The notes under the pieces are model-generated. The model searched no databases. It was not told where the DNA came from and was given only the letters and a program-made list of their open reading frames with translations. Of a DNA stretch of 64,000 nt, positions 1 to 64,000 are shown one piece after another (the stretch's first letter is position 1; each line of letters starts with the position of its first letter). The DNA lies in the NCBI GenBank assembly GCA_963965975.1, contig OZ014413.1:6331501-6395500 (forward strand), written 5' to 3'. A program made the position numbers and the translations under genes. This DNA comes from Xestospongia bergquistia. Taxonomy: Eukaryota; Porifera; Demospongiae; Haplosclerida; Petrosiidae.

Positions 1-54
1 TTCTGAGAAGTCATTTGTTGAAATACATGGAAAATCAATTCCATAGTAATTAAC
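1..54. repeat. partial copy of a ~105-bp dispersed repeat
   Basis: The first bases (agtcatttgttgaaatacat, then aattccatagtaat) match the core of the tandem units at 5150-5440 (catttgttaaactacatgaa, ccatagtaatgg). The copy is cut by the window edge. Confidence 0.5.
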
Positions 55-416
55 AATCAAAACATTATATGTTGTCACATTTCAATGTATTTTATAGGCA
101 TGTACAAACCTAAACGACCAAAATTGATTAAAGCAACCAATCTAATTTAACAATATATATAGATCAGCCAATAATTTAACTGTAAGCATTATGGTAACGA
201 ATGTGACTGATAAGAGGTATTTTGTTTTATATCTCTAATATCTATAGAAGTTTTTTGTTTATCATCTAAGGCTCTGCATTCTAGTATTACTTAACAGTTC
301 TACAATCCTCCTATTTCTAAAACTCTGTTGTATTTTCAAACAATTTATAACACCATTCATCTGAATTATGATCTTGTTTCTGTTCAGACAGTGCAGCCAT
401 AAATTAATATGGTTAC

Positions 417-2433
417 CTTGACATTGAACTGAGGCATCATGACTAGAAGGACAGTTGTACTCCAGCAGTCCATTTTGTGAACAGTTCCATATACTGTCCT
501 CCTCTCCTGTACAGTTCACATCAATAATATGGAAAGACCGGGTGTAATCAGTGTAGTAACCAGAGGCAGCAATAGCTCCTGAAATAAAATATGCAATCAC
601 TAGCTATTGTTTATAAAATATAGAGATAAATTTAGGGTTTCATTTATAATATACTAGCAACTCTTAATAGATATGTAATCATACATATAAATAGGTATTT
701 CAATTAATGTTATATACACAACTAATGGGGACAAAAAAATCTATTTATATTTTTTACCATCATTTTGATAGAAATATTATGTGTGCAATGTTATCCTGGT
801 AAACCTCATGCAAAATGTATGATTCTGTATTATAAACTGTGCAGTTAACAACACAGATTTACAGGATGAGTGTAAAAAATTATTAGTAATCATTATAATT
901 ATTTTCACATATCAACCATTCACAAGTAAGAAGACAATTAGTAAACGATGATATCTGTGAAACTGCTTTTTAGTTCAAATTCCATTAGCAAACATATTTA
1001 ATTGATTTAAAATGTAATAATCAATGTTCATTACTATGTACACAGAGACAAACAATAACAAAGAGATCAAGTACAAGCCATGAATCAAGCATTTCGATCA
1101 ATGATAACTTAAATACAACTAAGAACAACATCAGAGACAATAGTATGGCTCAATTCTACACATAACATACCATATCGAGAATATCCAAGTTGTGTACAGA
1201 CTACACTAGCATCAGCATTGTCCCAAAAGTCACTACAAACAGTACCCCATGTGCCATTAACACACACTTCAACACGACCTTGAGTTTGAGTACCACCTTG
1301 TAATCGTATAGAACCATTTTGACAAAAGGCTAAAAAACAAGTAGTCATATAACACAACCAAATATATAAATTAATAATGTTATTACTATTAACCAATTTA
1401 TACCTTAATCACACTGGTGAATTACTAAATGGAATTTGCATGAAATTGTCAAAGTTACACATGGTATGAATGATTGGTTTATATAAACGTATAACATATA
1501 AACTAATAATGAATTTTAATTTCATTGTATGAAATTTACAAAATTTGCTGGTTGAAATAACTTATTAATTACTTACGTTCACATTTTAGTCCTAAATCAT
1601 AATAATGATTAGAACAAGAAGAGGAAATAACACTGAACACACTCCTACTACAATCAAATAGAGACTCTTCATTTCCACTACAGTACATATAACCAAACAT
1701 TACTGGACCACTTCCTTGTCCATAGGTACTACTACCATATGTGATTCCACCTATTAATGATACATAAAATATATAATACTTTAACAAACTCTAGATTGTG
1801 ATGGCATACCAATTTCTTGATGTCCAAGTTGTCTACAGGCTACTTTTGTGTCAGTACTACCCCAGCTAAGTCTACACACTGTACCCCAAACTTGATTTAC
1901 ACACACTTCAAGTCTTCCTTCATAGTTTTTTGTTCCACCAACTAAACGAATATCTCCTGTCTTACAATTAACAGGCTGAGTAGTGTTATCTATTATAGAA
2001 AAAAATTGACGCTTAGGAAATGAAAAATCTACCTTGGCAAATGACAGAGGCATCATGACTTGAAGGACATGAATAAAAGTCAGATGTTCCATTATATGGA
2101 CAATTCCATATAGTGCTCTCATTGCCAGTACAGTTCAAATCAATAATACCAAAAGGCCAATTGTAGTCAGTATAAGAACCTGATGCTGCAATGGCACCTT
2201 TATATAAGAAGGCACATTATTAATACACAAAAGACAACAACATTGAAAACAAACCATAGGAAGAACGTCCAATTTCATTACAAACAACACTGGCATCTTC
2301 ATAATCCCAAAAGTCACTACATATTGTTCCCCAAATATTATTTACGCATACTTCCACACGACCATAATATGTTCCACCTCCACTGAGTCTAACAGTGCCA
2401 TTCTCACAGGGAGCTATAAATTAATGATATAAT

Positions 2434-2478
<45 letters not shown>

Positions 2479-3334
2479 GCATAAGTCAGAGGATAATAAA
2501 ATTACAATATTTATTACTTTCACATATAACAGCTCCATCATAATAATGATTTTGACATCCAGAATGAACATGAGTATACTGATAGTTTTGGTTACACTTC
2601 ACCAAATTAGTTTCTGTTCCACTACAATACAAATATCCAAGTAGAATGGGTCCAGTGCCTTGTGAGAATCCTAAATTTCCAACACGGCCATATGAGTAAC
2701 TATTACCTATAATACTTTAAAGTCAACATAACGTGTGGTACTTTGAAACTACCTATTATCAATGCACCAATCTGAGTACAAATAATTTTAGCTTCCTGAC
2801 TACCCCAACTACTGTATGCACAGACTGTGCCCCATGCTCTGTTGAGACACACTTCAACTCTTCCTTGATATTTAGACACACCTCCTATTAAACGAACATC
2901 TCCATCAGTACAATTGCTATAAGTGGCAACAGTAAGAGCTATAAAATAACAAATTAATCATTTATACTTATTTAAACAGACACTCACATTCACAAAATAT
3001 ATTAGCATCATTACTCAGAGAACAATAGTAGTCAGAGAGACCATTATAAGGACAGTCCAGTATAGTATTCTCATTACCAGTACAGTTTAAATCAAGAATG
3101 TTGTGTTTGGTAGCTGATGAAGAGTAATAGACTACAGAAGATCCTATTGCACCTAGAATGAGTTTATGTATATAGAATTGAAGTAAGACAATGTCCATAA
3201 TATTTACCATAAGGAGAGTATCCCAGTTGTTTACAGACCACACTGGCATCATTGTTATCCCAGAAATCAGTGCAAATACTACCCCATATATTATTCAAGC
3301 AGACTTCAACAGCTCCATAATACAAATAAGAAGA
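417..3334 (-). CDS. multi-SRCR-domain protein, 3' portion (five SRCR domains, ten exons)
   Basis: Five scavenger-receptor cysteine-rich domains, each built from two exons. In coding order: D1 3208-3334 and 2988-3152; D2 2753-2938 and 2518-2706; D3 2255-2413 and 2033-2197; D4 1810-1989 and 1577-1750; D5 1171-1329 and 417-578. GT/AG borders are visible at the exon ends and junctions are phase 1, except the first acceptor of D1. First-half exons carry the G-x-V/I-R-L-x-G-G start, E-V-C and W-G-T-V-C; second-half exons carry L-x-C-x-G-x-E and the closing cysteine. SRCR domains are extracellular ligand-binding modules of secreted or membrane receptors. D1 lacks its first strand (VRLxGG) and its acceptor is phase 0, so the 5' side is truncated or misassembled. 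No signal peptide, start or stop codon is in view; further exons may lie left of base 1. Domain calls are strong; gene limits are unknown. Confidence 0.85.
2436..2471. repeat. (TA)n microsatellite
   Basis: An uninterrupted run of about 18 AT units. It lies in the intron between the second exon of SRCR domain D2 and the first exon of D3. Confidence 0.95.
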
Positions 3335-3927
3335 CTAGAAAATAAGCACTATGATTTTTTTGTCATTTTAACCAAATCATATTTTAATCAATATGATGTA
3401 AGTCCATTACTGAGTACCATAAAGCCAGCCTAATCTGAAGTTGATAGGTAATCTTTATAGTTTATACTTAAAATAATAGTTAAAATCATACTATTCAACT
3501 AAACTAAGCTCTATATTTGGTAGTTCAGCTAAAACAGCAGTCATCTCTTGTGAATGCAGTTGCTACAAAAATTGCATTTTGGTTTCAATTTAGTAGGTTA
3601 TGTTAGACTAATTTGGCTTTATGATAACTCATGCAGTATTTAGCTTACATTGTATTGTAGTAATAAAAGCTTTAGTTGAAATGACAAAGTGGAATTATCT
3701 TATGTTTGTGGCATTGATAACTTACAACACGAACTGAGCCTTGTGTACATGTTTGAGCAACCACAGTATTTCTCAACTGGAGTGATAAGAAGAACCAAAG
3801 CTTTATCAACAGAACAAACAGCATTGTACTATCTGTTCAAATATGATGATTGTTGTGAAGGAATGAGCCATTTTTATAGTTGGTACCGATTTTAGTGCAC
3901 CGAACCATGAAGACCGTATATCACTTT
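3335..3927. other. no recognisable gene
   Basis: AT-rich sequence upstream of the SRCR exons. A 68-codon open frame on the plus strand (3689-3895) has no recognisable domain, and I do not call it a gene. The missing 5' end of the SRCR gene could not be found here. Confidence 0.5.
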
Positions 3928-4315
3928 TTGGTTAATTTTTTTTTTATTAGAGTAATTTTTTGGTGTTGGTATTCCTTACGTCAGGGACGGGACAGTCTCG
4001 GTGACTAAACACGGGACCGTCTATGCAAAGAGAACGAGAAGTGTCTTGCATAATAAGCTGTCACTTAATCTCATCATCTTTGTACGAGTGTTGTAAGCAT
4101 TAAACAATAATAATGTACGTCCATTTGGTTAATTTTTTTATTAGAGTAATTTTTTAGTGGTTGGTATTCCATACGTCCGGGACGGGACAGTTTCGGTGAC
4201 TAAACACGGGACCGTCTATGCAAAGAGAACGAGAAGTGTCTTGCATAATAAGCTGTCACTCAATCTCATCATCTTTGTACGAGTGTTGTAAGCATTAAAC
4301 AATAATAATGTACGT
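3928..4315. repeat. tandem duplication of a ~195-bp unit
   Basis: Two adjacent near-identical copies, 3928-4120 and 4125-4315, starting ttggttaattttttt and ending aataataatgtacgt. Only a few substitutions and length changes in the T-run separate them. The unit is clearly GC-richer in the middle (gggacgggacagt..cgg) than its surroundings, which suggests a mobile or satellite sequence. No coding frame seen. Confidence 0.9.
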
Positions 4316-5145
4316 GTATTTGATTAATTTTAACTTGATTCTTCCTTAATTATAGCAATCACTCATCTATAATTAATACACATACAATGTGACCAATAAT
4401 AATGTATATACACTATACATAATATGTAATTATGTATATGTATAATTATATTGATGATGACCTTTAAACTATTTTTTACGATAATCATAATTGCATCCTC
4501 CATATCTAGTTAACGAGCCTCTATTTGTCAAAGATAGCTAAAATTTTAGAAATATGCAGTCAGAATTAAGCTGGTGAGATTACTGACCAATATTTTTCTA
4601 TTCAAAATGTAGATGAAGTTTTTCTCTACTAGCTAATTAAAAGATAGCTCAAGTAAAAATAAAAGATTGGAGGTGTGATCAATATCACTGGACAAATGGT
4701 AGTGTCACTGAGTTCCTGTCTGTAGACAAAATGCTCTTCAATAAAATAACATTCTATTATATCCTTAAGTGATTTTAATTCTAAAAATGGTTATTCCAAA
4801 CACTTTCATCATTATGCCAACCAAATAATTGAGAGTGACTCAGTAATATTAATTCTCTGTGCTAACTGGAATTATCAACCTTGAAAATATGATATCCTTC
4901 TTCCATACATGCTCCTATTTTTACTTAAATGAATTTAAGAGTTTTTTTGCATATTCTTTGACCAAGGGTAAAATTACATTTCTTGATTAACTATTTCATC
5001 ATGCATGCCACAAAATAAATTAATTGGTTAATTAAAACAATATAGAGTAAGTTTTGATAAATATAAGACACCGACAAATAATAGACATCATGATGTTTAC
5101 ATAACTAGTATATGCCTCATTAGTAGTTAGACAAGAATTTTCATG
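4316..5145. other. AT-rich intergenic DNA, nothing recognised
   Basis: No open frame of note, no RNA gene and no clear repeat was recognised in this stretch. Confidence 0.5.
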
Positions 5146-5440
5146 GATGGTGAGCCTATGTGTGAGGGCTGTCACTATGGACTTAATAATGAAAAAGCTG
5201 TGCATATCATTTCCAAGTAGTCATTTGTTAAACTACATGAAATGCAATCCCATAGTACTGGCATGTGTGAGGGCTGTTACTTTGAACTCTATAATGAAAA
5301 ATATCTTTTCTAAGTGGTCATTTGTTAAACTACATGAACATTAATTCCATAGTAATGGCCTATGTTTTGAGGGCTGTCACTGGGGACTTTATAATGAAAA
5401 AGTTCTGCATATCATAAGTGTCCATTTGTGAAGCCACACA
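5146..5440. repeat. three degenerate tandem units of ~100-110 bp
   Basis: Units begin near 5156, 5264 and 5358 with gagggctgt(c/t)act, continue with ataatgaaaaa and end with a catttgttaaactacatga-like block. The 5147-5344 open frame is a by-product of the repeat. A fourth, separate copy forms the first 54 bases of the window, so the family is dispersed. Confidence 0.75.
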
Positions 5441-5953
5441 CAGACACAAATCTAGGGCTAACTGTTAGCACAGCACACGCTCACCAACCTTCAGAGGCCA
5501 CACCAACTCTCTTGGGTGTGTGTTACTTTGACTATACTTAATGCCCTTGATCAGCCCAAAATATAAACATGCAGCTTTAGTAGATACACCTGGTTGTGGC
5601 TTATTTGACCACACCTTGTGGCTTATTTTGACCACACCTCATATTTTAATGCTCCTGGTCAGCTCAGATAACCTTGGTAGATATGGGGGTCTAAACAAGA
5701 CTGCTAATTAGTTGCTTATGACTTCCTCAGCCCTCTCCTGGATTGTATACTCACCTTTGTCCCTTTCTTTAGAGGATCTAATTGTATAGTACTTTAATTA
5801 TAAGTACATAGTACCAAATTTACAATTGTCAAATGTACCACGCTCAAATGATATACTGCCAACAACTACACTTTACAACCATATTTAAAGTACAAGTGAA
5901 CTTACATCCACAGTGTAGAGAGAGATGAGTGTCTTGAGGCAGCAACTCTCCAC
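5441..5953. other. intergenic DNA, nothing recognised
   Basis: It contains a short local repetition (tgtggcttatttgaccacacct, twice near 5590-5640) but no gene-like signal. Confidence 0.5.
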
Positions 5954-6570
5954 CTAAAGATCTATAGAAAAAAGTTGAAAAAATAAAAAAATATAAAATA
6001 GTATATAATAAAATTATTAACATAAAGCATACATTATTGTTACAGCCAATTTACAGTCACACCTACATCCTGGACTCCAACAATGTTATAACAAAGAAGT
6101 AATAATATGGTATAAACTCATAAGTTAACATAATGTACATTACCAACTTACACCTTCAAATGGAGAGATGAAGTAGTGTCTAAAGGCTGTTGCCCTGGTG
6201 GTTCATGGTGTAACTTCACTTTGATGGCATCATCATTAGATAACACCTAGTAACGTCATCATATATGATGATATCATCTAAACCCTAAACCAAACCCCAT
6301 ATGATACATGGTGATGTCATCATCATAGTACAAATTAAATCATCATAGATGTTACACCAAAAAGGACCCAGCAACCCAAACCTAAAGATCTGTAGAAAAA
6401 AAGTTGAGAAAAAAGAAAAATATGATATAGTATATAATAAAATTAAAAAATCAAGCAAACATTATTGTTACCTCCAATTTACAGGCACACCTAGATCCTT
6501 GACTCCAATGATGCTAATATATATAAAACAAAAAGAACAATAATTTAAAATATGAACTCATAAATATAGA
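5954..6570. repeat. two direct copies of a ~160-bp sequence plus spacer
   Basis: The block starting acctaaagatct(a/g)tagaaaaa occurs at about 5954-6110 and again at 6379-6545, including the shared stretch agtatataataaaatta and the later gccaatttaca/tccaatttaca. A related tail (taagttaacataatg.acat) at 6121-6175 recurs at 6927-6982. The spacer 6240-6340 is a run of gatgatatcatc-like short palindromic words. Confidence 0.7.
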
Positions 6571-6589
6571 AGCTGAAAGGCGAATATCC

Positions 6590-6905
6590 AATTCTACTTT
6601 GTAATTTCAAATTATACTTTGAAAATATTCCATTTCCAATTCTATTTTCTATCCTTTGTTGTAATATTTAACAAATAAAATCCTATTTATCTCAATGAAG
6701 TGAAGAGTGATCACCATGAGGTGTCTCTTAGGATGGAGTGAAGCGACATGTTTCCAGTTAAGGTGGGAGTATAATAGGATTTAGTTGTCAAATATTCCAT
6801 TGAAGGATAGAAAATAGAATTGGAATTGGGAAAACTCCAAAGTAGAATTGGAATATTTTGGGAAAACTTCGAAGTAGAATATGACATTACAAAGTAGAAA
6901 TGGAT
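6590..6905. repeat. inverted repeat, MITE/foldback-like
   Basis: The left arm (6590-6665, ccaattctactttgtaattt.. ending ctattttctatcct) is the reverse complement of the right arm (6783-6905, aggatagaaaatagaattgg.. ending attacaaagtagaaatgg), with small internal duplications in the right arm. No coding capacity. Target duplications could not be assigned by eye. Confidence 0.65.
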
Positions 6906-6982
6906 GGCTGCCCTTGGCTTCTGTACATAAGTTAACATAATGAACATTACCAACATACACTTTCAGATGAAGAGATGAAATA

Positions 6983-9160
6983 GAAGTAATATCATCACTG
7001 ACCATAATTGATTTGTTACTGCATTATGTTACCACATTATATATGCTAGTAGTACCCATAACATGAAACACTTTAGAAATGAACTGGTGTCTATTGTTTT
7101 GTATAAAGCTGTTTATAACTAATCTACGTTTAATAAACATTCATTGTTATCAAGGAGATAGAACTAGTATATAATCCCATGAAAAAAGAGAGAACAGAAC
7201 AAGAGTGAGCTGACAAGAAGCTTACTTGCAAATCCTTCTTTTTTTAAAAATAAAGCTGTCTTACTATTAATAGCACTTAAATCCTTTTTGATTAATCTGC
7301 AAATTAATATACAATTTATACATGTACCTTATATTAAAGTAATAGGAGACATAGTTATGTCATAAAGTATTGCTATTAACCATAAGCCAATTCTTAGTGA
7401 CAAATAAAGACTAAACATGATAATTGACTAACCTCATATTTGTAGTCTTAATGTAGTGTGAGAATGTATATTGACAAAGAATTAAACAAAGTTAAATAGA
7501 AAGTATTCTTACAAATAACATAAGGTTGTTCCAACTGACATAGACATTTGGCTAACCAGTTTATAATCTCTGTATAAAGCTGTGATAGACAGTGAGAGAA
7601 GACAAAATTAAGTATACTACAATCTTGCATATTCTTTATTATTATCCAAGTGTTAGGACATAAATCTGACTATAAATTCTACTCCCATAATGCCTGTGAA
7701 CAATAAACAAATCCATCTTTTAAGATAGAATGAGAGACCTTCAATACTTCAATTTTGCAGCAGCAATTTCAATATTTTCATATATTGCGCCAAACTGTAC
7801 ATTTTCACGTGATTTGAAGTATACTAACTCAGTATACTACAGGTCAGAGTTGTAGTATACTGAGCAAGTACATTATATCAAATTCATTTATATAGAATCC
7901 TAGCTTGTCAAGCAAAGACATAAGGATGAAACAATTGTGGTAGACTTCAGAGGTCATCTACTTGAAAAAGGGGACAAGTGACTTGCAGTAGGTATGAGCA
8001 AACTGTGAGAACACTAGTACAGGCCAAAGTTAATGGAAATATAGTGTTGCTCAAGAATTATTTTGAGAGTGTAAGGTGTGGCTGCTGTTTTTGCATCTGG
8101 TTAAACAAGGTGTCTACAACAATGTTTATTACTGGCATTTTCCAAATAATAATTTATATTTATATTACCAAATCAAAAGGGATAAATGTTGACGAGAAAC
8201 ATCTCTGTTCTCATAATAAATGATAATGTCTCTTCTATGAGACCAAGGACAATTGAACCTACTTTACATAAACCATAACCTCTTGTTCCAATCTTTGTTC
8301 ACACAGTGAAGTATCAATCAAGCTTTTCTTTTGACAACAGCAAGTCTATTCCCAATTGATTAATTAATGTGATATGTCACTTTCCAGAATATATGGTGTT
8401 GATAATGTATGATTAAATACTTTCCATTTACATGTTTGGTCAATATAAGTACATGTACAGGATCATGTCTTGACATCACTTGAAAAGCTGCATAATGAAG
8501 ATATATCTCAGTGATATTAGAAGGACAACCATACATTTAATCAATAGAAAACATGTAGTAGAATTGATCAATTTTGTAGTTAGATCATGTTGCAAACAAT
8601 ATACTATATTTAAACAACTGTAAACTAGTATTTCTCAATTAATTGAGGATGAAAACATTCCACTGGTAATGATAACTACCTATAGGTAATTGATAATGAG
8701 TTTCTCTCAGTAGAAACAGACATCATTTAAAGTTTTGATGTAATATTCCTTTGTCTTTTCATTCTTATTTCTTTTATTTAATAGAATATTCATTAATTAA
8801 GATATAGTCTTACTAGTCTAAATAATCAATGCATACACAGATGAAAATAACAGTTAATTAAGCAATGAAATAGGTAGGCATATCTTTCTTTTATTCAATG
8901 ACATTTCAATTTTACTAGTACTTTTAAGGTATATAGACATGTCTGTTTTGGTAGGGACCATTTCCTTTAGGTAGCAATGGCAAAATGGTTGTAAGGACAT
9001 AGGGACAGATAGTAATATGTAATAAAACTAGTAGTTACTCATTTTTTAAATATATATGTGACCGTAAATATGAAAATGGTACCTAACGCGCAATTTGAAG
9101 AATTTGAGATAGTCACACGACATGGTTAAGCTTGTTTTTGGCTACAAAATGTTAAAATTA
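6983..9160. other. AT-rich intergenic DNA, nothing recognised
   Basis: Several short open frames (e.g. 7448-7630 minus, 7978-8223 plus) have no domain signature and no splice-consistent neighbours. A short local repetition, tagtatactgag/actcagtatact, sits near 7830-7865. Confidence 0.5.
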
Positions 9161-9209
9161 ATAGGTATAAAATTAATATATATATTATATATATTAATTT
9201 TATACCTAT
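9161..9209. repeat. near-perfect ~49-bp palindrome
   Basis: ataggtataaaattaatat on the left mirrors atattaattttatacctat on the right around an AT core. Such a sequence can extrude as a hairpin. No adjacent gene suggests a terminator role. Confidence 0.85.
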
Positions 9210-9510
9210 AATTTCTAATAAAGACCTAAACTAAGAATGGAAAAGTAATATATCATGATGAATAGTATTTATTTCATTCATTATTTAACAATAATATTTT
9301 TAACCTGATGTCTCCTGACTGTTCATTGTATTTAACTCCTAACATGGTATCAGCTAAAACTCCCTCCCCCCAATCATTACTGGAGTCCTTTGGTGTATCA
9401 AGATGATGTAAGAGAATAAACATTCTAATTGTTTAATTATTGTAAGGTTAAAGGAATTATTTGTTATTATTTATAATTAAACTAAAATAAGTATTTATTA
9501 ATTGTCCCTA

Positions 9511-9852
9511 GACCAACAGATTTATAAATTACGTTTATCTGGATTGCATGTTTCTATACCACAAAAGCTAGATTGGAATTATAGGTTTTCTTTGTGGAAA
9601 TACGTATGGAGAAACTGAGCAATATTTTCAATATAATATCGGTTATCTGACTTATTTTTAAATACAATGTCCAAAGTGATTTTATAACATCATAGTTATT
9701 ATTTTTATATCCTACATTAGTATTTAAGATGGATTATCTGGCAGTATGTTTAGAATAACAGCACTAGCATTTTCATTTTGAATGCACTATGGTATTTATT
9801 TTCTGATAATATATATTAGGTATAAAGACAGTAAATATGATGCTTATTTTCA
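9511..9852 (+). repeat. dispersed repeat, copy 1 (pairs with 29941-30320)
   Basis: Long collinear similarity to 29941-30320: both begin accaacagatttata(a/g)attacgtttatctg and end with gaatgcactatgg.atttattttctgataat..tattaggtat.aagacagta. Copy 1 runs directly into the transporter relic at 9853, so this may be an ancestral intron or 5' flank of a POT gene rather than an independent element. Confidence 0.7.
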
Positions 9853-10735
9853 GTTCTCATATTGTCAATCCTGTCAAATTGATTGTTAAAGTAATCAACT
9901 ATGCCAGAAAATACAGGTATCCCAGGAATCATAGTGCTTTGACTTATTGGGAGGAGAATTACCCTTCTAGGTTAGACTTAGGTATGTAGAAATATAGCGG
10001 ACCATTTTCAGAGGAACAGGTAGAGAATGTCAAAAGTAGTCATGTGATTGACATTATTGTTTATTGTATTGTTCGTCTTGTATGTGCTGAGGATATTGAA
10101 TGGATTAGTTACTATAAATCAGATGAAACTTTGTCTTTTTGGCTTGATTTATGCTAAAAAATTCATTATATACGTTGCTAGCTTTACTTTTTATTAATCA
10201 TATATCCTTGTTTTCACAAGTACATTCCAAGTATGCTTAAAGAATTGGACTTGGACTGGTTTTCTCATTATTTATTACAACATATTCTGTCGTAATTCTT
10301 TCTTGTAAAGATCGTTTTCTTTTTGACAAAGCCTCATATAAAGATGATATTTTATGTCTATGTTTCTATGGAATAGAAGTTGCTTTGATTTTCCCAACAT
10401 CATTAGCATTTACAATAGCTCAATCTCTACACGAAATGAGAGGATTGATGGTTGGATTATGGTATGCAGCACGTGGAGTTGGTTATGTTATTACTATTAA
10501 CAGCAAATATTTATTTGCTGTGAAGAAAAGGCAATATGTCAAAGTCTTCATTGTTTCATTGTTAAGAGTGTGATTATTTTATTATACTGATAGTGTTTTG
10601 GTACTAGCTAGGCATTACAAATTACATGTGAGAGAAAATGAAGTCAACATAACTGAACAACATTATGAGAGATATATAGGTCAGGATGTAAAATGCAAAA
10701 ATGAATTGGGACTCTCATTTGAGAGTATTGACTGA
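9853..10735 (+). pseudogene. POT-family transporter pseudogene (C-terminal half)
   Basis: Translation in pieces gives the middle and end of the same transporter found intact at 13352-14902: NPVKLIVKVINYARK, then ALTYWEENYPSRLDLG, then an in-frame TAG (~9988) followed by GPFSEEQVENVK, several broken frames, an open piece at 10385-10573 with PTSLAFTIAQS and MRGLMVGLWYAA, and finally the family C-terminus HYERY..ELGLSFESID with a TGA at 10733-10735. The N-terminal half is absent. Multiple stops and frameshifts mean it cannot make the transporter. Confidence 0.8.
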
Positions 10736-11080
10736 TATATTTTTATAAATAATGATTATTAATAATATATTATATTTGTGTTTTTGAACTTGTGCATACA
10801 CGTGTCCTCTATTGTTTTTATTAATAATTTATGGGTTTCATATGTAATGTCATTGTTTATATACCTAAACATGATGTTTTGGCTCTTTAATATTGATTTC
10901 ATCATTTTGCTGATTTTTTCTCATTTTGATAACAGTGTCAGTATGGTATCACCGATGTTATATATAACAGGAACTCTAATGTCCAGGTAGTAATTATTGT
11001 ATAAATTATATAATCAACATTGTATGTGTACATTCTTTATATTGAGCTATTTCGACACAGTTAAGTATAATTATAATACA

Positions 11081-11175
11081 TTGCATAACTTGTGCAATGT
11101 ATTATATATATTAAATAATGAAATTAGTTATTATTTATACACAAATTATACTTTTCAAAACAATAAGTATTATAT
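11081..11175. repeat. 95-bp direct repeat, copy 1
   Basis: Starts ttgcataacttgtgcaatgt and ends aacaataagtattatat. By eye it is identical over its length to 13078-13172. Copy 2 lies in the 3' flank of the intact transporter at 13352, so copy 1 may mark the lost 3' flank of the pseudogene at 9853-10735. Confidence 0.85.
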
Positions 11176-11219
11176 GTTTACAGAGAAGGGTAAGCATATT
11201 ATCCTCACGAGTATCTTAA

Positions 11220-11445
11220 ATACAATGTAGGGCTTCCTCTCCCATACATGTTGGGCATACCTGTTTGTTTCGTCTACAAACATTTCAAAAAAAGATTCTG
11301 TAATGAAGTGGAGAAAAGTGGCAATTGGAGATGTTGGCAGAGTCAAATTTGGTCTAGTTAGAGCCGTAATGGAGCAACTACGACTGGTCTTAATTTGTTG
11401 GACTATTTTACTTTTTTCCTGAATTGTGGATATAGTTAGCATTAA
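11220..11445 (-). pseudogene. possible piggyBac-type transposase remnant
   Basis: The minus-strand frame 11170-11442 contains a stretch, SITALTRPNLTLPTSP then FFEMFVDETNRYAQHVWE. It resembles the N-terminal end of the piggyBac/PGBD transposase domain, where a hydrophobic F-x-x-F segment precedes the ETNRYA-like motif. No catalytic aspartates or terminal repeats were found. An acidic stretch on the same strand near 11930-11985 (SDEEFGLQENDEKKDDEP) could be its upstream part. The assignment rests on motif memory only. Confidence 0.4.
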
Positions 11446-13077
11446 TCAAAGAAGTGACATTTGTTTTAGCATTACCTAATTCGTATACTTGAGTCAAGAG
11501 AATAATCTGTAGGTTTACCAGTCAACTGATTGTGGTGATTTAGTTGTAAGTATTTCAAATAAATAATTATTGCTTTTTTTCATGTTGCTTACAAAAAAGG
11601 TGAATTCGGTAGAAGAAATGATCTTGTTAACCCATTGATAATAATTTTTTTTAGGAAAAAATGAATGCATTTGTTTATTATGTGTAAATTGGCCCATCAT
11701 AATAAACCTTGCAATAGTTGTGGTATGGTGGAAGCAGTGGGTCCAGAGTCATCATGAGAGCAGCTAATTATAAAAGTAAAAGTAAATGCTTATGTTGTCT
11801 TTACTTTCATTTACCCAAGACATCGTTTGTGAGATTAAACCTGTCGTGTTCGCTAATATTATGATCATGAAGTCACAAATTTATTAATGAATAATTAATT
11901 TTATTACCTAGGTTCATCATCTTTCTTCTCATCATTCTCTTGAAGACCAAATTCTTCGTCACTACAGAAGTTGACGATGAAAAGAGAAATTATCATATTC
12001 AAGTTAAAGACATTCTACAATAACAGGAATTGTTTATCTTTCATCTATGTTATATAAGATAAACGAAATAGTACTTACATTTGACATAACTTGTATAAAG
12101 ATAAACATATCTTGTGCTAATTAAATTATACGTATATATTTTGTATACTTTGTGGTCTCTCAAGTTTCAATCATTTACTAAAATTTATATAAAATAGACA
12201 CATTACTAATATCAGTCAGCTTTATAATTTTGGCTTTTTTTTGCTGTTTTTTCTACCGTATTTTGAATTAAAAGAAAAGGTACCCTTAATACAAGCAATC
12301 TCCGATTCTTTTACTATATATATAGAGAAAAGGCCAGTTGTTAATGAACAATAATGTTCTCAAAAGCAGTGATTCTTTCTATGGTTCAAGTCAGAAAAAA
12401 GAGTCATTTCATAATTCTTTTTCTTAAGGCAACAAGAGGGAAAGCAGTAATTTTCATAAATGTTAGAATTATTAGCTCTTAGATTGTTAACTTGTTTATT
12501 TCATTATGTATATTTGTAACTAGTTTTGTTGATGTCAAGGGAGTTATATTAAATATATGTTTTTGCTTGGTAATTTTTTGGTAGACAATACTGTTTTGAG
12601 TTTTACAGGTTTAATTTTTATAATGACAATAGACATCATACTAATTTAACACTTACAACCTGGATAGCATAATACATATAAGTACTAAAATGTAGATTTT
12701 TATGTCCATATACAACGATTGACTCTGTTTTATGTAGCAAAACTGATCCATGTCCAGTCATTATATTATTATTTATTGATGTTTTACATGTACACATTAA
12801 TTTTGTCTATTACAGATGCAGAATATCTGTTATTGATGGACAGTATATGTTTTCATAACTTTAATTTCAATTTACATTCATTTTCATTGTTTATTGTAAC
12901 TTTTATGTATGATATACAGTAGTCATGTAGTGTGTGTATTGTTATATGTTACTATTGAAAGTAACATATAAATAGACTCACTTATTTTAATTTTTATTTA
13001 TTTATGTATATTTCAACATTTTTTTTATCAGAAGTACTGTATCATAGGAGATCTCAACAACAATGACTAATAAAACC
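11446..13077. other. AT-rich intergenic DNA, nothing firm
   Basis: Apart from the acidic stretch near 11930-11985 noted under the piggyBac remnant, I see only short AT-rich open frames (e.g. 12719-12922) without features. Confidence 0.5.
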
Positions 13078-13172
13078 TTGCATAACTTGTGCAATGTATT
13101 ATATATATTAAATAATGAAATTAGTTATTATTTATACACAAATTATACTTTTCAAAACAATAAGTATTATAT
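13078..13172. repeat. 95-bp direct repeat, copy 2
   Basis: Identical by eye to 11081-11175, 1,997 bp away. It lies in the 3' flank of the transporter gene at 13352-14902. The following bases (aacaagtcaatg..gattgtttgttgagatg) match the 3' flank of the second transporter near 42130. Confidence 0.85.
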
Positions 13173-13351
13173 TAACAAGTCAATGTTTTTATAATGATTG
13201 TTTGTTGAGATGTATTAAAAGCATGTGATTATATATTGTGTAATATAAAAAAAATGTCAGTAAATTGTTTAACTTATTATGACAAAATAACATTCATATA
13301 ATTGTTACTAACAAAGTACTACTGATGATTTAATGATTAAGTAATCAAAGT

Positions 13352-14902
13352 TCAATCTGTGTACTCAATGGATAGACCCATGTCTCTCCTGCATTCTTTT
13401 TCTTGTTCCATATGCCTTTCATAATAAAGTGTGTCAGTTTCTTCAGCTACCAAAGGTTTGTAAAATTCATTCTTTCTTCTTCGCAGTTTATAACGTTTAG
13501 CCAGTACCAGAAAACATATCAATATGACAAGTACTATTGCACTTATTAATACATAGTAGTAAGGACTTTGACATATATCATTTCCTGTACATTTAAAAAG
13601 ATATTTGCCATTGATACTAATGACATAGCCAATTCCAATTGCTCCATACCATAGACCAAGTATAAACCCTCTCATTTTATTTGGGGATTGAGCTAAGAAG
13701 AATTCTAATGATGTTGGCAAAATTAAGGCAAATGCTATTCCAAATAAAATTTGAGGGACAATAACAGCTTTGTACAAAGTAATGTGCAAGTGTAGATGAT
13801 CTTGGCAAGCAAAAAGGATAACATAATACAGTGCAGAGAGAAAAGCAAAAATTAGTCCCAGACCAATTCTCTTAAGCATACTAGGAATGCATTTAAAGAA
13901 ACACGGATATATCACGAATACATGAAGTAGAATAAGAATTGATGAAAAAAGAGAACTTAATGTACTGCTATAAAATATTGAAGAAATGATTTGGGAATTT
14001 TGACCTTTAGAATAAAATGTATTCCATGATATTTCTGTTATGCAACATAAACCAATTACACAAATTAATAATGGTGTTAATTTTAGCACTGTTTTTACAT
14101 CCTCTATCTCATCCTCAGAGAAAGGTCCACCATACTTTTCCTTACCTAAGTCCAATCGTGAAGGGTTGTCCTCTTCCCAGTTAGTCAAGGCGCTACGATT
14201 TCGAGGGTACTTGTTCTTCCTAGCATAGTTGAGTACTTTAACAATTAGTTTGACTGGATTGAAAATGTGAGGTGTAGTGTCTAACCAATGATTGAAGAGA
14301 AAGTTACTAATAATGACTGTAGACACGGCCACTCCAGATAATGTATAGGACACAATCATATACTCTTTAATCACAATCTGTCCAAGTTCAACAATTACAT
14401 AAACCATTGGAATGCATACTGAATGCCAATAAATAATGGCACTGAGTTCATCAGTGGAAGACTCTACTGATTGATCAATACTAAATTGTACAATATTGGA
14501 CCGAACACTGCAGTACCCAATTATTTGAAGAAGATAACAAAAAGCTACTAAAAATAAATGAAGTGGGTAGAAAGAAAGATATACACTGACAATGATAATC
14601 AAACCTCCAATTATCCAGGCAACAAATAGTATATAAGTGCCAGTAATAATAGTCTTATATCGACCTATCTTTATGTCAGCAAGTAGGGCAAAGAGAGGGA
14701 ATGAAAGAAAAATTAAGCAATATATTATGCCCAAGACAATATAAATTTTTCTGCTATAGTCAATAAAACTGTTAAAGAAACTGGATGTTATAGTACTTCG
14801 AATTAGTAGCACATTAGCATACATTAAAATATCCCAAAGAATAATTAACATTACAGACTTTGAAGGGATACATTGAATTTTTCTCTTGCAGCAACTGAAC
14901 AT
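13352..14902 (-). CDS. POT/PTR2-family (SLC15-like) proton-coupled transporter, copy A
   Basis: A single open frame of 516 residues, starting MFSCCKRK and ending LSIEYTD. It is a polytopic membrane protein with about 12 hydrophobic segments. POT-family marks: LLADIKIGRYKTIITG (major-facilitator loop 2-3 motif, ~residues 72-88), the PTR2-like RSNIVQFSIDQ (~133-143), a long cytoplasmic loop with GGPFSEDEIEDVKTV before TM7 (~258-272), and PTSLEFFLAQSPNKMRGF (~400-417). POT proteins import di/tripeptides or other small solutes with protons; the substrate here is unknown. There is no intron, in contrast to the intron-rich genes nearby. It lies in segmental duplication copy 1 and is very similar to the protein at 42345-43907. 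The C-terminal tail is charged and cytosolic. Confidence 0.8.
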   Translation of the reverse strand: MFSCCKRKIQCIPSKSVMLIILWDILMYANVLLIRSTITSSFFNSFIDYSRKIYIVLGIIYCLIFLSFPLFALLADIKIGRYKTIITGTYILFVAWIIGGLIIIVSVYLSFYPLHLFLVAFCYLLQIIGYCSVRSNIVQFSIDQSVESSTDELSAIIYWHSVCIPMVYVIVELGQIVIKEYMIVSYTLSGVAVSTVIISNFLFNHWLDTTPHIFNPVKLIVKVLNYARKNKYPRNRSALTNWEEDNPSRLDLGKEKYGGPFSEDEIEDVKTVLKLTPLLICVIGLCCITEISWNTFYSKGQNSQIISSIFYSSTLSSLFSSILILLHVFVIYPCFFKCIPSMLKRIGLGLIFAFLSALYYVILFACQDHLHLHITLYKAVIVPQILFGIAFALILPTSLEFFLAQSPNKMRGFILGLWYGAIGIGYVISINGKYLFKCTGNDICQSPYYYVLISAIVLVILICFLVLAKRYKLRRRKNEFYKPLVAEETDTLYYERHMEQEKECRRDMGLSIEYTD

Positions 14903-14949
14903 ATTTTAGCTGTCTTCTCAATTTTCCTCTGATTGTCAGTAGTTCTTGT

Positions 14950-15915
14950 TTTGTTAGTTTGGTTTACAATAGATAATTTGGCTTTACTTTCTGTGTTGTT
15001 ATTACATTTTTAAAATAATATAGATAACATAGATTGATTTACAATCATCTCTTTTCATTTTACGCATCTTTTTTTTTATGCAGTTATATTTTACTCAGTG
15101 TGTGTATATACAGTTAATAATTGTGTGTTGCAAACGTATTTATTTTGTTATGTCTTCACTATCACCACTGACTGCATTGATTGATATTACTACATTTACT
15201 CATAGTTTGTTTTTAAATAGCTAGTTTTGTTTACAATTGATAATTTGGCTTTATTTTCAGTGTTATTATCACATTTTTAATATGATATATTTACCATAAA
15301 TTTATTTATTTTCAATACTCTATCTTTTCATTTTACACGTCTTTTGTATGCAGTTATATTTAACTCAGTGTGTGTATATACAGTTAATAATTGTGTGTTG
15401 CAAACGTATTTACTTTGTTATGTCTTCTCTATCACTACTGACTGCATTGATTGATCTTGCAACATTTACTCATAGTTTAATAATAAACTGACAACATGTT
15501 TCAGTAACAGTACAGTATGGTTAGCAGTACAAACATATTATAATTTTATATTTACTCGATTTCCTCTGACTGTCAGCACTGCTTGTTGTTGCTACTTTTG
15601 TTTACAATAATAATTTGGATTTACTTTCAGTGTTATTATTATCGCAATTGTCATGTATATTTACCATAAATTGATTTATTTACAATAATCAATATTTTCA
15701 TAATATACGTCTTTTATTAATGATGCTGTTAAATTTTACTGAGTAGTGTAGTGTTAATTATTGCGTGTTACAAACTAATTTATTTTGTTATGTCTTTCAA
15801 TTACCATTGACATCACTGTTTGATATTGCTACATTTACTAATAGTTTGATAAACTGGTAATTAATGTGTTTCAATAACAATACAGTATGGTTAGCAGTAC
15901 AAAGATATTACGTAT
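14950..15915. repeat. three tandem degenerate copies of a ~260-370-bp unit upstream of transporter A
   Basis: Units start near 14957, 15221 and 15588 with tttgtttacaat.gataatttgg(c/a)tttact, then run through cagttaataattgtgtgttgcaaacg, tttgttatgtctt and ctacatttactcatagttt. Units 2 and 3 also share the tail tacagtatggttagcagtacaaa. The duplicated locus at 43940-44160 has only one unit, so copy A has gained units directly 5' of its coding frame. Confidence 0.8.
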
Positions 15916-16079
15916 ACTCAGTGTATAATAATGTATAAACACTTCCTCTAATAAGACACTAGAGTTTGTTTATATTTTGCTGGCTATATACACTAAACAA
16001 ATGAAGATTTTATAACAGTGTTTAGTTTATATATATATATGTGACAAATTCTATTTGTGAACATATGCTAATGTGGTGA

Positions 16080-17395
16080 CATGAACTCATGAAGTAAACA
16101 CGACTGTGTTAAAACAAAAACAAAAGTGCAAGCAACTGTGAATATTTATAACATGACTAAAGTACAACAAAAAAGTGCATGCATACAGAGTATTGATATT
16201 CTCTTTGAAATATATAGCACTTTTACACCATATCATAAGAGCATTTATTTGTTGATATAATCTGTAGTCCATATGGTAATTTTCATATTTTGCCTCAGGT
16301 AATATGTTGAATGTGAATGGCTGGTCTTTATTGAAATACAAAATTCTCTAACATCAGTGGAAAACACAACAGCAGTCCTTCTGTAATAGGTAAAGTCTTC
16401 TCTAGCTAATATATAATTACGTAAAATTATTGTGAAAGAGAGAAACATACTTGTAGCATCTTGTCCAGCTGTGTATGGTACATATTGTCTTGTACTGATG
16501 TCCAATTTAATATTATCAATAGATTACTCACACTGTATTAAGAAAACTTGCATTATTCCTTCAATTCCATGAACTGTGACATTTCCAGTCTCAAATCTGA
16601 CAATGACAGCTGTTGTTAAGATATTAATAAATCTGACGTGTAAACAATACTTACGTTCACAGTCTCTTCTTGTGAGGTAGGATGGACAGCAACATTATTA
16701 TTTGTAAGAAAACTTTCATTGCCAGAAATTTGTTGAATTTCTGCAATTCTTGATTTGGCCTAATTATAATTATTCCAAATATGGTAATATTTTTTATTTT
16801 CACAAGTATCTTTTGAGATTGATTTTTAGGATATGCTTCTCCATCAGTTACAAAAATAATTATATATGTCTAGTGTCTCAGGTCATCCAGTTTCAATTTC
16901 TTGAAGATCTAATTTCAAAGCATTTAAAATGATGTGTGAAAGTGCCTCTATTTCTGTAAAAGTTAATTTTGTCAATAGCATCTTTGTCTAAGAATTCACA
17001 GAGTCCAATGTCAACTTGAATTTTGTTTATATTACTAAATTGTCTCATTCTGATGTTTTTTAGTTGTTTCAGTGATGGTTAGTTATTTCCTGAAGAAATT
17101 TAAAGGAGAAAATTCAAGCATATATGTTCTTGAAAGATAAGATTAAATTTACTGTCAGTTTTATTTGAACCAGCTTGAAGTAATACTCTTGGACTAAACA
17201 TTATAGGAATACCTACACCTATGCCTGTAGTATTACCAACTACTTGGGCACACACAGTAACTTCACCAAACTTTTCAAATACAGTAACATTATCTTTAAA
17301 GACTAATAGGTATAATCTCTGTGAGAATAATTGATGTACCCACACTAGTAACTCCAATAAATAATGTACTCCAGAAGCAATGTCAATTTCTATAA
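16080..17395 (-). pseudogene. von Willebrand factor A-domain gene relic, copy 1
   Basis: Minus-strand fragments in collinear order: a piece with VCAQVVGNTTGIGVGIPIMF (17160-17330), a vWA-like stretch (around 16790-17040) with RGTFTHH..NALKL..QEIETG, then a TGA, then a VTDGE block followed by YPKNQSQKILV, and later pieces with QISGNE and DISTRQYVPYTAGQDATS. vWA domains bind ligands through a metal site; the VTDGE block is the expected fourth strand. The in-frame TGA sits in the same place in all three copies in this window, and other frames are broken. Exon borders are unclear. Parent gene and full architecture unknown. Confidence 0.55.
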
Positions 17396-19440
17396 AGAAA
17401 GATTACATGTATAGTCTGAGATGATAATATTTTGAAGAGATAGCCACTTTAACATTCCCATTCTAACGTCTTTATACATTAGAATGAGGTCATTATATGT
17501 ATTTTGAATGTTAGTACATTATGTCACACGTTTATCACATGACATTATATATCATATAATATCAGTATTTACAAAGATTGTATGCAGTATTAAGCATTTA
17601 TCATAATTATACTTTTCATCATAATACACTTTGGACATCTACTGAATTAGATCGATCCAAACGTACTATCAGCTGTCCAGATACTCCCTGACCAATTAAT
17701 TATGGATTTATATGTGTGTATCTTGTGCTTGGTTAATACTAATAGTTTATCTATTTGGAACTATTGTATTGATTAAAACAATTTACTATGATATTTAGTG
17801 TATTTCTGTACCAAAGCATTCACTGTTCATACAAATGTTTCGTTATTATATTAGTGGATTTATAAATTTAGTAATAATTCCTGTAATTCCTCTGAGTTGT
17901 TACATCTAATGTTATAATTTCTCATTCCAGACAGTTTTTGAAGAGTTAAATTTCATTAGTTGTTTACATAAGCAAGTTAAAATCATAATCAAATGTTCCT
18001 GTTATATGGCATTCTCCAGAGTAAAAATTCTCATTAATACTGATATCATTAAAGCTTATAACAATTGTAAAAAAGAATTGCATCAGTGAATGACACAAAG
18101 TGATAGTAGTTACCAGTTTGACTCAGCTGCATTCAACCTCATGTTGCATCAACTATATTATAGCATGAATCAGTGATTTCTAGATTTTACACTCAGGACA
18201 GACCAATGTACAAGTTAATAGAATTATCTAGGCTCAAACATGTTGAAAGAAGCATGTTTAAAGTCCATTTATTTCAATCCTTTCATCTTCATGTACTTAA
18301 ATAATGCTTTGTCATATAACTTTGCAGTTGAAATCATTGATATAAATATACCACTATAGACACATACAAAGAGAGTTTTTGTGTCATACAAAATTGTAAT
18401 TAAAATGTTATGACAACCAACTTTTCCCACTTATAAAGTAGCATTAAATTTTCAAGAATATGCTTTAAATTAGTTAAGAGTATTTCATGTTGTCATGTTT
18501 AGTGTATGACTGACAAGACAACCTGTATTAATGACTGACAAGACAATCTGTATTTAAGTGTATGTACCAATTAACCTATTGTCATAGCTGTATGAAAGAA
18601 TTATACTCAAAAACTATTGATCAGTGATAACACAGAAAGATAATGTTAAAACAAAACCAAAACGATCTTAGTAATTGTACCCAATATTAACAGTTAATAA
18701 ACAACTACATGACAAGTTGCCTAATATTGAGTATGAGACACAAGTAGTCAACAATAATGTACCACTGATTACAGAGATAAATTAAGTTAACAATAGATAG
18801 TCTTGATTAATTGGAACTAAACATATTACACTTATATGTAATATGGCTCACTAATATGTATGCATATTTTCTTAATTCAAAGCTATACATAAAAAAGAAA
18901 TTAGCAATAAATTGAACAATTTTTATTTCTAAAAAGTAATTATTACATAAGTGAAAGTATAATTGAGTCTGAAAACTTTTCTTAATTAGAGAGGTTGTTC
19001 CTGTTGTATGTCAGTCATTGATGAATTACATTATTATTATTATTATATCTAACTATTATATTCAAAAATATTGAAGTAACTTACACAAACATAACAATTG
19101 GCATGAACTTGGCTTAAGCAAGAAGAAAGCTTTCTATTTAAAAATATGAAAGTCTATAACACTATTAATAGAGTGTACTATTTGATCAAGCAAAGAAATA
19201 ACAAACATTCTCATCATTGATGTGACAATGTATACATAGTTAGTGACAACCTCTATGATCAAGTGTCATTATTAACTTTGAGAATAATTTGAAAATCTTG
19301 TATTTATTACTTGACTACTAGCTGATAAATATTCTAATGACTGTATATCTTTCCATTGGCTCATCCCTCCATCTATTCTTCTATATCCACACAGTAAAAA
19401 TTATTAAGTCATTTTAACATTTAATTTGCACTTTACACAA
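17396..19440. other. intergenic DNA inside duplication copy 1
   Basis: 17396-17800 matches 45525-45940 of copy 2, including the inverted pair cccattctaacgtctttata/tacattagaatgaggtcatt. 17800-19430 has no counterpart in copy 2, so it was inserted here or deleted there. No gene recognised. Confidence 0.55.
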
Positions 19441-19566
19441 ATAGATTACTATGGAATATAGAATTTTGTGAATTACTCACTATATAATTTGTTAGTATGT
19501 TGTACTTTTACATAGTAACAAATGTGAGTAATTCACATGAATTCTGAGATTCCATAGTAATCTACA
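19441..19566. repeat. short inverted-repeat element (~125 bp)
   Basis: tagattactatggaatatag at the left end mirrors gagattccatagtaatcta at the right end, and the pairing continues inward through gaattactcac/gtgagtaattc around a ~43-bp loop. The corresponding place in copy 2 (45945-46035) keeps the loop and right arm but only the inner part of the left arm. Confidence 0.75.
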
Positions 19567-20136
19567 CATGTAAGGTACAAATTAGTTAACATACTAATTT
19601 TTACAATTCACATACTAACAGTTAATGAAACATTGCTTTCAAAGTATGTTGTTGTGGAAGGTATCTTGTGTAGGTCAATAGGTTCTAAATATAGTTCCTT
19701 TTACTTATTAACAATCTTTAATACTCACATTGTCTGCTATAATAAGTCACTACTATTATAAGCAATGACATATATTATATCTTGCTAGATAATCTCTAAA
19801 TTAAACAGTATGAGTATTTAGACGACTGTATTATAATTAAATTATTTTTCCGTAAATATTCTTTTATACATATTTCAATGGCTCAGCCTATGCACTATAT
19901 ACACTACTTGTCTATATAGGTTATCATAATAGTCCTACCCAATAATATTATCTTTTCATACGTGTTCTCATTAATTGGAACTAAATATATGAAATTTGTA
20001 TGTGGTATGGTTCACTAATATCAATGCATGTTTTATTAAGTGTTGTTATAACATAGGAATTAATCGTAAATTGCACAATTTTCATCTTTCAAAAACTAAT
20101 TATATTTTATGCAAATATTAAAATTTAGGCAACTTT
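19567..20136. other. intergenic DNA, nothing recognised
   Basis: Partly matches 46035-46500 in duplication copy 2. No coding or RNA signal seen. Confidence 0.5.
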
Positions 20137-21414
20137 TTAAAAATATGCAAACTTGGCTAAAGTTAGAAGAAAAAGCAAGTCTCTATGGTTATTGGTATTT
20201 GCTGCTACAGTTATTGACGAGGAGGGTTGACACTCACTGACATCAATAAACCATTTAATAGATGCAATGGTTACATCTCCTTTTTCAAGAGATACGTGCT
20301 TGGGCTCATATTCAGAGTAGCCAGTAATAATCTCATAAAGCACAGATAGACAGGAACAACAGTTATAGATTATTTCAAATAACTTTAACAGTCTGCTCAA
20401 CATCATCTCATTTGGATTAAAAATGTTGATGTAAACGTTTATAAAATACCCAAGACGATTTTTTGTTATAAAACAGGTTGATTGGAGAAGGAGTCAGTTG
20501 ACTCTGATTCCTTGTAGATACCTTTACACGTATTTCTTTAGTAAGGCAAACAAGATAGAGGGTCACTCCATCTTGGATAGCAGGGTAATTGGCTAAAAGG
20601 AATGGTCTACCTTCTACATCCCAATCTTCAAGGACTATGTCACCCACTGTTAATCTCTGTTGATAAGTTGGTATAGCATATTGATTCATGAACTTTAACT
20701 GGAGTTAAAGATGATGTTTTAAAATACAAGATTCTCTTTGAACCATGAAGTTGTTGACTATAAACTGTCCATTTACCTTTCCAATCACAGTTCAATCTTT
20801 GATAGCTAACTTTACTCATAAATTCTTGAGAACTTAAAGCTGGAACATAAAATGACCTTTTTATTGACATCTTATCATCATGATGTGGTCTTTCAGTATC
20901 TTTTTAAAAAAGTAACTGTCATTGTACATCCATCACTAATTGCAGAACATTCATTTAACTTAAGCTCAGACATATCAGTTTTGATAATAGTTCCATCAAC
21001 AGCCAAAATATGGTCGTAATCTTCTTGAAAACCTACTTTGCTACAAATATACTTGCGTAATATAGAAATGGTCCAACTATTTAGTTCACTCTTAGGAATC
21101 TCCACATATACATTCACTTTACTATCAGGTCGGTATACATTAATTATAAAAGGCTTTCTTACAAGACATAATGCCATGCCATTATCCATTCCTTGGCATT
21201 CAATAAGTAGTTTACCTTCTGGTAGTGGTATTTCTTGACAGTAAAGCGTCTGCTCACTAACAGGTATGTTCGTTTTCTTCTCCACTTCTTGTTTGAGTTG
21301 AGTAACAGTAGATTTGTAGGGGAAAGAAAGTAGGAAAGGCTCTTCGATATCACCACAAATTATTATATTCCAACAAATATCTGGAGTCAGCGAGGCAACG
21401 GATTGGACAGCCAT
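20137..21414 (-). pseudogene. multi-ubiquitin-like-domain protein, broken copy 1
   Basis: Collinear with the intact 407-residue gene at 46522-47745 and clearly its duplicate. The first 173 codons (21414-20893) stay open and cover UBL domains 1 and 2. After that the frame breaks at least three times (pieces 20640-20870, 20417-20689 and 20137-20406 lie in successive frames), losing the continuous UBL 3-4 region. The start codon and promoter-side sequence match copy 2. A truncated two-UBL product is conceivable, but decay of a duplicated gene is the simpler reading. Confidence 0.8.
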
Positions 21415-21913
21415 GGATACACTCCATTAACACTCTAGCCTCACTTGGAATGTTATTAAAGTGGTTATCTTAGAAATGCGAGGCTAACTTCACAATGCCT
21501 CCATTAAGGTATCAGATAACCCCACGCCTTATTAAAGTTATTTGTGGTTTCAATAGGGTGGAGCTAGAGTTGCATACCAAGGTATACTAAAACAACATTG
21601 AGTGTTAGACAGAACATTCAGTCGTTTAGCTGATATATTAAAAATAATAGCCAGTTCATTTCAAAAAAACTTGTTTATAAAGTTAATTGATTGCTTTTCA
21701 TCCTTTCTTAAAAAAACATGTTGAACCTTGAAATTAGAGTCATACTTTATGTTTTTCCAGAACTAAAAACACTACAGAAATATTAAATTTTTAGTAACAG
21801 TATATCATACAAGAAGACAAAACAAAAAACATTTTAGCAAATATTAAAAAGTAAAAGTTGATAGTTACTATGCTCTGTTTCCCTTCTTCCCAGTTTAGCA
21901 GAATACAGATGCT
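21415..21913. other. intergenic DNA, nothing recognised
   Basis: The upstream flank of the broken UBL gene matches 47746-48060 in copy 2. After ~21757 the copies lose collinearity until 49700, because copy 2 carries ~1.65 kb more sequence. Confidence 0.55.
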
Positions 21914-22060
21914 CTAGTAAATAACTATGGTAATGTATGCAGCAAGAATGATACCAAAAGCCACAATCCAAGTCACCATAGCACCAATGTTGAAATGAAG
22001 GGCAATACGACCATGTGATAGAGCAGTCTTAACATCACCTCTTTTATAGGCATCATGGGA
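21914..22060 (-). CDS. CD225/dispanin-family membrane protein, last exon only
   Basis: One 49-codon terminal exon with a splice acceptor (ctataaaa on the plus strand = TTTTATAG) at 22061-22062 and a TAG stop at 21914-21916. It reads SHDAYKRGDVKTALSHGRIA followed by a hydrophobic segment ending AAYITIVIY. This is the second half of a CD225 (IFITM/PRRT-type) domain: A-Y-x-x-G-D, a conserved basic/polar helix and the second membrane segment. The first CD225 exon found at 50061-50150 in copy 2 is missing upstream here; the sequence runs into a vWA relic instead. The exon is open but probably belongs to a truncated gene. Confidence 0.65.
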   Translation of the reverse strand, partial: SHDAYKRGDVKTALSHGRIALHFNIGAMVTWIVAFGIILAAYITIVIY

Positions 22061-22149
22061 CTATAAAAAATCAAACTTCAAAAGCTTATATAATAACAAG
22101 TCAGGCAGATGTTACATTATGCATTATAAATCAGCATACCACATGTATG

Positions 22150-22304
22150 TAGAATGTGATTGTGTTTGTGTTTATCGAAGTAAAAAGCCTCCAGCAACTC
22201 TAGTGAACACAACTCCAGTCCTTTCTTAATAGAGAAAATCTTCTCCAGCTAATGTATATGTGTATGGTACATATTGTCTTGTACTGATGTCCAATTTAAT
22301 ATTA
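22150..22304 (-). pseudogene. vWA-domain gene relic, copy 3, left part
   Basis: Similar to 16320-16530 and 44460-44660 (shared tggtacatattgtcttgtac then tgatgtccaatttaatatta). Interrupted by a transposon after 22304; the relic resumes at 24281. Confidence 0.7.
22296..22304 (+). repeat. 9-bp target-site duplication (left)
   Basis: ttaatatta just before the element; the same 9 bp follow it at 24281-24289. The uninterrupted paralogues (about 16507 and 44639) have this 9-mer once. Confidence 0.9.
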
Positions 22305-22670
22305 GGAAGTGACTACTGATCCGGCAGCCGGACCGATTTTTCCGGCACTACAGCTCCGGCAGTGCAATATCTTGACGTGAACTGACTGCAGCAAAGTAGG
22401 CGTGGTCGACATCATTGAATATCGAATAATAATGAATGGTCAAGTTGTGAGAACAACACTGAGATGAAGCGACAATAATTATAGTGAGATTTTTTGGAAA
22501 TACTTATTATTTCATTTTCTAACAATATGAACAGAACCACATTTTCAACAGAAAGGAACAAACAGAATCAATTATTATGGATACCGCTTTTAGTGTCTCT
22601 GTGAGTTGTTCAATTGTATTATAATTATTACCTTATGGTAGTGTGGTGCGACTACTACAATTCCAAAGAA

Positions 22671-23700
22671 AACAGTTCTTTCTTAGCATCAAAACTTTAG
22701 AAAGGTGAAATCCGTTATTGAGAAACTTCCTTCACTTGCATCAGAAGTAGGAATGGATGAGTTTTTGGAACGAATGAGTGTTTTGGATCAGCTATGGGAG
22801 ATATGGACAAGAGGAGGAAAAGCAATTGTCACTGAGTAATTATGTGAACATGAAAGTGGTATGTGTAAAATGTGAAATTTGTGGTTGTCTCATGATCATG
22901 GATATTGAAAACAATGAAGGTGAGGTTGTGATTTACATTTCAATTTTCAAGTGATATGTACATGTACATACATGTATGTAGTAGAATGCCTGGATGTTTT
23001 GGTACTCTTACTGAATAAAGATGATTGCTTGGATAAGGATACTAACAATGAACAGGTAGTTCAGTAGAGTAAAGATGATCAAAGCAAGGATTTTCAAGCT
23101 ATAGGTGAGGTACATGTATTCTGTTTAGCTGTATTATACCTCCCAATGTTTATAGTCCCTACTTTTGTGTCAGATAAAGAAAACATTCATGTACCTACAT
23201 GTACTACTACTACTACTGCTACTTCTAGAGATCAGATGGATGGTATGTGATTTCTACTAGCATTGCATGATAGGGTTTAGCTACATTGTGCTTACTGCAT
23301 GTATAGCAGGAAATTTTGGAGGGAGATAAATTTGGCGAATTTGGCAAATGACTATCCATTTGCCAAAATAAAACTCACCAATTAATGAATTGTAGGCGTG
23401 AACATTGAAATGGGTGAGGCATGTTGCCAATATCCAATTTTGATGAATTCGCCAAAATTTTGTCCTTCCAGAATTACCCGCTATATGGTATTATAAAGCT
23501 GGGTACTATTAAGTTGCCACCAAAGATTAAGAAACGAGGACGAACAAAAGGTGCTGAAATGACCGTAATTGGACTAACGAAGAGAAGAAAGAAACATGAT
23601 AAGACATTGCCGTTTCTAAAGAAACTTCCACAGGAGCGAGAGAAAAGTATGCAAATGACAATTATGTGACAAGTGCCTACTAATACCTTTGTAATTATAT
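22671..23700 (+). pseudogene. decayed transposon-encoded protein, N-terminal and middle pieces
   Basis: Frames broken by stops and shifts encode VKSVIEKLPSLASEVGMDEF (near 22708) and, at 23421-23669, a basic block LPPKIKKRGRTKGAEMTV ending near LPFLKKLPQEREK. The latter pattern, followed by a short spacer and a PHD finger, recurs in cnidarian and sponge transposon-like proteins as I recall it. No intact transposase. Confidence 0.5.
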
Positions 23701-24056
23701 TGAAGTGGTTTGTGGATGTTGCTGTGGCTGAGTCAGCTATTTGTCATAAAACAATTATTGAAGAGGATTAAGTAGAAATAAAGCCAGAGAAAGTTACCCC
23801 TACGTGTTTGGAACCTCAAGTGTGTCTTGATCTTTGCAAGAAATACTTTACTAAAGATGCATGGCTAGTAGTTCAAGATGTCATTTCTACTATACAAAGG
23901 GATCCAGTATGGTATTGCGGGAGATGTACTATACAAATCAATGATGACACTGACTCCTCCATTCAATGTGACAGTTGCTTAATGTGGTTCCACTTCACAT
24001 GTATTGGTATCCATACACAGCCCAAATGTAAAATGTGGTTCTGTTCATATTGTTAG
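23700..24056 (+). pseudogene. PHD-finger C-terminus of the transposon protein
   Basis: The open frame from 23808 holds FTKDAWLVVQDVI, then a C4-H-C3 zinc pattern: WYCGRC, IQCDSCLMWFHFTC, KMWFCSYC. This is a PHD finger, usually a histone-tail or protein-binding module. Upstream homology (WFVDVAVAESAI before it) is cut by a TAA at 23769-23771. The final codons and the TAG stop (24054-24056) lie inside the right terminal inverted repeat. The frame alone would encode 82 residues; a functional product is unlikely. Confidence 0.65.
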
Positions 24057-24280
24057 AAAATGAAATAATAAGTATTTCCAAAAAATGTCACTATAATTAT
24101 TGTCGCTTCATCTCAATGTTGCAATTCTTTTGTCCTCACAACTTATCCATTCATTATTATTCGATATTCAATGATGTCGACCACGCCTACTTTGCTGCAG
24201 TCCGTTCACGTCAGGATATTACACTGCCGGAGCTGTAGTGCCGAAAAGTAGGTCCGGCTGCCCGATCAGTAGTCACTTCC

Positions 24281-24880
24281 TTAATATTATCAATAGATTG
24301 CTCACATGTTAATAAGGAAACTTGTATTATTCCTTCACTTCCGTGAACAGAGACATTTCCAGTCTCAAATTTGACAATGACATCTGTTGTAAAGATAATA
24401 ATAAATCTGACGTGTAGACAATACTAACATTCACAGTCATTTCTTGTGAGGTCAGGAAGATCTGCAGTATCATAAATTATAAGAAAAGTTTCATTGCCAG
24501 AAATTTGTTAAATTTCTACAATTCTTGTAGGATTTGGAATTCCAAATATGGAAATTTTATATTTTCAACAAGCATCTTTTGAAATAGTAAGAAAAGATTG
24601 ATTTTTAGGATATATTTTACTTTTCCATCAGTTACAAAAGTAATTATGTCTCGTGTGTCAAGTCATCCAGATTCAATTTCTTGAAGAGCTAATTTCAAAG
24701 CATTTAAATGATATGTGAAGCTACCTTTATTTCTGTGAAAGTTCATTTGTCAACAGCATCTTTGTCTAAGAATTCACAGGGTCAAATATCAGCTTCAATA
24801 ATATTTGCATTACTAAATCGCATCATTTAGATGTTTGTAGCTGTTTCACTGATGTTTGGATACTGCCTTACGAAATTGAA
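24281..24880 (-). pseudogene. vWA-domain gene relic, copy 3, right part
   Basis: Continues the relic broken at 22304. It matches 16508-17080 and 44640-45210, including the VTDG-coding block near 24625-24660 and the TGA shared with copies 1 and 2 (near 24665). Frames are broken by many indels. Confidence 0.65.
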
Positions 24881-25178
24881 AGCAAACAATCAGTAGGACG
24901 AATACTGATTAAAAGGACATTCAGTAGAACAATCAGCAAGATGAGGTGTTGAGTGAACTCTGTTACATAATTATGGATACCATTTATGTTATATATTGAG
25001 AAGTAGGACTTAAAGCATGGGGAAAATTATTTTGTACAATGCAAAATTAGTAGTACAAAAAGACAAATATGTACAGATTAATATATCCTTTTTCTTATTT
25101 AAAAAAACTGCATAAATTACTGTGAAGATATAGTAAAACATTTTAAAGTAATTGAAAGATAGCCATAAACCAGCAACA

Positions 25179-26731
25179 TCAGTCATTACTTTGATTGCCT
25201 TCAGATATAGAGGGAATTGACAATCCTATTTCATTCCTGTACTCAACTTCCTGCTCCATATACCTCTCATAGTGTTCTTCAGTTATCCAGTGTATATTGA
25301 CCTCATTTTCTCTCACACGTAATTTGTAACATTTAGCTAGTACTGCAAATACAATAAATATGATGAAAACAACAACACTCTTAAAAATGTAATAGTAAAG
25401 ATTTTGGCAGATAAAAACAATTCTACAATTAAATGGATATTTCCCAAAGTTGTAAATAACATAACCAAGTCCAAATGCTGCATACCACATACCAACCATA
25501 AATCCTCTCATTTTATGTGGAGACTGAGCTATAGTGAACTCTAAGGATGTAGGAAAAATCAACCCATACGATATTCCAAACAAAACATGTGGAGCGACAA
25601 GTGTTTTGTATGAAGTTGGGTTAATATCAAAATACTCTTTACAAGCTAAGATGATGACGTAGTCATTATTGTGGATAATGCAAATCCCAGCCCCAGACCA
25701 ATTCTTCTCAACATATTTGGAATGAATTTATAGACACATAGATGTGCAATCTTTAAATGAAGAAGTATAATACTTATAGTGACTGCATGTCTAACTAAAG
25801 AACCTGAGAAAAAGCAATCAATGAGTTTGAAATCATTGTCTCTACTATTCAATGAACTAAATTGAGTACTGTACATACCCACAATACTAATAAAAAGTGG
25901 TATAATTCTAAATACTGTTTTCACGTCCTCTACCTCCTCCTCTGAGAAAGGTCCGCCATATTTCTCTTTACCTAAATCTATTCGTGAAGGGTAGTCATCC
26001 TCCCAGTAAGTCAAGGCACTACGATTATTTGGATGCTTATTCTTTCTTGCATAATTGAGTACCTCAGCAATCACTTTGATAGGATTGGTAATTTGTGGTA
26101 TAGTATCCAGCCAGTGTTTAAAAAGAAAGTTTGTGATAATGACTATTGACACAGCGACACCTGATAATACATAGCACACTATTAGAAATTGTTTTTCTTC
26201 AATTAAACATTGTACAATTTCACTAACAAGGATCACTGTTGGTATATTCATAGAGTTCCGATAAACAATAGCACTTAGTTCTTCAGCTGAAGCTCCGATT
26301 GATTGATCAATATTGAACTGAATAATGTTGGACCGAAAACTACAGTATCCAATAAGTTGTATAAAGTAACCTATTCCTAAAAGAATCCAAAAAAGTAACT
26401 CCAAATTAAAGAACATCTTAAGAGTAATAATCAGGCCTGCTATTATCCACGATACAAATGAGAAGTAAACACCAGTAATAATTGTCTTATATCTACCTGT
26501 CTTTGCATCAGCAAGTAGACCAAAGAGAGAAAATAATAAATAGAACAAACTATATCCAGTGTCAATAAAAATATCATGATTGCCTTGATAATGCCCTTTT
26601 GTAAAACTGATTAAGCCAACTTTTTGTAATAAGTGTAGTTGAGCATACATCAAGGCATCCCAGAGAATCAGCATTGCAGAACGATAACTGACATGTTGAA
26701 ACTTTATCTTCGACAAAAAAGTAGTGAACAT
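25179..26731 (-). pseudogene. POT-family transporter, copy C, one frameshift
   Basis: The N-terminal 361-codon frame (26731-25646, start MFTTFLSK) and the C-terminal 134-codon frame (25583-25179) together cover the whole transporter. Marks include LLADAKTGRYKTIITG, RSNIIQFNIDQ, GGPFSEEEVEDVKTV and PTSLEFTIAQSPHKMRGF. They are separated by one small indel near 25660-25670, just before TM9-10; family similarity continues across it in the other frame. No other lesion was seen, so a sequencing error or a very recent mutation is possible. It is a more distant paralogue of copies A and B. The C-terminus ends NQSND rather than SIEYTD. Confidence 0.8.
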
Positions 26732-26785
26732 CTTTTCACTTAATTGGTCAAATACTAATTACTTGATTGATTGCACGTACACAAC

Positions 26786-27037
26786 AAATAAATTGTGACC
26801 TGATTTGCAAAAAGGAACCACTTCTGTCATAACATTTGTGATCTTATCTGTGAAAAAAAACATTGTTAATAGATACCCAAAAACAATTTTGTATACATAT
26901 AGAATAGTTATGCATATATAACAACTGTATGTATACAAAACTGTTTTTTGAGATGTTTTAAAAGTTGACTTTTCACAAATCAGGTCACAATTGTTTTGAC
27001 TGAAGTGGTCCCTTTTTGTAAACCAGGTCACAATTAA
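26786..27037. repeat. foldback/MITE-like inverted repeat upstream of transporter C
   Basis: The left arm (aattgtgacctgatttgcaa..ggaaccactt..ttttgtatacata) is the reverse complement of the right arm (tatgtatacaaaac..aagtggtccctttttg..ccaggtcacaatt). The arms are ~110 bp. The element ends ~55 bp upstream of the transporter C start codon, so it may carry or alter its promoter. Confidence 0.75.
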
Positions 27038-28092
27038 TTGGGGAGGAGTTTGTTATTTACCTTGCTAACTCTATATGGGTTATTAATATCCTCTATATTT
27101 GTCTTAGAGCTTATAATAAATATAAGTAAGCTTCATCTTGCATAACAATAAAATACTAGTCTACATTCATATATATTGTGCATATAATGTTTTGATTGCC
27201 TTTGTTTCAATGTTACACTTTATTATGTATCCTTTACCTCTAAGTGTATTAATACCATAGATATTATTATCAGATTCCAACTGTGTATATGCAAAATATT
27301 ATATGTTCAATGTGTACAATCCAATTTAAGCTGTCTGTCATTATAGTGTACGTACATGAGGATACTCAAAATTCCACACTTGCTAATTACTGAATATTGA
27401 TATTTAGTGGAAGGTATTGTATAATATACCTCTGAAATTTTGCAGTTTGTATAATGTAACAGGATTTCATAATGTGTAAAATGAGGTTATGTATATTGTA
27501 GTATAAGGAATATTAAAGAGTTAGCCTAGATTTGGCATTACAACAATGATCATCTCTCAAACAGTAAATTATTTTGTTTTTATGACCTTGCAATTATTTT
27601 GTTTTTATGACCTTTTTGTTACAAAATAATACAGTATCTACATGTATTCATGTTAGCGTTGAAATAATAATATCCTGTGTTTGTTTAAGGTATGACCTAA
27701 AATAAACTTTCAGTTCCATAGAAGTATACAAATCTAAAATAATCAAATGATATATACTTAAGGTGAGATATAGTAATGAACAAGCTTGTAACTATAAAAC
27801 TACCTTTTTTAATTGCATTGGGTATGTGTAAGTATGAGATTAGAACATTAGACCTTTTTTAAACACTAGTTTTTATTGTCAGATGCACCACAATCTGAAC
27901 CTGGCCAGATGACTATTCTCATTAGTGAATAGATAAACATATATTTATTATACATATATTGAAATGCTGAACAAAAGATATGGTCAATAAAATCTTAAAA
28001 ACATATAATGGTTGTAGACTGGTATTGCTTCCCATTGCTTATATGACTCCAGACTATATATTGGTTTTGCGCAGCCTATTTATCTAAACTAA
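27038..28092. other. AT-rich intergenic DNA, nothing recognised
   Basis: No gene, RNA or clear repeat apart from a short tandem ttttgtttttatgacctt (27570-27612). Confidence 0.5.
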
Positions 28093-28327
28093 TTTAACAT
28101 TGATCAAGCAATTGGTGCTTCAGGTGATGACTAAATGCTATTATATATTGGCACTCATTGAGTGTACTGTGATTGTTTTCATTGTCATTATTGGAGGATG
28201 TTTGTTAAGTGCATTTATCATAGTGTCAACATACATTTAATAGCTGAAGAACATTATGAGAGATATATGGATCGATCAGGAAATAGAATACAACAATGAG
28301 TTGGGACTTTTATTTGATAGTAATTAG
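28093..28327 (+). pseudogene. POT-family transporter relic (two fused fragments)
   Basis: FNIDQAIGASGDD followed by an early stop, a short TM-like stretch, and then directly the family C-terminus (AEEHYERYMD.., ELGLLFDSN after frame changes). Most of the gene between is deleted. Near 35990-36110 the related relic shares the same FNIDQAIGASGDE block. Confidence 0.75.
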
Positions 28328-29940
28328 TGACATATTTTTATAAATATCTATTTTTCTAGCTTATATTGTATTTGTATTATTTTGAACTCAGGCATATTAA
28401 TATACATAAATTCTCTTTTGTATATTTAATTTTGTTTATCTAAACTGCAGATGTTTAAAATGTAAAGTTTGAAAACAGTGTTCTAGATTGTTTGTTGTCT
28501 TAATTTGGTCTATAAAATATTACATGATAATAACTATTGATTTTCATTGCAATGTGGTAATGAAAACAAACTATATTTCTTATAAGAACAAGTGTAAAGG
28601 GAGGTCTATGTTATTATAGCAGTAGATGACAGTCATAGAAGAAGACTATAACTCTTTAACATCATGACCCTTTTGACTTAGCATATCTGACACATCAAAT
28701 ATTTGTTTTTAATAGATAATAATGAGTAGTGTATACTCTATAATCAATTGTGAATGCTTGAATACTCAGTCCATAATGGTGTATAAATATTAATTTTATC
28801 ATGCATTCATAATAACTACATCTAATGGGTGTTGAAATTTGACTAAATTGGTCTAAATTATGTTTGTTAGTTTATATTGATAATGAAATTGACATCAATG
28901 ATATTATATTATAGTATGACTTGTTTACCTCCAGGAGGTGTTTTAATGTCTTTAAAATGATGCATGTATAGTTGCCCAATTTTCATTTTTATGTAACAGA
29001 TTGTCTCTCTATAAAAAACAAAACGTATTATTATAACTAAGTATTCATTAGTTTGGGAATTTAATAGGTAATCATTTTTCTAATACAACTTGTCTAATAT
29101 AAACAGAAGTTGTAATTCAATATGATCCTTAAATAAACATTAAATGTTTTGAATTGTTTATCTTATCATAACGTTATAGTAGTAGGTCATGTTAATCAGT
29201 TTGGTAGTTATAATATAATGACTGTATGTGTATAGTAAAAATGAGTCATGGATTTTTAAATGAAATTGGCTATATAATTATGGTTAACTGATGTAATTAA
29301 ACTTTAAATATTTTGTCAATTAGTTATGAGACAAGTGGTTATGAACACACAACTAAAAAAAATTCAAGTTGAGTATCCAAAGTAACAATAAATAATCAAA
29401 ATCAAAATTTTGTTTATCATAACTATAATAGTTTGCATTTAAACAACTCTGATCAATTGATTATATTGTGTATTTGTCATGATTAAACTCAATGTTATAA
29501 AATGACATCAGGTACTTTATTTGTATTGACTATTTGTATTTTACTTGCATTAATAACTATCAGTGCTTGATACTTACATCTATTATATGATTAATAAGAT
29601 TTAATAGCAATTATTGTTATTGAATCTTATTAATATAACAACTGTGAACCAACTTCATCTAGCTAGTATATACCTCGTCCTAATTTTGTCATCTCTAAGT
29701 AATATAATATGATTGACAGATAAACACTTTCATAATTATGTTGGCAAGCAGGCTATCATAATATGAACAAACTCATAGGCTATATGACCATTTCCACCTG
29801 ACATTGTCCAAAAGTTTAATTGTGTTGGATAAATTATTATAACTAAAAAAAAATATGTTATTAAAATGTTATCAATTTAGAGATTACTTTAATGATCATA
29901 AAGTTGAAGGAACTATTTGCTGTTATTTATATTTATATAA
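28328..29940. other. AT-rich intergenic DNA, nothing recognised
   Basis: No coding or RNA signal. A short inverted pair, taataagatttaatagcaatt/attgaatcttatta, sits at about 29592-29634. Confidence 0.5.
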
Positions 29941-30320
29941 ACCAACAGATTTATAGATTACGTTTATCTGAATTGGATGTTTTTATACTAAGAAAATCTA
30001 GACTGGAATCATAGTTTTTCTTAGTGGAAATACATATTTAAGAACAGTGCAATGTTTTCAATATTGATTAATAGTAAAGAGGCTACTTTACTTTTTTGAC
30101 TTAATTTTTAATACAGTGTCCAAAATGGTGTAATACAAAATGAAAAAGAACATCAAGTTATTGTTTTTATATCCTAGATTATTATATCAGATGGATTATC
30201 TAGCAGTATATTTAGAATAGCAACAATAGAATTTTCATTTTGAATGCACTATGGGATTTATTTTCTGATAATAAATATATTAGGTATGAAGACAGTAGAG
30301 ATAATGTTTATTTTCAGTCT
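29941..30320 (+). repeat. dispersed repeat, copy 2 (pairs with 9511-9852)
   Basis: Collinear with 9511-9852, with small indels. Here it is not followed by recognisable transporter sequence. Confidence 0.7.
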
Positions 30321-31104
30321 GCATCAAATAATTTACTATAAACATGCAACCTTATTATATTAGTTAAATCAGGCAATCAATTTTGCAATCACTCTAATAA
30401 TCATTACTCTCATTTTTTGTGCAGGATGCTGAGCTATTGCAGAGGCTAACTATGCTGAATTTTTTTTTAATTTGACAAATGTGCAGAATCCTGCACATGG
30501 AGGGATGGCTTGCTACCATCTAGGTAAAGGTGTTAGGTAATTTTAATTAATATGCTAGGAATGTAGTTACTTCTTTTTGTTTGTGAAATTGGAGGATGTG
30601 ACAGCATTTAATTAAGATGTCATTGTTTGGAAGTTCAGTTCATATAAAATACTGCCCCTTATTCCTATATTGTCTCAATGTAACAAAGTGTATATTGACA
30701 GCTTGGTCAATACTTTAATGTGTATAGTTAGTTTAAGGTTTACGAGGTGTGGATCAGTTTAATAAACATCAGTTTAGTATACTTTCATTAATGGCTTCCC
30801 ACCAGATAACTAAAAACTGTGTACAGAAAATACTGTTACAATAATTAGGATTATAATAAGTATATTGACAGTTAATTTGATATTAGTGGTAAGTATGTGC
30901 AGAGACATTACTGTTTAATTTTTAACTCATTTTATGAAATAAGATTCAGAAGACTAACTACCTATTAAAAAATATTGGTTGTATTGCTTCTGTAATTTAT
31001 TAATATTCATACTGAAACTAACATAATCATTCAATTGATAAGTATTCCCTAGAGCATATTATTCATGTGTCAACTCCACAATCATATTATTTGACAATGT
31101 AAAA
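30321..31104. other. AT-rich intergenic DNA, nothing recognised
   Basis: No supported gene. Confidence 0.5.
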
Positions 31105-31369
31105 TTTTTTTGTCAAGTCTCGGTCAGTACTGGTAATTCTTATCTGCGATTACTCTATGTATGCTCATTTAAGTTTTATTTGGAATTTTGCTGCAACTGA
31201 CTATACTGAAGTTAATAATGATGCTCATCACACTTTCGTTGATGTTGGATTTTGTCTTCTCTTTTTATTTTCCTTTTTGGTCTACTTGCTGATGCAAAAG
31301 TAGGTAGGTATACATCTATCATTACTGGTGTGTATCTGTCATTTTTAGCTTGGATGCTTGCTGGCTTGG
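31105..31369 (+). pseudogene. POT-family transporter relic E, N-terminal fragment
   Basis: Plus-strand fragments match the family N-terminus: a degraded ILICDYSMYAHL stretch, then FIFLFGLLADAKVGRYTSII followed by TGVYLSFLAWMLAGLV. The match stops exactly at the left end of the LTR retrotransposon at 31370 and resumes after 35920. Confidence 0.75.
31365..31369 (+). repeat. 5-bp target-site duplication CTTGG (left)
   Basis: cttgg before the 5' LTR; repeated at 35921-35925 after the 3' LTR. Confidence 0.85.
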
Positions 31370-31667
31370 TGTAATATATTGTAATTGTATATTACTTAGC
31401 ACTTACTTATTGTGTATAATTGTATCTTTTGTTATGTTTGATTTACTGTGTATTTGTTAATAGGTGCTTACTATGTTTCTTTTGTTATAGGTGACAATGT
31501 TAGTTGTGTTAATACTCTTTCTTTTATGCTATGTGTTACTTTTTAGTTACACCTTTCTTTGTTGAGTTTTCTATATAAACTTGCTTGATGTTGTTATTGA
31601 ATATAGAGAGATAGAAAGATTTATTTCTAAATCATATTTTGTGAATTCAGTGGTTTAAGTTACCACA
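31370..31667 (+). repeat. 5' LTR of gypsy-type element 1
   Basis: 298 bp, beginning TGTAATATATTG and ending GTTACCACA. It differs from the 3' LTR (35623-35920) at one position by eye (gaattcaGtgg versus gaattcaAtgg), so integration was recent. Confidence 0.95.
31572..31578 (+). promoter_or_regulatory. TATA-like box in 5' LTR
   Basis: tatataa in the context gttttctatataaacttgc; plausible core promoter of the retrotransposon transcript. Confidence 0.5.
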
Positions 31668-31688
31668 TATTTGGCGACGAGGGTCTCA

Positions 31689-32465
31689 ATGGCTGCTACA
31701 CATGGTCACCTGGGAGAGTTCGACAGTACTCAGGAAGAATGGGAGACGTACACTGAGCGTCTAGAGCAATACTTCACAGCAAATGATGTCCAAGATGCGG
31801 AAAAGCAAAGGGCAATCCTTCTTAGCTGCTGTGGTGCATCAACTTATCGACTCATCAAAAATGTACTGGCCCCTAATAGGCCTACAGACGTCCCTTTTGA
31901 TGACATTGTCACACAAATGAGGACACATTTTCACCCGACTCCTTCTGAGACAGTACAACGATACCTGTTTTACTCCAGGACCCGAAGAGCAGGCGAATCA
32001 GTCTCGATGTATGTAGCTGAGCTGAAAAAGCTGGCTGAGTTCTGTAATTTTGGAGATACGCTCGAACCGATGCTCCGTGATCGTATTGTTTGCGGAATAG
32101 GCAACGAACGCTGGCAGCGTCGTCTACTCGGTGAGGAAGATCTCACGTACAAGAGTGCTATGAAAATCGTTCTAGCACTAGAATCAACAGACAGCCAAGT
32201 GAAAGAACTTCAAGGTGCTACAAAGATACACCATGTCCGCAAGCCTTGGCAATCCCAGAGACCCAAGAGACAAGACACACTTCCACAGATTGTACCGTGT
32301 TTTCGTTGTGGCGGAAAGCACGAGCCCAAGGAGTGCCGATTTAAGGACTCGGAGTGTCACTTTTGTCACAAGAAAGGACACATATCCAAAGTTTGCCGTA
32401 AGAAGACATGGAGTCAACAAGGTAAACGTACGTGCAACTCCACATGGTACAAACAGTGTTGCTGA
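31689..32465 (+). CDS. Gag-like polyprotein of element 1
   Basis: From ATG 31689 (in frame with an upstream TTG at 31671) to TGA 32463-32465, about 258 residues. It forms the structural particle of the element. The capsid-like region includes W..Y..RL.QYF and Y..EL.KLAEFC. Two zinc knuckles follow near the C-terminus: CFRCGGKHEPKEC (C-x2-C-x3-H-x4-C) and CHFCHKKGHISKVC (C-x2-C-x4-H-x4-C). The protease frame overlaps its end in another frame. Confidence 0.85.
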   Translation: MAATHGHLGEFDSTQEEWETYTERLEQYFTANDVQDAEKQRAILLSCCGASTYRLIKNVLAPNRPTDVPFDDIVTQMRTHFHPTPSETVQRYLFYSRTRRAGESVSMYVAELKKLAEFCNFGDTLEPMLRDRIVCGIGNERWQRRLLGEEDLTYKSAMKIVLALESTDSQVKELQGATKIHHVRKPWQSQRPKRQDTLPQIVPCFRCGGKHEPKECRFKDSECHFCHKKGHISKVCRKKTWSQQGKRTCNSTWYKQCC

Positions 32466-32964
32466 ACCCGATGAAGTGGAGTATCCCTTGCATGCTCTCA
32501 CTACAGGCAAAAACCACCCACTTACAGTGAAAGTGAAGATAAATAACGCCGATTTACAAATGGAAGTCGACACAGGAGCTACTCTATCTATAATCAGCAA
32601 AAAGACATACGAGAGGCTATGGCCCACACAAAAGCTGGCTCCGTTGTTAAAGTTCTCTCACGCTACGTTAAAAACGTATACTGGTGAACAGATTAAGGTA
32701 TTAGGGTCTATTGATGTCAATGTGACCTACCAGACTCAAAAGAGACGGTTACCGCTGTTAGTAGTTGCAGGAGATGGCCCATCACTGTTAGGTCGTGACT
32801 GGCTACAGCAGATGAAACTAGACTGGTCGGGGCTATATGCTTTTAGTGTGGCAGGACCAAAGAGCCAGTGGCAAGATGTCATTGATCGTCATCCAGATGC
32901 CTTTAAAGACGAGCTGGGAAGAGTTCAAGGAACTACAGCTAAATTTTATCTCAATCTGGTATAA
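32400..32964 (+). CDS. aspartic protease region of element 1
   Basis: Open in the frame one base ahead of gag. The active-site DTGA triad is at 32569-32580, followed by LSIISKKTYERL and LLGRDWLQQ, a retropepsin. The frame ends at a TAA near 32962-32964, because a one-base shift separates it from the reverse transcriptase frame (about 32950). Its true start is unclear: it may be made by frameshift from gag, or the offset may be a lesion. Confidence 0.75.
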
Positions 32965-34688
32965 AACCGAAATTTCTACGAGCTCGTCCAGTCCCCTATG
33001 CCTTACGAGAGAAGGTCGAACGCGAGCTTGATCGTCTACAAGCAAATGGCGTTATCGAACCAGTGCAATTCTCTGATTGGGCTGCACCAATTGTTCCTGC
33101 CGTGAAAAAGGATGGATCAGTTCGTATTTGCGGAGATTATAAACTAACTATCAATCAAGCTGCTAAAACAGATACATACCTACTCCCGAGAATTCATGAT
33201 CTGTTTGCCTCTTTATCTGGAGGAACAACATTCTCCAAACTTGATCTTGCTCATGCATATCAACAAATCCCCTTGGAAGAAGACTCTAAGCAGTATGTGA
33301 CAGTCAATACACACAAAGGACTTTATCGCTACAATCGTCTACCGTTTGGAGTTGCATCAGCTCCCTCGATTTTTCAACGAACGATGGAAAATATTCTACA
33401 GGGTTTACCTGGCGTCACAGTTTACATCGACGATATTTTGGTCACAGGAAAATCTACGGATGAACACCTCTATAATCTGGAAACTGTACTACAACGTCTA
33501 GAACAAGCTGGACTTCGTCTAAAAAGAGAGAAGTGCTCTTTCATGTTAACATCTGTGGAGTACTTAGGGTACAAGATATCAGAGAAGGGTCTTCAACCCA
33601 CCAATGAAAAGATCACCGCTATAAAGAATGCACCAGTACCCAAACATGTCTCACAACTCAAATCATTTCTCGGACTCATTAACTATTATAGTACATTTTT
33701 ACCTAATCTATCTCATGTTCTTTCCCCTCTCTACAGGTTGCTACAGAAAACAACACCATGGTCTTGGGGATCAGAACAACAGAAGTGTTTTGAAAAGGCC
33801 CGATCTATGCTCACCTCTAACCATGTTCTCGTTCACTTTGATCCAGAAAAGGAACTGATTTTAGCCTGTGATGCCTCACCATATGGAATCGGAGCCGTTC
33901 TATCTCATCGCATGCCAGATGGTCTGGACAAACCCATCGCATTCGCCTCCAGATCGTTAGCACCAGCTGAACGCAAGTACTCGCAAATCGAGAAAGAAGG
34001 ACTTGCTATTGTGTTTGGAGTGAAGAAATTTCATCAGTACCTATTTGGTCGTCACTTCACTATACTATCTGATCACAAGCCCCTTCAACATTTATTCAGT
34101 GAAACTAAAGGAACTCCTACAATGGCATCTGCTAGAATCCAAAGATGGGCAATGGTCCTTGGTGCGTATGATTACTCCATATCATACAAGCCTGGAGAAC
34201 AGCATGCTAATGCTGACCTACTGAGTCGTCTTCCACTTCCGGACTTCCCTACTAATGTTCCAACCCCTGGTGAAACTGTCTTATTGATGAGTGCTCTGCA
34301 ATCTTCTCCAATTACTGCCAATGAAATTCGACAATGGACAGCTCGTGATCCATTGTTAGCTAAAGTCAAAGATTTTATCCTCCATGGTTGGAGAGACACC
34401 TCTGACAATTCTCTAAAACCATTCCAACAGCGTAAAAACGAACTTAGCATCGAGAGTGGTTGTATTCTTTGGGGTAATCGAGTCGTTGTACCACCGCGTG
34501 GACGACAACAAGTCATCGACGAACTTCATGAAGGTCATCCAGGTATCTCGCGGATGAAGAGCCTCGCTCGAAGTTTTGTATGGTGGCCTGGCATGGATAA
34601 TGACTTAGAGAAAAAGGTGAAAGAATGTTTCAATTGCCAGAGTACTAGACATCATCCACCACCAGCTCCTCTACACCCGTGGGAATAG
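32955..34688 (+). CDS. reverse transcriptase, RNase H and integrase N-terminus of element 1
   Basis: Reverse transcriptase palm with KLDLAHAYQQI, LPFGVASAPSIFQ and the catalytic YIDD box at 33423-33434. RNase H follows (ACDASPYGIGAVL, SDHKPL), then the zinc-binding HHCC region of integrase (H..GHPGI...C..C near residues 495-525 of the frame). The frame stops at a TAG at 34686-34688, in the linker before the integrase catalytic core; similarity continues after it, so the stop is a lesion. Confidence 0.9.
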   Translation, partial: SGIKPKFLRARPVPYALREKVERELDRLQANGVIEPVQFSDWAAPIVPAVKKDGSVRICGDYKLTINQAAKTDTYLLPRIHDLFASLSGGTTFSKLDLAHAYQQIPLEEDSKQYVTVNTHKGLYRYNRLPFGVASAPSIFQRTMENILQGLPGVTVYIDDILVTGKSTDEHLYNLETVLQRLEQAGLRLKREKCSFMLTSVEYLGYKISEKGLQPTNEKITAIKNAPVPKHVSQLKSFLGLINYYSTFLPNLSHVLSPLYRLLQKTTPWSWGSEQQKCFEKARSMLTSNHVLVHFDPEKELILACDASPYGIGAVLSHRMPDGLDKPIAFASRSLAPAERKYSQIEKEGLAIVFGVKKFHQYLFGRHFTILSDHKPLQHLFSETKGTPTMASARIQRWAMVLGAYDYSISYKPGEQHANADLLSRLPLPDFPTNVPTPGETVLLMSALQSSPITANEIRQWTARDPLLAKVKDFILHGWRDTSDNSLKPFQQRKNELSIESGCILWGNRVVVPPRGRQQVIDELHEGHPGISRMKSLARSFVWWPGMDNDLEKKVKECFNCQSTRHHPPPAPLHPWE

Positions 34689-35589
34689 CCAGAACGTCCA
34701 TGGTCACGGTTGCACGCAGACTATGCAGGTCCATTTTTAGGTAAGATGTTTCTCACCTCGTAGATGCTTACTCGAAATGGCTAGAAGTTATACCTGTGAG
34801 TTCTGCTACATCTCTCTCAACAATTGAACAGTTCAGATCTATATTCTCCATACACGGTTTACCTGAAGTGCTAGTTACTGACAATGGGCACTGCATTTAC
34901 AAGTACTGAATTTGCGGAATTCATGAAGAGAAATGGAGTACGTCACGTTAAGTCTGCTCCATATCACCCAGCATCTAATGGGCTGGCAGAGAGAGCTGTT
35001 CAGACATTTAAAGAAAGCATGAGGAAACAGTCAAAAGACTCTCTCAATACTCGTATAGCTCGTTTTCTCTTTAGCTACCGTATTACTCCTCATACAACAA
35101 CTGGCACTAGCCCAGCTGAACTCTTATTCAGTAGACTTCCACGTTCTCATTTGGACTTACTGAAGCCAACTTTAGCGGGAAGAGTGCTTTAGAAAGCAAG
35201 AAAAGCAGAAAGAAAACCATGATGTTCGTTCTAAAGAGAGAACATTTCAGGTTGGTGATTTTGTATTTATTTGTGATTTTCCAGATCGTAAACATTGGCT
35301 CTCTGGAAAAATTATATCTACTAAAGGTCCATGTTCCTATTTAGTGGAACTTGAGGATGGACGAATTGTTCGACGACATGTTGACCATATTCAAGCATGT
35401 ACATCTAATTCATGTTCACCTCCTACTGATGTACCAGCTCCGTTAAATGGTTCTGATGATGACTTAGCTGATATCTCTATCCCGACACCTCCTTTACATG
35501 AAGATTCATCACCTGTTTCAGTTGAAGCACCCCAACCTACATTACGTCGTTCAACAAGAATTTCTCGACCTCCTGATCGATATTTTTAA
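34689..35589 (+). pseudogene. integrase core and C-terminal tail of element 1, frameshifted
   Basis: Pieces of the integrase catalytic core continue after the TAG, but frames change near 34755, 34885 and 35190. The largest pieces are 34884-35192 (SAPYHPASNGLAERAVQTFK, containing the last catalytic Glu) and 35344-35589 (C-terminal tail ending RISRPPDRYF). Without these regions in one frame, the copy cannot integrate by its own enzyme. Confidence 0.85.
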
Positions 35590-35608
35590 TAACTCAATTA
35601 GTTCAATT

Positions 35609-35622
35609 TAAAAAGGGAGGAA
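35609..35622 (+). promoter_or_regulatory. polypurine tract of element 1
   Basis: aaaaagggaggaa directly before the 3' LTR; primer site for plus-strand synthesis in LTR elements. Confidence 0.8.
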
Positions 35623-35920
35623 TGTAATATATTGTAATTGTATATTACTTAGCACTTACTTATTGTGTATAATTGTATCTTTTGTTATGTTTGATTTACT
35701 GTGTATTTGTTAATAGGTGCTTACTATGTTTCTTTTGTTATAGGTGACAATGTTAGTTGTGTTAATACTCTTTCTTTTATGCTATGTGTTACTTTTTAGT
35801 TACACCTTTCTTTGTTGAGTTTTCTATATAAACTTGCTTGATGTTGTTATTGAATATAGAGAGATAGAAAGATTTATTTCTAAATCATATTTTGTGAATT
35901 CAATGGTTTAAGTTACCACA
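35623..35920 (+). repeat. 3' LTR of gypsy-type element 1
   Basis: 298 bp, one difference from the 5' LTR, followed by CTTGG at 35921-35925. Confidence 0.95.
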
Positions 35921-36655
35921 CTTGGGATTTACTATTAAACCTTTTTAACATTATAATGTGCTGTATTATATAATAAGTGTTGTTACCTATTTGCTATAAG
36001 TGATTGGATACTCATTTGTACGATCAAATATTGTTCAATCAAATATTGTTCAATTTAACATTGATCAAGCAATTGGTGCTTCAGGTGATGAACTAAGTGC
36101 TATTATATATTGGCACTCACTGAATGTACCAGCAATTTTTATTCGTTATCATTATTGGAGAGTGCTTAATAAATCAGTTTATCATAATGTCCTATATATT
36201 ATCAGATGTGGCTGTCTCTATAGTTATTATCACTAACTTTCTCTTTAAAATTTGGCTGGATACTATATCTCATGCATATTGTCAATCCTGTCAAATTGAT
36301 TATTAACATACTCAACTATGCTAGAAAAAATAAGTATCCCAGGAATTGTAGTGCCTTGACCTATTGGGAGGAGAATTACCTATTCAGGTTAGACTTAGTT
36401 ATGGACAAATATGGTGGACCATTTTCAGGTAGAGAATGTTAAAGTAGTAATGCAATTAACACCATTATTTATCTATATTATTTGTCATGTTTGTGCTGAG
36501 GATATTGAATGGATTACACACTGTAAAACAGAATGATGAAATCCAGTCCTTTTTGGCTTGCTTTTCGAACAGCAATTCTTTACATATTTCAGTAGTTTAT
36601 TTTTGATTCTTTTGAATCAGTCAATTATAAATCCTTGCTTTCATAATGAAATGCA
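35921..36655 (+). pseudogene. POT-family transporter relic E, middle fragment
   Basis: Resumes after element 1. It contains GYSFVRSNIVQ, with the 12-bp word caaatattgttc duplicated so that SNIVQ appears twice, then FNIDQAIGASGDELSAIIYW, then shifted frames covering a TM segment, NPVKLI..NYARK, ALTYWEENY, a damaged GGPFS block and FIYIICHVCAEDIEW. Frameshifts and stops are many. The C-terminal part continues at 41421. Confidence 0.8.
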
Positions 36656-36972
36656 CTATTGGGTACTTTGCACTCTAATTGACAAAAGGTCCAATGCTTT
36701 CCAACTTCATAATAAAAGTTAGTCATTCCCCAATGATAGCTATGGTGGTAGTATTTTTAGCTCATGCTCAATGTATTGACAAAGATAATTGCCAAAAGTT
36801 AGTAAAACTGTCATAACTTTAGCTTAAGTATTTTAGCAAAAATTCTTACTTTAAAAAGTTAGAAAATGTCATAGGCTGTATGCAGGAGATTTTTATTGAA
36901 TTTTTGTGTCTTCACTGAAAGCTATGCTTTTTTCAAAGTTTTTTCTGATGATTTCTGTTCGTCTGACGCTCC
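36656..36972. other. unassigned sequence left of LTR element 2
   Basis: No similarity recognised. Together with 41187-41420 it forms an inserted stretch splitting relic E, into which element 2 later integrated. Confidence 0.4.
36968..36972 (+). repeat. 5-bp target-site duplication GCTCC (left)
   Basis: gctcc before the left LTR; repeated at 41182-41186. Confidence 0.85.
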
Positions 36973-37156
36973 TGTAGTATTTGACGAAGTATATCTTTTA
37001 ACAACTATCACAATTATATTTTATATATCAAATCACAAAATCAGTAACTTAAATAGTAAAGTATACATTCCACAGATATAACACATTAGTACTGTCCTAT
37101 AACACATTTACACATAAGTTAACACATTTATAACAATGCTTTACAGTTATGCCACA
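36973..37156 (-). repeat. 3' LTR of element 2
   Basis: 184 bp, plus-strand ends tgtagtatttgac and agttatgccaca. Four differences from the other LTR. Confidence 0.95.
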
Positions 37157-37174
37157 TCTCCCTTTCTTTGGTGG

Positions 37175-37438
37175 TCAATAGTAACTGATTACATTGCCGA
37201 ATCTTTCCGGAGGATGAATGACTGTCCCAGTTCTTGATCTTGTCATTATAGGCCTTGGTAATGGTTCTTCTACAATGTCACTGTCTCCAGAGGTTGGTGC
37301 TTGATCAGTGTTGTCATCATGAGTTACTGAGTTCCTTAACTCCAGGCCGGGTGATGGGTTCAGGTGACGACGATTCCTTCGAAGCAAACCTGATAGTGTC
37401 TTGATGATATAAGAGCGCGGAGTGCCATGTTGCTTCAT
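37175..37438 (-). pseudogene. C-terminal tail of element 2 polyprotein after an in-frame stop
   Basis: 87 codons, in the same frame as the large pol frame and separated from it only by TGA (37442-37444) and one Val codon. It contains TPRSYIIKTLSGLLRRNRRH and a late SRTGTVIHPPERFG, typical of the tail of gypsy-type polyproteins. The stop is probably a nonsense mutation. Confidence 0.75.
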
Positions 37439-37441
37439 AAC

Positions 37442-40297
37442 TCATCCGGGTATAATGGTCGTCCCAGTATTAACCCACACTGGTGAGTCATTTGGTATTG
37501 GTGGTAATGGTCTTGCTTTGTGTCGGCGGTCGTATTCTTGTTGTTGTTTCTTCTTGAAAGCTTCATTTAATCGGGAGAAATTCCCAATGTATGACCATTG
37601 GGGTTTTAACTGATCTATTGTCTGAGGAAGGTTTGCTCTCAGTTTTCGACCCATACATAACTCAGCAGGACTTAATCCACACCATGACATAGGGGTGCTT
37701 CTATAGACTAGTAGTGACATAAATGGGTCATCTGTCTTGTGTAATATATTCTTCAATGTCTGGACTGTTCTTTCTGCTTGTCCATTGCTTTGTGAAAAGA
37801 TGGGACTACTGGTAATGTGGTCAAATCCATATAGCTTTGCAAACTCGGCAAATTCCAAGGAGCTATATTGAGGTCCGTTGTCACTTCTTACACGCTCTGG
37901 TATACCATGACGAGCAAATACCTTCTTGAGGGCCATAATTATCCCCTGTGATGTAGTTGATGTTAAGCGGGTGATTTCCGGATATCTTGAGAAGTAATCA
38001 ACTACTACCAAATAAATGCTGTTCTTAAAAGTGAATAAGTCAGTCCCAACTTCCTGCCATGGGTATTCTGGTAGTTTGGTAGGGATTAGCGGTTCATGCT
38101 TCAGTGTGAATCGTTTTGTACATTCTTGGCAACTTTTCACTAGCTCAACAATTTCTTTGGAAAGTCCTGGCCACCATACTGCCATCCTGGCTCTTGCTCG
38201 ACATCTTTCAATTCCTTGATGTCCTCGGTGGATTTTGTCCAATGTTTCTTTCCGGAGACTTTTTGGAACTACTATGCGAGTATTATACAGAAGTAATCCA
38301 TCACCAATTGTGAAGTGAGCTTGATGTTCCTGATATTGTTGCATTTCCATGTTCAATTGAGATTTCCGAGGCCACCCCTGCTGGCAATACTTGATAACAG
38401 CTTGACAAATTTGATCAGCCCTTTGTGCCATTCGGTAGTGATGAAGTCGTTGCTTACTGGCAGGTAAGTCGGAAATCACTACTTCCATTAATGACTCAGT
38501 TCTATCTTGTGAGTTCTTGTCTGTTTCTTCCCACTGTGGTGCTCTTGAAAGGGTGTCTGCTGTGTATAAGAGTTTGCCCGGTACATGTTGAATTGCATAA
38601 TTGAAGCGAGTGAGTCGTATCCTGAACCTAAGTATCCTGGGAGGAAGGTTGTCTAATTGTTTTGTTCCCAGTAATGAAATCAATGGTTTGTGGTCTGTTT
38701 CAATCAGAAATTGCATACCTAACAGATATGTCGAAAACCTTTCGCATGCCCAGGTGATGGCCAATGCCTCCTTCTCCACTTGAGCATATCTCTTTTCAGT
38801 TTCAGAGAGTGAGCGAGAGGCATAAGCAACTGGTCTCCACGATTGTTGTTGTTTCTGCAGTAGAACTGCTCCTACCCCATATGAGGAAGAATCTGCACTG
38901 ACCTTTGTTTCTGCTTCCATGTTGTATGGTACTAGTGTTGTGAGCTTTGATAGTTCTTCCTTAATTTGGGAAAATGCTACGTTCTGTGGTGACTCCCATC
39001 TCCAGAGGTTCCTTTTTCCTAGAAGTTCTCTCAGTGGGTGGGTGAGTTCAGCTAATCGAGGTGTAAATTTTCCTAATTGATTCACCATGCCTAGGAACCT
39101 TCTCAACTCTGTGACGTCCTTTGGGGGTTTCATGTTGCTAATTGCATCAGTTTTCTGAGGGTCTGGGTGTACCCCATGTTTGTCAACTACATGACCTAGA
39201 AAAGTTAAACTACTTTTACTAAACTCACATTTTTCAGGATTGAGTGTGACTCCTGACTTCTGAATCCTCTTGAGCACTGCTTCGAGACGGATATCATGTT
39301 CTTCCTGTGTTTTAGCGTACACCAAGATGTCATCAATAAGGCATAATGCTCCCTCTAGTCCTGCCAAGACTTTTGACATCTGCTTCTGGAAATGTTCCGG
39401 AGCACTTGTGATCCCGAAAGGTAGCTTGTTAAAACAATATCTGCCCATTGGCGTTATAAAGGTAGTTAATAGTCTTGACTCCTTTTCCAACGGTATCTGC
39501 CAGAACCCACTGTTAGCATCTAGTTTACTAAAAACAGTGGCACCTGATAATTGAGCTAGAAGATCGTCAATTTTTGGAAGTGGGTGAACTTCCCTGATGA
39601 CGCTTTCATTCAGTGGTCGTAAGTCGACACATATACGGATCGAGCCATTCTTTTTGGGTACTGCAACCATACCAGCACACCATGGTGTTGGTTCGTCCAC
39701 TTTTGATATAACTCCCAGAGACTCCATGCGTTCCAATTCTTGTTGGATTTTACTACGATATTGTAGTGGGACTTGTCTTGGAGTGAACAAGGCATGTGGT
39801 TTGGCATCATCTTTTAATTTGATGGAGTACTCCTCTCCAAATGATCCCAATCCAGTAAACACTGATGGATATTTCTCAAATAGTTGAGTCTTTTGGTCGA
39901 TAACAGCATCAGTTCTTGCAGCTATCTTGAGTGCCATGATTGCTGGTAACCCCAATAAATTGGTCTTCAGCCCCCTAACAACAAAAATGAGTTGCTCAGA
40001 TTGTTTCTCACCATATTTGACTTTTCCCCTAAATTGACCTATAGTTTTAAGTGTGTGATGTGACGGTCCATACAGGATCTTAGATGTTGGTTGTAGGTTC
40101 ACCTTTCTTAGTCCCTGATAATCTTTTTCTGACATTGCTGTCACCTCTGCTCCAGTGTCTACCTTGAACTGCAGCTTGGTGCCATTGACTTCTATTCTGG
40201 CTTTCCAATATTCATTGGCATCTGATATTAGTGTGTCCAAAAATACCGTGTCTAATTCCATTTCATTAGGACTCGAGTGAGTATTAACTTCTCCCAC
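37442..40297 (-). CDS. Pol polyprotein of element 2 (protease, RT, RNase H, integrase)
   Basis: 951 open codons. Protease DTGA is at residues 47-50. The reverse transcriptase has KLDANSGFWQIPL, LPFGITSAPEHFQ and the catalytic box LIDDILVY (the usual aromatic first residue is Leu). RNase H has SADSSSYGVGAVL and ETDHKPL. Integrase has the HHCC region (HRGHQGI...C-x2-C) and a catalytic core with GTDLF, RSDNGPQYSS and the Glu in SNGQAERTVQT, so all three catalytic acids are visible. The start shown is a GTG; the frame stays open further upstream through the zinc knuckles (to about 40570), so the real product is probably a Gag-Pol fusion. Stop TGA at 37442. Confidence 0.92.
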   Translation of the reverse strand: MGEVNTHSSPNEMELDTVFLDTLISDANEYWKARIEVNGTKLQFKVDTGAEVTAMSEKDYQGLRKVNLQPTSKILYGPSHHTLKTIGQFRGKVKYGEKQSEQLIFVVRGLKTNLLGLPAIMALKIAARTDAVIDQKTQLFEKYPSVFTGLGSFGEEYSIKLKDDAKPHALFTPRQVPLQYRSKIQQELERMESLGVISKVDEPTPWCAGMVAVPKKNGSIRICVDLRPLNESVIREVHPLPKIDDLLAQLSGATVFSKLDANSGFWQIPLEKESRLLTTFITPMGRYCFNKLPFGITSAPEHFQKQMSKVLAGLEGALCLIDDILVYAKTQEEHDIRLEAVLKRIQKSGVTLNPEKCEFSKSSLTFLGHVVDKHGVHPDPQKTDAISNMKPPKDVTELRRFLGMVNQLGKFTPRLAELTHPLRELLGKRNLWRWESPQNVAFSQIKEELSKLTTLVPYNMEAETKVSADSSSYGVGAVLLQKQQQSWRPVAYASRSLSETEKRYAQVEKEALAITWACERFSTYLLGMQFLIETDHKPLISLLGTKQLDNLPPRILRFRIRLTRFNYAIQHVPGKLLYTADTLSRAPQWEETDKNSQDRTESLMEVVISDLPASKQRLHHYRMAQRADQICQAVIKYCQQGWPRKSQLNMEMQQYQEHQAHFTIGDGLLLYNTRIVVPKSLRKETLDKIHRGHQGIERCRARARMAVWWPGLSKEIVELVKSCQECTKRFTLKHEPLIPTKLPEYPWQEVGTDLFTFKNSIYLVVVDYFSRYPEITRLTSTTSQGIIMALKKVFARHGIPERVRSDNGPQYSSLEFAEFAKLYGFDHITSSPIFSQSNGQAERTVQTLKNILHKTDDPFMSLLVYRSTPMSWCGLSPAELCMGRKLRANLPQTIDQLKPQWSYIGNFSRLNEAFKKKQQQEYDRRHKARPLPPIPNDSPVWVNTGTTIIPG

Positions 40298-40530
40298 AAC
40301 CTTAGAGTAACAGCATGAACTATAATGTCCTTTCTTGTTACACCGATGACATGTTGCCTCCTTTGCTGGGCACTTGTGTTTTTGATGTCCTTTACCACAG
40401 CGAGAACACTCTGCATTACGTGACTTCGCCTTTTCTCTTCCACTGCGTGGTTCTTTTATTTTACTGAATCTCTTCCCTCCTCTGACTTGGTCTACAGCTA
40501 CATGAGCGCCTGCACCTTGTTCGTCTTTGT

Positions 40531-40998
40531 TTAGTGTTTGCTGCTGCTCCTTGACAGCTTCTCGTTGACGTACACCAGCCTGTCGCGTATCATCTCCTCT
40601 TTCATCGCCCCATACTCACAGTCTTCTGCTAGCTTGTACAGCTCCATAATGTATCGCTCGGAGGTTTCCCCCGGCGCTTGATTACGCCGATTAAAGCGAG
40701 CTCTCTCGAAGATAACATTTTTCCTTACTTTGAAGAAGGATTCGAAAGTTTCGATGATTCCATCGTAGGAAGTCATAGCCTCCTCGCTTGGTACTCCTGT
40801 CGAGTCCAGTATGGCTTGTGATTCTTCTCCAAGGCAATACAGAAGAGTGCTGACTTGCCGTTTCTCGTCTTCTTGCGCAAGCCCAGAGGCGATACGGAAT
40901 TGCTCAAAGCGACGTTTCCACTTTGGCCATTCTTCAGGATTCCTGAAGTTGAAAGGGTCAGGAGGAGAGAGATGTAGTTGGGCCATCGCTGCCACCAT
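40531..40998 (-). pseudogene. Gag-like N-terminus of element 2
   Basis: Starts MVAAMAQLHLSPPDPFNF at the LTR edge (40998) and covers the W..W..RFEQFR and F..FF..R..ARF regions of gypsy-type Gag. The frame leaves family similarity after EEMIRDRLV (~40575) and stops at 40531. Downstream, the pol frame takes over with two zinc knuckles (CSRCGKGHQKHKC and CHRCNKKGHYSSC, ~40330-40415). A segment between the two is missing compared with the element 1 Gag, so this gag is internally deleted. Confidence 0.75.
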
Positions 40999-41181
40999 GT
41001 AGTATTTGACGAAGTTTATCTTTTAACAACTATCACAATTATATTTTATATATCAAATCACAAAATCAGTAACTTAAATAGTAAAGTATACACTCCACAG
41101 ATATAGCACATTAGTACTGTCCTATAACACATTTACACATAAGTTAACACATTTGTAACAATGCTTTACAGTTATGCCACA
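40998..41181 (-). repeat. 5' LTR of element 2
   Basis: 184 bp; followed on the plus strand by GCTCC (41182-41186). It differs from 36973-37156 at four sites. Confidence 0.95.
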
Positions 41182-41276
41182 GCTCCTTTTGGCAGTATTC
41201 TTAAGAAGTGCGGAAGTTTTGCTACCCTCCACTATAGTTTGGTGGCTACCACTGCCGTATTTGCCGAGTTAAAGCA

Positions 41277-41316
41277 GACACACACACACACGCACACAGA
41301 CACAGACACACACACA

Positions 41317-41371
<55 letters not shown>

Positions 41372-41385
41372 ACACACGGACAGAC
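41277..41385. repeat. (CA)n microsatellite
   Basis: A long imperfect CA run with a few CAGA and CGCA interruptions. The plus-strand frame through it (Thr-His repeats) is not a gene. Confidence 0.95.
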
Positions 41386-41420
41386 TACAGTAACCCTCGC
41401 TATGCGCCCACACACAGCGA

Positions 41421-41690
41421 GGTTAACTACATTCCCAGCATGCTTAAAAGAATTGGAATTGGACTAGTTTTCTCATTATTTACAACAATATATTCTGTTA
41501 TAATTCTTGCTTGTAAGGATCATTTTCCTTTTGACACAACCTCATACAAATTTGTTATTATATCTCAAGTATTGTATGGAATAGCTATTGCTTTAATTTT
41601 GCGCATATCTTCAGACTTCAGGATAGCTCAGTCTCCACATGAAACGAGAGGTTTGATGGTTGGACTGTGGTATGCAGCACGTTATGGAAT
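41421..41690 (+). pseudogene. POT-family transporter relic E, C-terminal fragment
   Basis: NYIPSMLKRIGIGLVFSLFT, then ILACKDHFPFDTTSYK and a damaged PTSLEF block (RISSDFRIAQSPHETRG), ending GLWYAARY. Order and orientation continue relic E from 36655. The end is cut by the inverted-repeat element at 41696. Confidence 0.85.
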
Positions 41691-41695
41691 ACAAA

Positions 41696-42075
41696 CTACG
41701 ACAAAATAGGCGTCCAATTCACGATTATTGTATATTCAATTCACGATTATTGTATATTCAATTCACTATTATTGCATATAAAAATTCACGATTTTACCGG
41801 TAATTCAAGATATCGCATATTCAAAATTCAAGATTTTACCGAGAAATTGGCGACTATCATTAAGAATTGCAAATTTCTTATAAATTCTATGAATTCTATG
41901 AATTCGTGAATTGCAATAATCGAGGATTCTCGGTAAAATCGTGATTCGAGACGTGGAATAATCGCTAATTTACAGTAAAATCATGAATTGTGAGATATGA
42001 TAATCGCGAAATTCTGGTAAAAACGTGTATTTTGAATATATAATATCGTGAATTGGACGCCTATTATTGTCGTAG
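41696..42075. mobile_element. MITE-like element (~380 bp) with ~30-bp terminal inverted repeats
   Basis: Left end ctacgacaaaataggcgtcc then aattcacgat; right end atcgtgaattggacgcct then attattgtcgtag. Inside, cacgattattgtatattcaatt is tandemly repeated near 41716-41775, and further short words (ttcacgattttacc, attcaagattttacc) recur. No coding capacity. No clean target duplication was seen. Confidence 0.8.
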
Positions 42076-42231
42076 ACTCGTACTTCGTATTTCAAAATAC
42101 ACAAATATACATTTCAAAACATATTATTATTTTGACAAGTCAGTGTATTAATAATGACTGTTTGTTGAGATGCATTAAGAGCATATGATTATATATTGTG
42201 CAATATAAAAAAACGTAAGTTATTATCAAAT

Positions 42232-42260
42232 AAAATCATATCATAATATGATATGATTTT
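42232..42260. repeat. perfect 29-bp palindrome
   Basis: aaaatcatatcata-a-tatgatatgatttt, in the 3' flank of transporter B. It is absent from the matching flank of transporter A (around 13255). Confidence 0.85.
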
Positions 42261-42344
42261 ATGACATTATTATTATCATAAAATAGCGTTCGTATAATTG
42301 TTGCTAACAAAGTAGTGATTATTGAATGATTAAGTAATTAAAGT

Positions 42345-43907
42345 TCAATCTGTGTACTCAATGGATAGACCCATGTCTCTCCTGTATTCTTTTTCTTGTT
42401 CCATATACCTCTCATGATAAAGTGTGTCAGTTTCTTCAGCTATCAAAGGTTTGTAAACTTCATTCCTTCTTCTTCGCAGTTTATAACGTTTAGCCAGTAT
42501 CAGAAAACATATCAGTATGACAAGTACTATTGCACTTATTAATACATAGTAGTAAGGACGTTGACATATATCATTTCCTATACATTTAAAAGGATACTTG
42601 CCATTGATATTAATGACATAGCCGATTCCAAATGCTCCATACCATAGACCAAGTATAAATCCTCTCATTTTATTTGGGGATTGAGCTAAGAAGAATTCTA
42701 ATGATGTTGGTAAAATTAAGGCAAATGCTGTTCCAAGTAAAATTTGAGGGACAATAACAGCTTTGTATAAAGTAATGTGCAAGTGTAGATGATCTTGGCA
42801 AGCAAAAAGGATAACATAATACAGTGCAGAGAGGAAACCAAACATTAGTCCCAGACCAATTCTCTTGAGCATACTAGGAATGCATTTAAAGAAACACGGA
42901 TATATCACGAATACATGAAGTAGAATAAGAATTGATGAAAAAAGAGAACTTAATATATTGCTATAAAATATTGAAGAAATGATTTGGGAATTCTGACCTT
43001 TAGAATTAAATGTATTCCATGAGATTTCTGTTATGCAACATAAACCAATTACACAAATTAGTAATGGTGTTAATTTTAGCACTGTTTTTACATCCTCTAT
43101 CTCATCCTCAGAGAAAGGTCCACCATACTTTTCCTTACCTAAGTCCAATCGTGAAGGGTTGTCCTCTTCCCAGTTAATGAAGGCGCTGCGATTTCGGGGG
43201 TACTTATTCTTCCAAGCATAGTTGAGTACTCTAACAATTAGTTTGACTGGATTGAAAATGTGAGGTGTAGTGTCTAACCAATGATTGAAGAGAAAGTTAC
43301 TAATAATGACTGTAGACACGGCCACACCAGATATTGCATAGGACACAATCATATACTCTTTAATCACAATCTGTCCAAGTTCAACAATTACATAAACCAT
43401 AGGAATGCACACTGAATGCCAATAAATAATAGCACTGAGTTCATCAGTGGAAGACTCTACTGATTGATCAATACTAAATTGTACAATATTGGACCGAATA
43501 CTGCAGTACCCAATTATTAGAAGAAGATAACAAAAAGCTACTAAAAATAAATGAAGTGGATAGAAAGAAAGATATACACTAACAATGATAATCAAACCTC
43601 CAATTATCCAGGCAACAAATAGTATATAGGTCCCAGTAATAATAGTTTTATATCGACCTATCTTTATGTCAGCAAGTAGGGCAAAGAAAGGGAATGAAAG
43701 AAAAGTTAAGCAATATGTTATGTCAAAGAAAATATAAATTTTTCTGTTATAGTCAACAGAACTGTTAAAGTAACTGGATTGTATAGCACTTCGAAGTAGT
43801 AGCACATGACCATACATCAAAATATCCCAAAGAATAATTAACATTACAGACTTTGAAGGGATACATTGAACTTTTCTCTTGCAACAACTCAACATTTTTC
43901 TGTTCAA
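42345..43907 (-). CDS. POT/PTR2-family (SLC15-like) transporter, copy B
   Basis: 520 residues, no intron, start MNRKMLSCCKRK; a second Met aligns with the start of copy A. It has the same motifs as copy A: LLADIKIGRYKTIITG, RSNIVQFSIDQ, GGPFSEDEIEDVKTV and PTSLEFFLAQSPNKMRGF, with about 12 membrane segments. From about residue 75 to the end it is nearly identical to copy A. The stretch from the end of TM1 through TM2 (about residues 33-74) is clearly different. This gene lies in duplication copy 2. Proton-coupled solute import is inferred from the family; the substrate is unknown. Confidence 0.8.
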   Translation of the reverse strand: MNRKMLSCCKRKVQCIPSKSVMLIILWDILMYGHVLLLRSAIQSSYFNSSVDYNRKIYIFFDITYCLTFLSFPFFALLADIKIGRYKTIITGTYILFVAWIIGGLIIIVSVYLSFYPLHLFLVAFCYLLLIIGYCSIRSNIVQFSIDQSVESSTDELSAIIYWHSVCIPMVYVIVELGQIVIKEYMIVSYAISGVAVSTVIISNFLFNHWLDTTPHIFNPVKLIVRVLNYAWKNKYPRNRSAFINWEEDNPSRLDLGKEKYGGPFSEDEIEDVKTVLKLTPLLICVIGLCCITEISWNTFNSKGQNSQIISSIFYSNILSSLFSSILILLHVFVIYPCFFKCIPSMLKRIGLGLMFGFLSALYYVILFACQDHLHLHITLYKAVIVPQILLGTAFALILPTSLEFFLAQSPNKMRGFILGLWYGAFGIGYVININGKYPFKCIGNDICQRPYYYVLISAIVLVILICFLILAKRYKLRRRRNEVYKPLIAEETDTLYHERYMEQEKEYRRDMGLSIEYTD

Positions 43908-43939
43908 ATGTCTTCTTGATTTCCTCTGACTGTTAGCAC

Positions 43940-44160
43940 TGCTTGTTATTGCTATTTTTGTTTACAATAATACTTTGGCTTTACTTTCAGTGTTATCATT
44001 ATTATTTCAATTGTCAGTTACCATAAATTGATTTATTTACAATAATCAATAATTTGATAATAACTGTTTGATATATTGCTACATTTACTTGTAGTTTGAT
44101 AAACTGGTAATGTGTTTCAATAGCAATACAGTATGGTTAGCAGTACAAAGATATTACGTA
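43940..44160. repeat. single copy of the upstream unit found three times at 14950-15915
   Basis: Contains ttgtttacaataatactttggctttactttcagtg (in two halves of 20 and 15), the ataattgatt block and tacagtatggttagcagtacaaag. Only one unit precedes transporter B. Confidence 0.75.
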
Positions 44161-44234
44161 TACTCTGTGTATAATATTGTATAAACACTTCCTTTAATAA
44201 AATACTAGAGTTTGTTTATATTTTGCAACGCGAC

Positions 44235-45525
44235 TGTGTTGAAACAAAAACAAAAGTGCAAGCAACTGTGAATATTTATGACATGACTAAATTACAACAA
44301 AAAAGTGCATACATACAGAGCATGATATTCTCTTTAAAATATATACCACTTTTACATCATATGATAAGAGCATTTATTTGTTGATGTAATCTGTAGTCCA
44401 TATGACACAAACTAATTTTCATATTTTGCCTCAGGTAATATGTTGAATGTGAATGGTTGGTGTTTATTGAAATACAAAAACTCTCCAACATCTCTAGAAA
44501 ACACAACAGCAGTCCTTCTGTAATAGGTAAAGTCGCTAATATGTAATTATGTAAAATTATTGTGAAAGAGAGAAACATACTTGTAGCATCTTGTCCAGCT
44601 GTGTATGGTACATATTGTCTTGTACTGATGTCCAATTTAATATTATCAATAGATTGCTCACACTTTATTAAGGAAACTTGCATTATTCCTTCACTTCCAT
44701 TAACAGTGACATTTCCAGTCTCAAATTTGACAATGACAGCTGTTGTAAAGATATTAATAAATCTGACGTGTAAACAATACTTACGTTCACAAGCTCTTCT
44801 TGTGAGGTAAGATGGACAGCAACATTATTAATTGTAGGAAAAGTTTCATTGCCAGAAATTTGTCGAATTTCTGCAATTCTTTTTTTGGCCAAATTATAAT
44901 TCCAAATATCGTAATATTTATTTATTTTCACAAGTATCTTTTGAGATTGATTTTTAGGATATGCTTCTCCATCAGTTACAAAAGAAATTATGTCTAGTGT
45001 TTCAGGTCATCCAGTTTCAATTTCTTGAAGAGCTAATTTCAAAACATTTAAATGATGTGTGAAAGTGCCTCTATTTCTGCGAAAGTTAATTCTGTCAATA
45101 GCATCTTTGTCTAACAATTCACAGAGTCCAATATCAACTTGAATTTTGTTTATATTACTAAATTGTCTCATTCTGATGTTTTTAGTTGTTTCACTGATGG
45201 TTAGTTATTTCCTTAAAAAAATTGAAAGAAAAAAATTCAAGCATATATGTTCTTGAAAGGTATAAGATTAAATTTACTGTCAAGTTTTATTTGAACCAGC
45301 TTGAAGTAATACTCTTGGACTAAACATTATAGGAATACCTACACCTATGCCTGTAGTATTACCAACTACTTGGGCACACACAGTAACTTCACCAATATTT
45401 TCAAATACAGTAACATTATCTTTAAAGACTAGTAGGTATAATCTCTGTGAGGATAATTGGTGTACCCACACTAGTAACTCCAATAAATAATGTACTCTAG
45501 AAGCAATGTCCAATTCTATAAAGAA
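44235..45525 (-). pseudogene. vWA-domain gene relic, copy 2
   Basis: The best preserved of the three copies. From high to low coordinates it has: GEVTVCAQVVGNTTGIGVGI (in 45280-45513), QVDIGLCELLDKDAIDRINF, RGTFTHH and QEIETG, a TGA near 45006-45008, then a VTDGE block followed by AYPKNQSQKILVKINKYYD, then RIAEIRQISGNETF..HLTSQEELVNV (44683-44931), and DISTRQYVPYTAGQDATS (in 44357-44683). Possible introns between the later pieces have GT/AG-like ends, so this could be a real gene with one nonsense codon, but the shared TGA argues for old decay. A vWA ligand-binding role is inferred from the family. Confidence 0.55.
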
Positions 45526-46521
45526 AGATTACATGTATAGTCCGAGATGATAATATTTTGAAGAGATAGCCACTTTAACTTTCCCATTCTAATGTCTTTA
45601 TACATTAGAATGATGTCATTATATGTATTTTGAATGTTAGTACATTATGTCACATGTTTATCACATGACATTATATATCATATAATATTAGTATTTACAA
45701 AGATTGTATGCAGTATTAAGCATTTTATCATAATTATACTTTTCATCATAACACACTTTGAACATCTACTGAATTAGATTGACCCAAACGTACTATCAGC
45801 TGGCCAGTTACTCCCCGACCAATTAATTATGGATTTCCTTATTATATATGTGTGTATCTTGCGCTTGGTTAATACTAATAGTTTATCTACTTGGAACTAT
45901 TGTATTGATTAAAACAATTTACTATGATATTTAGTGTAATTCTGTAAATTACTCACTATATAATGTGTTGGTATGTTGTACTTTTACATAGTAACAAATG
46001 TGAGTAATTCAAATGAATTCTGAGATTCCATAGTAATCTACAATTAGTTGATAACATATTTTTACAATTCATGTACTGACAGACAGTTTACGAAACATTA
46101 CTTTCAAAGTATGTGTTGTGAAAGGTATCTTGTGTAAGCCTGTAGATCAGAATGTAGTTCATTTTACTTATTAACAATTGTTAATACTCAAATTGGCTGC
46201 TATAATAAGTCACTACTAAGCAATAATCCTACCCCAATAATATCATCTTTTCATATGTGGTTTTCATTAATTGGAACTAAATATATGATACTTGTATGTG
46301 GTGTGGTTCACTAATATGTATGTATGTTTTAATAAGTGTTGGGGCAATGTTATAACATAGAAATTAATTGTAAATTGCACAATTTCATCTTTTAAAAATT
46401 AATTATATTTTTTGCAAAATTAATATTAAAATTTTGGCAACTTTTTAAAAATATGCAAACTTGACTAAAGATAAAACAAAAAGCAAGTCTCTATGGTTAT
46501 TGGTATTTACTGCTAGAGTTA
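45526..46521. other. intergenic DNA of duplication copy 2, nothing recognised
   Basis: Matches parts of 17396-17800 and 19440-20130 in copy 1; ~1.6 kb of copy 1 is absent between them (junction near 45940). Confidence 0.6.
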
Positions 46522-47745
46522 TCAACGAGAGGGGTTGACACTTACTGTACATCCATTGATAATCCATTTAATAGATGCAATGGTTACATCTCCTTTTTCA
46601 AGAGATACTTGCTTGGGTTCATATTCAGAGTAGCCAGCAATAATCTCATAAAGCACAGATAGACGGAAAAAACTGTTAGAGATTATTTCCAATAACTTTA
46701 ATAGTCTGCTCAACATCATCTCGTTTGGATTAAAAATATTGATGTAAGCATTAGGAAATAGCCAGGGAGATTTTTTGTTATAAAACAGGTTGATTGGAGA
46801 AGGAGTCAGTTCACTCTGATTCCTTGTAGATACCTTTACATGTATTCCTTTAGTAAGACAAACAAGATAGAGGGTCACTCCATCATGGATAGCAGGGTAA
46901 TTGGCTAAAAGGAATGGTCTACCTTCTACATTCCAATCTTCAAGGACTATGTCACCCACTGTTAATCTCTGTTGATAAGTTGGTATAGTATGAGTATCGT
47001 ATATTGATTCACGAACTTTATAAACTGGAGTTAAAGATGATGTTTTAAAATTCAAGGTTCTCTTTGAACCATCAAGTTGTTGAATATAAACTGTCCATGC
47101 ACCTTTCCAATCACAGTTCAATCTTTGATAGCAAACTTTACTCATAAATTCTTGAGAACTTAAAGCTGGAACATAAAATGATCTTTCTATTGATATCATA
47201 TCATTACGATGTGGTATTTCAAAGCTGACTTTTTTTAAAAAGGTAACTGTCATCGTACATCCATCAATAATTGCAGAACATTCTTTTAACTTAAGCTCAG
47301 ACATATCAGTTTTGATAATAGTTCCATCAACAGCCAAAATATGATCGTAATCTTCTTGAAAACCTACTTTTCTACTAATATACTTGCGTAATATAGAAAT
47401 GGTCCAACTATTTAGTTCACTCTTACGAATCTTCACACGTACATTCACTTTACTATCAGGTCGGTATACATTAATTATAAAAGGCTTTCTTACAAGACAT
47501 AATGCCACACCATTATCCATTCCTTGGCATTCAACAAGTAGTTTACCTTCTGGTAGTGGTATTTCTTGACAATAAAGCGTCTGCTCACTAACAGGTATGT
47601 TTGTTTTCTTCTCCACTTCTTGTTTGAGTTGAGTAACAGTAGATTTGTAGGGGAAAGAAAGTAAGAAAGGCTCTTTGATATCATCACAAATTATTATATT
47701 CCAATAAATATCAGGAGTCAGCGAGGCAACGGATTGGACAGCCAT
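46522..47745 (-). CDS. tandem ubiquitin-like-domain protein (four UBL folds), intact copy
   Basis: 407 codons without intron, start MAVQSVASLTPDIYW. By pattern it holds four ubiquitin-like folds: UBL1 about 14-88 (ending MDNGVALCLVRKP), UBL2 about 88-172 (ending IIDGCTMTVTFLKK), UBL3 about 217-310 (IHDGVTLYLVCLTKG) and UBL4 about 310-405 (ending SIKWIINGCTV). Each ends with the D/N-G-x-T/A-L/M-x-L/V last strand of ubiquitin. No C-terminal Gly-Gly is visible, so it is probably not conjugated like ubiquitin but acts as a multi-UBL adaptor. A GTAAGT donor-like site (46541-46546) close to the end leaves open a further exon. It is the working partner of the broken copy at 20137-21414. Confidence 0.75.
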   Translation of the reverse strand: MAVQSVASLTPDIYWNIIICDDIKEPFLLSFPYKSTVTQLKQEVEKKTNIPVSEQTLYCQEIPLPEGKLLVECQGMDNGVALCLVRKPFIINVYRPDSKVNVRVKIRKSELNSWTISILRKYISRKVGFQEDYDHILAVDGTIIKTDMSELKLKECSAIIDGCTMTVTFLKKVSFEIPHRNDMISIERSFYVPALSSQEFMSKVCYQRLNCDWKGAWTVYIQQLDGSKRTLNFKTSSLTPVYKVRESIYDTHTIPTYQQRLTVGDIVLEDWNVEGRPFLLANYPAIHDGVTLYLVCLTKGIHVKVSTRNQSELTPSPINLFYNKKSPWLFPNAYINIFNPNEMMLSRLLKLLEIISNSFFRLSVLYEIIAGYSEYEPKQVSLEKGDVTIASIKWIINGCTVSVNPSR

Positions 47746-49656
47746 GGATACACTCCATTAACACTCTAGCCTCACTTGGAATGTTATTAAAGTGGTTATC
47801 TTAGGAATGCGAGGCTGACTTCAACTATGCCACTATTAAGGTATCAGATAGCCACACCTTATTAAAGTTATTTGTGGAGGGCGGAGCTGCAGTTGCATAC
47901 ACAAGGGTGTAGGACAAAACATTCTATCGTTTAGCTGATATGCTAAAAATGATAGCCAATTCATTTCAAAAAACTTGTTTTATAAATGTAATTGATTGCT
48001 TTTCATCCTTTCTTAAAAAAGCATGTTGAAGCTTGAAATTAGAATCATACTTTGTGTTTTTCAAAGATTGTTATTATAGAATAATATATTGTAGTATTAA
48101 ATCTTTCCTATAAGGAAGTCATATATTATGTTGAATGATATTTATTGAGCTGCTCTAAGAAGTTTGTTTTAGTTCAGTTAATAATAATGGACGGCTGACG
48201 TAGTAAAATTGTTTGAGATATTTTTTCATCTAAAACAATGTTTTGCATAATATAAGTATATGAATGAATCAATTTTGCTTTATGTAGTTTTATATCTCTG
48301 GTAGGTATAATGGTTGCTGAGACTTGTAAGTTCAAATACATTTATCTGTAAATAAAATCATAAATACACAAGGTCCTTGTAAATCACTTTTTATTATGTA
48401 TAAGTTGTATATGTTAGTTTTTAGTGTTGATGCAATTTGTCATATTACATATACTCCATCATATGTTGATAATGCTACTATTAAAACAGGAGCACCACTA
48501 ACATTGCAGAAGAAATGATAAAGGCCAAGTAATGGCACCTCAACCTATGGTACTTCTGTTTCAAGAGGCAATATACACTTCTGGAGTTTTTAGACCATTG
48601 CCAGCATCTTTCCTAAATGATCAAGGACACTACCTCAGACTGTATTCTTGAGAGGAGAAACCTATACCTATCTTCTCTAGAATTTCTCTATTGGAATATA
48701 GAAAGGAATCGAAACAAGTATTCATACTGAATATAATTAATCACCTCAATAATACAAACACCATATTTGTGTAGGGTGTTGTTTTACTATTCTTCTATGG
48801 AACTGTTGTGATACCTACTGGGTGCTTTCTGTTTGAATGATAAATTTCTGAAGGTTCCAATCTGGGTAGAATGTGAACTGAAGTAAGTGCTCTGAGCAAA
48901 ATATCATTAAATGTATTTCAAAATGTCTATGGTGTTGTTAACTTTACAATTATATTTTAAGCTGACAAATATAATTGTTAATGTTTACTAGTCAAGTAGT
49001 ATGTTAATTGTTACAGAACAATATTTTAATAAAATTTAAAGATTTGATAAATAAATGTACTAATAAAATAAATTTTTGAATAAATATGATTATGTGAGCT
49101 GTTTTTAATATTGGTCATGTATAAAATGTGTTATCAGTCCAGACTATAACGTTCATAAATATACATTTTTATCTTTAATGGTATGTTTGTCCTTTTCATA
49201 ATCAAGTTACCTTAAAATTCTATTGCTTAGAAGCTTTAAATTTAAGGGTATTACATAAGTAAGGAAAGTATCAGCAATTCATTTAAAAGGCTAGCAAATG
49301 CAGACAGTATTCCATTCGGTATTTAAGTCTTTAATATATTGAATTTAACTTGACAGGAAGTATCTCTATTGATAGACTTACAACATAGATTATTCTATAT
49401 CATATTTAAATTGTAAGACCTTTGTGTACATCCTGGATGCCTTTAATTATTACTCTACAAAATTGATAAAAATGAAAAAAAATTTCTAGATCTTGGATAG
49501 CTAGATATAAAATTATAACCACATTATAATACTATATATACGAATAAATAATAATTGCACAGAGTACTGACTATTTGTATTTTGTACCTTCACTGGTAAA
49601 TCTGGCATTAACATGAGTATCAGTAACTTTTTTACTGCATTTTTTACACAGACACT

Positions 49657-49690
<34 letters not shown>

Positions 49691-49836
49691 ACTAGTTTTT
49701 TGGTAAAAGATTCATTTTTAAAAAAAAAATAAAAACACTACAGAATTATTTATATTTTAGCAAATATTGAAAGTAAAAGTTGATAGTTACTATGCTATGT
49801 TTCCCTTCTTTCCCAGTTTAGCAGAACACAGACGCT
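47746..49836. other. intergenic DNA, partly unique to duplication copy 2
   Basis: 47746-48066 matches copy 1 (21415-21757). 48067-49700 has no counterpart there. Within it is a (TA)n run (about 49658-49688) and a somewhat GC-richer stretch at 48480-48690 that shows no domain in any frame. Collinearity with copy 1 returns at about 49720. Confidence 0.6.
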
Positions 49837-50167
49837 CTAGTAAATAACTATGGTAATGTATGCAGCGAGAATGATGCCAAAAGACACAATTCAAGTCACC
49901 ATAGCACCAACGTTGAAACTAAGGGCAATACGACCATATGATAGAGCTGTCTTAACATCACCTCTTTTATAGGCATCATGGGACTATAAAAAAAATCAAA
50001 CTTTAATAGCTTAATAACAAGTCTGGTAGATGTTACATTATGCATTATAAATCAGCATACCACAATTGAAAAGATAGGGGCAGGAACTGTACAAATAAGA
50101 CCATATGTTCCAAATAGTATACTTAGTACTGTGAGTGCAATAGACATTGCACTCACTCACAGTACTA
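49837..50167 (-). pseudogene. CD225/dispanin-family gene, copy 2, with nonsense codon
   Basis: Two exons. The upstream exon (about 50061-50150, donor GTATGC at 50060) encodes the first membrane segment, MSIALTVLSILFGTYGLI followed by CTVPAPIFSIV. The terminal exon (49837-49983) encodes SHDAYKRGDVKTALSYGRIA and the second membrane segment. In the latter a TGA replaces the Trp codon present in copy 1 (GAMVT-stop-IVSFG), so the second membrane segment is cut. CD225 proteins are small two-segment membrane proteins (IFITM/PRRT type). The region before the first exon carries an inverted repeat, and no clear N-terminus was found. Confidence 0.7.
50127..50167. repeat. inverted repeat at the CD225 first exon
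   Basis: agtactgtgagtgcaat and attgcactcactcacagtact face each other over a few bases. It may be the scar of a local rearrangement that cut the gene's 5' end. Confidence 0.7.
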
Positions 50168-52580
50168 TTTATCTAAAATAATCATCTATTCAATACTCAA
50201 ACAAAATTTCATAGAATCTTCTATTTAAATTGTATCCAAAGCATATGTACAGTTTCTTATATAAAGCGTTTATATTATATACTGGAGTTTATAGTGTAGT
50301 CTCACGAGCCAGAAGCAATCCCCATGGTTGAATAAAGGACAGTCTATCATTAATCATAGGATCTAAGTTAGATATGTATCGTATTAGTGAATTAAATCAT
50401 ATGGAAATTTTATATGTAACATTTCCTTCCATTAAAGCTGCTGTGAGGATAAGAAGACGCAAGGTTAGTCTCAGCTTTGGTATGGATTAAATTTATGCAA
50501 ACGACTGACTATTATACTATGACCTAATTTCCAAATAAAGCCCTCTTAGGTTTCCCCTATTACAACATACTAGTCATTCCTTTACATGAAAATTTGTTGT
50601 AATATAAATAGTCATACAATATTTAAATTTGTTTAATTTAATTAATTGTGAGTATCCCACACCAATTTTTATAGTACTAAGCAATTGAATAAAACATTTA
50701 AGTTACCATCAAATGTTGCTGTTTTTAATAATATGTGCTATCTTTAAACAGCTGCTTCATGATTATTATTGAAAATAAGCTTGCAACTGAGCTAAAAGCT
50801 TTTAACATTTGTAATCAAACAATCATTTCATTTATTGATATTACATATAAGGCAGCCAGCTGCAAAAATTTCAAGAAAATAATGTATACATAATTAAGTT
50901 TAAAATATATAGACTTCTGATATGTATAGATAGACTGCTGATCTCAATTATGTTGCTTCTTATTATTCTCAGCAATATTTGTTTATCACAATCATTACAA
51001 CGGAATATAAATGAATAAATAAATTATTTAACAACCAACTATAGTAAGTGATCTTAACTACTGTATTATATTTAATACACTCTTCGATATGAATGTATGC
51101 ATAAATTATATATACAATAAAAAGTATTTTTTGTTTAATATTAATATGTCTACAAGAAAAAATCATTCAAGTCTTTAAACAATGAGTGTTACAAATCAAC
51201 CTAGGTAGGCAGAACAGAAAGGTCTGTTAAAGTTAACATTACTACCATATTGCTACTTTTAATTGTCATCATGAAATCCAATTTGATTTATTTCTGATGT
51301 GGTGCTAATGGTTGTCCCTTCAGAAGTGAAAATAGAAGCAAGTTCATGGCAGGGATACAAAGATCAGAGATAGAAAGATCAGAGAGATACAAGCGAGAGA
51401 AGATGAAGACCTTACATGTTGGTGTAATCCTCTTCTAATGAGAATAAAGAATACAAATGTAAAAGTTGAATGAAAAATAAAGATATGTGCAGAAGGACAT
51501 TAACCACTTCATTTTTTTGGTGCTAGTTCAAACACATTTATTGTTTTAAAGATGCATTGCAATATAATGTTACCAAACATGATGGTATCAACTATTCTAT
51601 TATATTTCAAAGGCAGGTCTAATCTTGACATGTTGAGTATACTACATATATAGTCTGAAGCATCTACAAACAATAGTTGACATTATTATATTACTATGTA
51701 TGGTAACTTATTGATTTTTATACTACTAACCTCACCAATTCTGTTTCTAAAGAATGCTTCTTATGCTTGTTGTGCTTATGACAAAGTCTTAACTTTATTC
51801 TCATAATGCACTTTTGTCCAGACCTCTTCAAAATATTTTGAGTTGTTGTGAGTCAGATGCCTTATTTGCATTACAGAGCTTGTGGAGGTATGTGGTTGCT
51901 CTAATTTTACAGGGGTAAGTGAATTGTGACAATGATCATGACTCTGTTGACCTCAATCAACCCGTTCACTAGGTATACTTGCAATTCTTGCACTTTCAGT
52001 CATGCATGCAGGTTGTTGGATCAAAAGACTTAGATGAGGTGCTGACACTAGATTCGATGAAGCACAACTGTTAGTTTTTTTCTAAATCTTAAAAGTTAGA
52101 AGGGGAAAACATCAAAATGCAATATTTGTATGCATAATTCTGACAACTTTTGATGCTGCTTTTGGTTCAGAAATAAAACAACCACTCCAATAATATTTAT
52201 TACCTGGCTCTATAATCCTAGTTTATTTATTTATTCTATTTTATTACTTTTGTACACAAGCCAAATTTGGGATACAGCTATATTTAAAAAAAAACAACTG
52301 TTAAGATATTGTATATACAAGTTAATACTGTTAAAATGAGAAACCATGAAAACAACTTCATTTTGAACAGAATGTATTAGGATAAGTTGTATCACAATGT
52401 ATGGAATGACTATCTTGACAACAAACAAGTAAAAATTAACATATAATGTTTGAAATTTATAGAACTGTTTGTTAGTGATATGAAATGTTGTGAATTGTTT
52501 CTTTGCTTTTTCTATTTATTACGTAGCTAATTCTGAAACAGAAATAAATATTTTTAAGAAAAAGTAATGATTAAAAAATA
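50168..52580. other. AT-rich intergenic DNA, nothing recognised
   Basis: A few short open frames (e.g. 50969-51166 and 52231-52428, minus) show no domains. A small local duplication of agatcagagatagaaagatc lies at about 51360-51390. Confidence 0.5.
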
Positions 52581-52906
52581 TTATCCATTACCTTTATATT
52601 TTGACATTATTTTGTCAGCTAGGTCTTGTCGATTTAAACTATCATCTCTCAAAATATCCAAGAAAACTATGAAGGCACTAACATTGTGTTTGACATGATC
52701 CTTAAGATCATCAAGAAGTAGGTCAAGACGATCTGCACTTGTATCTCCTGTTTTCTTGTCTTTTATAATTTTGTAAACATCCTCAGAAATAATTTCTTCT
52801 GAAACTAGTCTTCTTGCTAGAACAATGGGTTCAATAGTTGATTCAACAATAGCACTGGTACATTTAACTAAAGCTCGTCTAGCAGCATCAGAGCTCAGAG
52901 TATCAT
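52581..52906 (-). other. CARD exon (last exon)
   Basis: LSSDAARRALVKCTSAIVES, then PIVLARRLVSEEIISEDVYK, then DRLDLLLDDLKDHV and FIVFLDILRDD follow the CARD six-helix pattern (L..L...G/E.I......I......R...LL..L). Stop TAA at 52581-52583. It is open and undamaged, although it lies downstream of the TAG at 54690. Confidence 0.8.
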
Positions 52907-55900
52907 CTATATAGTGCAAAGACATAACATGTTATTATTATTAATACATTAGAAAGATCACCTATAAGTCAATATTTATTATAATTATCTTCTAGTCAGA
53001 TGAATTAACAGTCTTGGTAATAATAGTATTACTATTACTATTATTATTATAGTGATGACAAATCTAATACTACATATATCACTTGAAATGTAAATACTCT
53101 GAGACATTAGCTTCACTGTTAAAAAAAAAGAAAGTAATATTTTATTACTACAAATATCCTTTCATTATAGTTAAAGAAAATATTTATATAAATAAAGGAT
53201 ATTAAGTAAAACTATTAAACAACTCCTCATAAGCAAAATTGATTGTTCCATCAATAATTTCACAGACCTGATGTTAAATGTGGACCTCCAACTAGATCAT
53301 CTTCATCAATACTAGATGAACCTGAAATATAAAGTAATACTATGAAATAACAACAGAATAAAGATGTTCAATAAATCTCTTCATATAGTTTAAAGGTATT
53401 AACAATAAAAATTCATGTATTCTATAAACTTACATTAATGTGTATTATCATGTACTAGTGATCTATTGACTAGAATATTAGGTTGACTATTAGCTGATGT
53501 TTTACTTTCATCATCAGATACTTAAACACCCTCAATAATTAATGGATATTGAAGACTTAGAAATTTAGAAAAATGAAATGTCCAAATACTTAATGTAGCT
53601 AATTTTTATTAATGTTGTACCACAAAGAGAGTCATACTGTAGTGTAATAATTACAAGGACAAAACTATAGGCCAAGTAAGTGAATATATTAAGTCAATCA
53701 ATTACTACGTTATTAATTAAAGACATATATTATAAATATCAAACAACAATATTCACTTTTAGCATTTTCTGTTCCACTTGCAGACTGTCTTGTAACAGCA
53801 GCTACATGTACTACAATTAAGATTATAATAAAATAATAATTATATGTGTATCAGTTATTACCAAGTGATCGTACTATATAAATTTTTTGAATGAAATCTC
53901 CTTCGTTACTAATACCTCTCAAACTAATACCATATTGAAGTACTGGGACTGTAGTATTACTAGGAATAGCAGATATTGTGATTAAGCAAGATGGAAACTG
54001 CGGAGGGGTACATGCTCCATAAGTGTCTACAGCTCTTCGATGTATCTACAAATGGAGTCATATATAATACACAAACATAATATACTGTCTAGTCTACTTT
54101 AGTGGGATAGGAATGAGGATATACACTCCATCCTTGACAGGATCGTTCTTGCTCTTCTCCAAAAACTAACTCAATATATCCATTTTCCTTTAAAAATTTG
54201 AAGAATACTGTGACATCTTTCTTAGCGGTTGGTAATGAAGTCTCTATGTACTGTTAAGTAATGTCAAATCAGTCATTTTATAGCAACAATGTACCTTTAA
54301 AAGAGCATCTAGATGTTGAGATACAAGAAATGTCATTAGCCATTCAGTTTGAGATTCTACCTCATACACAACCTGACCTACATATAAGTTGACTGGAGAA
54401 TGTCCTAAAGACACATCTACCATAATATATGAAAAAAATGTTGCAATTATGTATACCTTGTTGGGCTTCCAAATCTGTGTGAGCCTCAACAAAATTAATA
54501 TTATTGTCATCAAAATGATGTATCTCTATCATATTATAATAATAATAAAATTATAATACATTTACTCTAGATAGAATAAAGTGAATTTTTACCTCTTGAA
54601 GCATGTGTTTCTAAACTTGTTTGAGTGTCCACAAATTGTGCCTCATCATCAGATGACGATGACAATATTTCTTGTTGGTCAACATCACCCTATCCAAAGA
54701 GCCATCTTATTGGTGTCATAAGAGCTTTAATAATTCCTTTGATAGAGAACTTGGTAAGATTAATACTGCCATATTGGTTACCAGGATAGAATTGTCCTCC
54801 TTCTTCTAATTGCATTTTATAAGGGAGATTAGTTTGATACAGATCAGCTGTAACAAAACTCAAATAACCAGTGTGTTCTTGTGTCTCTATTGACACACAG
54901 TGTTGAATAGATAACTGGACTGGTTTAAGGAGTGCTTTGGAAACAGAAATAGCATAAACTGCACTCACTAACATTGTACCAGAGGGACACTCAAACTCTC
55001 CTCCTACAATTGCTGCAATAGAAACCTCACAAGTTTCTCCAGGAAGTATAGTTCCAAGACATACATTAATTCTCAGTCCATACTCCTCCCAATTTAATAG
55101 GGAACTATGTTCTCCTTGGATTAAGAAAAGCTTTTTATCAGCTATATGAACACCAGTACCTTCAAGATACTCCAACTTGTCTAAAAAAATAATATCAATA
55201 CATGACAATAATTATACTAGTGACATACCAAAAGAAGGGATGAGATAGTTAAATTGACATTCAACATCTTTGGTTACCACTTCAAGTTGAACATTTGAAT
55301 CTTCATCATGGACTATTTTCTTTGTTTCAGTAAGTTCATTTAGTCCTTTATATTTGGAAACAAAAAATGGCAACATAAAATTAACACAAACTTGGCAATA
55401 TATAGTATTGACTTAACTACCAATTAGTCTTGTAAGTGAATACAATTACAAAATTGAATTTATGAATAAACAAAAACCAATAATTTATTTTGGAAGACAC
55501 AAGTTTACAGTGAAACACTGACTGAGGCTACAAAGATTGTATAATTAGCAGTATGTCTGTGAAAAATTATAAAATGCTAGAAGTATAAGTTAATAGACAC
55601 GGAAACAAGCTGGTGAGAATATTTGTTTAATGGTCAATTAATTAATTATTTAATTATAATTATAATTATTAATTATAACTAATAATATGTAGTTAAGGTT
55701 AATGAAATATGTTGATTAGTATATGCTTTGGCAGTTAAAGGTGTGATTTAATTTTATTCATTGCTTTCAATTGTTGAACACAATAGTAAAATGACATGAA
55801 GTGACACACATATTATATCTTACACACATATTATGATATGTACATATATATATATGACATATAATGTGTGCTATAAAATGATTTTATGACTACCTAGTAT

Positions 55901-58900
55901 ATTGTATAAGGTAGGTTGTAAAAAAAGTAACTTTAGGTTCAATGTTATAAAAAAGAGGTCAGCATGATTTAATATCTCATGGTTGAAACATCCAAAATAT
56001 GTAATGATTAATTTTTATTCACCAACATTATTTAGTGAATTCACATATTAATGGAAGTAATTAAATTAGCCTATGTATACATTGCAGCATACAATACTAT
56101 AACAACATTTTTGTGGTAAGTACAATGTATTATAACATACCAGAAATGACATCTTTCTTGCCAATATGAAGCAGAGCATCTTCAAGTTGTGTCAATGTAC
56201 CTCCTTTTATAAACCACTCCCCTAACAAGCATTTCATTTGTTCAGTAGAATCTCCTTTATTTCTGATATCAGTTAGTACAGACTGATCTATATTAAGTTG
56301 ATGACCCAGTAGTTCCCAATTCTCTTGTACTGGTTGTAGAACAACTGCCAGTTTGTGAAGATAACTAACAACATCTGTGATATACGATAAATAAAGTAAT
56401 GAACTGTTATATTTACAATAATAACAAACCTGTAGTCTTTTGAGGAATCATAGGTAAGTTATGCTGTTTATATTCTTCTAGTTGTATTTGGAGTGTTGTT
56501 ATGATCTCCTCTTTCTCTTTAGTAACAATGCTTAGTTTACGAGTGAGTTGAGCTATATAGCTATCTTTCTGATATAGTATATCAAGATGACTCACTATAG
56601 TAGGTACCACATAATACATAATAGATATCTCATTATCTGTCACTCTATGTCTTATTATGTGTCAATTTATTGAACAATTTGTCCTTTTATTTGTCCATTC
56701 TTTTAGGCATCCCCCAACTATTAAACTATCTGTCCATCAATTGATACACACATTTATTTCTCTATCTCTTAATGTATATATGAATATATTTTAATATTCT
56801 ATTAATCCATCCATCCATTCATACTTCCATTGGTCCACTCATTTAATATTCCATCTGATTCCATTAATCAACATGTCTATTATGCATTCATCTTTTGTCT
56901 TTTAATATCTATCCATTCATCTTTCCAATGGATAAATAACAAAATGTTATACAGACAGATGGACATGGATAAATGTGGAATAATAAATGGTCAAATAGAC
57001 AAAGGGATAGAATGATAGTGAATGAATGGATGGATGAATAAACAGAAGAATGGACAGATAGGGACACAGCAATATCCACTCCTTTGACCTTATAATGGAT
57101 GGATGGATGGACTGTCATAAAAAGACATCAAACATAAAGAAGGTGTGTCCACTATATACCTATTATCCACACATCTACTTTACTAAATAATTACCTACAT
57201 CAAAATAGTTAGGTTACCTTGTTGTCTATCTTGTTGAGATTCTAGTTCTAGTAGTCTTTCTTGAAGACTTTGCATGTTTTGTTGAGCAAATAAAAGATCA
57301 TCTTGATAGTTAGTTTGAAGACCTATCTCCTTAGTTGACAAGTTGTCTTCAGTTGGTTTTGTTTGTTGTTGTTCTATCCATTCTCTCCTTACTTCTGTGA
57401 GTTGTTTTAGTACCCTTTGTTGGTAGTTATAAGTTGAGATCAGTTCATTAGAGTCTAGCACAAATCCTACTGACCAATGATTATCATTGAGGACTATATG
57501 AGAAAACACAAGAGTACAAGCATCAGTAGAAAATGTTGTAGTCTACTATTAGTACATCATGTATGGAAGTAATAATACTATAGTAAATTATAGTACTTAA
57601 TGAACACTACAAAGAGTTATAGTGCTTATAATACATAGAGTATTATCTCTTATGATGAATATGTGGGTGCCAGTAGTACATCAAACCAATTAACTAGTAT
57701 ATCTAATTATGTCTACTATGTATACGACATCTCCTAATACATATAAAAAATATACAGAAGTACTGTGACATCAATTGTGTATTTCTCTCATGAAATTAAT
57801 GTGGTTTGTACATGTAATAACTTACTTACCTAGTTCTATTAACATTGTTATGTTGGGATCTGTGACACGAGCACCATCAAAACTTATTGCACCTCCTACT
57901 ATAACTAACCATACACAGTGTGGTCCCATCATGTAGGTTGATAGAAAGTGGGCACATCTCTCAGTGACAGAGTCAGGTAGATTAATCTGTGGTATGTAGA
58001 AATATAAATATTATTACATTATTAAGTTTTAATATTAAACACAAGAGATATTACAGTATAGTATCTTTAATGTTATCAAATTATAAATATAATGTTATAA
58101 GTATACAAATTATCAAAATGGTATAATATAATAAAACATTGTGTAATTATTACTAACTCTCATTGTTAAGATACTGTATGAGACATGTCATTTATAATTA
58201 ACACTTCTACTCAACTGATACAAATTATAATAGAACTGATATACCTTTGTCCACAACTTATTGTTAATATCCAATATCCAGCAATCTTTTAGTGTTTTGT
58301 TATCATTATCTAATCCACCTATCACCACTAATATAGTTGGTATTGATCTAGTAATAATACTGGCAGCATGAAGGTATCTTTCTTCTGGCCATTGCACTAT
58401 TAGGTCAGGTTTATGGATAGTTTGCCAGTGCTAGATATAGACAAATGAACTCAACTAACACTCTTTACAACATGTTATCAGTCAGGGTATAAATGATAAT
58501 ATAACATACCAATGTCTGGTTGATGATGTCCACTATATATACAGTATTGCTTGTAGTGTCATCAACTATACCAATACCACCAAAGATGACTGCTCTGGTA
58601 TTATGTATCATTTCCATAACAAAGTTATTATTTGGTGGCATACACTGTCCACTGATATCAGGTATTGTCCATTCATCTGAAAGTAAAACAAACAAAGCAT
58701 TCATCATCATATTGCATCATAGTAGTAATTTTAGTCATGATCAGTGAAACGACAGTCTGTTAGTACAACAATATTATTAATATCAACATTAGCTGATCAT
58801 TATGGTTATTACTGTAAATACTCTACTAAAATAACTTCATAAGCAATGTAGGTAACAGGTATATACAATATATAAGTAGTTATATAGTGATTAATTTGTT

Positions 58901-59834
58901 AGTTTCTCAAGAAACTTTGGCCACATGACTACTGCTAGTCAATTACTTTCATATAACCATTCATCATACAATAATTATAAGTAATATAAAGTTCTGCTGT
59001 AGTGTTTATTACTTTTATTAAGTTAGAAAGCGCAAAAAGTTATAGAATGAATAGGTGGAGTAGTGTGTAGTAATATTTACAGATATCAAAACAACAGGTG
59101 AAATATTTAGATGCCACAACACAATAGCAGTACTCTATGATAGTGATATGGTGTCCAATAGTATGATACAATATATTAATGTACTTACTTGTGGATATGT
59201 TATATAGGTTCTGTTCATTAGTACGAACTATACTACTGGTTAACTGAATATACTGAGCTTGTGGTAGTTTTATAGAGGGTGGAGATCCTGCACCTCCCAC
59301 AACTAGAAGATAATGTACTCCTTCCTGCGCAGAAAACATCATACAACAATAGGCTCTCCTCATTACTGGTCTCCTATCATCTGTTGGTGATATCTGTGTC
59401 CAGGTTAGACTGGAAGTATCTAGTTCATTCAGACTATTATGGTAACAGTTGTCATGACGACACCATCCTCCAAAATAATAGATCTTGTTGTTCAATGTAG
59501 TACTAGAATACCTGTGCACTCCTAGAGGTGGATTACCTCTAGTTGGTTTAGTGTCCCATTTACCAGAGGTAATATTGAAGACTTGTACTTGAGATGTGAG
59601 TCTCCTTTTCTCATCATTGTTGTGTAGTTTAGGTAAGTTTGGTTGATCCCCACCCCACAAATATAGACTGTCACCAATCACTTGAGTGTGATGAAAAGCT
59701 CTTACTTCAAGTTTGTATTGTCCTGTAGAGAATGATATTTATTATATGTTACGATGAGATATAATTATATGGTAATATACGACTATATAACAAGTGTAGA
59801 TATTGCACTAACCTGAAGATATGTCAGAGGCCAT
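52581..59834 (-). CDS. Kelch - coiled coil - Death - ZU5 - UPA-like - CARD protein (17 exons)
   Basis: Exons in coding order: 59813-59834, 59189-59722, 58510-58676, 58245-58430, 57830-57986, 57218-57493, 56430-56636, 56141-56374, 55229-55345, 54593-55180, 54457-54525, 54295-54416, 54098-54250, 53862-54045, 53757-53810, 53268-53321, 52581-52906. All have GT donors and AG acceptors and add up to 3,450 nt in one frame. Start MASDISSGQYKLEV. Residues ~1-355 carry five to six Kelch blades (WGGD, YFGGW, VVGGAG, IFGGIG, VIGGLD, IVGGA); ~356-516 coiled coil; ~517-594 Death domain; ~640-796 ZU5; ~853-1005 UPA-like, weak; ~1042-1149 CARD. Death and CARD domains recruit partners by homotypic contacts in apoptosis and inflammation. 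An in-frame TAG (codon 797, 54690-54692) interrupts it. The exon chain is my reconstruction. Confidence 0.75.
53456..53524 (-). other. possible alternative (poison) exon between exons 15 and 16
   Basis: After the AG at 53525-53526 (aag), VSDDESKTSANSQPNILVN and LVHDNTH read in phase 1, then TAA, then a strong GTAAGT-type donor 1 nt later. Including it would end the protein before CARD; skipping it keeps the frame. It resembles the Ser/Asp-rich neighbour exon (SSSIDEDDL). Confidence 0.35.
53862..54525 (-). other. linker and UPA-like exons (11-14)
   Basis: Exon 11 (54457-54525) repeats the acidic linker of the exon 10 tail: FVEAHTDLE versus FVDTQTSLE. Exons 12-14 encode a mixed alpha/beta region with YEVESQTEWLMTFLVSQHLD, VTVFFKFLKENGYIELVF, GWSVYPHSYPTK and SCLITISAIPSNTTVPVLQY. 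Its place between ZU5 and a death-fold domain suggests UPA, but residue-level similarity is weak. It could be a domain without a name. Confidence 0.5.
54693..55180 (-). other. ZU5 domain with C-terminal Phe-Ser pair
   Basis: NWEEYGLRINVCLGTILPGE, then CPSGTMLVSAVYAISVS and LLKPVQLSIQHCV, follow the ZU5 pattern (G-x-x-L-x-I-P-x-G, L/V-S-x-V-Y/V, K-P-V-x-L-x-I-x-H). The last strand, GSINLTKFSIKGI, has Phe-Ser at codons 778-779 (54744-54749), followed by an amphipathic stretch, KALMTPIRWLFG, then TAG. In PIDD1, NLRP1 and CARD8 autocleavage occurs at a Phe-Ser bond at this point of the ZU5 fold; the upstream catalytic His is not assigned here. Confidence 0.75.
55346..56140. other. long intron of the Kelch-Death gene, nothing recognised
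   Basis: 795 bp between the Death exon and the pre-ZU5 exon, with an imperfect palindromic AT run near 55640-55690 (taattaattatttaattat..). No extra exon recognised. Confidence 0.6.
56141..56374 (-). other. Death-domain exon (exon 8)
   Basis: 78 codons, phase 1 on both sides. VVLQPVQENWELLGHQLNID, then LTDIRNKGDS, then CLLGEWFIKGGTLTQLEDAL match the Death fold: Trp in helix 2, LG..L, late W and the DAL helix 6. One exon equals one domain. Confidence 0.85.
56430..57493 (-). other. coiled-coil exons (6 and 7)
   Basis: Heptad-like, Gln/Glu/Leu-rich: QNMQSLQERLLELESQQDRQ in exon 6, and SYIAQLTRKLSIVTKEKEE then LQIQLEEYKQ in exon 7. Probably mediates oligomerisation. The intron between them (56637-57217) is long and holds (ATCC)n/(GGAT)n-like repeats in inverted orientation. 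Confidence 0.75.
56641..57115. repeat. degenerate (ATCC)n / (GGAT)n repeats in inverted orientation
   Basis: ccatccatccattcat at 56808-56822 and gaatgaatggatggatg near 57020-57037, atggatggatggatgg near 57096-57111. They lie in the intron between exons 6 and 7 and can pair in the transcript. Confidence 0.75.
57830..59834 (-). other. Kelch-repeat region (exons 1-5)
   Basis: Kelch blades with the double Gly and following Trp: SLYLWGGDQ, KIYYFGGWC with LTWTQI, LLVVGGAGS, AVIFGGIGI with NTVYIVD, ILVVIGGLD with DINNKLWTK, and WLVIVGGAI. A Kelch propeller usually binds a protein target, so this is the likely recognition end. The last blade exon changes phase (0 to 1), which starts the series of symmetric phase-1 exons downstream. 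Confidence 0.85.
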
Positions 59835-62515
59835 CTAACTAAGAGTAGTCTGGAACACAAAGCTAGGTTCAGCAAGTCTGTCTCTAAGAATGTTGAGCCA
59901 CTCCCACATATTTGGGTGGAGCTCAGAGAGTCAGCTGATATCTTTTAGAAATGGATGCATGAGTTGTAATAAATGGATGCTAAGTCAAGAATTACTAATA
60001 CAGACCTCAGATTTCAAAAAAATTGAAACGTCTGCTTTGTTTCCAATTGGGTTGGGTTCCTGTCGTATAGTGTCTATCACACACGGAACCAAGGACGGAC
60101 ATTGCTTTCCGTATTGTTAGAATGAACGAAGATTCGAACTCCGTATAAGCCAGTTTAATTTGAAATTGGAATTGGAATGCCCGTCTGCGGCTTCCGTACT
60201 TTCCGTACATATCATATGTGATTTCTTGTTTGCGACTTCCTGGCGCTCTAGTCTTTTGAACAATTTCTCTCTACTTCATTCCCACATAGAATTATATCAA
60301 TAAATTAGTGGTCATTCTCAAGTTGATGAACAAGGTACACAAACTATGACCTAATTTGTTCCTCAACAATTGGTTTACAATAACATTTCCTTTAAATATG
60401 TAATAATCTTGGTAGTAGGAGATATACTTTGTTGTTTATAGCTAATGCTTTTATTTACATTGATGATCGACTAGTACTAAACACTAATAATGCTTTTACA
60501 AGATGAAGCTGTGTTGTTGTAACAATGTATGTTCTAAGGGAATGCCAGAAGTCACACTGCTGATGTGTACCTGTACCTAGGCCTGACAAGATTTAAAGCT
60601 ATGTTTTTTGGCACATACATACAACTAATATGAACAATATTAATACTTCCAATAACTGTTGTTTTTATAATAAACAAATCTCTCGCTAGTCATTGGTACT
60701 TATGATTGGTCATTGTAGAAAAATATGGTCTCATTCAGTTAGGTTTATCTCTCTCTGCAGCAAATGACTTCAATTTGGAAATGATCAAATGTCTGAAGTT
60801 TCTTCTAGTCAGCTCAGTGCTTTTGTACATTGCCATTTTTTGCTATAATTATTGGATAACCATTTTTTGTCTTAAAAAATCTGGTTACAAGACCGCAGGT
60901 AAATTAACATAAATGCAGGGATGGGTAATATCAGTCTACTACATTCCATCCCTTTCCTACATAGGCATTGTGACAATGTACTTGATTGATAATATTGCCA
61001 AAACTTTCCTTTTTGGCTCAGACACTGGTCTAAACAATGTATAATACTATTTGCACTTAAGGCAAAACATTGATATCTAGCACAGATAACTATGACTGTA
61101 CTTTTGGAGCAGGTATGAAATTCTTCCAGATCAACACTCCAAATAAATTCTAGATAATCAAGGAAACACCACCCTCAAGAATCTCCATACTAATATCTTC
61201 TAACTTATAACAACACACCTGGGTATAGGAGAACACAGGTAGAGAAGGGAACAGTAGAATATGACTGTAGTGTATCATAGCATGAGCTATGAGCGCAATG
61301 TTTGGTACAGTGTCTGAACATATGACATAGGCAGTACAACTATTGTGGTTAGTGATGTTAATGATTTCTCCTTTATGTGAAGAAGGATAACAAAACACTT
61401 CATACTTAATAAATTATCTTTGACTATTTCTACCACAGTCAGCCATAAAAGGATTCCTCCGAAGAACAGCATATTAGGAAAACAAGAAGATAAATGATCA
61501 ACCTAGAGAAAGAATGTAGTAGTGACAGAACAAAAAAACAATAACAATGACCACTTCCCATTATAAAAATTATTATGTTATTTTAACAATCAATCTAGTA
61601 GCTTACTTAAGTGGATTACTAAGGAATCTAGAATCCATGCAAATTACTTATTATATGATTTGTTGGTATGGTATACTATAACAATACAACAAATCATGTG
61701 TAACTATTCAGAAGGTAATGTGAAACATACCATTACACTGTCATAAAGCTTTCATGCACATTTTAATAATGCATTACAAGGTAAGTTAGGAAATCATTAG
61801 CTGATTGTATGCAAAAGAACAATAACGTTTACCACTTTCAAGAAAAAATTTGGAAACGTGATCATGGAAAATGTGTCAGTCAAGATTACAGTTAAAACAT
61901 CGCATCTAGTGACTATTTTTATGTAATATAATGGGCTTGAACAGTTTTGGTATACACGTAAACTACATTAAATTTCATGAAGTGAAAATTAACAAATTAT
62001 TTACTTGTTCAAAGTTACTTCCAAGATATGAAAGAAAACATAACAGCACTCTATAAAGACTGTTCATACTAATGTGTTTCTTAATATAACATATTCTTCG
62101 ACATGTTAAGAAAAGGCTATACTCTTCATGAAATATGAAAGAAAATGCCATATTTTCTTACAGCTGGTCAGCTAATACCATGTAATGGGAAAACTATTCA
62201 AGTATAAATCTTCATTATTCTGAGTGCAATGACAATAGATCAAGCTTGAAAACTGTTGCAACATTAATAATATTTTTGCTTTGTGAATTATCAATTACTA
62301 TAATTTTATAAAAAAACATCCAATATCATTATTGTACAAAATCTGTTTCCTTAGTCAATAAACAACTTTTAAAACAATATTTTGAGAAGCATGAACTAAT
62401 TAATTATATAAAGGAAAATAATTCAGCAGTAAATAAGACAAATTATATAGATATTGAGTATTTATAATTAGAAGTTATAACACATATTATACAACAATAA
62501 TAGCATGTGTAGTTA
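59835..62515. other. intergenic region, no firm gene
   Basis: It holds a GC-richer stretch at 60040-60250, a 68-codon plus-strand frame with one hydrophobic segment (60706-60912), and two overlapping minus frames at 61150-61472. None shows a domain I recognise. 61660-61690 is a short inverted repeat (tatgatttgttggtatgg/ccatac..acaaatcat-like). Confidence 0.5.
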
Positions 62516-64000
62516 TTAGAATTTAACTAGTCTATTGTTACCACGATCAGCTACCCACACTGATCCATCGGATGCTACTGCTACTCCCATTGGATTGTTA
62601 AACCCACCTATTGAGTGGATATAATTGCCATGGGGATCGAATATCGAAAGAGAATTTTGTCGTCTGTTTACTACAAATGAATGACCAGCTGAATCAATAG
62701 CTATACCATATGGCATATTAGGAAAAGACTGATCATACTGACGAATAAATTGACCTTCTGGAGTAAAGACACAAACTGTCTCTAACATAGCATCAGTAAC
62801 ATGAAGCAAGCCAGAGCAATCAAAAGAAAGGCCAGCTGGATATTTAAACATTCTTGATAAATGACAATTAATAGTATGAGAGAAGGAATCATCACTATGA
62901 AATACCTGGACGCGATGATTATTCCATTCAGCAACATATACCCTACCATCAGGACCAATACAGATATCCCAGGGCTCACGAAATTGCCCTTCAGCAGACC
63001 CTCTACTTCCAAAAGTTCCCAAAAACTCTCCTCCCAAAGTTAATTTGTGAATTCTACTTCCTGCATTCTCTGCCACATATATTACATCTCCGCTAATACC
63101 TATTCCTAAAAGACAATGAAACTGTAGAGGACCAGTTCCATAGGAACCAATAGTAGTCTTTTGTCTTCCACTGCTGTCATACACATAAATACAGTGGTCA
63201 TGACTACATGTAACAAATATGTCATTGTTATCCGAAAATGCCACGAAACATGGGTCATTTACTCCAGTAATAGTCTGTACTGGATTCTTGAGGGTAGTGT
63301 AATCTCGACTAGTAACTATGGAAATATTGAAAGGACTTCTCAGAATAGACTGACCTTTGATAGTAAGAGAGAGCTTGTGCTGACCTAACTGCCGTGGTGT
63401 CAAGGAAACGAGGTAAGTACCATTGCCATAATCTATGGTCTTAGCTTCAGTTGGTATCCCTTTCTCCATAACTGGAACAAGCTTACCACTCACTATGGCA
63501 CCTCCTTTAGATAACTCATTCCCTTTATCATCTTTTGAAATTACAATAATTTTTAATTCCTTACTTGTATGACTATGAGGTACTTCTGCAGTGGTATGAT
63601 ACGGAGATATCTCATTAAAAGTTGTATCCAGATTTGCTATCTTTGTGGTTAGCTCATCTGTATTAATATCTACTGATATAGTTGGTGACTCACATACTTC
63701 AAGAGATGCCTCAGAGAACTCTTGCTGTAGTTGCTTTGCTCTAGTTTGTAGCGTGTGAGCAACTGACAGTAATTCAACATCGTTGTTCTCTCCTATAGCA
63801 CTAGTTACAAGACTCTGACAGCAAGTCATTTTTTCCAAGAGATGTCGTATCCCCTCCAGTTGAAGAGAGAGATGAGCCTCTTTAGCATTAGCTACATCAG
63901 TATTCTGAGCTAACAAAGCCTCCTCACGTTTATGTAAAAGTTGTTGAAGAGTAGCAAAAGTCTGATGTATGTTTGTATCTATTTCATTTTTACGAGCTTT
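62516..64000 (-). CDS. TRIM-NHL-type protein, C-terminal part (coiled coil, filamin repeat, NHL repeats)
   Basis: Open from the right window edge to TAA/TAG at 62516-62518; the first codons in view (KARKNEIDTNIHQTF) are already inside the B-box-associated coiled coil. Then come a filamin/ABP280-type Ig repeat (KELKIIVISKDDKGNELSKG to GQHKLSLTIKGQSI, SPFNISIV) and at least five NHL blades, including FGSRGSAEGQFREPWDICIG with GRVYVAEWNNHRVQVF, and the last, NNPMGVAVASDGSVWVADRG. The order coiled coil-filamin-NHL is that of TRIM2/3/71-like E3 ubiquitin ligases. RING and B-box would lie beyond base 64000, so ligase function is inferred. Confidence 0.88.
   Translation of the reverse strand, partial: KARKNEIDTNIHQTFATLQQLLHKREEALLAQNTDVANAKEAHLSLQLEGIRHLLEKMTCCQSLVTSAIGENNDVELLSVAHTLQTRAKQLQQEFSEASLEVCESPTISVDINTDELTTKIANLDTTFNEISPYHTTAEVPHSHTSKELKIIVISKDDKGNELSKGGAIVSGKLVPVMEKGIPTEAKTIDYGNGTYLVSLTPRQLGQHKLSLTIKGQSILRSPFNISIVTSRDYTTLKNPVQTITGVNDPCFVAFSDNNDIFVTCSHDHCIYVYDSSGRQKTTIGSYGTGPLQFHCLLGIGISGDVIYVAENAGSRIHKLTLGGEFLGTFGSRGSAEGQFREPWDICIGPDGRVYVAEWNNHRVQVFHSDDSFSHTINCHLSRMFKYPAGLSFDCSGLLHVTDAMLETVCVFTPEGQFIRQYDQSFPNMPYGIAIDSAGHSFVVNRRQNSLSIFDPHGNYIHSIGGFNNPMGVAVASDGSVWVADRGNNRLVKF

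What the first reader, a model, noticed from the sequence alone, without database searches (positions are those of the whole stretch)
52581..59834. Kelch-Death-ZU5-UPA-like-CARD protein: a candidate undescribed immune or cell-death architecture
Seventeen exons picked by GT/AG borders join into one frame of exactly 1,150 codons, which is unlikely by chance. The resulting order combines a Kelch propeller (target binding), a coiled coil, two death-fold domains and ZU5. ZU5-UPA next to a Death domain is known from PIDD1 and UNC5, and ZU5-UPA followed by CARD from NLRP1 and CARD8; I know of no described protein that adds a Kelch propeller with both Death and CARD. Function as a sensor/adaptor is inference.
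Basis: partly seen in the sequence, partly recalled or inferred. Interest (0 to 1): 0.88.

Follow-up and report, generated by a model that had tools for sequence, protein, structure and literature searches.

The report
Sponge Kelch–Death–ZU5–UPA–CARD gene, nonsense-interrupted copy
A probable sponge gene joins a Kelch propeller to the ZU5-UPA-CARD module that human NLRP1 and CARD8 use to trigger cell death; it belongs to a large family in this genome with relatives in another sponge, but this copy has a stop codon before its last domains.

Summary
The domain order is real; the open frame is not. On the minus strand, exons between 59834 and 52581 encode Kelch, a probable coiled coil, Death, ZU5, a UPA-like domain and CARD. 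An in-frame TAG (54692-54690) follows ZU5; of 21 other ZU5 loci inspected, 20 stay open past this point. Joining 17 exons includes the TAG; only an unproven 111-nt intron avoids it (18 exons, 1,095 aa). UPA exons beyond the TAG have dN/dS near 0.2, so the stop is recent, bypassed or an assembly error.
The order recurs: at least 27 same-strand Kelch-Death-ZU5 arrays, 12 (window included) with this CARD type. Amphimedon has Kelch-ZU5-UPA-CARD gene models. A predicted structure of an Amphimedon relative matches ankyrin and NLRP1 ZU5 and UPA and caspase/Apaf-1 CARDs; the window's CARD exon models as a CARD. At the NLRP1/CARD8 autocleavage position all 123 gap-free aligned rows have Ser or Cys, nearly always after Phe (window: TKF-S). 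I infer an autoproteolytic, NLRP1/CARD8-like death switch with exchangeable sensors and C-termini. The window copy is mosaic, with a junction in its last intron.

The parts
59813..59834 (-). exon 1, start ATG (MASDISS)
59189..59722 (-). exon 2, first Kelch blades
   Evidence: Pfam Kelch; at least 150 genomic matches (capped list)
58510..58676 (-). exon 3, Kelch
58245..58430 (-). exon 4, Kelch
57830..57986 (-). exon 5, end of the Kelch region
57218..57493 (-). exon 6, probable coiled coil (by eye)
56430..56594 (-). exon 7, probable coiled coil (by eye)
56141..56374 (-). exon 8, Death domain
   Evidence: PF00531 31.5 bits; 72 genomic matches
55229..55345 (-). exon 9, linker to ZU5
54693..55180 (-). 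exon 10 up to the stop: ZU5 domain
   Evidence: PF00791 0.0088, below cut-off; 19 of 19 alignment members match; fold shown for an Amphimedon relative
54741..54755 (-). TKFSI: candidate F|S autoproteolysis site at the end of ZU5
54690..54692 (-). in-frame TAG; of 21 other ZU5 loci inspected 20 stay open past this point
54671..54781 (-). hypothetical 111-nt GT-AG intron that would skip both the TAG and the F|S site
   Evidence: no transcript evidence
54593..54670 (-). exon 11 (continuous with exon 10 in close paralogs), Ser/acid-rich linker
54457..54525 (-). exon 12, linker; weakest exon call, not matched in paralog L057
54295..54416 (-). exon 13, UPA-like domain part 1
54098..54250 (-). exon 14, UPA-like domain part 2
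53862..54045 (-). exon 15, UPA-like domain part 3
53757..53801 (-). exon 16, linker
   Evidence: similar ORF piece in L059
53268..53321 (-). exon 17, linker
   Evidence: similar ORF piece in L059
53139..53190 (-). mosaic junction: upstream DNA matches the L010/L059 copy, downstream DNA the CARD copies on C4 and C1
52581..52906 (-). exon 18, CARD and TAA stop

Best explanation
The window holds one member of a large, modular sponge gene family: Kelch propeller (sensor or target binder), coiled coil and Death domain, then a C-terminal cassette of ZU5, acidic linker, UPA and CARD, the order of the FIIND-CARD cassette of NLRP1/CARD8. Intact members most likely work as follows (inferred steps marked). 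Kelch and coiled coil bind a ligand or target (inferred). ZU5 cuts its own chain at Phe|Ser/Cys, leaving the two halves associated (inferred from the conserved site). Removal or rearrangement of the N-terminal half frees UPA-CARD, whose CARD recruits a CARD partner such as a caspase and starts cell death or inflammation (inferred). N-terminal modules vary between relatives and C-terminal exons are exchanged between copies (shown by sequence for this copy's CARD exon). The window copy itself carries a nonsense codon, the 18th codon after the cleavage-site serine. It makes either a truncated Kelch-coiled coil-Death-ZU5 protein lacking UPA-CARD or, if a 111-nt intron is used, a 1,095-aa protein lacking the cleavage site. 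As assembled it cannot make the cleavable CARD-bearing form.
Confidence: 0.55

Rival explanations
1. The window copy is a decaying pseudogene: a recent nonsense mutation removed UPA-CARD, and the rest will drift. It says nothing about function; only paralogs matter.
For: Of 21 other loci inspected, 20 stay open where the window has TAG. Damaged copies occur: L013 has a TGA inside ZU5 and L025 three stops. Linker exon 11 shows no constraint (dN/dS 0.51-1.55 on 30-31 codons; private changes 0 synonymous to 4 nonsynonymous).
Against: All 16 introns of the fused model are GT-AG and no other stop is present before the last codon. UPA exons downstream of the TAG keep dN/dS 0.17-0.22 against five copies, with 12 synonymous to 4 nonsynonymous private changes.
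Confidence: 0.4
2. The truncated product is functional: a Kelch-Death-ZU5 protein without UPA-CARD that acts as a regulator or decoy of full-length paralogs through its coiled coil and Death domain.
For: An open frame of 782 aa ends just after the complete ZU5, and ZU5 is under constraint (dN/dS 0.16-0.21; private changes 9 synonymous to 5 nonsynonymous).
Against: Constraint downstream of the TAG shows that the UPA exons were needed until recently; premature stops upstream of several introns usually trigger mRNA decay (general knowledge).
Confidence: 0.2
3. A 111-nt cryptic intron (54781-54671) skips the TAG and gives a non-cleavable 1,095-aa Kelch-Death-ZU5-UPA-CARD protein.
For: GT-AG borders and frame fit exactly; downstream UPA exons are constrained.
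Against: The intron would remove the end of ZU5 including the F|S site present in all aligned genome rows as F-S or F-C; close paralogs keep this stretch open as coding; no transcript evidence.
Confidence: 0.15
4. The ZU5-UPA-CARD cassette is a scaffold without autoproteolysis, like UNC5 or ankyrin; F-S/C is kept for folding only.
For: The residue before Phe is variable (K, D, H, Q, E in the genome rows) and helper His/Glu were not identified; UNC5b is a ZU5-UPA protein (passages).
Against: The position after Phe holds only Ser or Cys in 123 of 123 gap-free rows while both neighbours vary; in CARD8 the residue before Phe matters little, and UNC5b has Leu at the Phe position.
Confidence: 0.35

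Closest known systems
NLRP1 and CARD8 (FIIND-CARD proteins)
   Same: C-terminal order ZU5-UPA-CARD; F-S at the ZU5 end; domains of the Amphimedon relative's model match NLRP1-DPP9 and CARD8-DPP9 structures
   Different: No NACHT, LRR or PYD in the Pfam scan; instead Kelch, coiled coil and Death at the N-terminus; long linker between ZU5 and UPA; Lys, not Ser, before the Phe
PIDD1
   Same: ZU5-UPA next to a death fold; autocleavage at HF/S (passages)
   Different: PIDD1 has LRRs, two ZU5 domains and a C-terminal Death domain; here Kelch, one ZU5, Death upstream of ZU5, CARD at the end
UNC5 and ankyrins
   Same: ZU5-UPA-death-fold order; ankyrin gives the best structural matches for ZU5
   Different: UNC5 is a membrane receptor and ankyrin an adaptor (general knowledge); UNC5b has Leu instead of Phe at the cleavage position
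Amphimedon queenslandica uncharacterized Kelch proteins (P0023, P0028 = LOC105313890, P0111; P0001 = LOC105313470)
   Same: Kelch, long middle region, ZU5, linker, UPA-like domain; C-terminus named CARD by UniRef in P0023, P0028 and P0111
   Different: No Pfam Death domain in the eight Kelch-cassette proteins scanned at E up to 0.1 or 1 (P0001, P0002, P0023, P0024, P0026, P0028, P0029, P0054); P0001's C-terminus has no CARD or death-fold match; 30-50% identity
TRADD-N and FIIND fusion proteins of marine invertebrates (PMC8195603, passages only)
   Same: Lineage-specific shuffling of death-fold, ZU5/UPA or FIIND and other modules, including a large Amphimedon expansion of TRADD-N
   Different: 'kelch' has 0 occurrences in that main text; the unifying domain there is TRADD-N

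Membership tests
FIIND-CARD (NLRP1/CARD8) | ZU5 domain | tested here: met
   PF00791 in 19 of 19 alignment members; window 0.0088, below cut-off; fold match of the Amphimedon relative
FIIND-CARD (NLRP1/CARD8) | UPA domain after ZU5 | tested here: inconclusive
FIIND-CARD (NLRP1/CARD8) | F-S dipeptide at the ZU5 end | tested here: met
   Window TKFSI; Ser or Cys in 123 of 123 gap-free rows, 17 protein rows with a gap left out; motif from PMC3210808 passages
FIIND-CARD (NLRP1/CARD8) | C-terminal CARD in the same open frame | tested here: not met
   CARD exon present and CARD-like, but an in-frame TAG at 54692-54690 precedes it in the window copy; the frame stays open there in 20 of 21 other loci inspected
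FIIND-CARD (NLRP1/CARD8) | autoproteolysis of the ZU5-UPA unit | not testable with these tools
   needs expression
NLR (NLRP1) | NACHT and LRR domains | tested here: not met
   Pfam scan of the 1,095-aa model at E up to 1 lists none
PIDD1 | LRRs, two ZU5 domains, C-terminal Death domain | tested here: not met
   No LRR, one ZU5, Death upstream of ZU5
Kelch-repeat proteins | Kelch propeller above curated cut-off | tested here: met
   PF24681 124.2 bits against cut-off 50
Death-domain proteins | Death domain above curated cut-off | tested here: met
   PF00531 31.5 bits against 22.6

The most novel reading that the evidence does not exclude
Demosponges own a large family of autocleaving, CARD-releasing death switches of the NLRP1/CARD8 kind, with Kelch, COR, ankyrin, nucleoside-phosphorylase or helicase modules as interchangeable sensors and exchangeable C-terminal domains. 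The release-by-N-terminal-loss principle of NLRP1/CARD8 would then be as old as animals, and the Ser/Cys alternation at the cleavage position would be natural use of two nucleophiles.
Probability: 0.35. Interest if true: 0.87.

Novelty: new variant of a known kind. Interest (0 to 1): 0.7.

Why it matters
FIIND-CARD sensors are known from vertebrate NLRP1 and CARD8; passages of a metazoan survey mention FIIND-CARD for human and fish NLRPs (PMC11508797), and another paper reports FIIND fusions in invertebrate TRADD-N proteins (PMC8195603). A ZU5-UPA-CARD cassette in sponges with a nucleophile kept at the cleavage position would place the mechanism near the root of animals and make its origin directly testable. 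Exon-level exchange of sensors and C-termini resembles a diversifying immune repertoire.

Tried and rejected
CARD-caspase idea: window-type CARDs on C11 lie about 1.3-2.9 kb upstream of caspase-family domains on the same strand at three places. In the two loci read the caspase-like frame has its own early ATG and seems to lack the usual His/Cys motifs (by eye, motifs recalled), so I do not claim a fusion gene or a partner. A further exon after KYKG was considered because the codon abuts a GT; the other 11 CARD loci end 3 or 17 codons later and the following DNA matches the window in 9 of 11, so I keep the TAA as the end. I first took the C-termini of L057, L059 and P0001 for death folds by eye; Pfam supports this in none of the three, so I call them unidentified. 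PDB sequence-profile searches for CARD, ZU5 and UPA found no significant relative. Pfam UPA: no match in 10 members or in the genome (controls silent, so uninformative). Homologue searches name only Amphimedon among the listed hits; other hits are unnamed, the candidate limit was reached each time and the last list shows 120 of 379, so absence elsewhere is not shown.

Counting limits: one search used coordinates typed by hand, 71 of 72 Death rows and only part of the 150 Kelch, 150 ZU5 and 138 CARD rows, so its tallies are lower bounds. One search inspected 22 of the 30 loci fetched. In one search, 2 of 38 loci (L001, L025) gave no row, two places appear twice, 17 of 104 protein rows had a gap at the site, and related paralogs are not independent.
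Full report
Setting. The window is C3:6331501-6395500 of a 146.5-Mb genome in 21 contigs. All named hits listed by the homologue searches are from the demosponge Amphimedon queenslandica, mostly at 30-50% identity to the window protein, so the genome is most likely another demosponge. No call names the species.

Checking the observation. On the minus strand, exons with GT/AG borders and compatible phases run from ATG 59834 to TAA 52581. The translation contains Kelch (PF24681, 124.2 bits), Death (PF00531, 31.5 bits) and sub-threshold ZU5; the C-terminal fragment has a sub-threshold CARD. The frame is not open throughout: after ZU5 it reads NLTKFSIKGIIKALMTPIRWLFG and then TAG (54692-54690). 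Fusing exons 10 and 11, as the paralogs do, gives 17 exons and 1,133 codons with the TAG at codon 783. Using a 111-nt GT-AG stretch (54781-54671) as an intron gives 18 exons and 1,095 aa, at the cost of the end of ZU5.

Is the order one gene? One search inspected 22 of 30 ZU5 loci. One is the window and one (L025) has stops inside ZU5; the other 20 stay open past the position of the TAG, although one of them (L013) has a TGA earlier in ZU5. L012 has Tyr-Gly where the window has TAG-Gly, so a single base change suffices. Two paralog loci were read through, C1:6111700-6119700 (L057) and C4:6235700-6242900 (L058). Both match the Kelch, coiled-coil, Death, ZU5 and UPA-like exons in the same order, L058 only weakly in UPA (29%); L058 ends in the same CARD, L057 in another domain. 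Exon 12 of the window was not matched in L057. Pairing hand-typed coordinates, 28 of 71 Death hits have Kelch upstream and ZU5 downstream on the same strand (27 if one with Kelch 8 kb away is dropped), and 12, window included, also have this CARD type. Single exons have many matches: 150 ZU5 and 150 Kelch (capped lists), 138 CARD, 72 Death, 65 for UPA exon 15.

Constraint. Against five close copies, ZU5 of the window has dN/dS 0.16-0.21 (private changes 9 synonymous to 5 nonsynonymous). UPA exons 13-15, after the TAG, have 0.19 and 0.21 against the two nearest copies (dS 0.26 and 0.23) and 0.17-0.22 against the other three; private changes are 12 synonymous to 4 nonsynonymous. The CARD exon has 0.18-0.44 against ten relatives. 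The short linker exon 11 shows no constraint (0.51-1.55 on 30-31 codons; private changes 0 to 4). So the UPA and CARD exons were selected as protein for most of their history, and the TAG is young, bypassed, or an assembly error. These are pairwise counts and cannot date the TAG.

Mosaic. From 55623 to 53190 the window matches the L010/L059 copy (82.6% over the longest stretch, then 74%). From about 53130 to 52409 it matches the CARD exon and 3' flank of the C4 and C1 CARD copies (82-84%). L059 has similar pieces to exons 16 and 17 but then another C-terminal frame. The junction therefore lies at about 53190-53139, in the last intron. L044 on C14 matches across it (53361-52415, 80.8%), so the junction is not unique to this copy. 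The first Kelch exon is closer to the C4 copy (87.9%) than to L057 (82.7%), whereas ZU5 is closer to L057 (87.3% against 70.6%), so the gene is mosaic elsewhere too.

Cleavage site. Passages of D'Osualdo et al. 2011 (PMC3210808) state that CARD8 and NLRP1 cut themselves at SF/S at the end of ZU5, that Phe and the second Ser are needed, that the residue before Phe matters little, and that UNC5b has Leu at the Phe position. In the family alignment the same place reads x-F-[S/C]. Own genome: 36 of 36 rows from 38 loci given (34 distinct places; KFS 12, DFS 6, HFC 6, QFS 5, EFS 5, DFC 2). Proteins: 87 gap-free of 104 rows, with Phe 84, Tyr 2, Pro 1 and Cys 76, Ser 11. No residue other than Ser or Cys occurs at the second position, while both neighbours vary. 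In the P0034 model Phe140 is in a loop and Cys141 opens a strand. Cleavage itself is inferred. The His and Glu that help in CARD8 were not located.

Sensors. Amphimedon relatives carry the cassette behind Kelch (P0001, P0023, P0026, P0028, P0054), a sub-threshold COR match (P0008), a nucleoside phosphorylase domain (P0011), helicase (P0036) or ankyrin repeats (P0049), or nearly alone (P0034, P0047). Two further Amphimedon proteins combine Kelch, COR and a Death annotation (P0109, P0110). No Pfam Death domain was found in eight Kelch-cassette proteins scanned, so the five-part order with an internal Death domain is shown here only in the window's genome.

Mechanism. The best-supported reading for intact members is an NLRP1/CARD8-like switch: N-terminal sensing, self-cleavage after Phe, release of UPA-CARD, and CARD signalling to a CARD partner. 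Shown: domain order, predicted folds, restricted nucleophile position, constraint, exon exchange. Inferred: ligand, cleavage, release, output. The genome has 99 caspase-family domain matches, but no specific partner was found. As a lead seen only in a search listing, the Kelch protein KEAP1 is reported to bind DPP9, the regulator of NLRP1 and CARD8 (PMC11773481).

Literature. Open-access searches for kelch + ZU5 + death (6 papers), sponge + kelch + ZU5 (2), Amphimedon + FIIND (2), NLRP1 + CARD8 + ZU5 + invertebrate (1), and broader ones, list no paper that describes this architecture by title and abstract start. Passages of PMC8195603 report FIIND and UPA-ZU5 fusions among TRADD-N proteins; passages of PMC12909245 mention NACHT-Zu5 genes in early animals; passages of PMC11508797 mention FIIND-CARD for human and fish NLRPs. 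Subscription journals and preprints were not searched.

Verdict. The value lies in the family rather than in this copy.

Noticed in passing
window 31659-35589 (+) and 37442-41022 (-): Two retroelements that look like Ty3/gypsy type (zinc knuckles, reverse transcriptase and integrase visible by eye in the ORFs). Described only.
   Followed up: no
window 13352-14905 (-), 25179-26758 (-), 42345-43961 (-), fragment 41143-41709 (+): Repeated copies of a multi-pass membrane protein that resembles a peptide transporter by eye.
   Followed up: no
window 20893-21426 (-) and 46522-47757 (-): Two related ORFs that look like ubiquitin-like repeats by eye.
   Followed up: no
Amphimedon protein P0027: Four UPA-like domains in one protein that also has a Death domain annotation.
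   Followed up: no
C11:6404200-6407500 (L063) and C11:6452700-6455900 (L062): Window-type CARD exons followed by a caspase-like frame whose usual catalytic motifs seem changed by eye; many caspase-family matches cluster at C11:6.28-6.47 Mb.
   Followed up: partly
C14:2016746 (L044): Matches the window across the mosaic junction, so this CARD junction is shared with at least one other locus.
   Followed up: partly
L057 about 5560-5885 and L059 (reverse strand, about 835-1170): The closest ZU5 copies end in a related helical-looking domain of about 100 aa without a meaningful Pfam match.
   Followed up: partly
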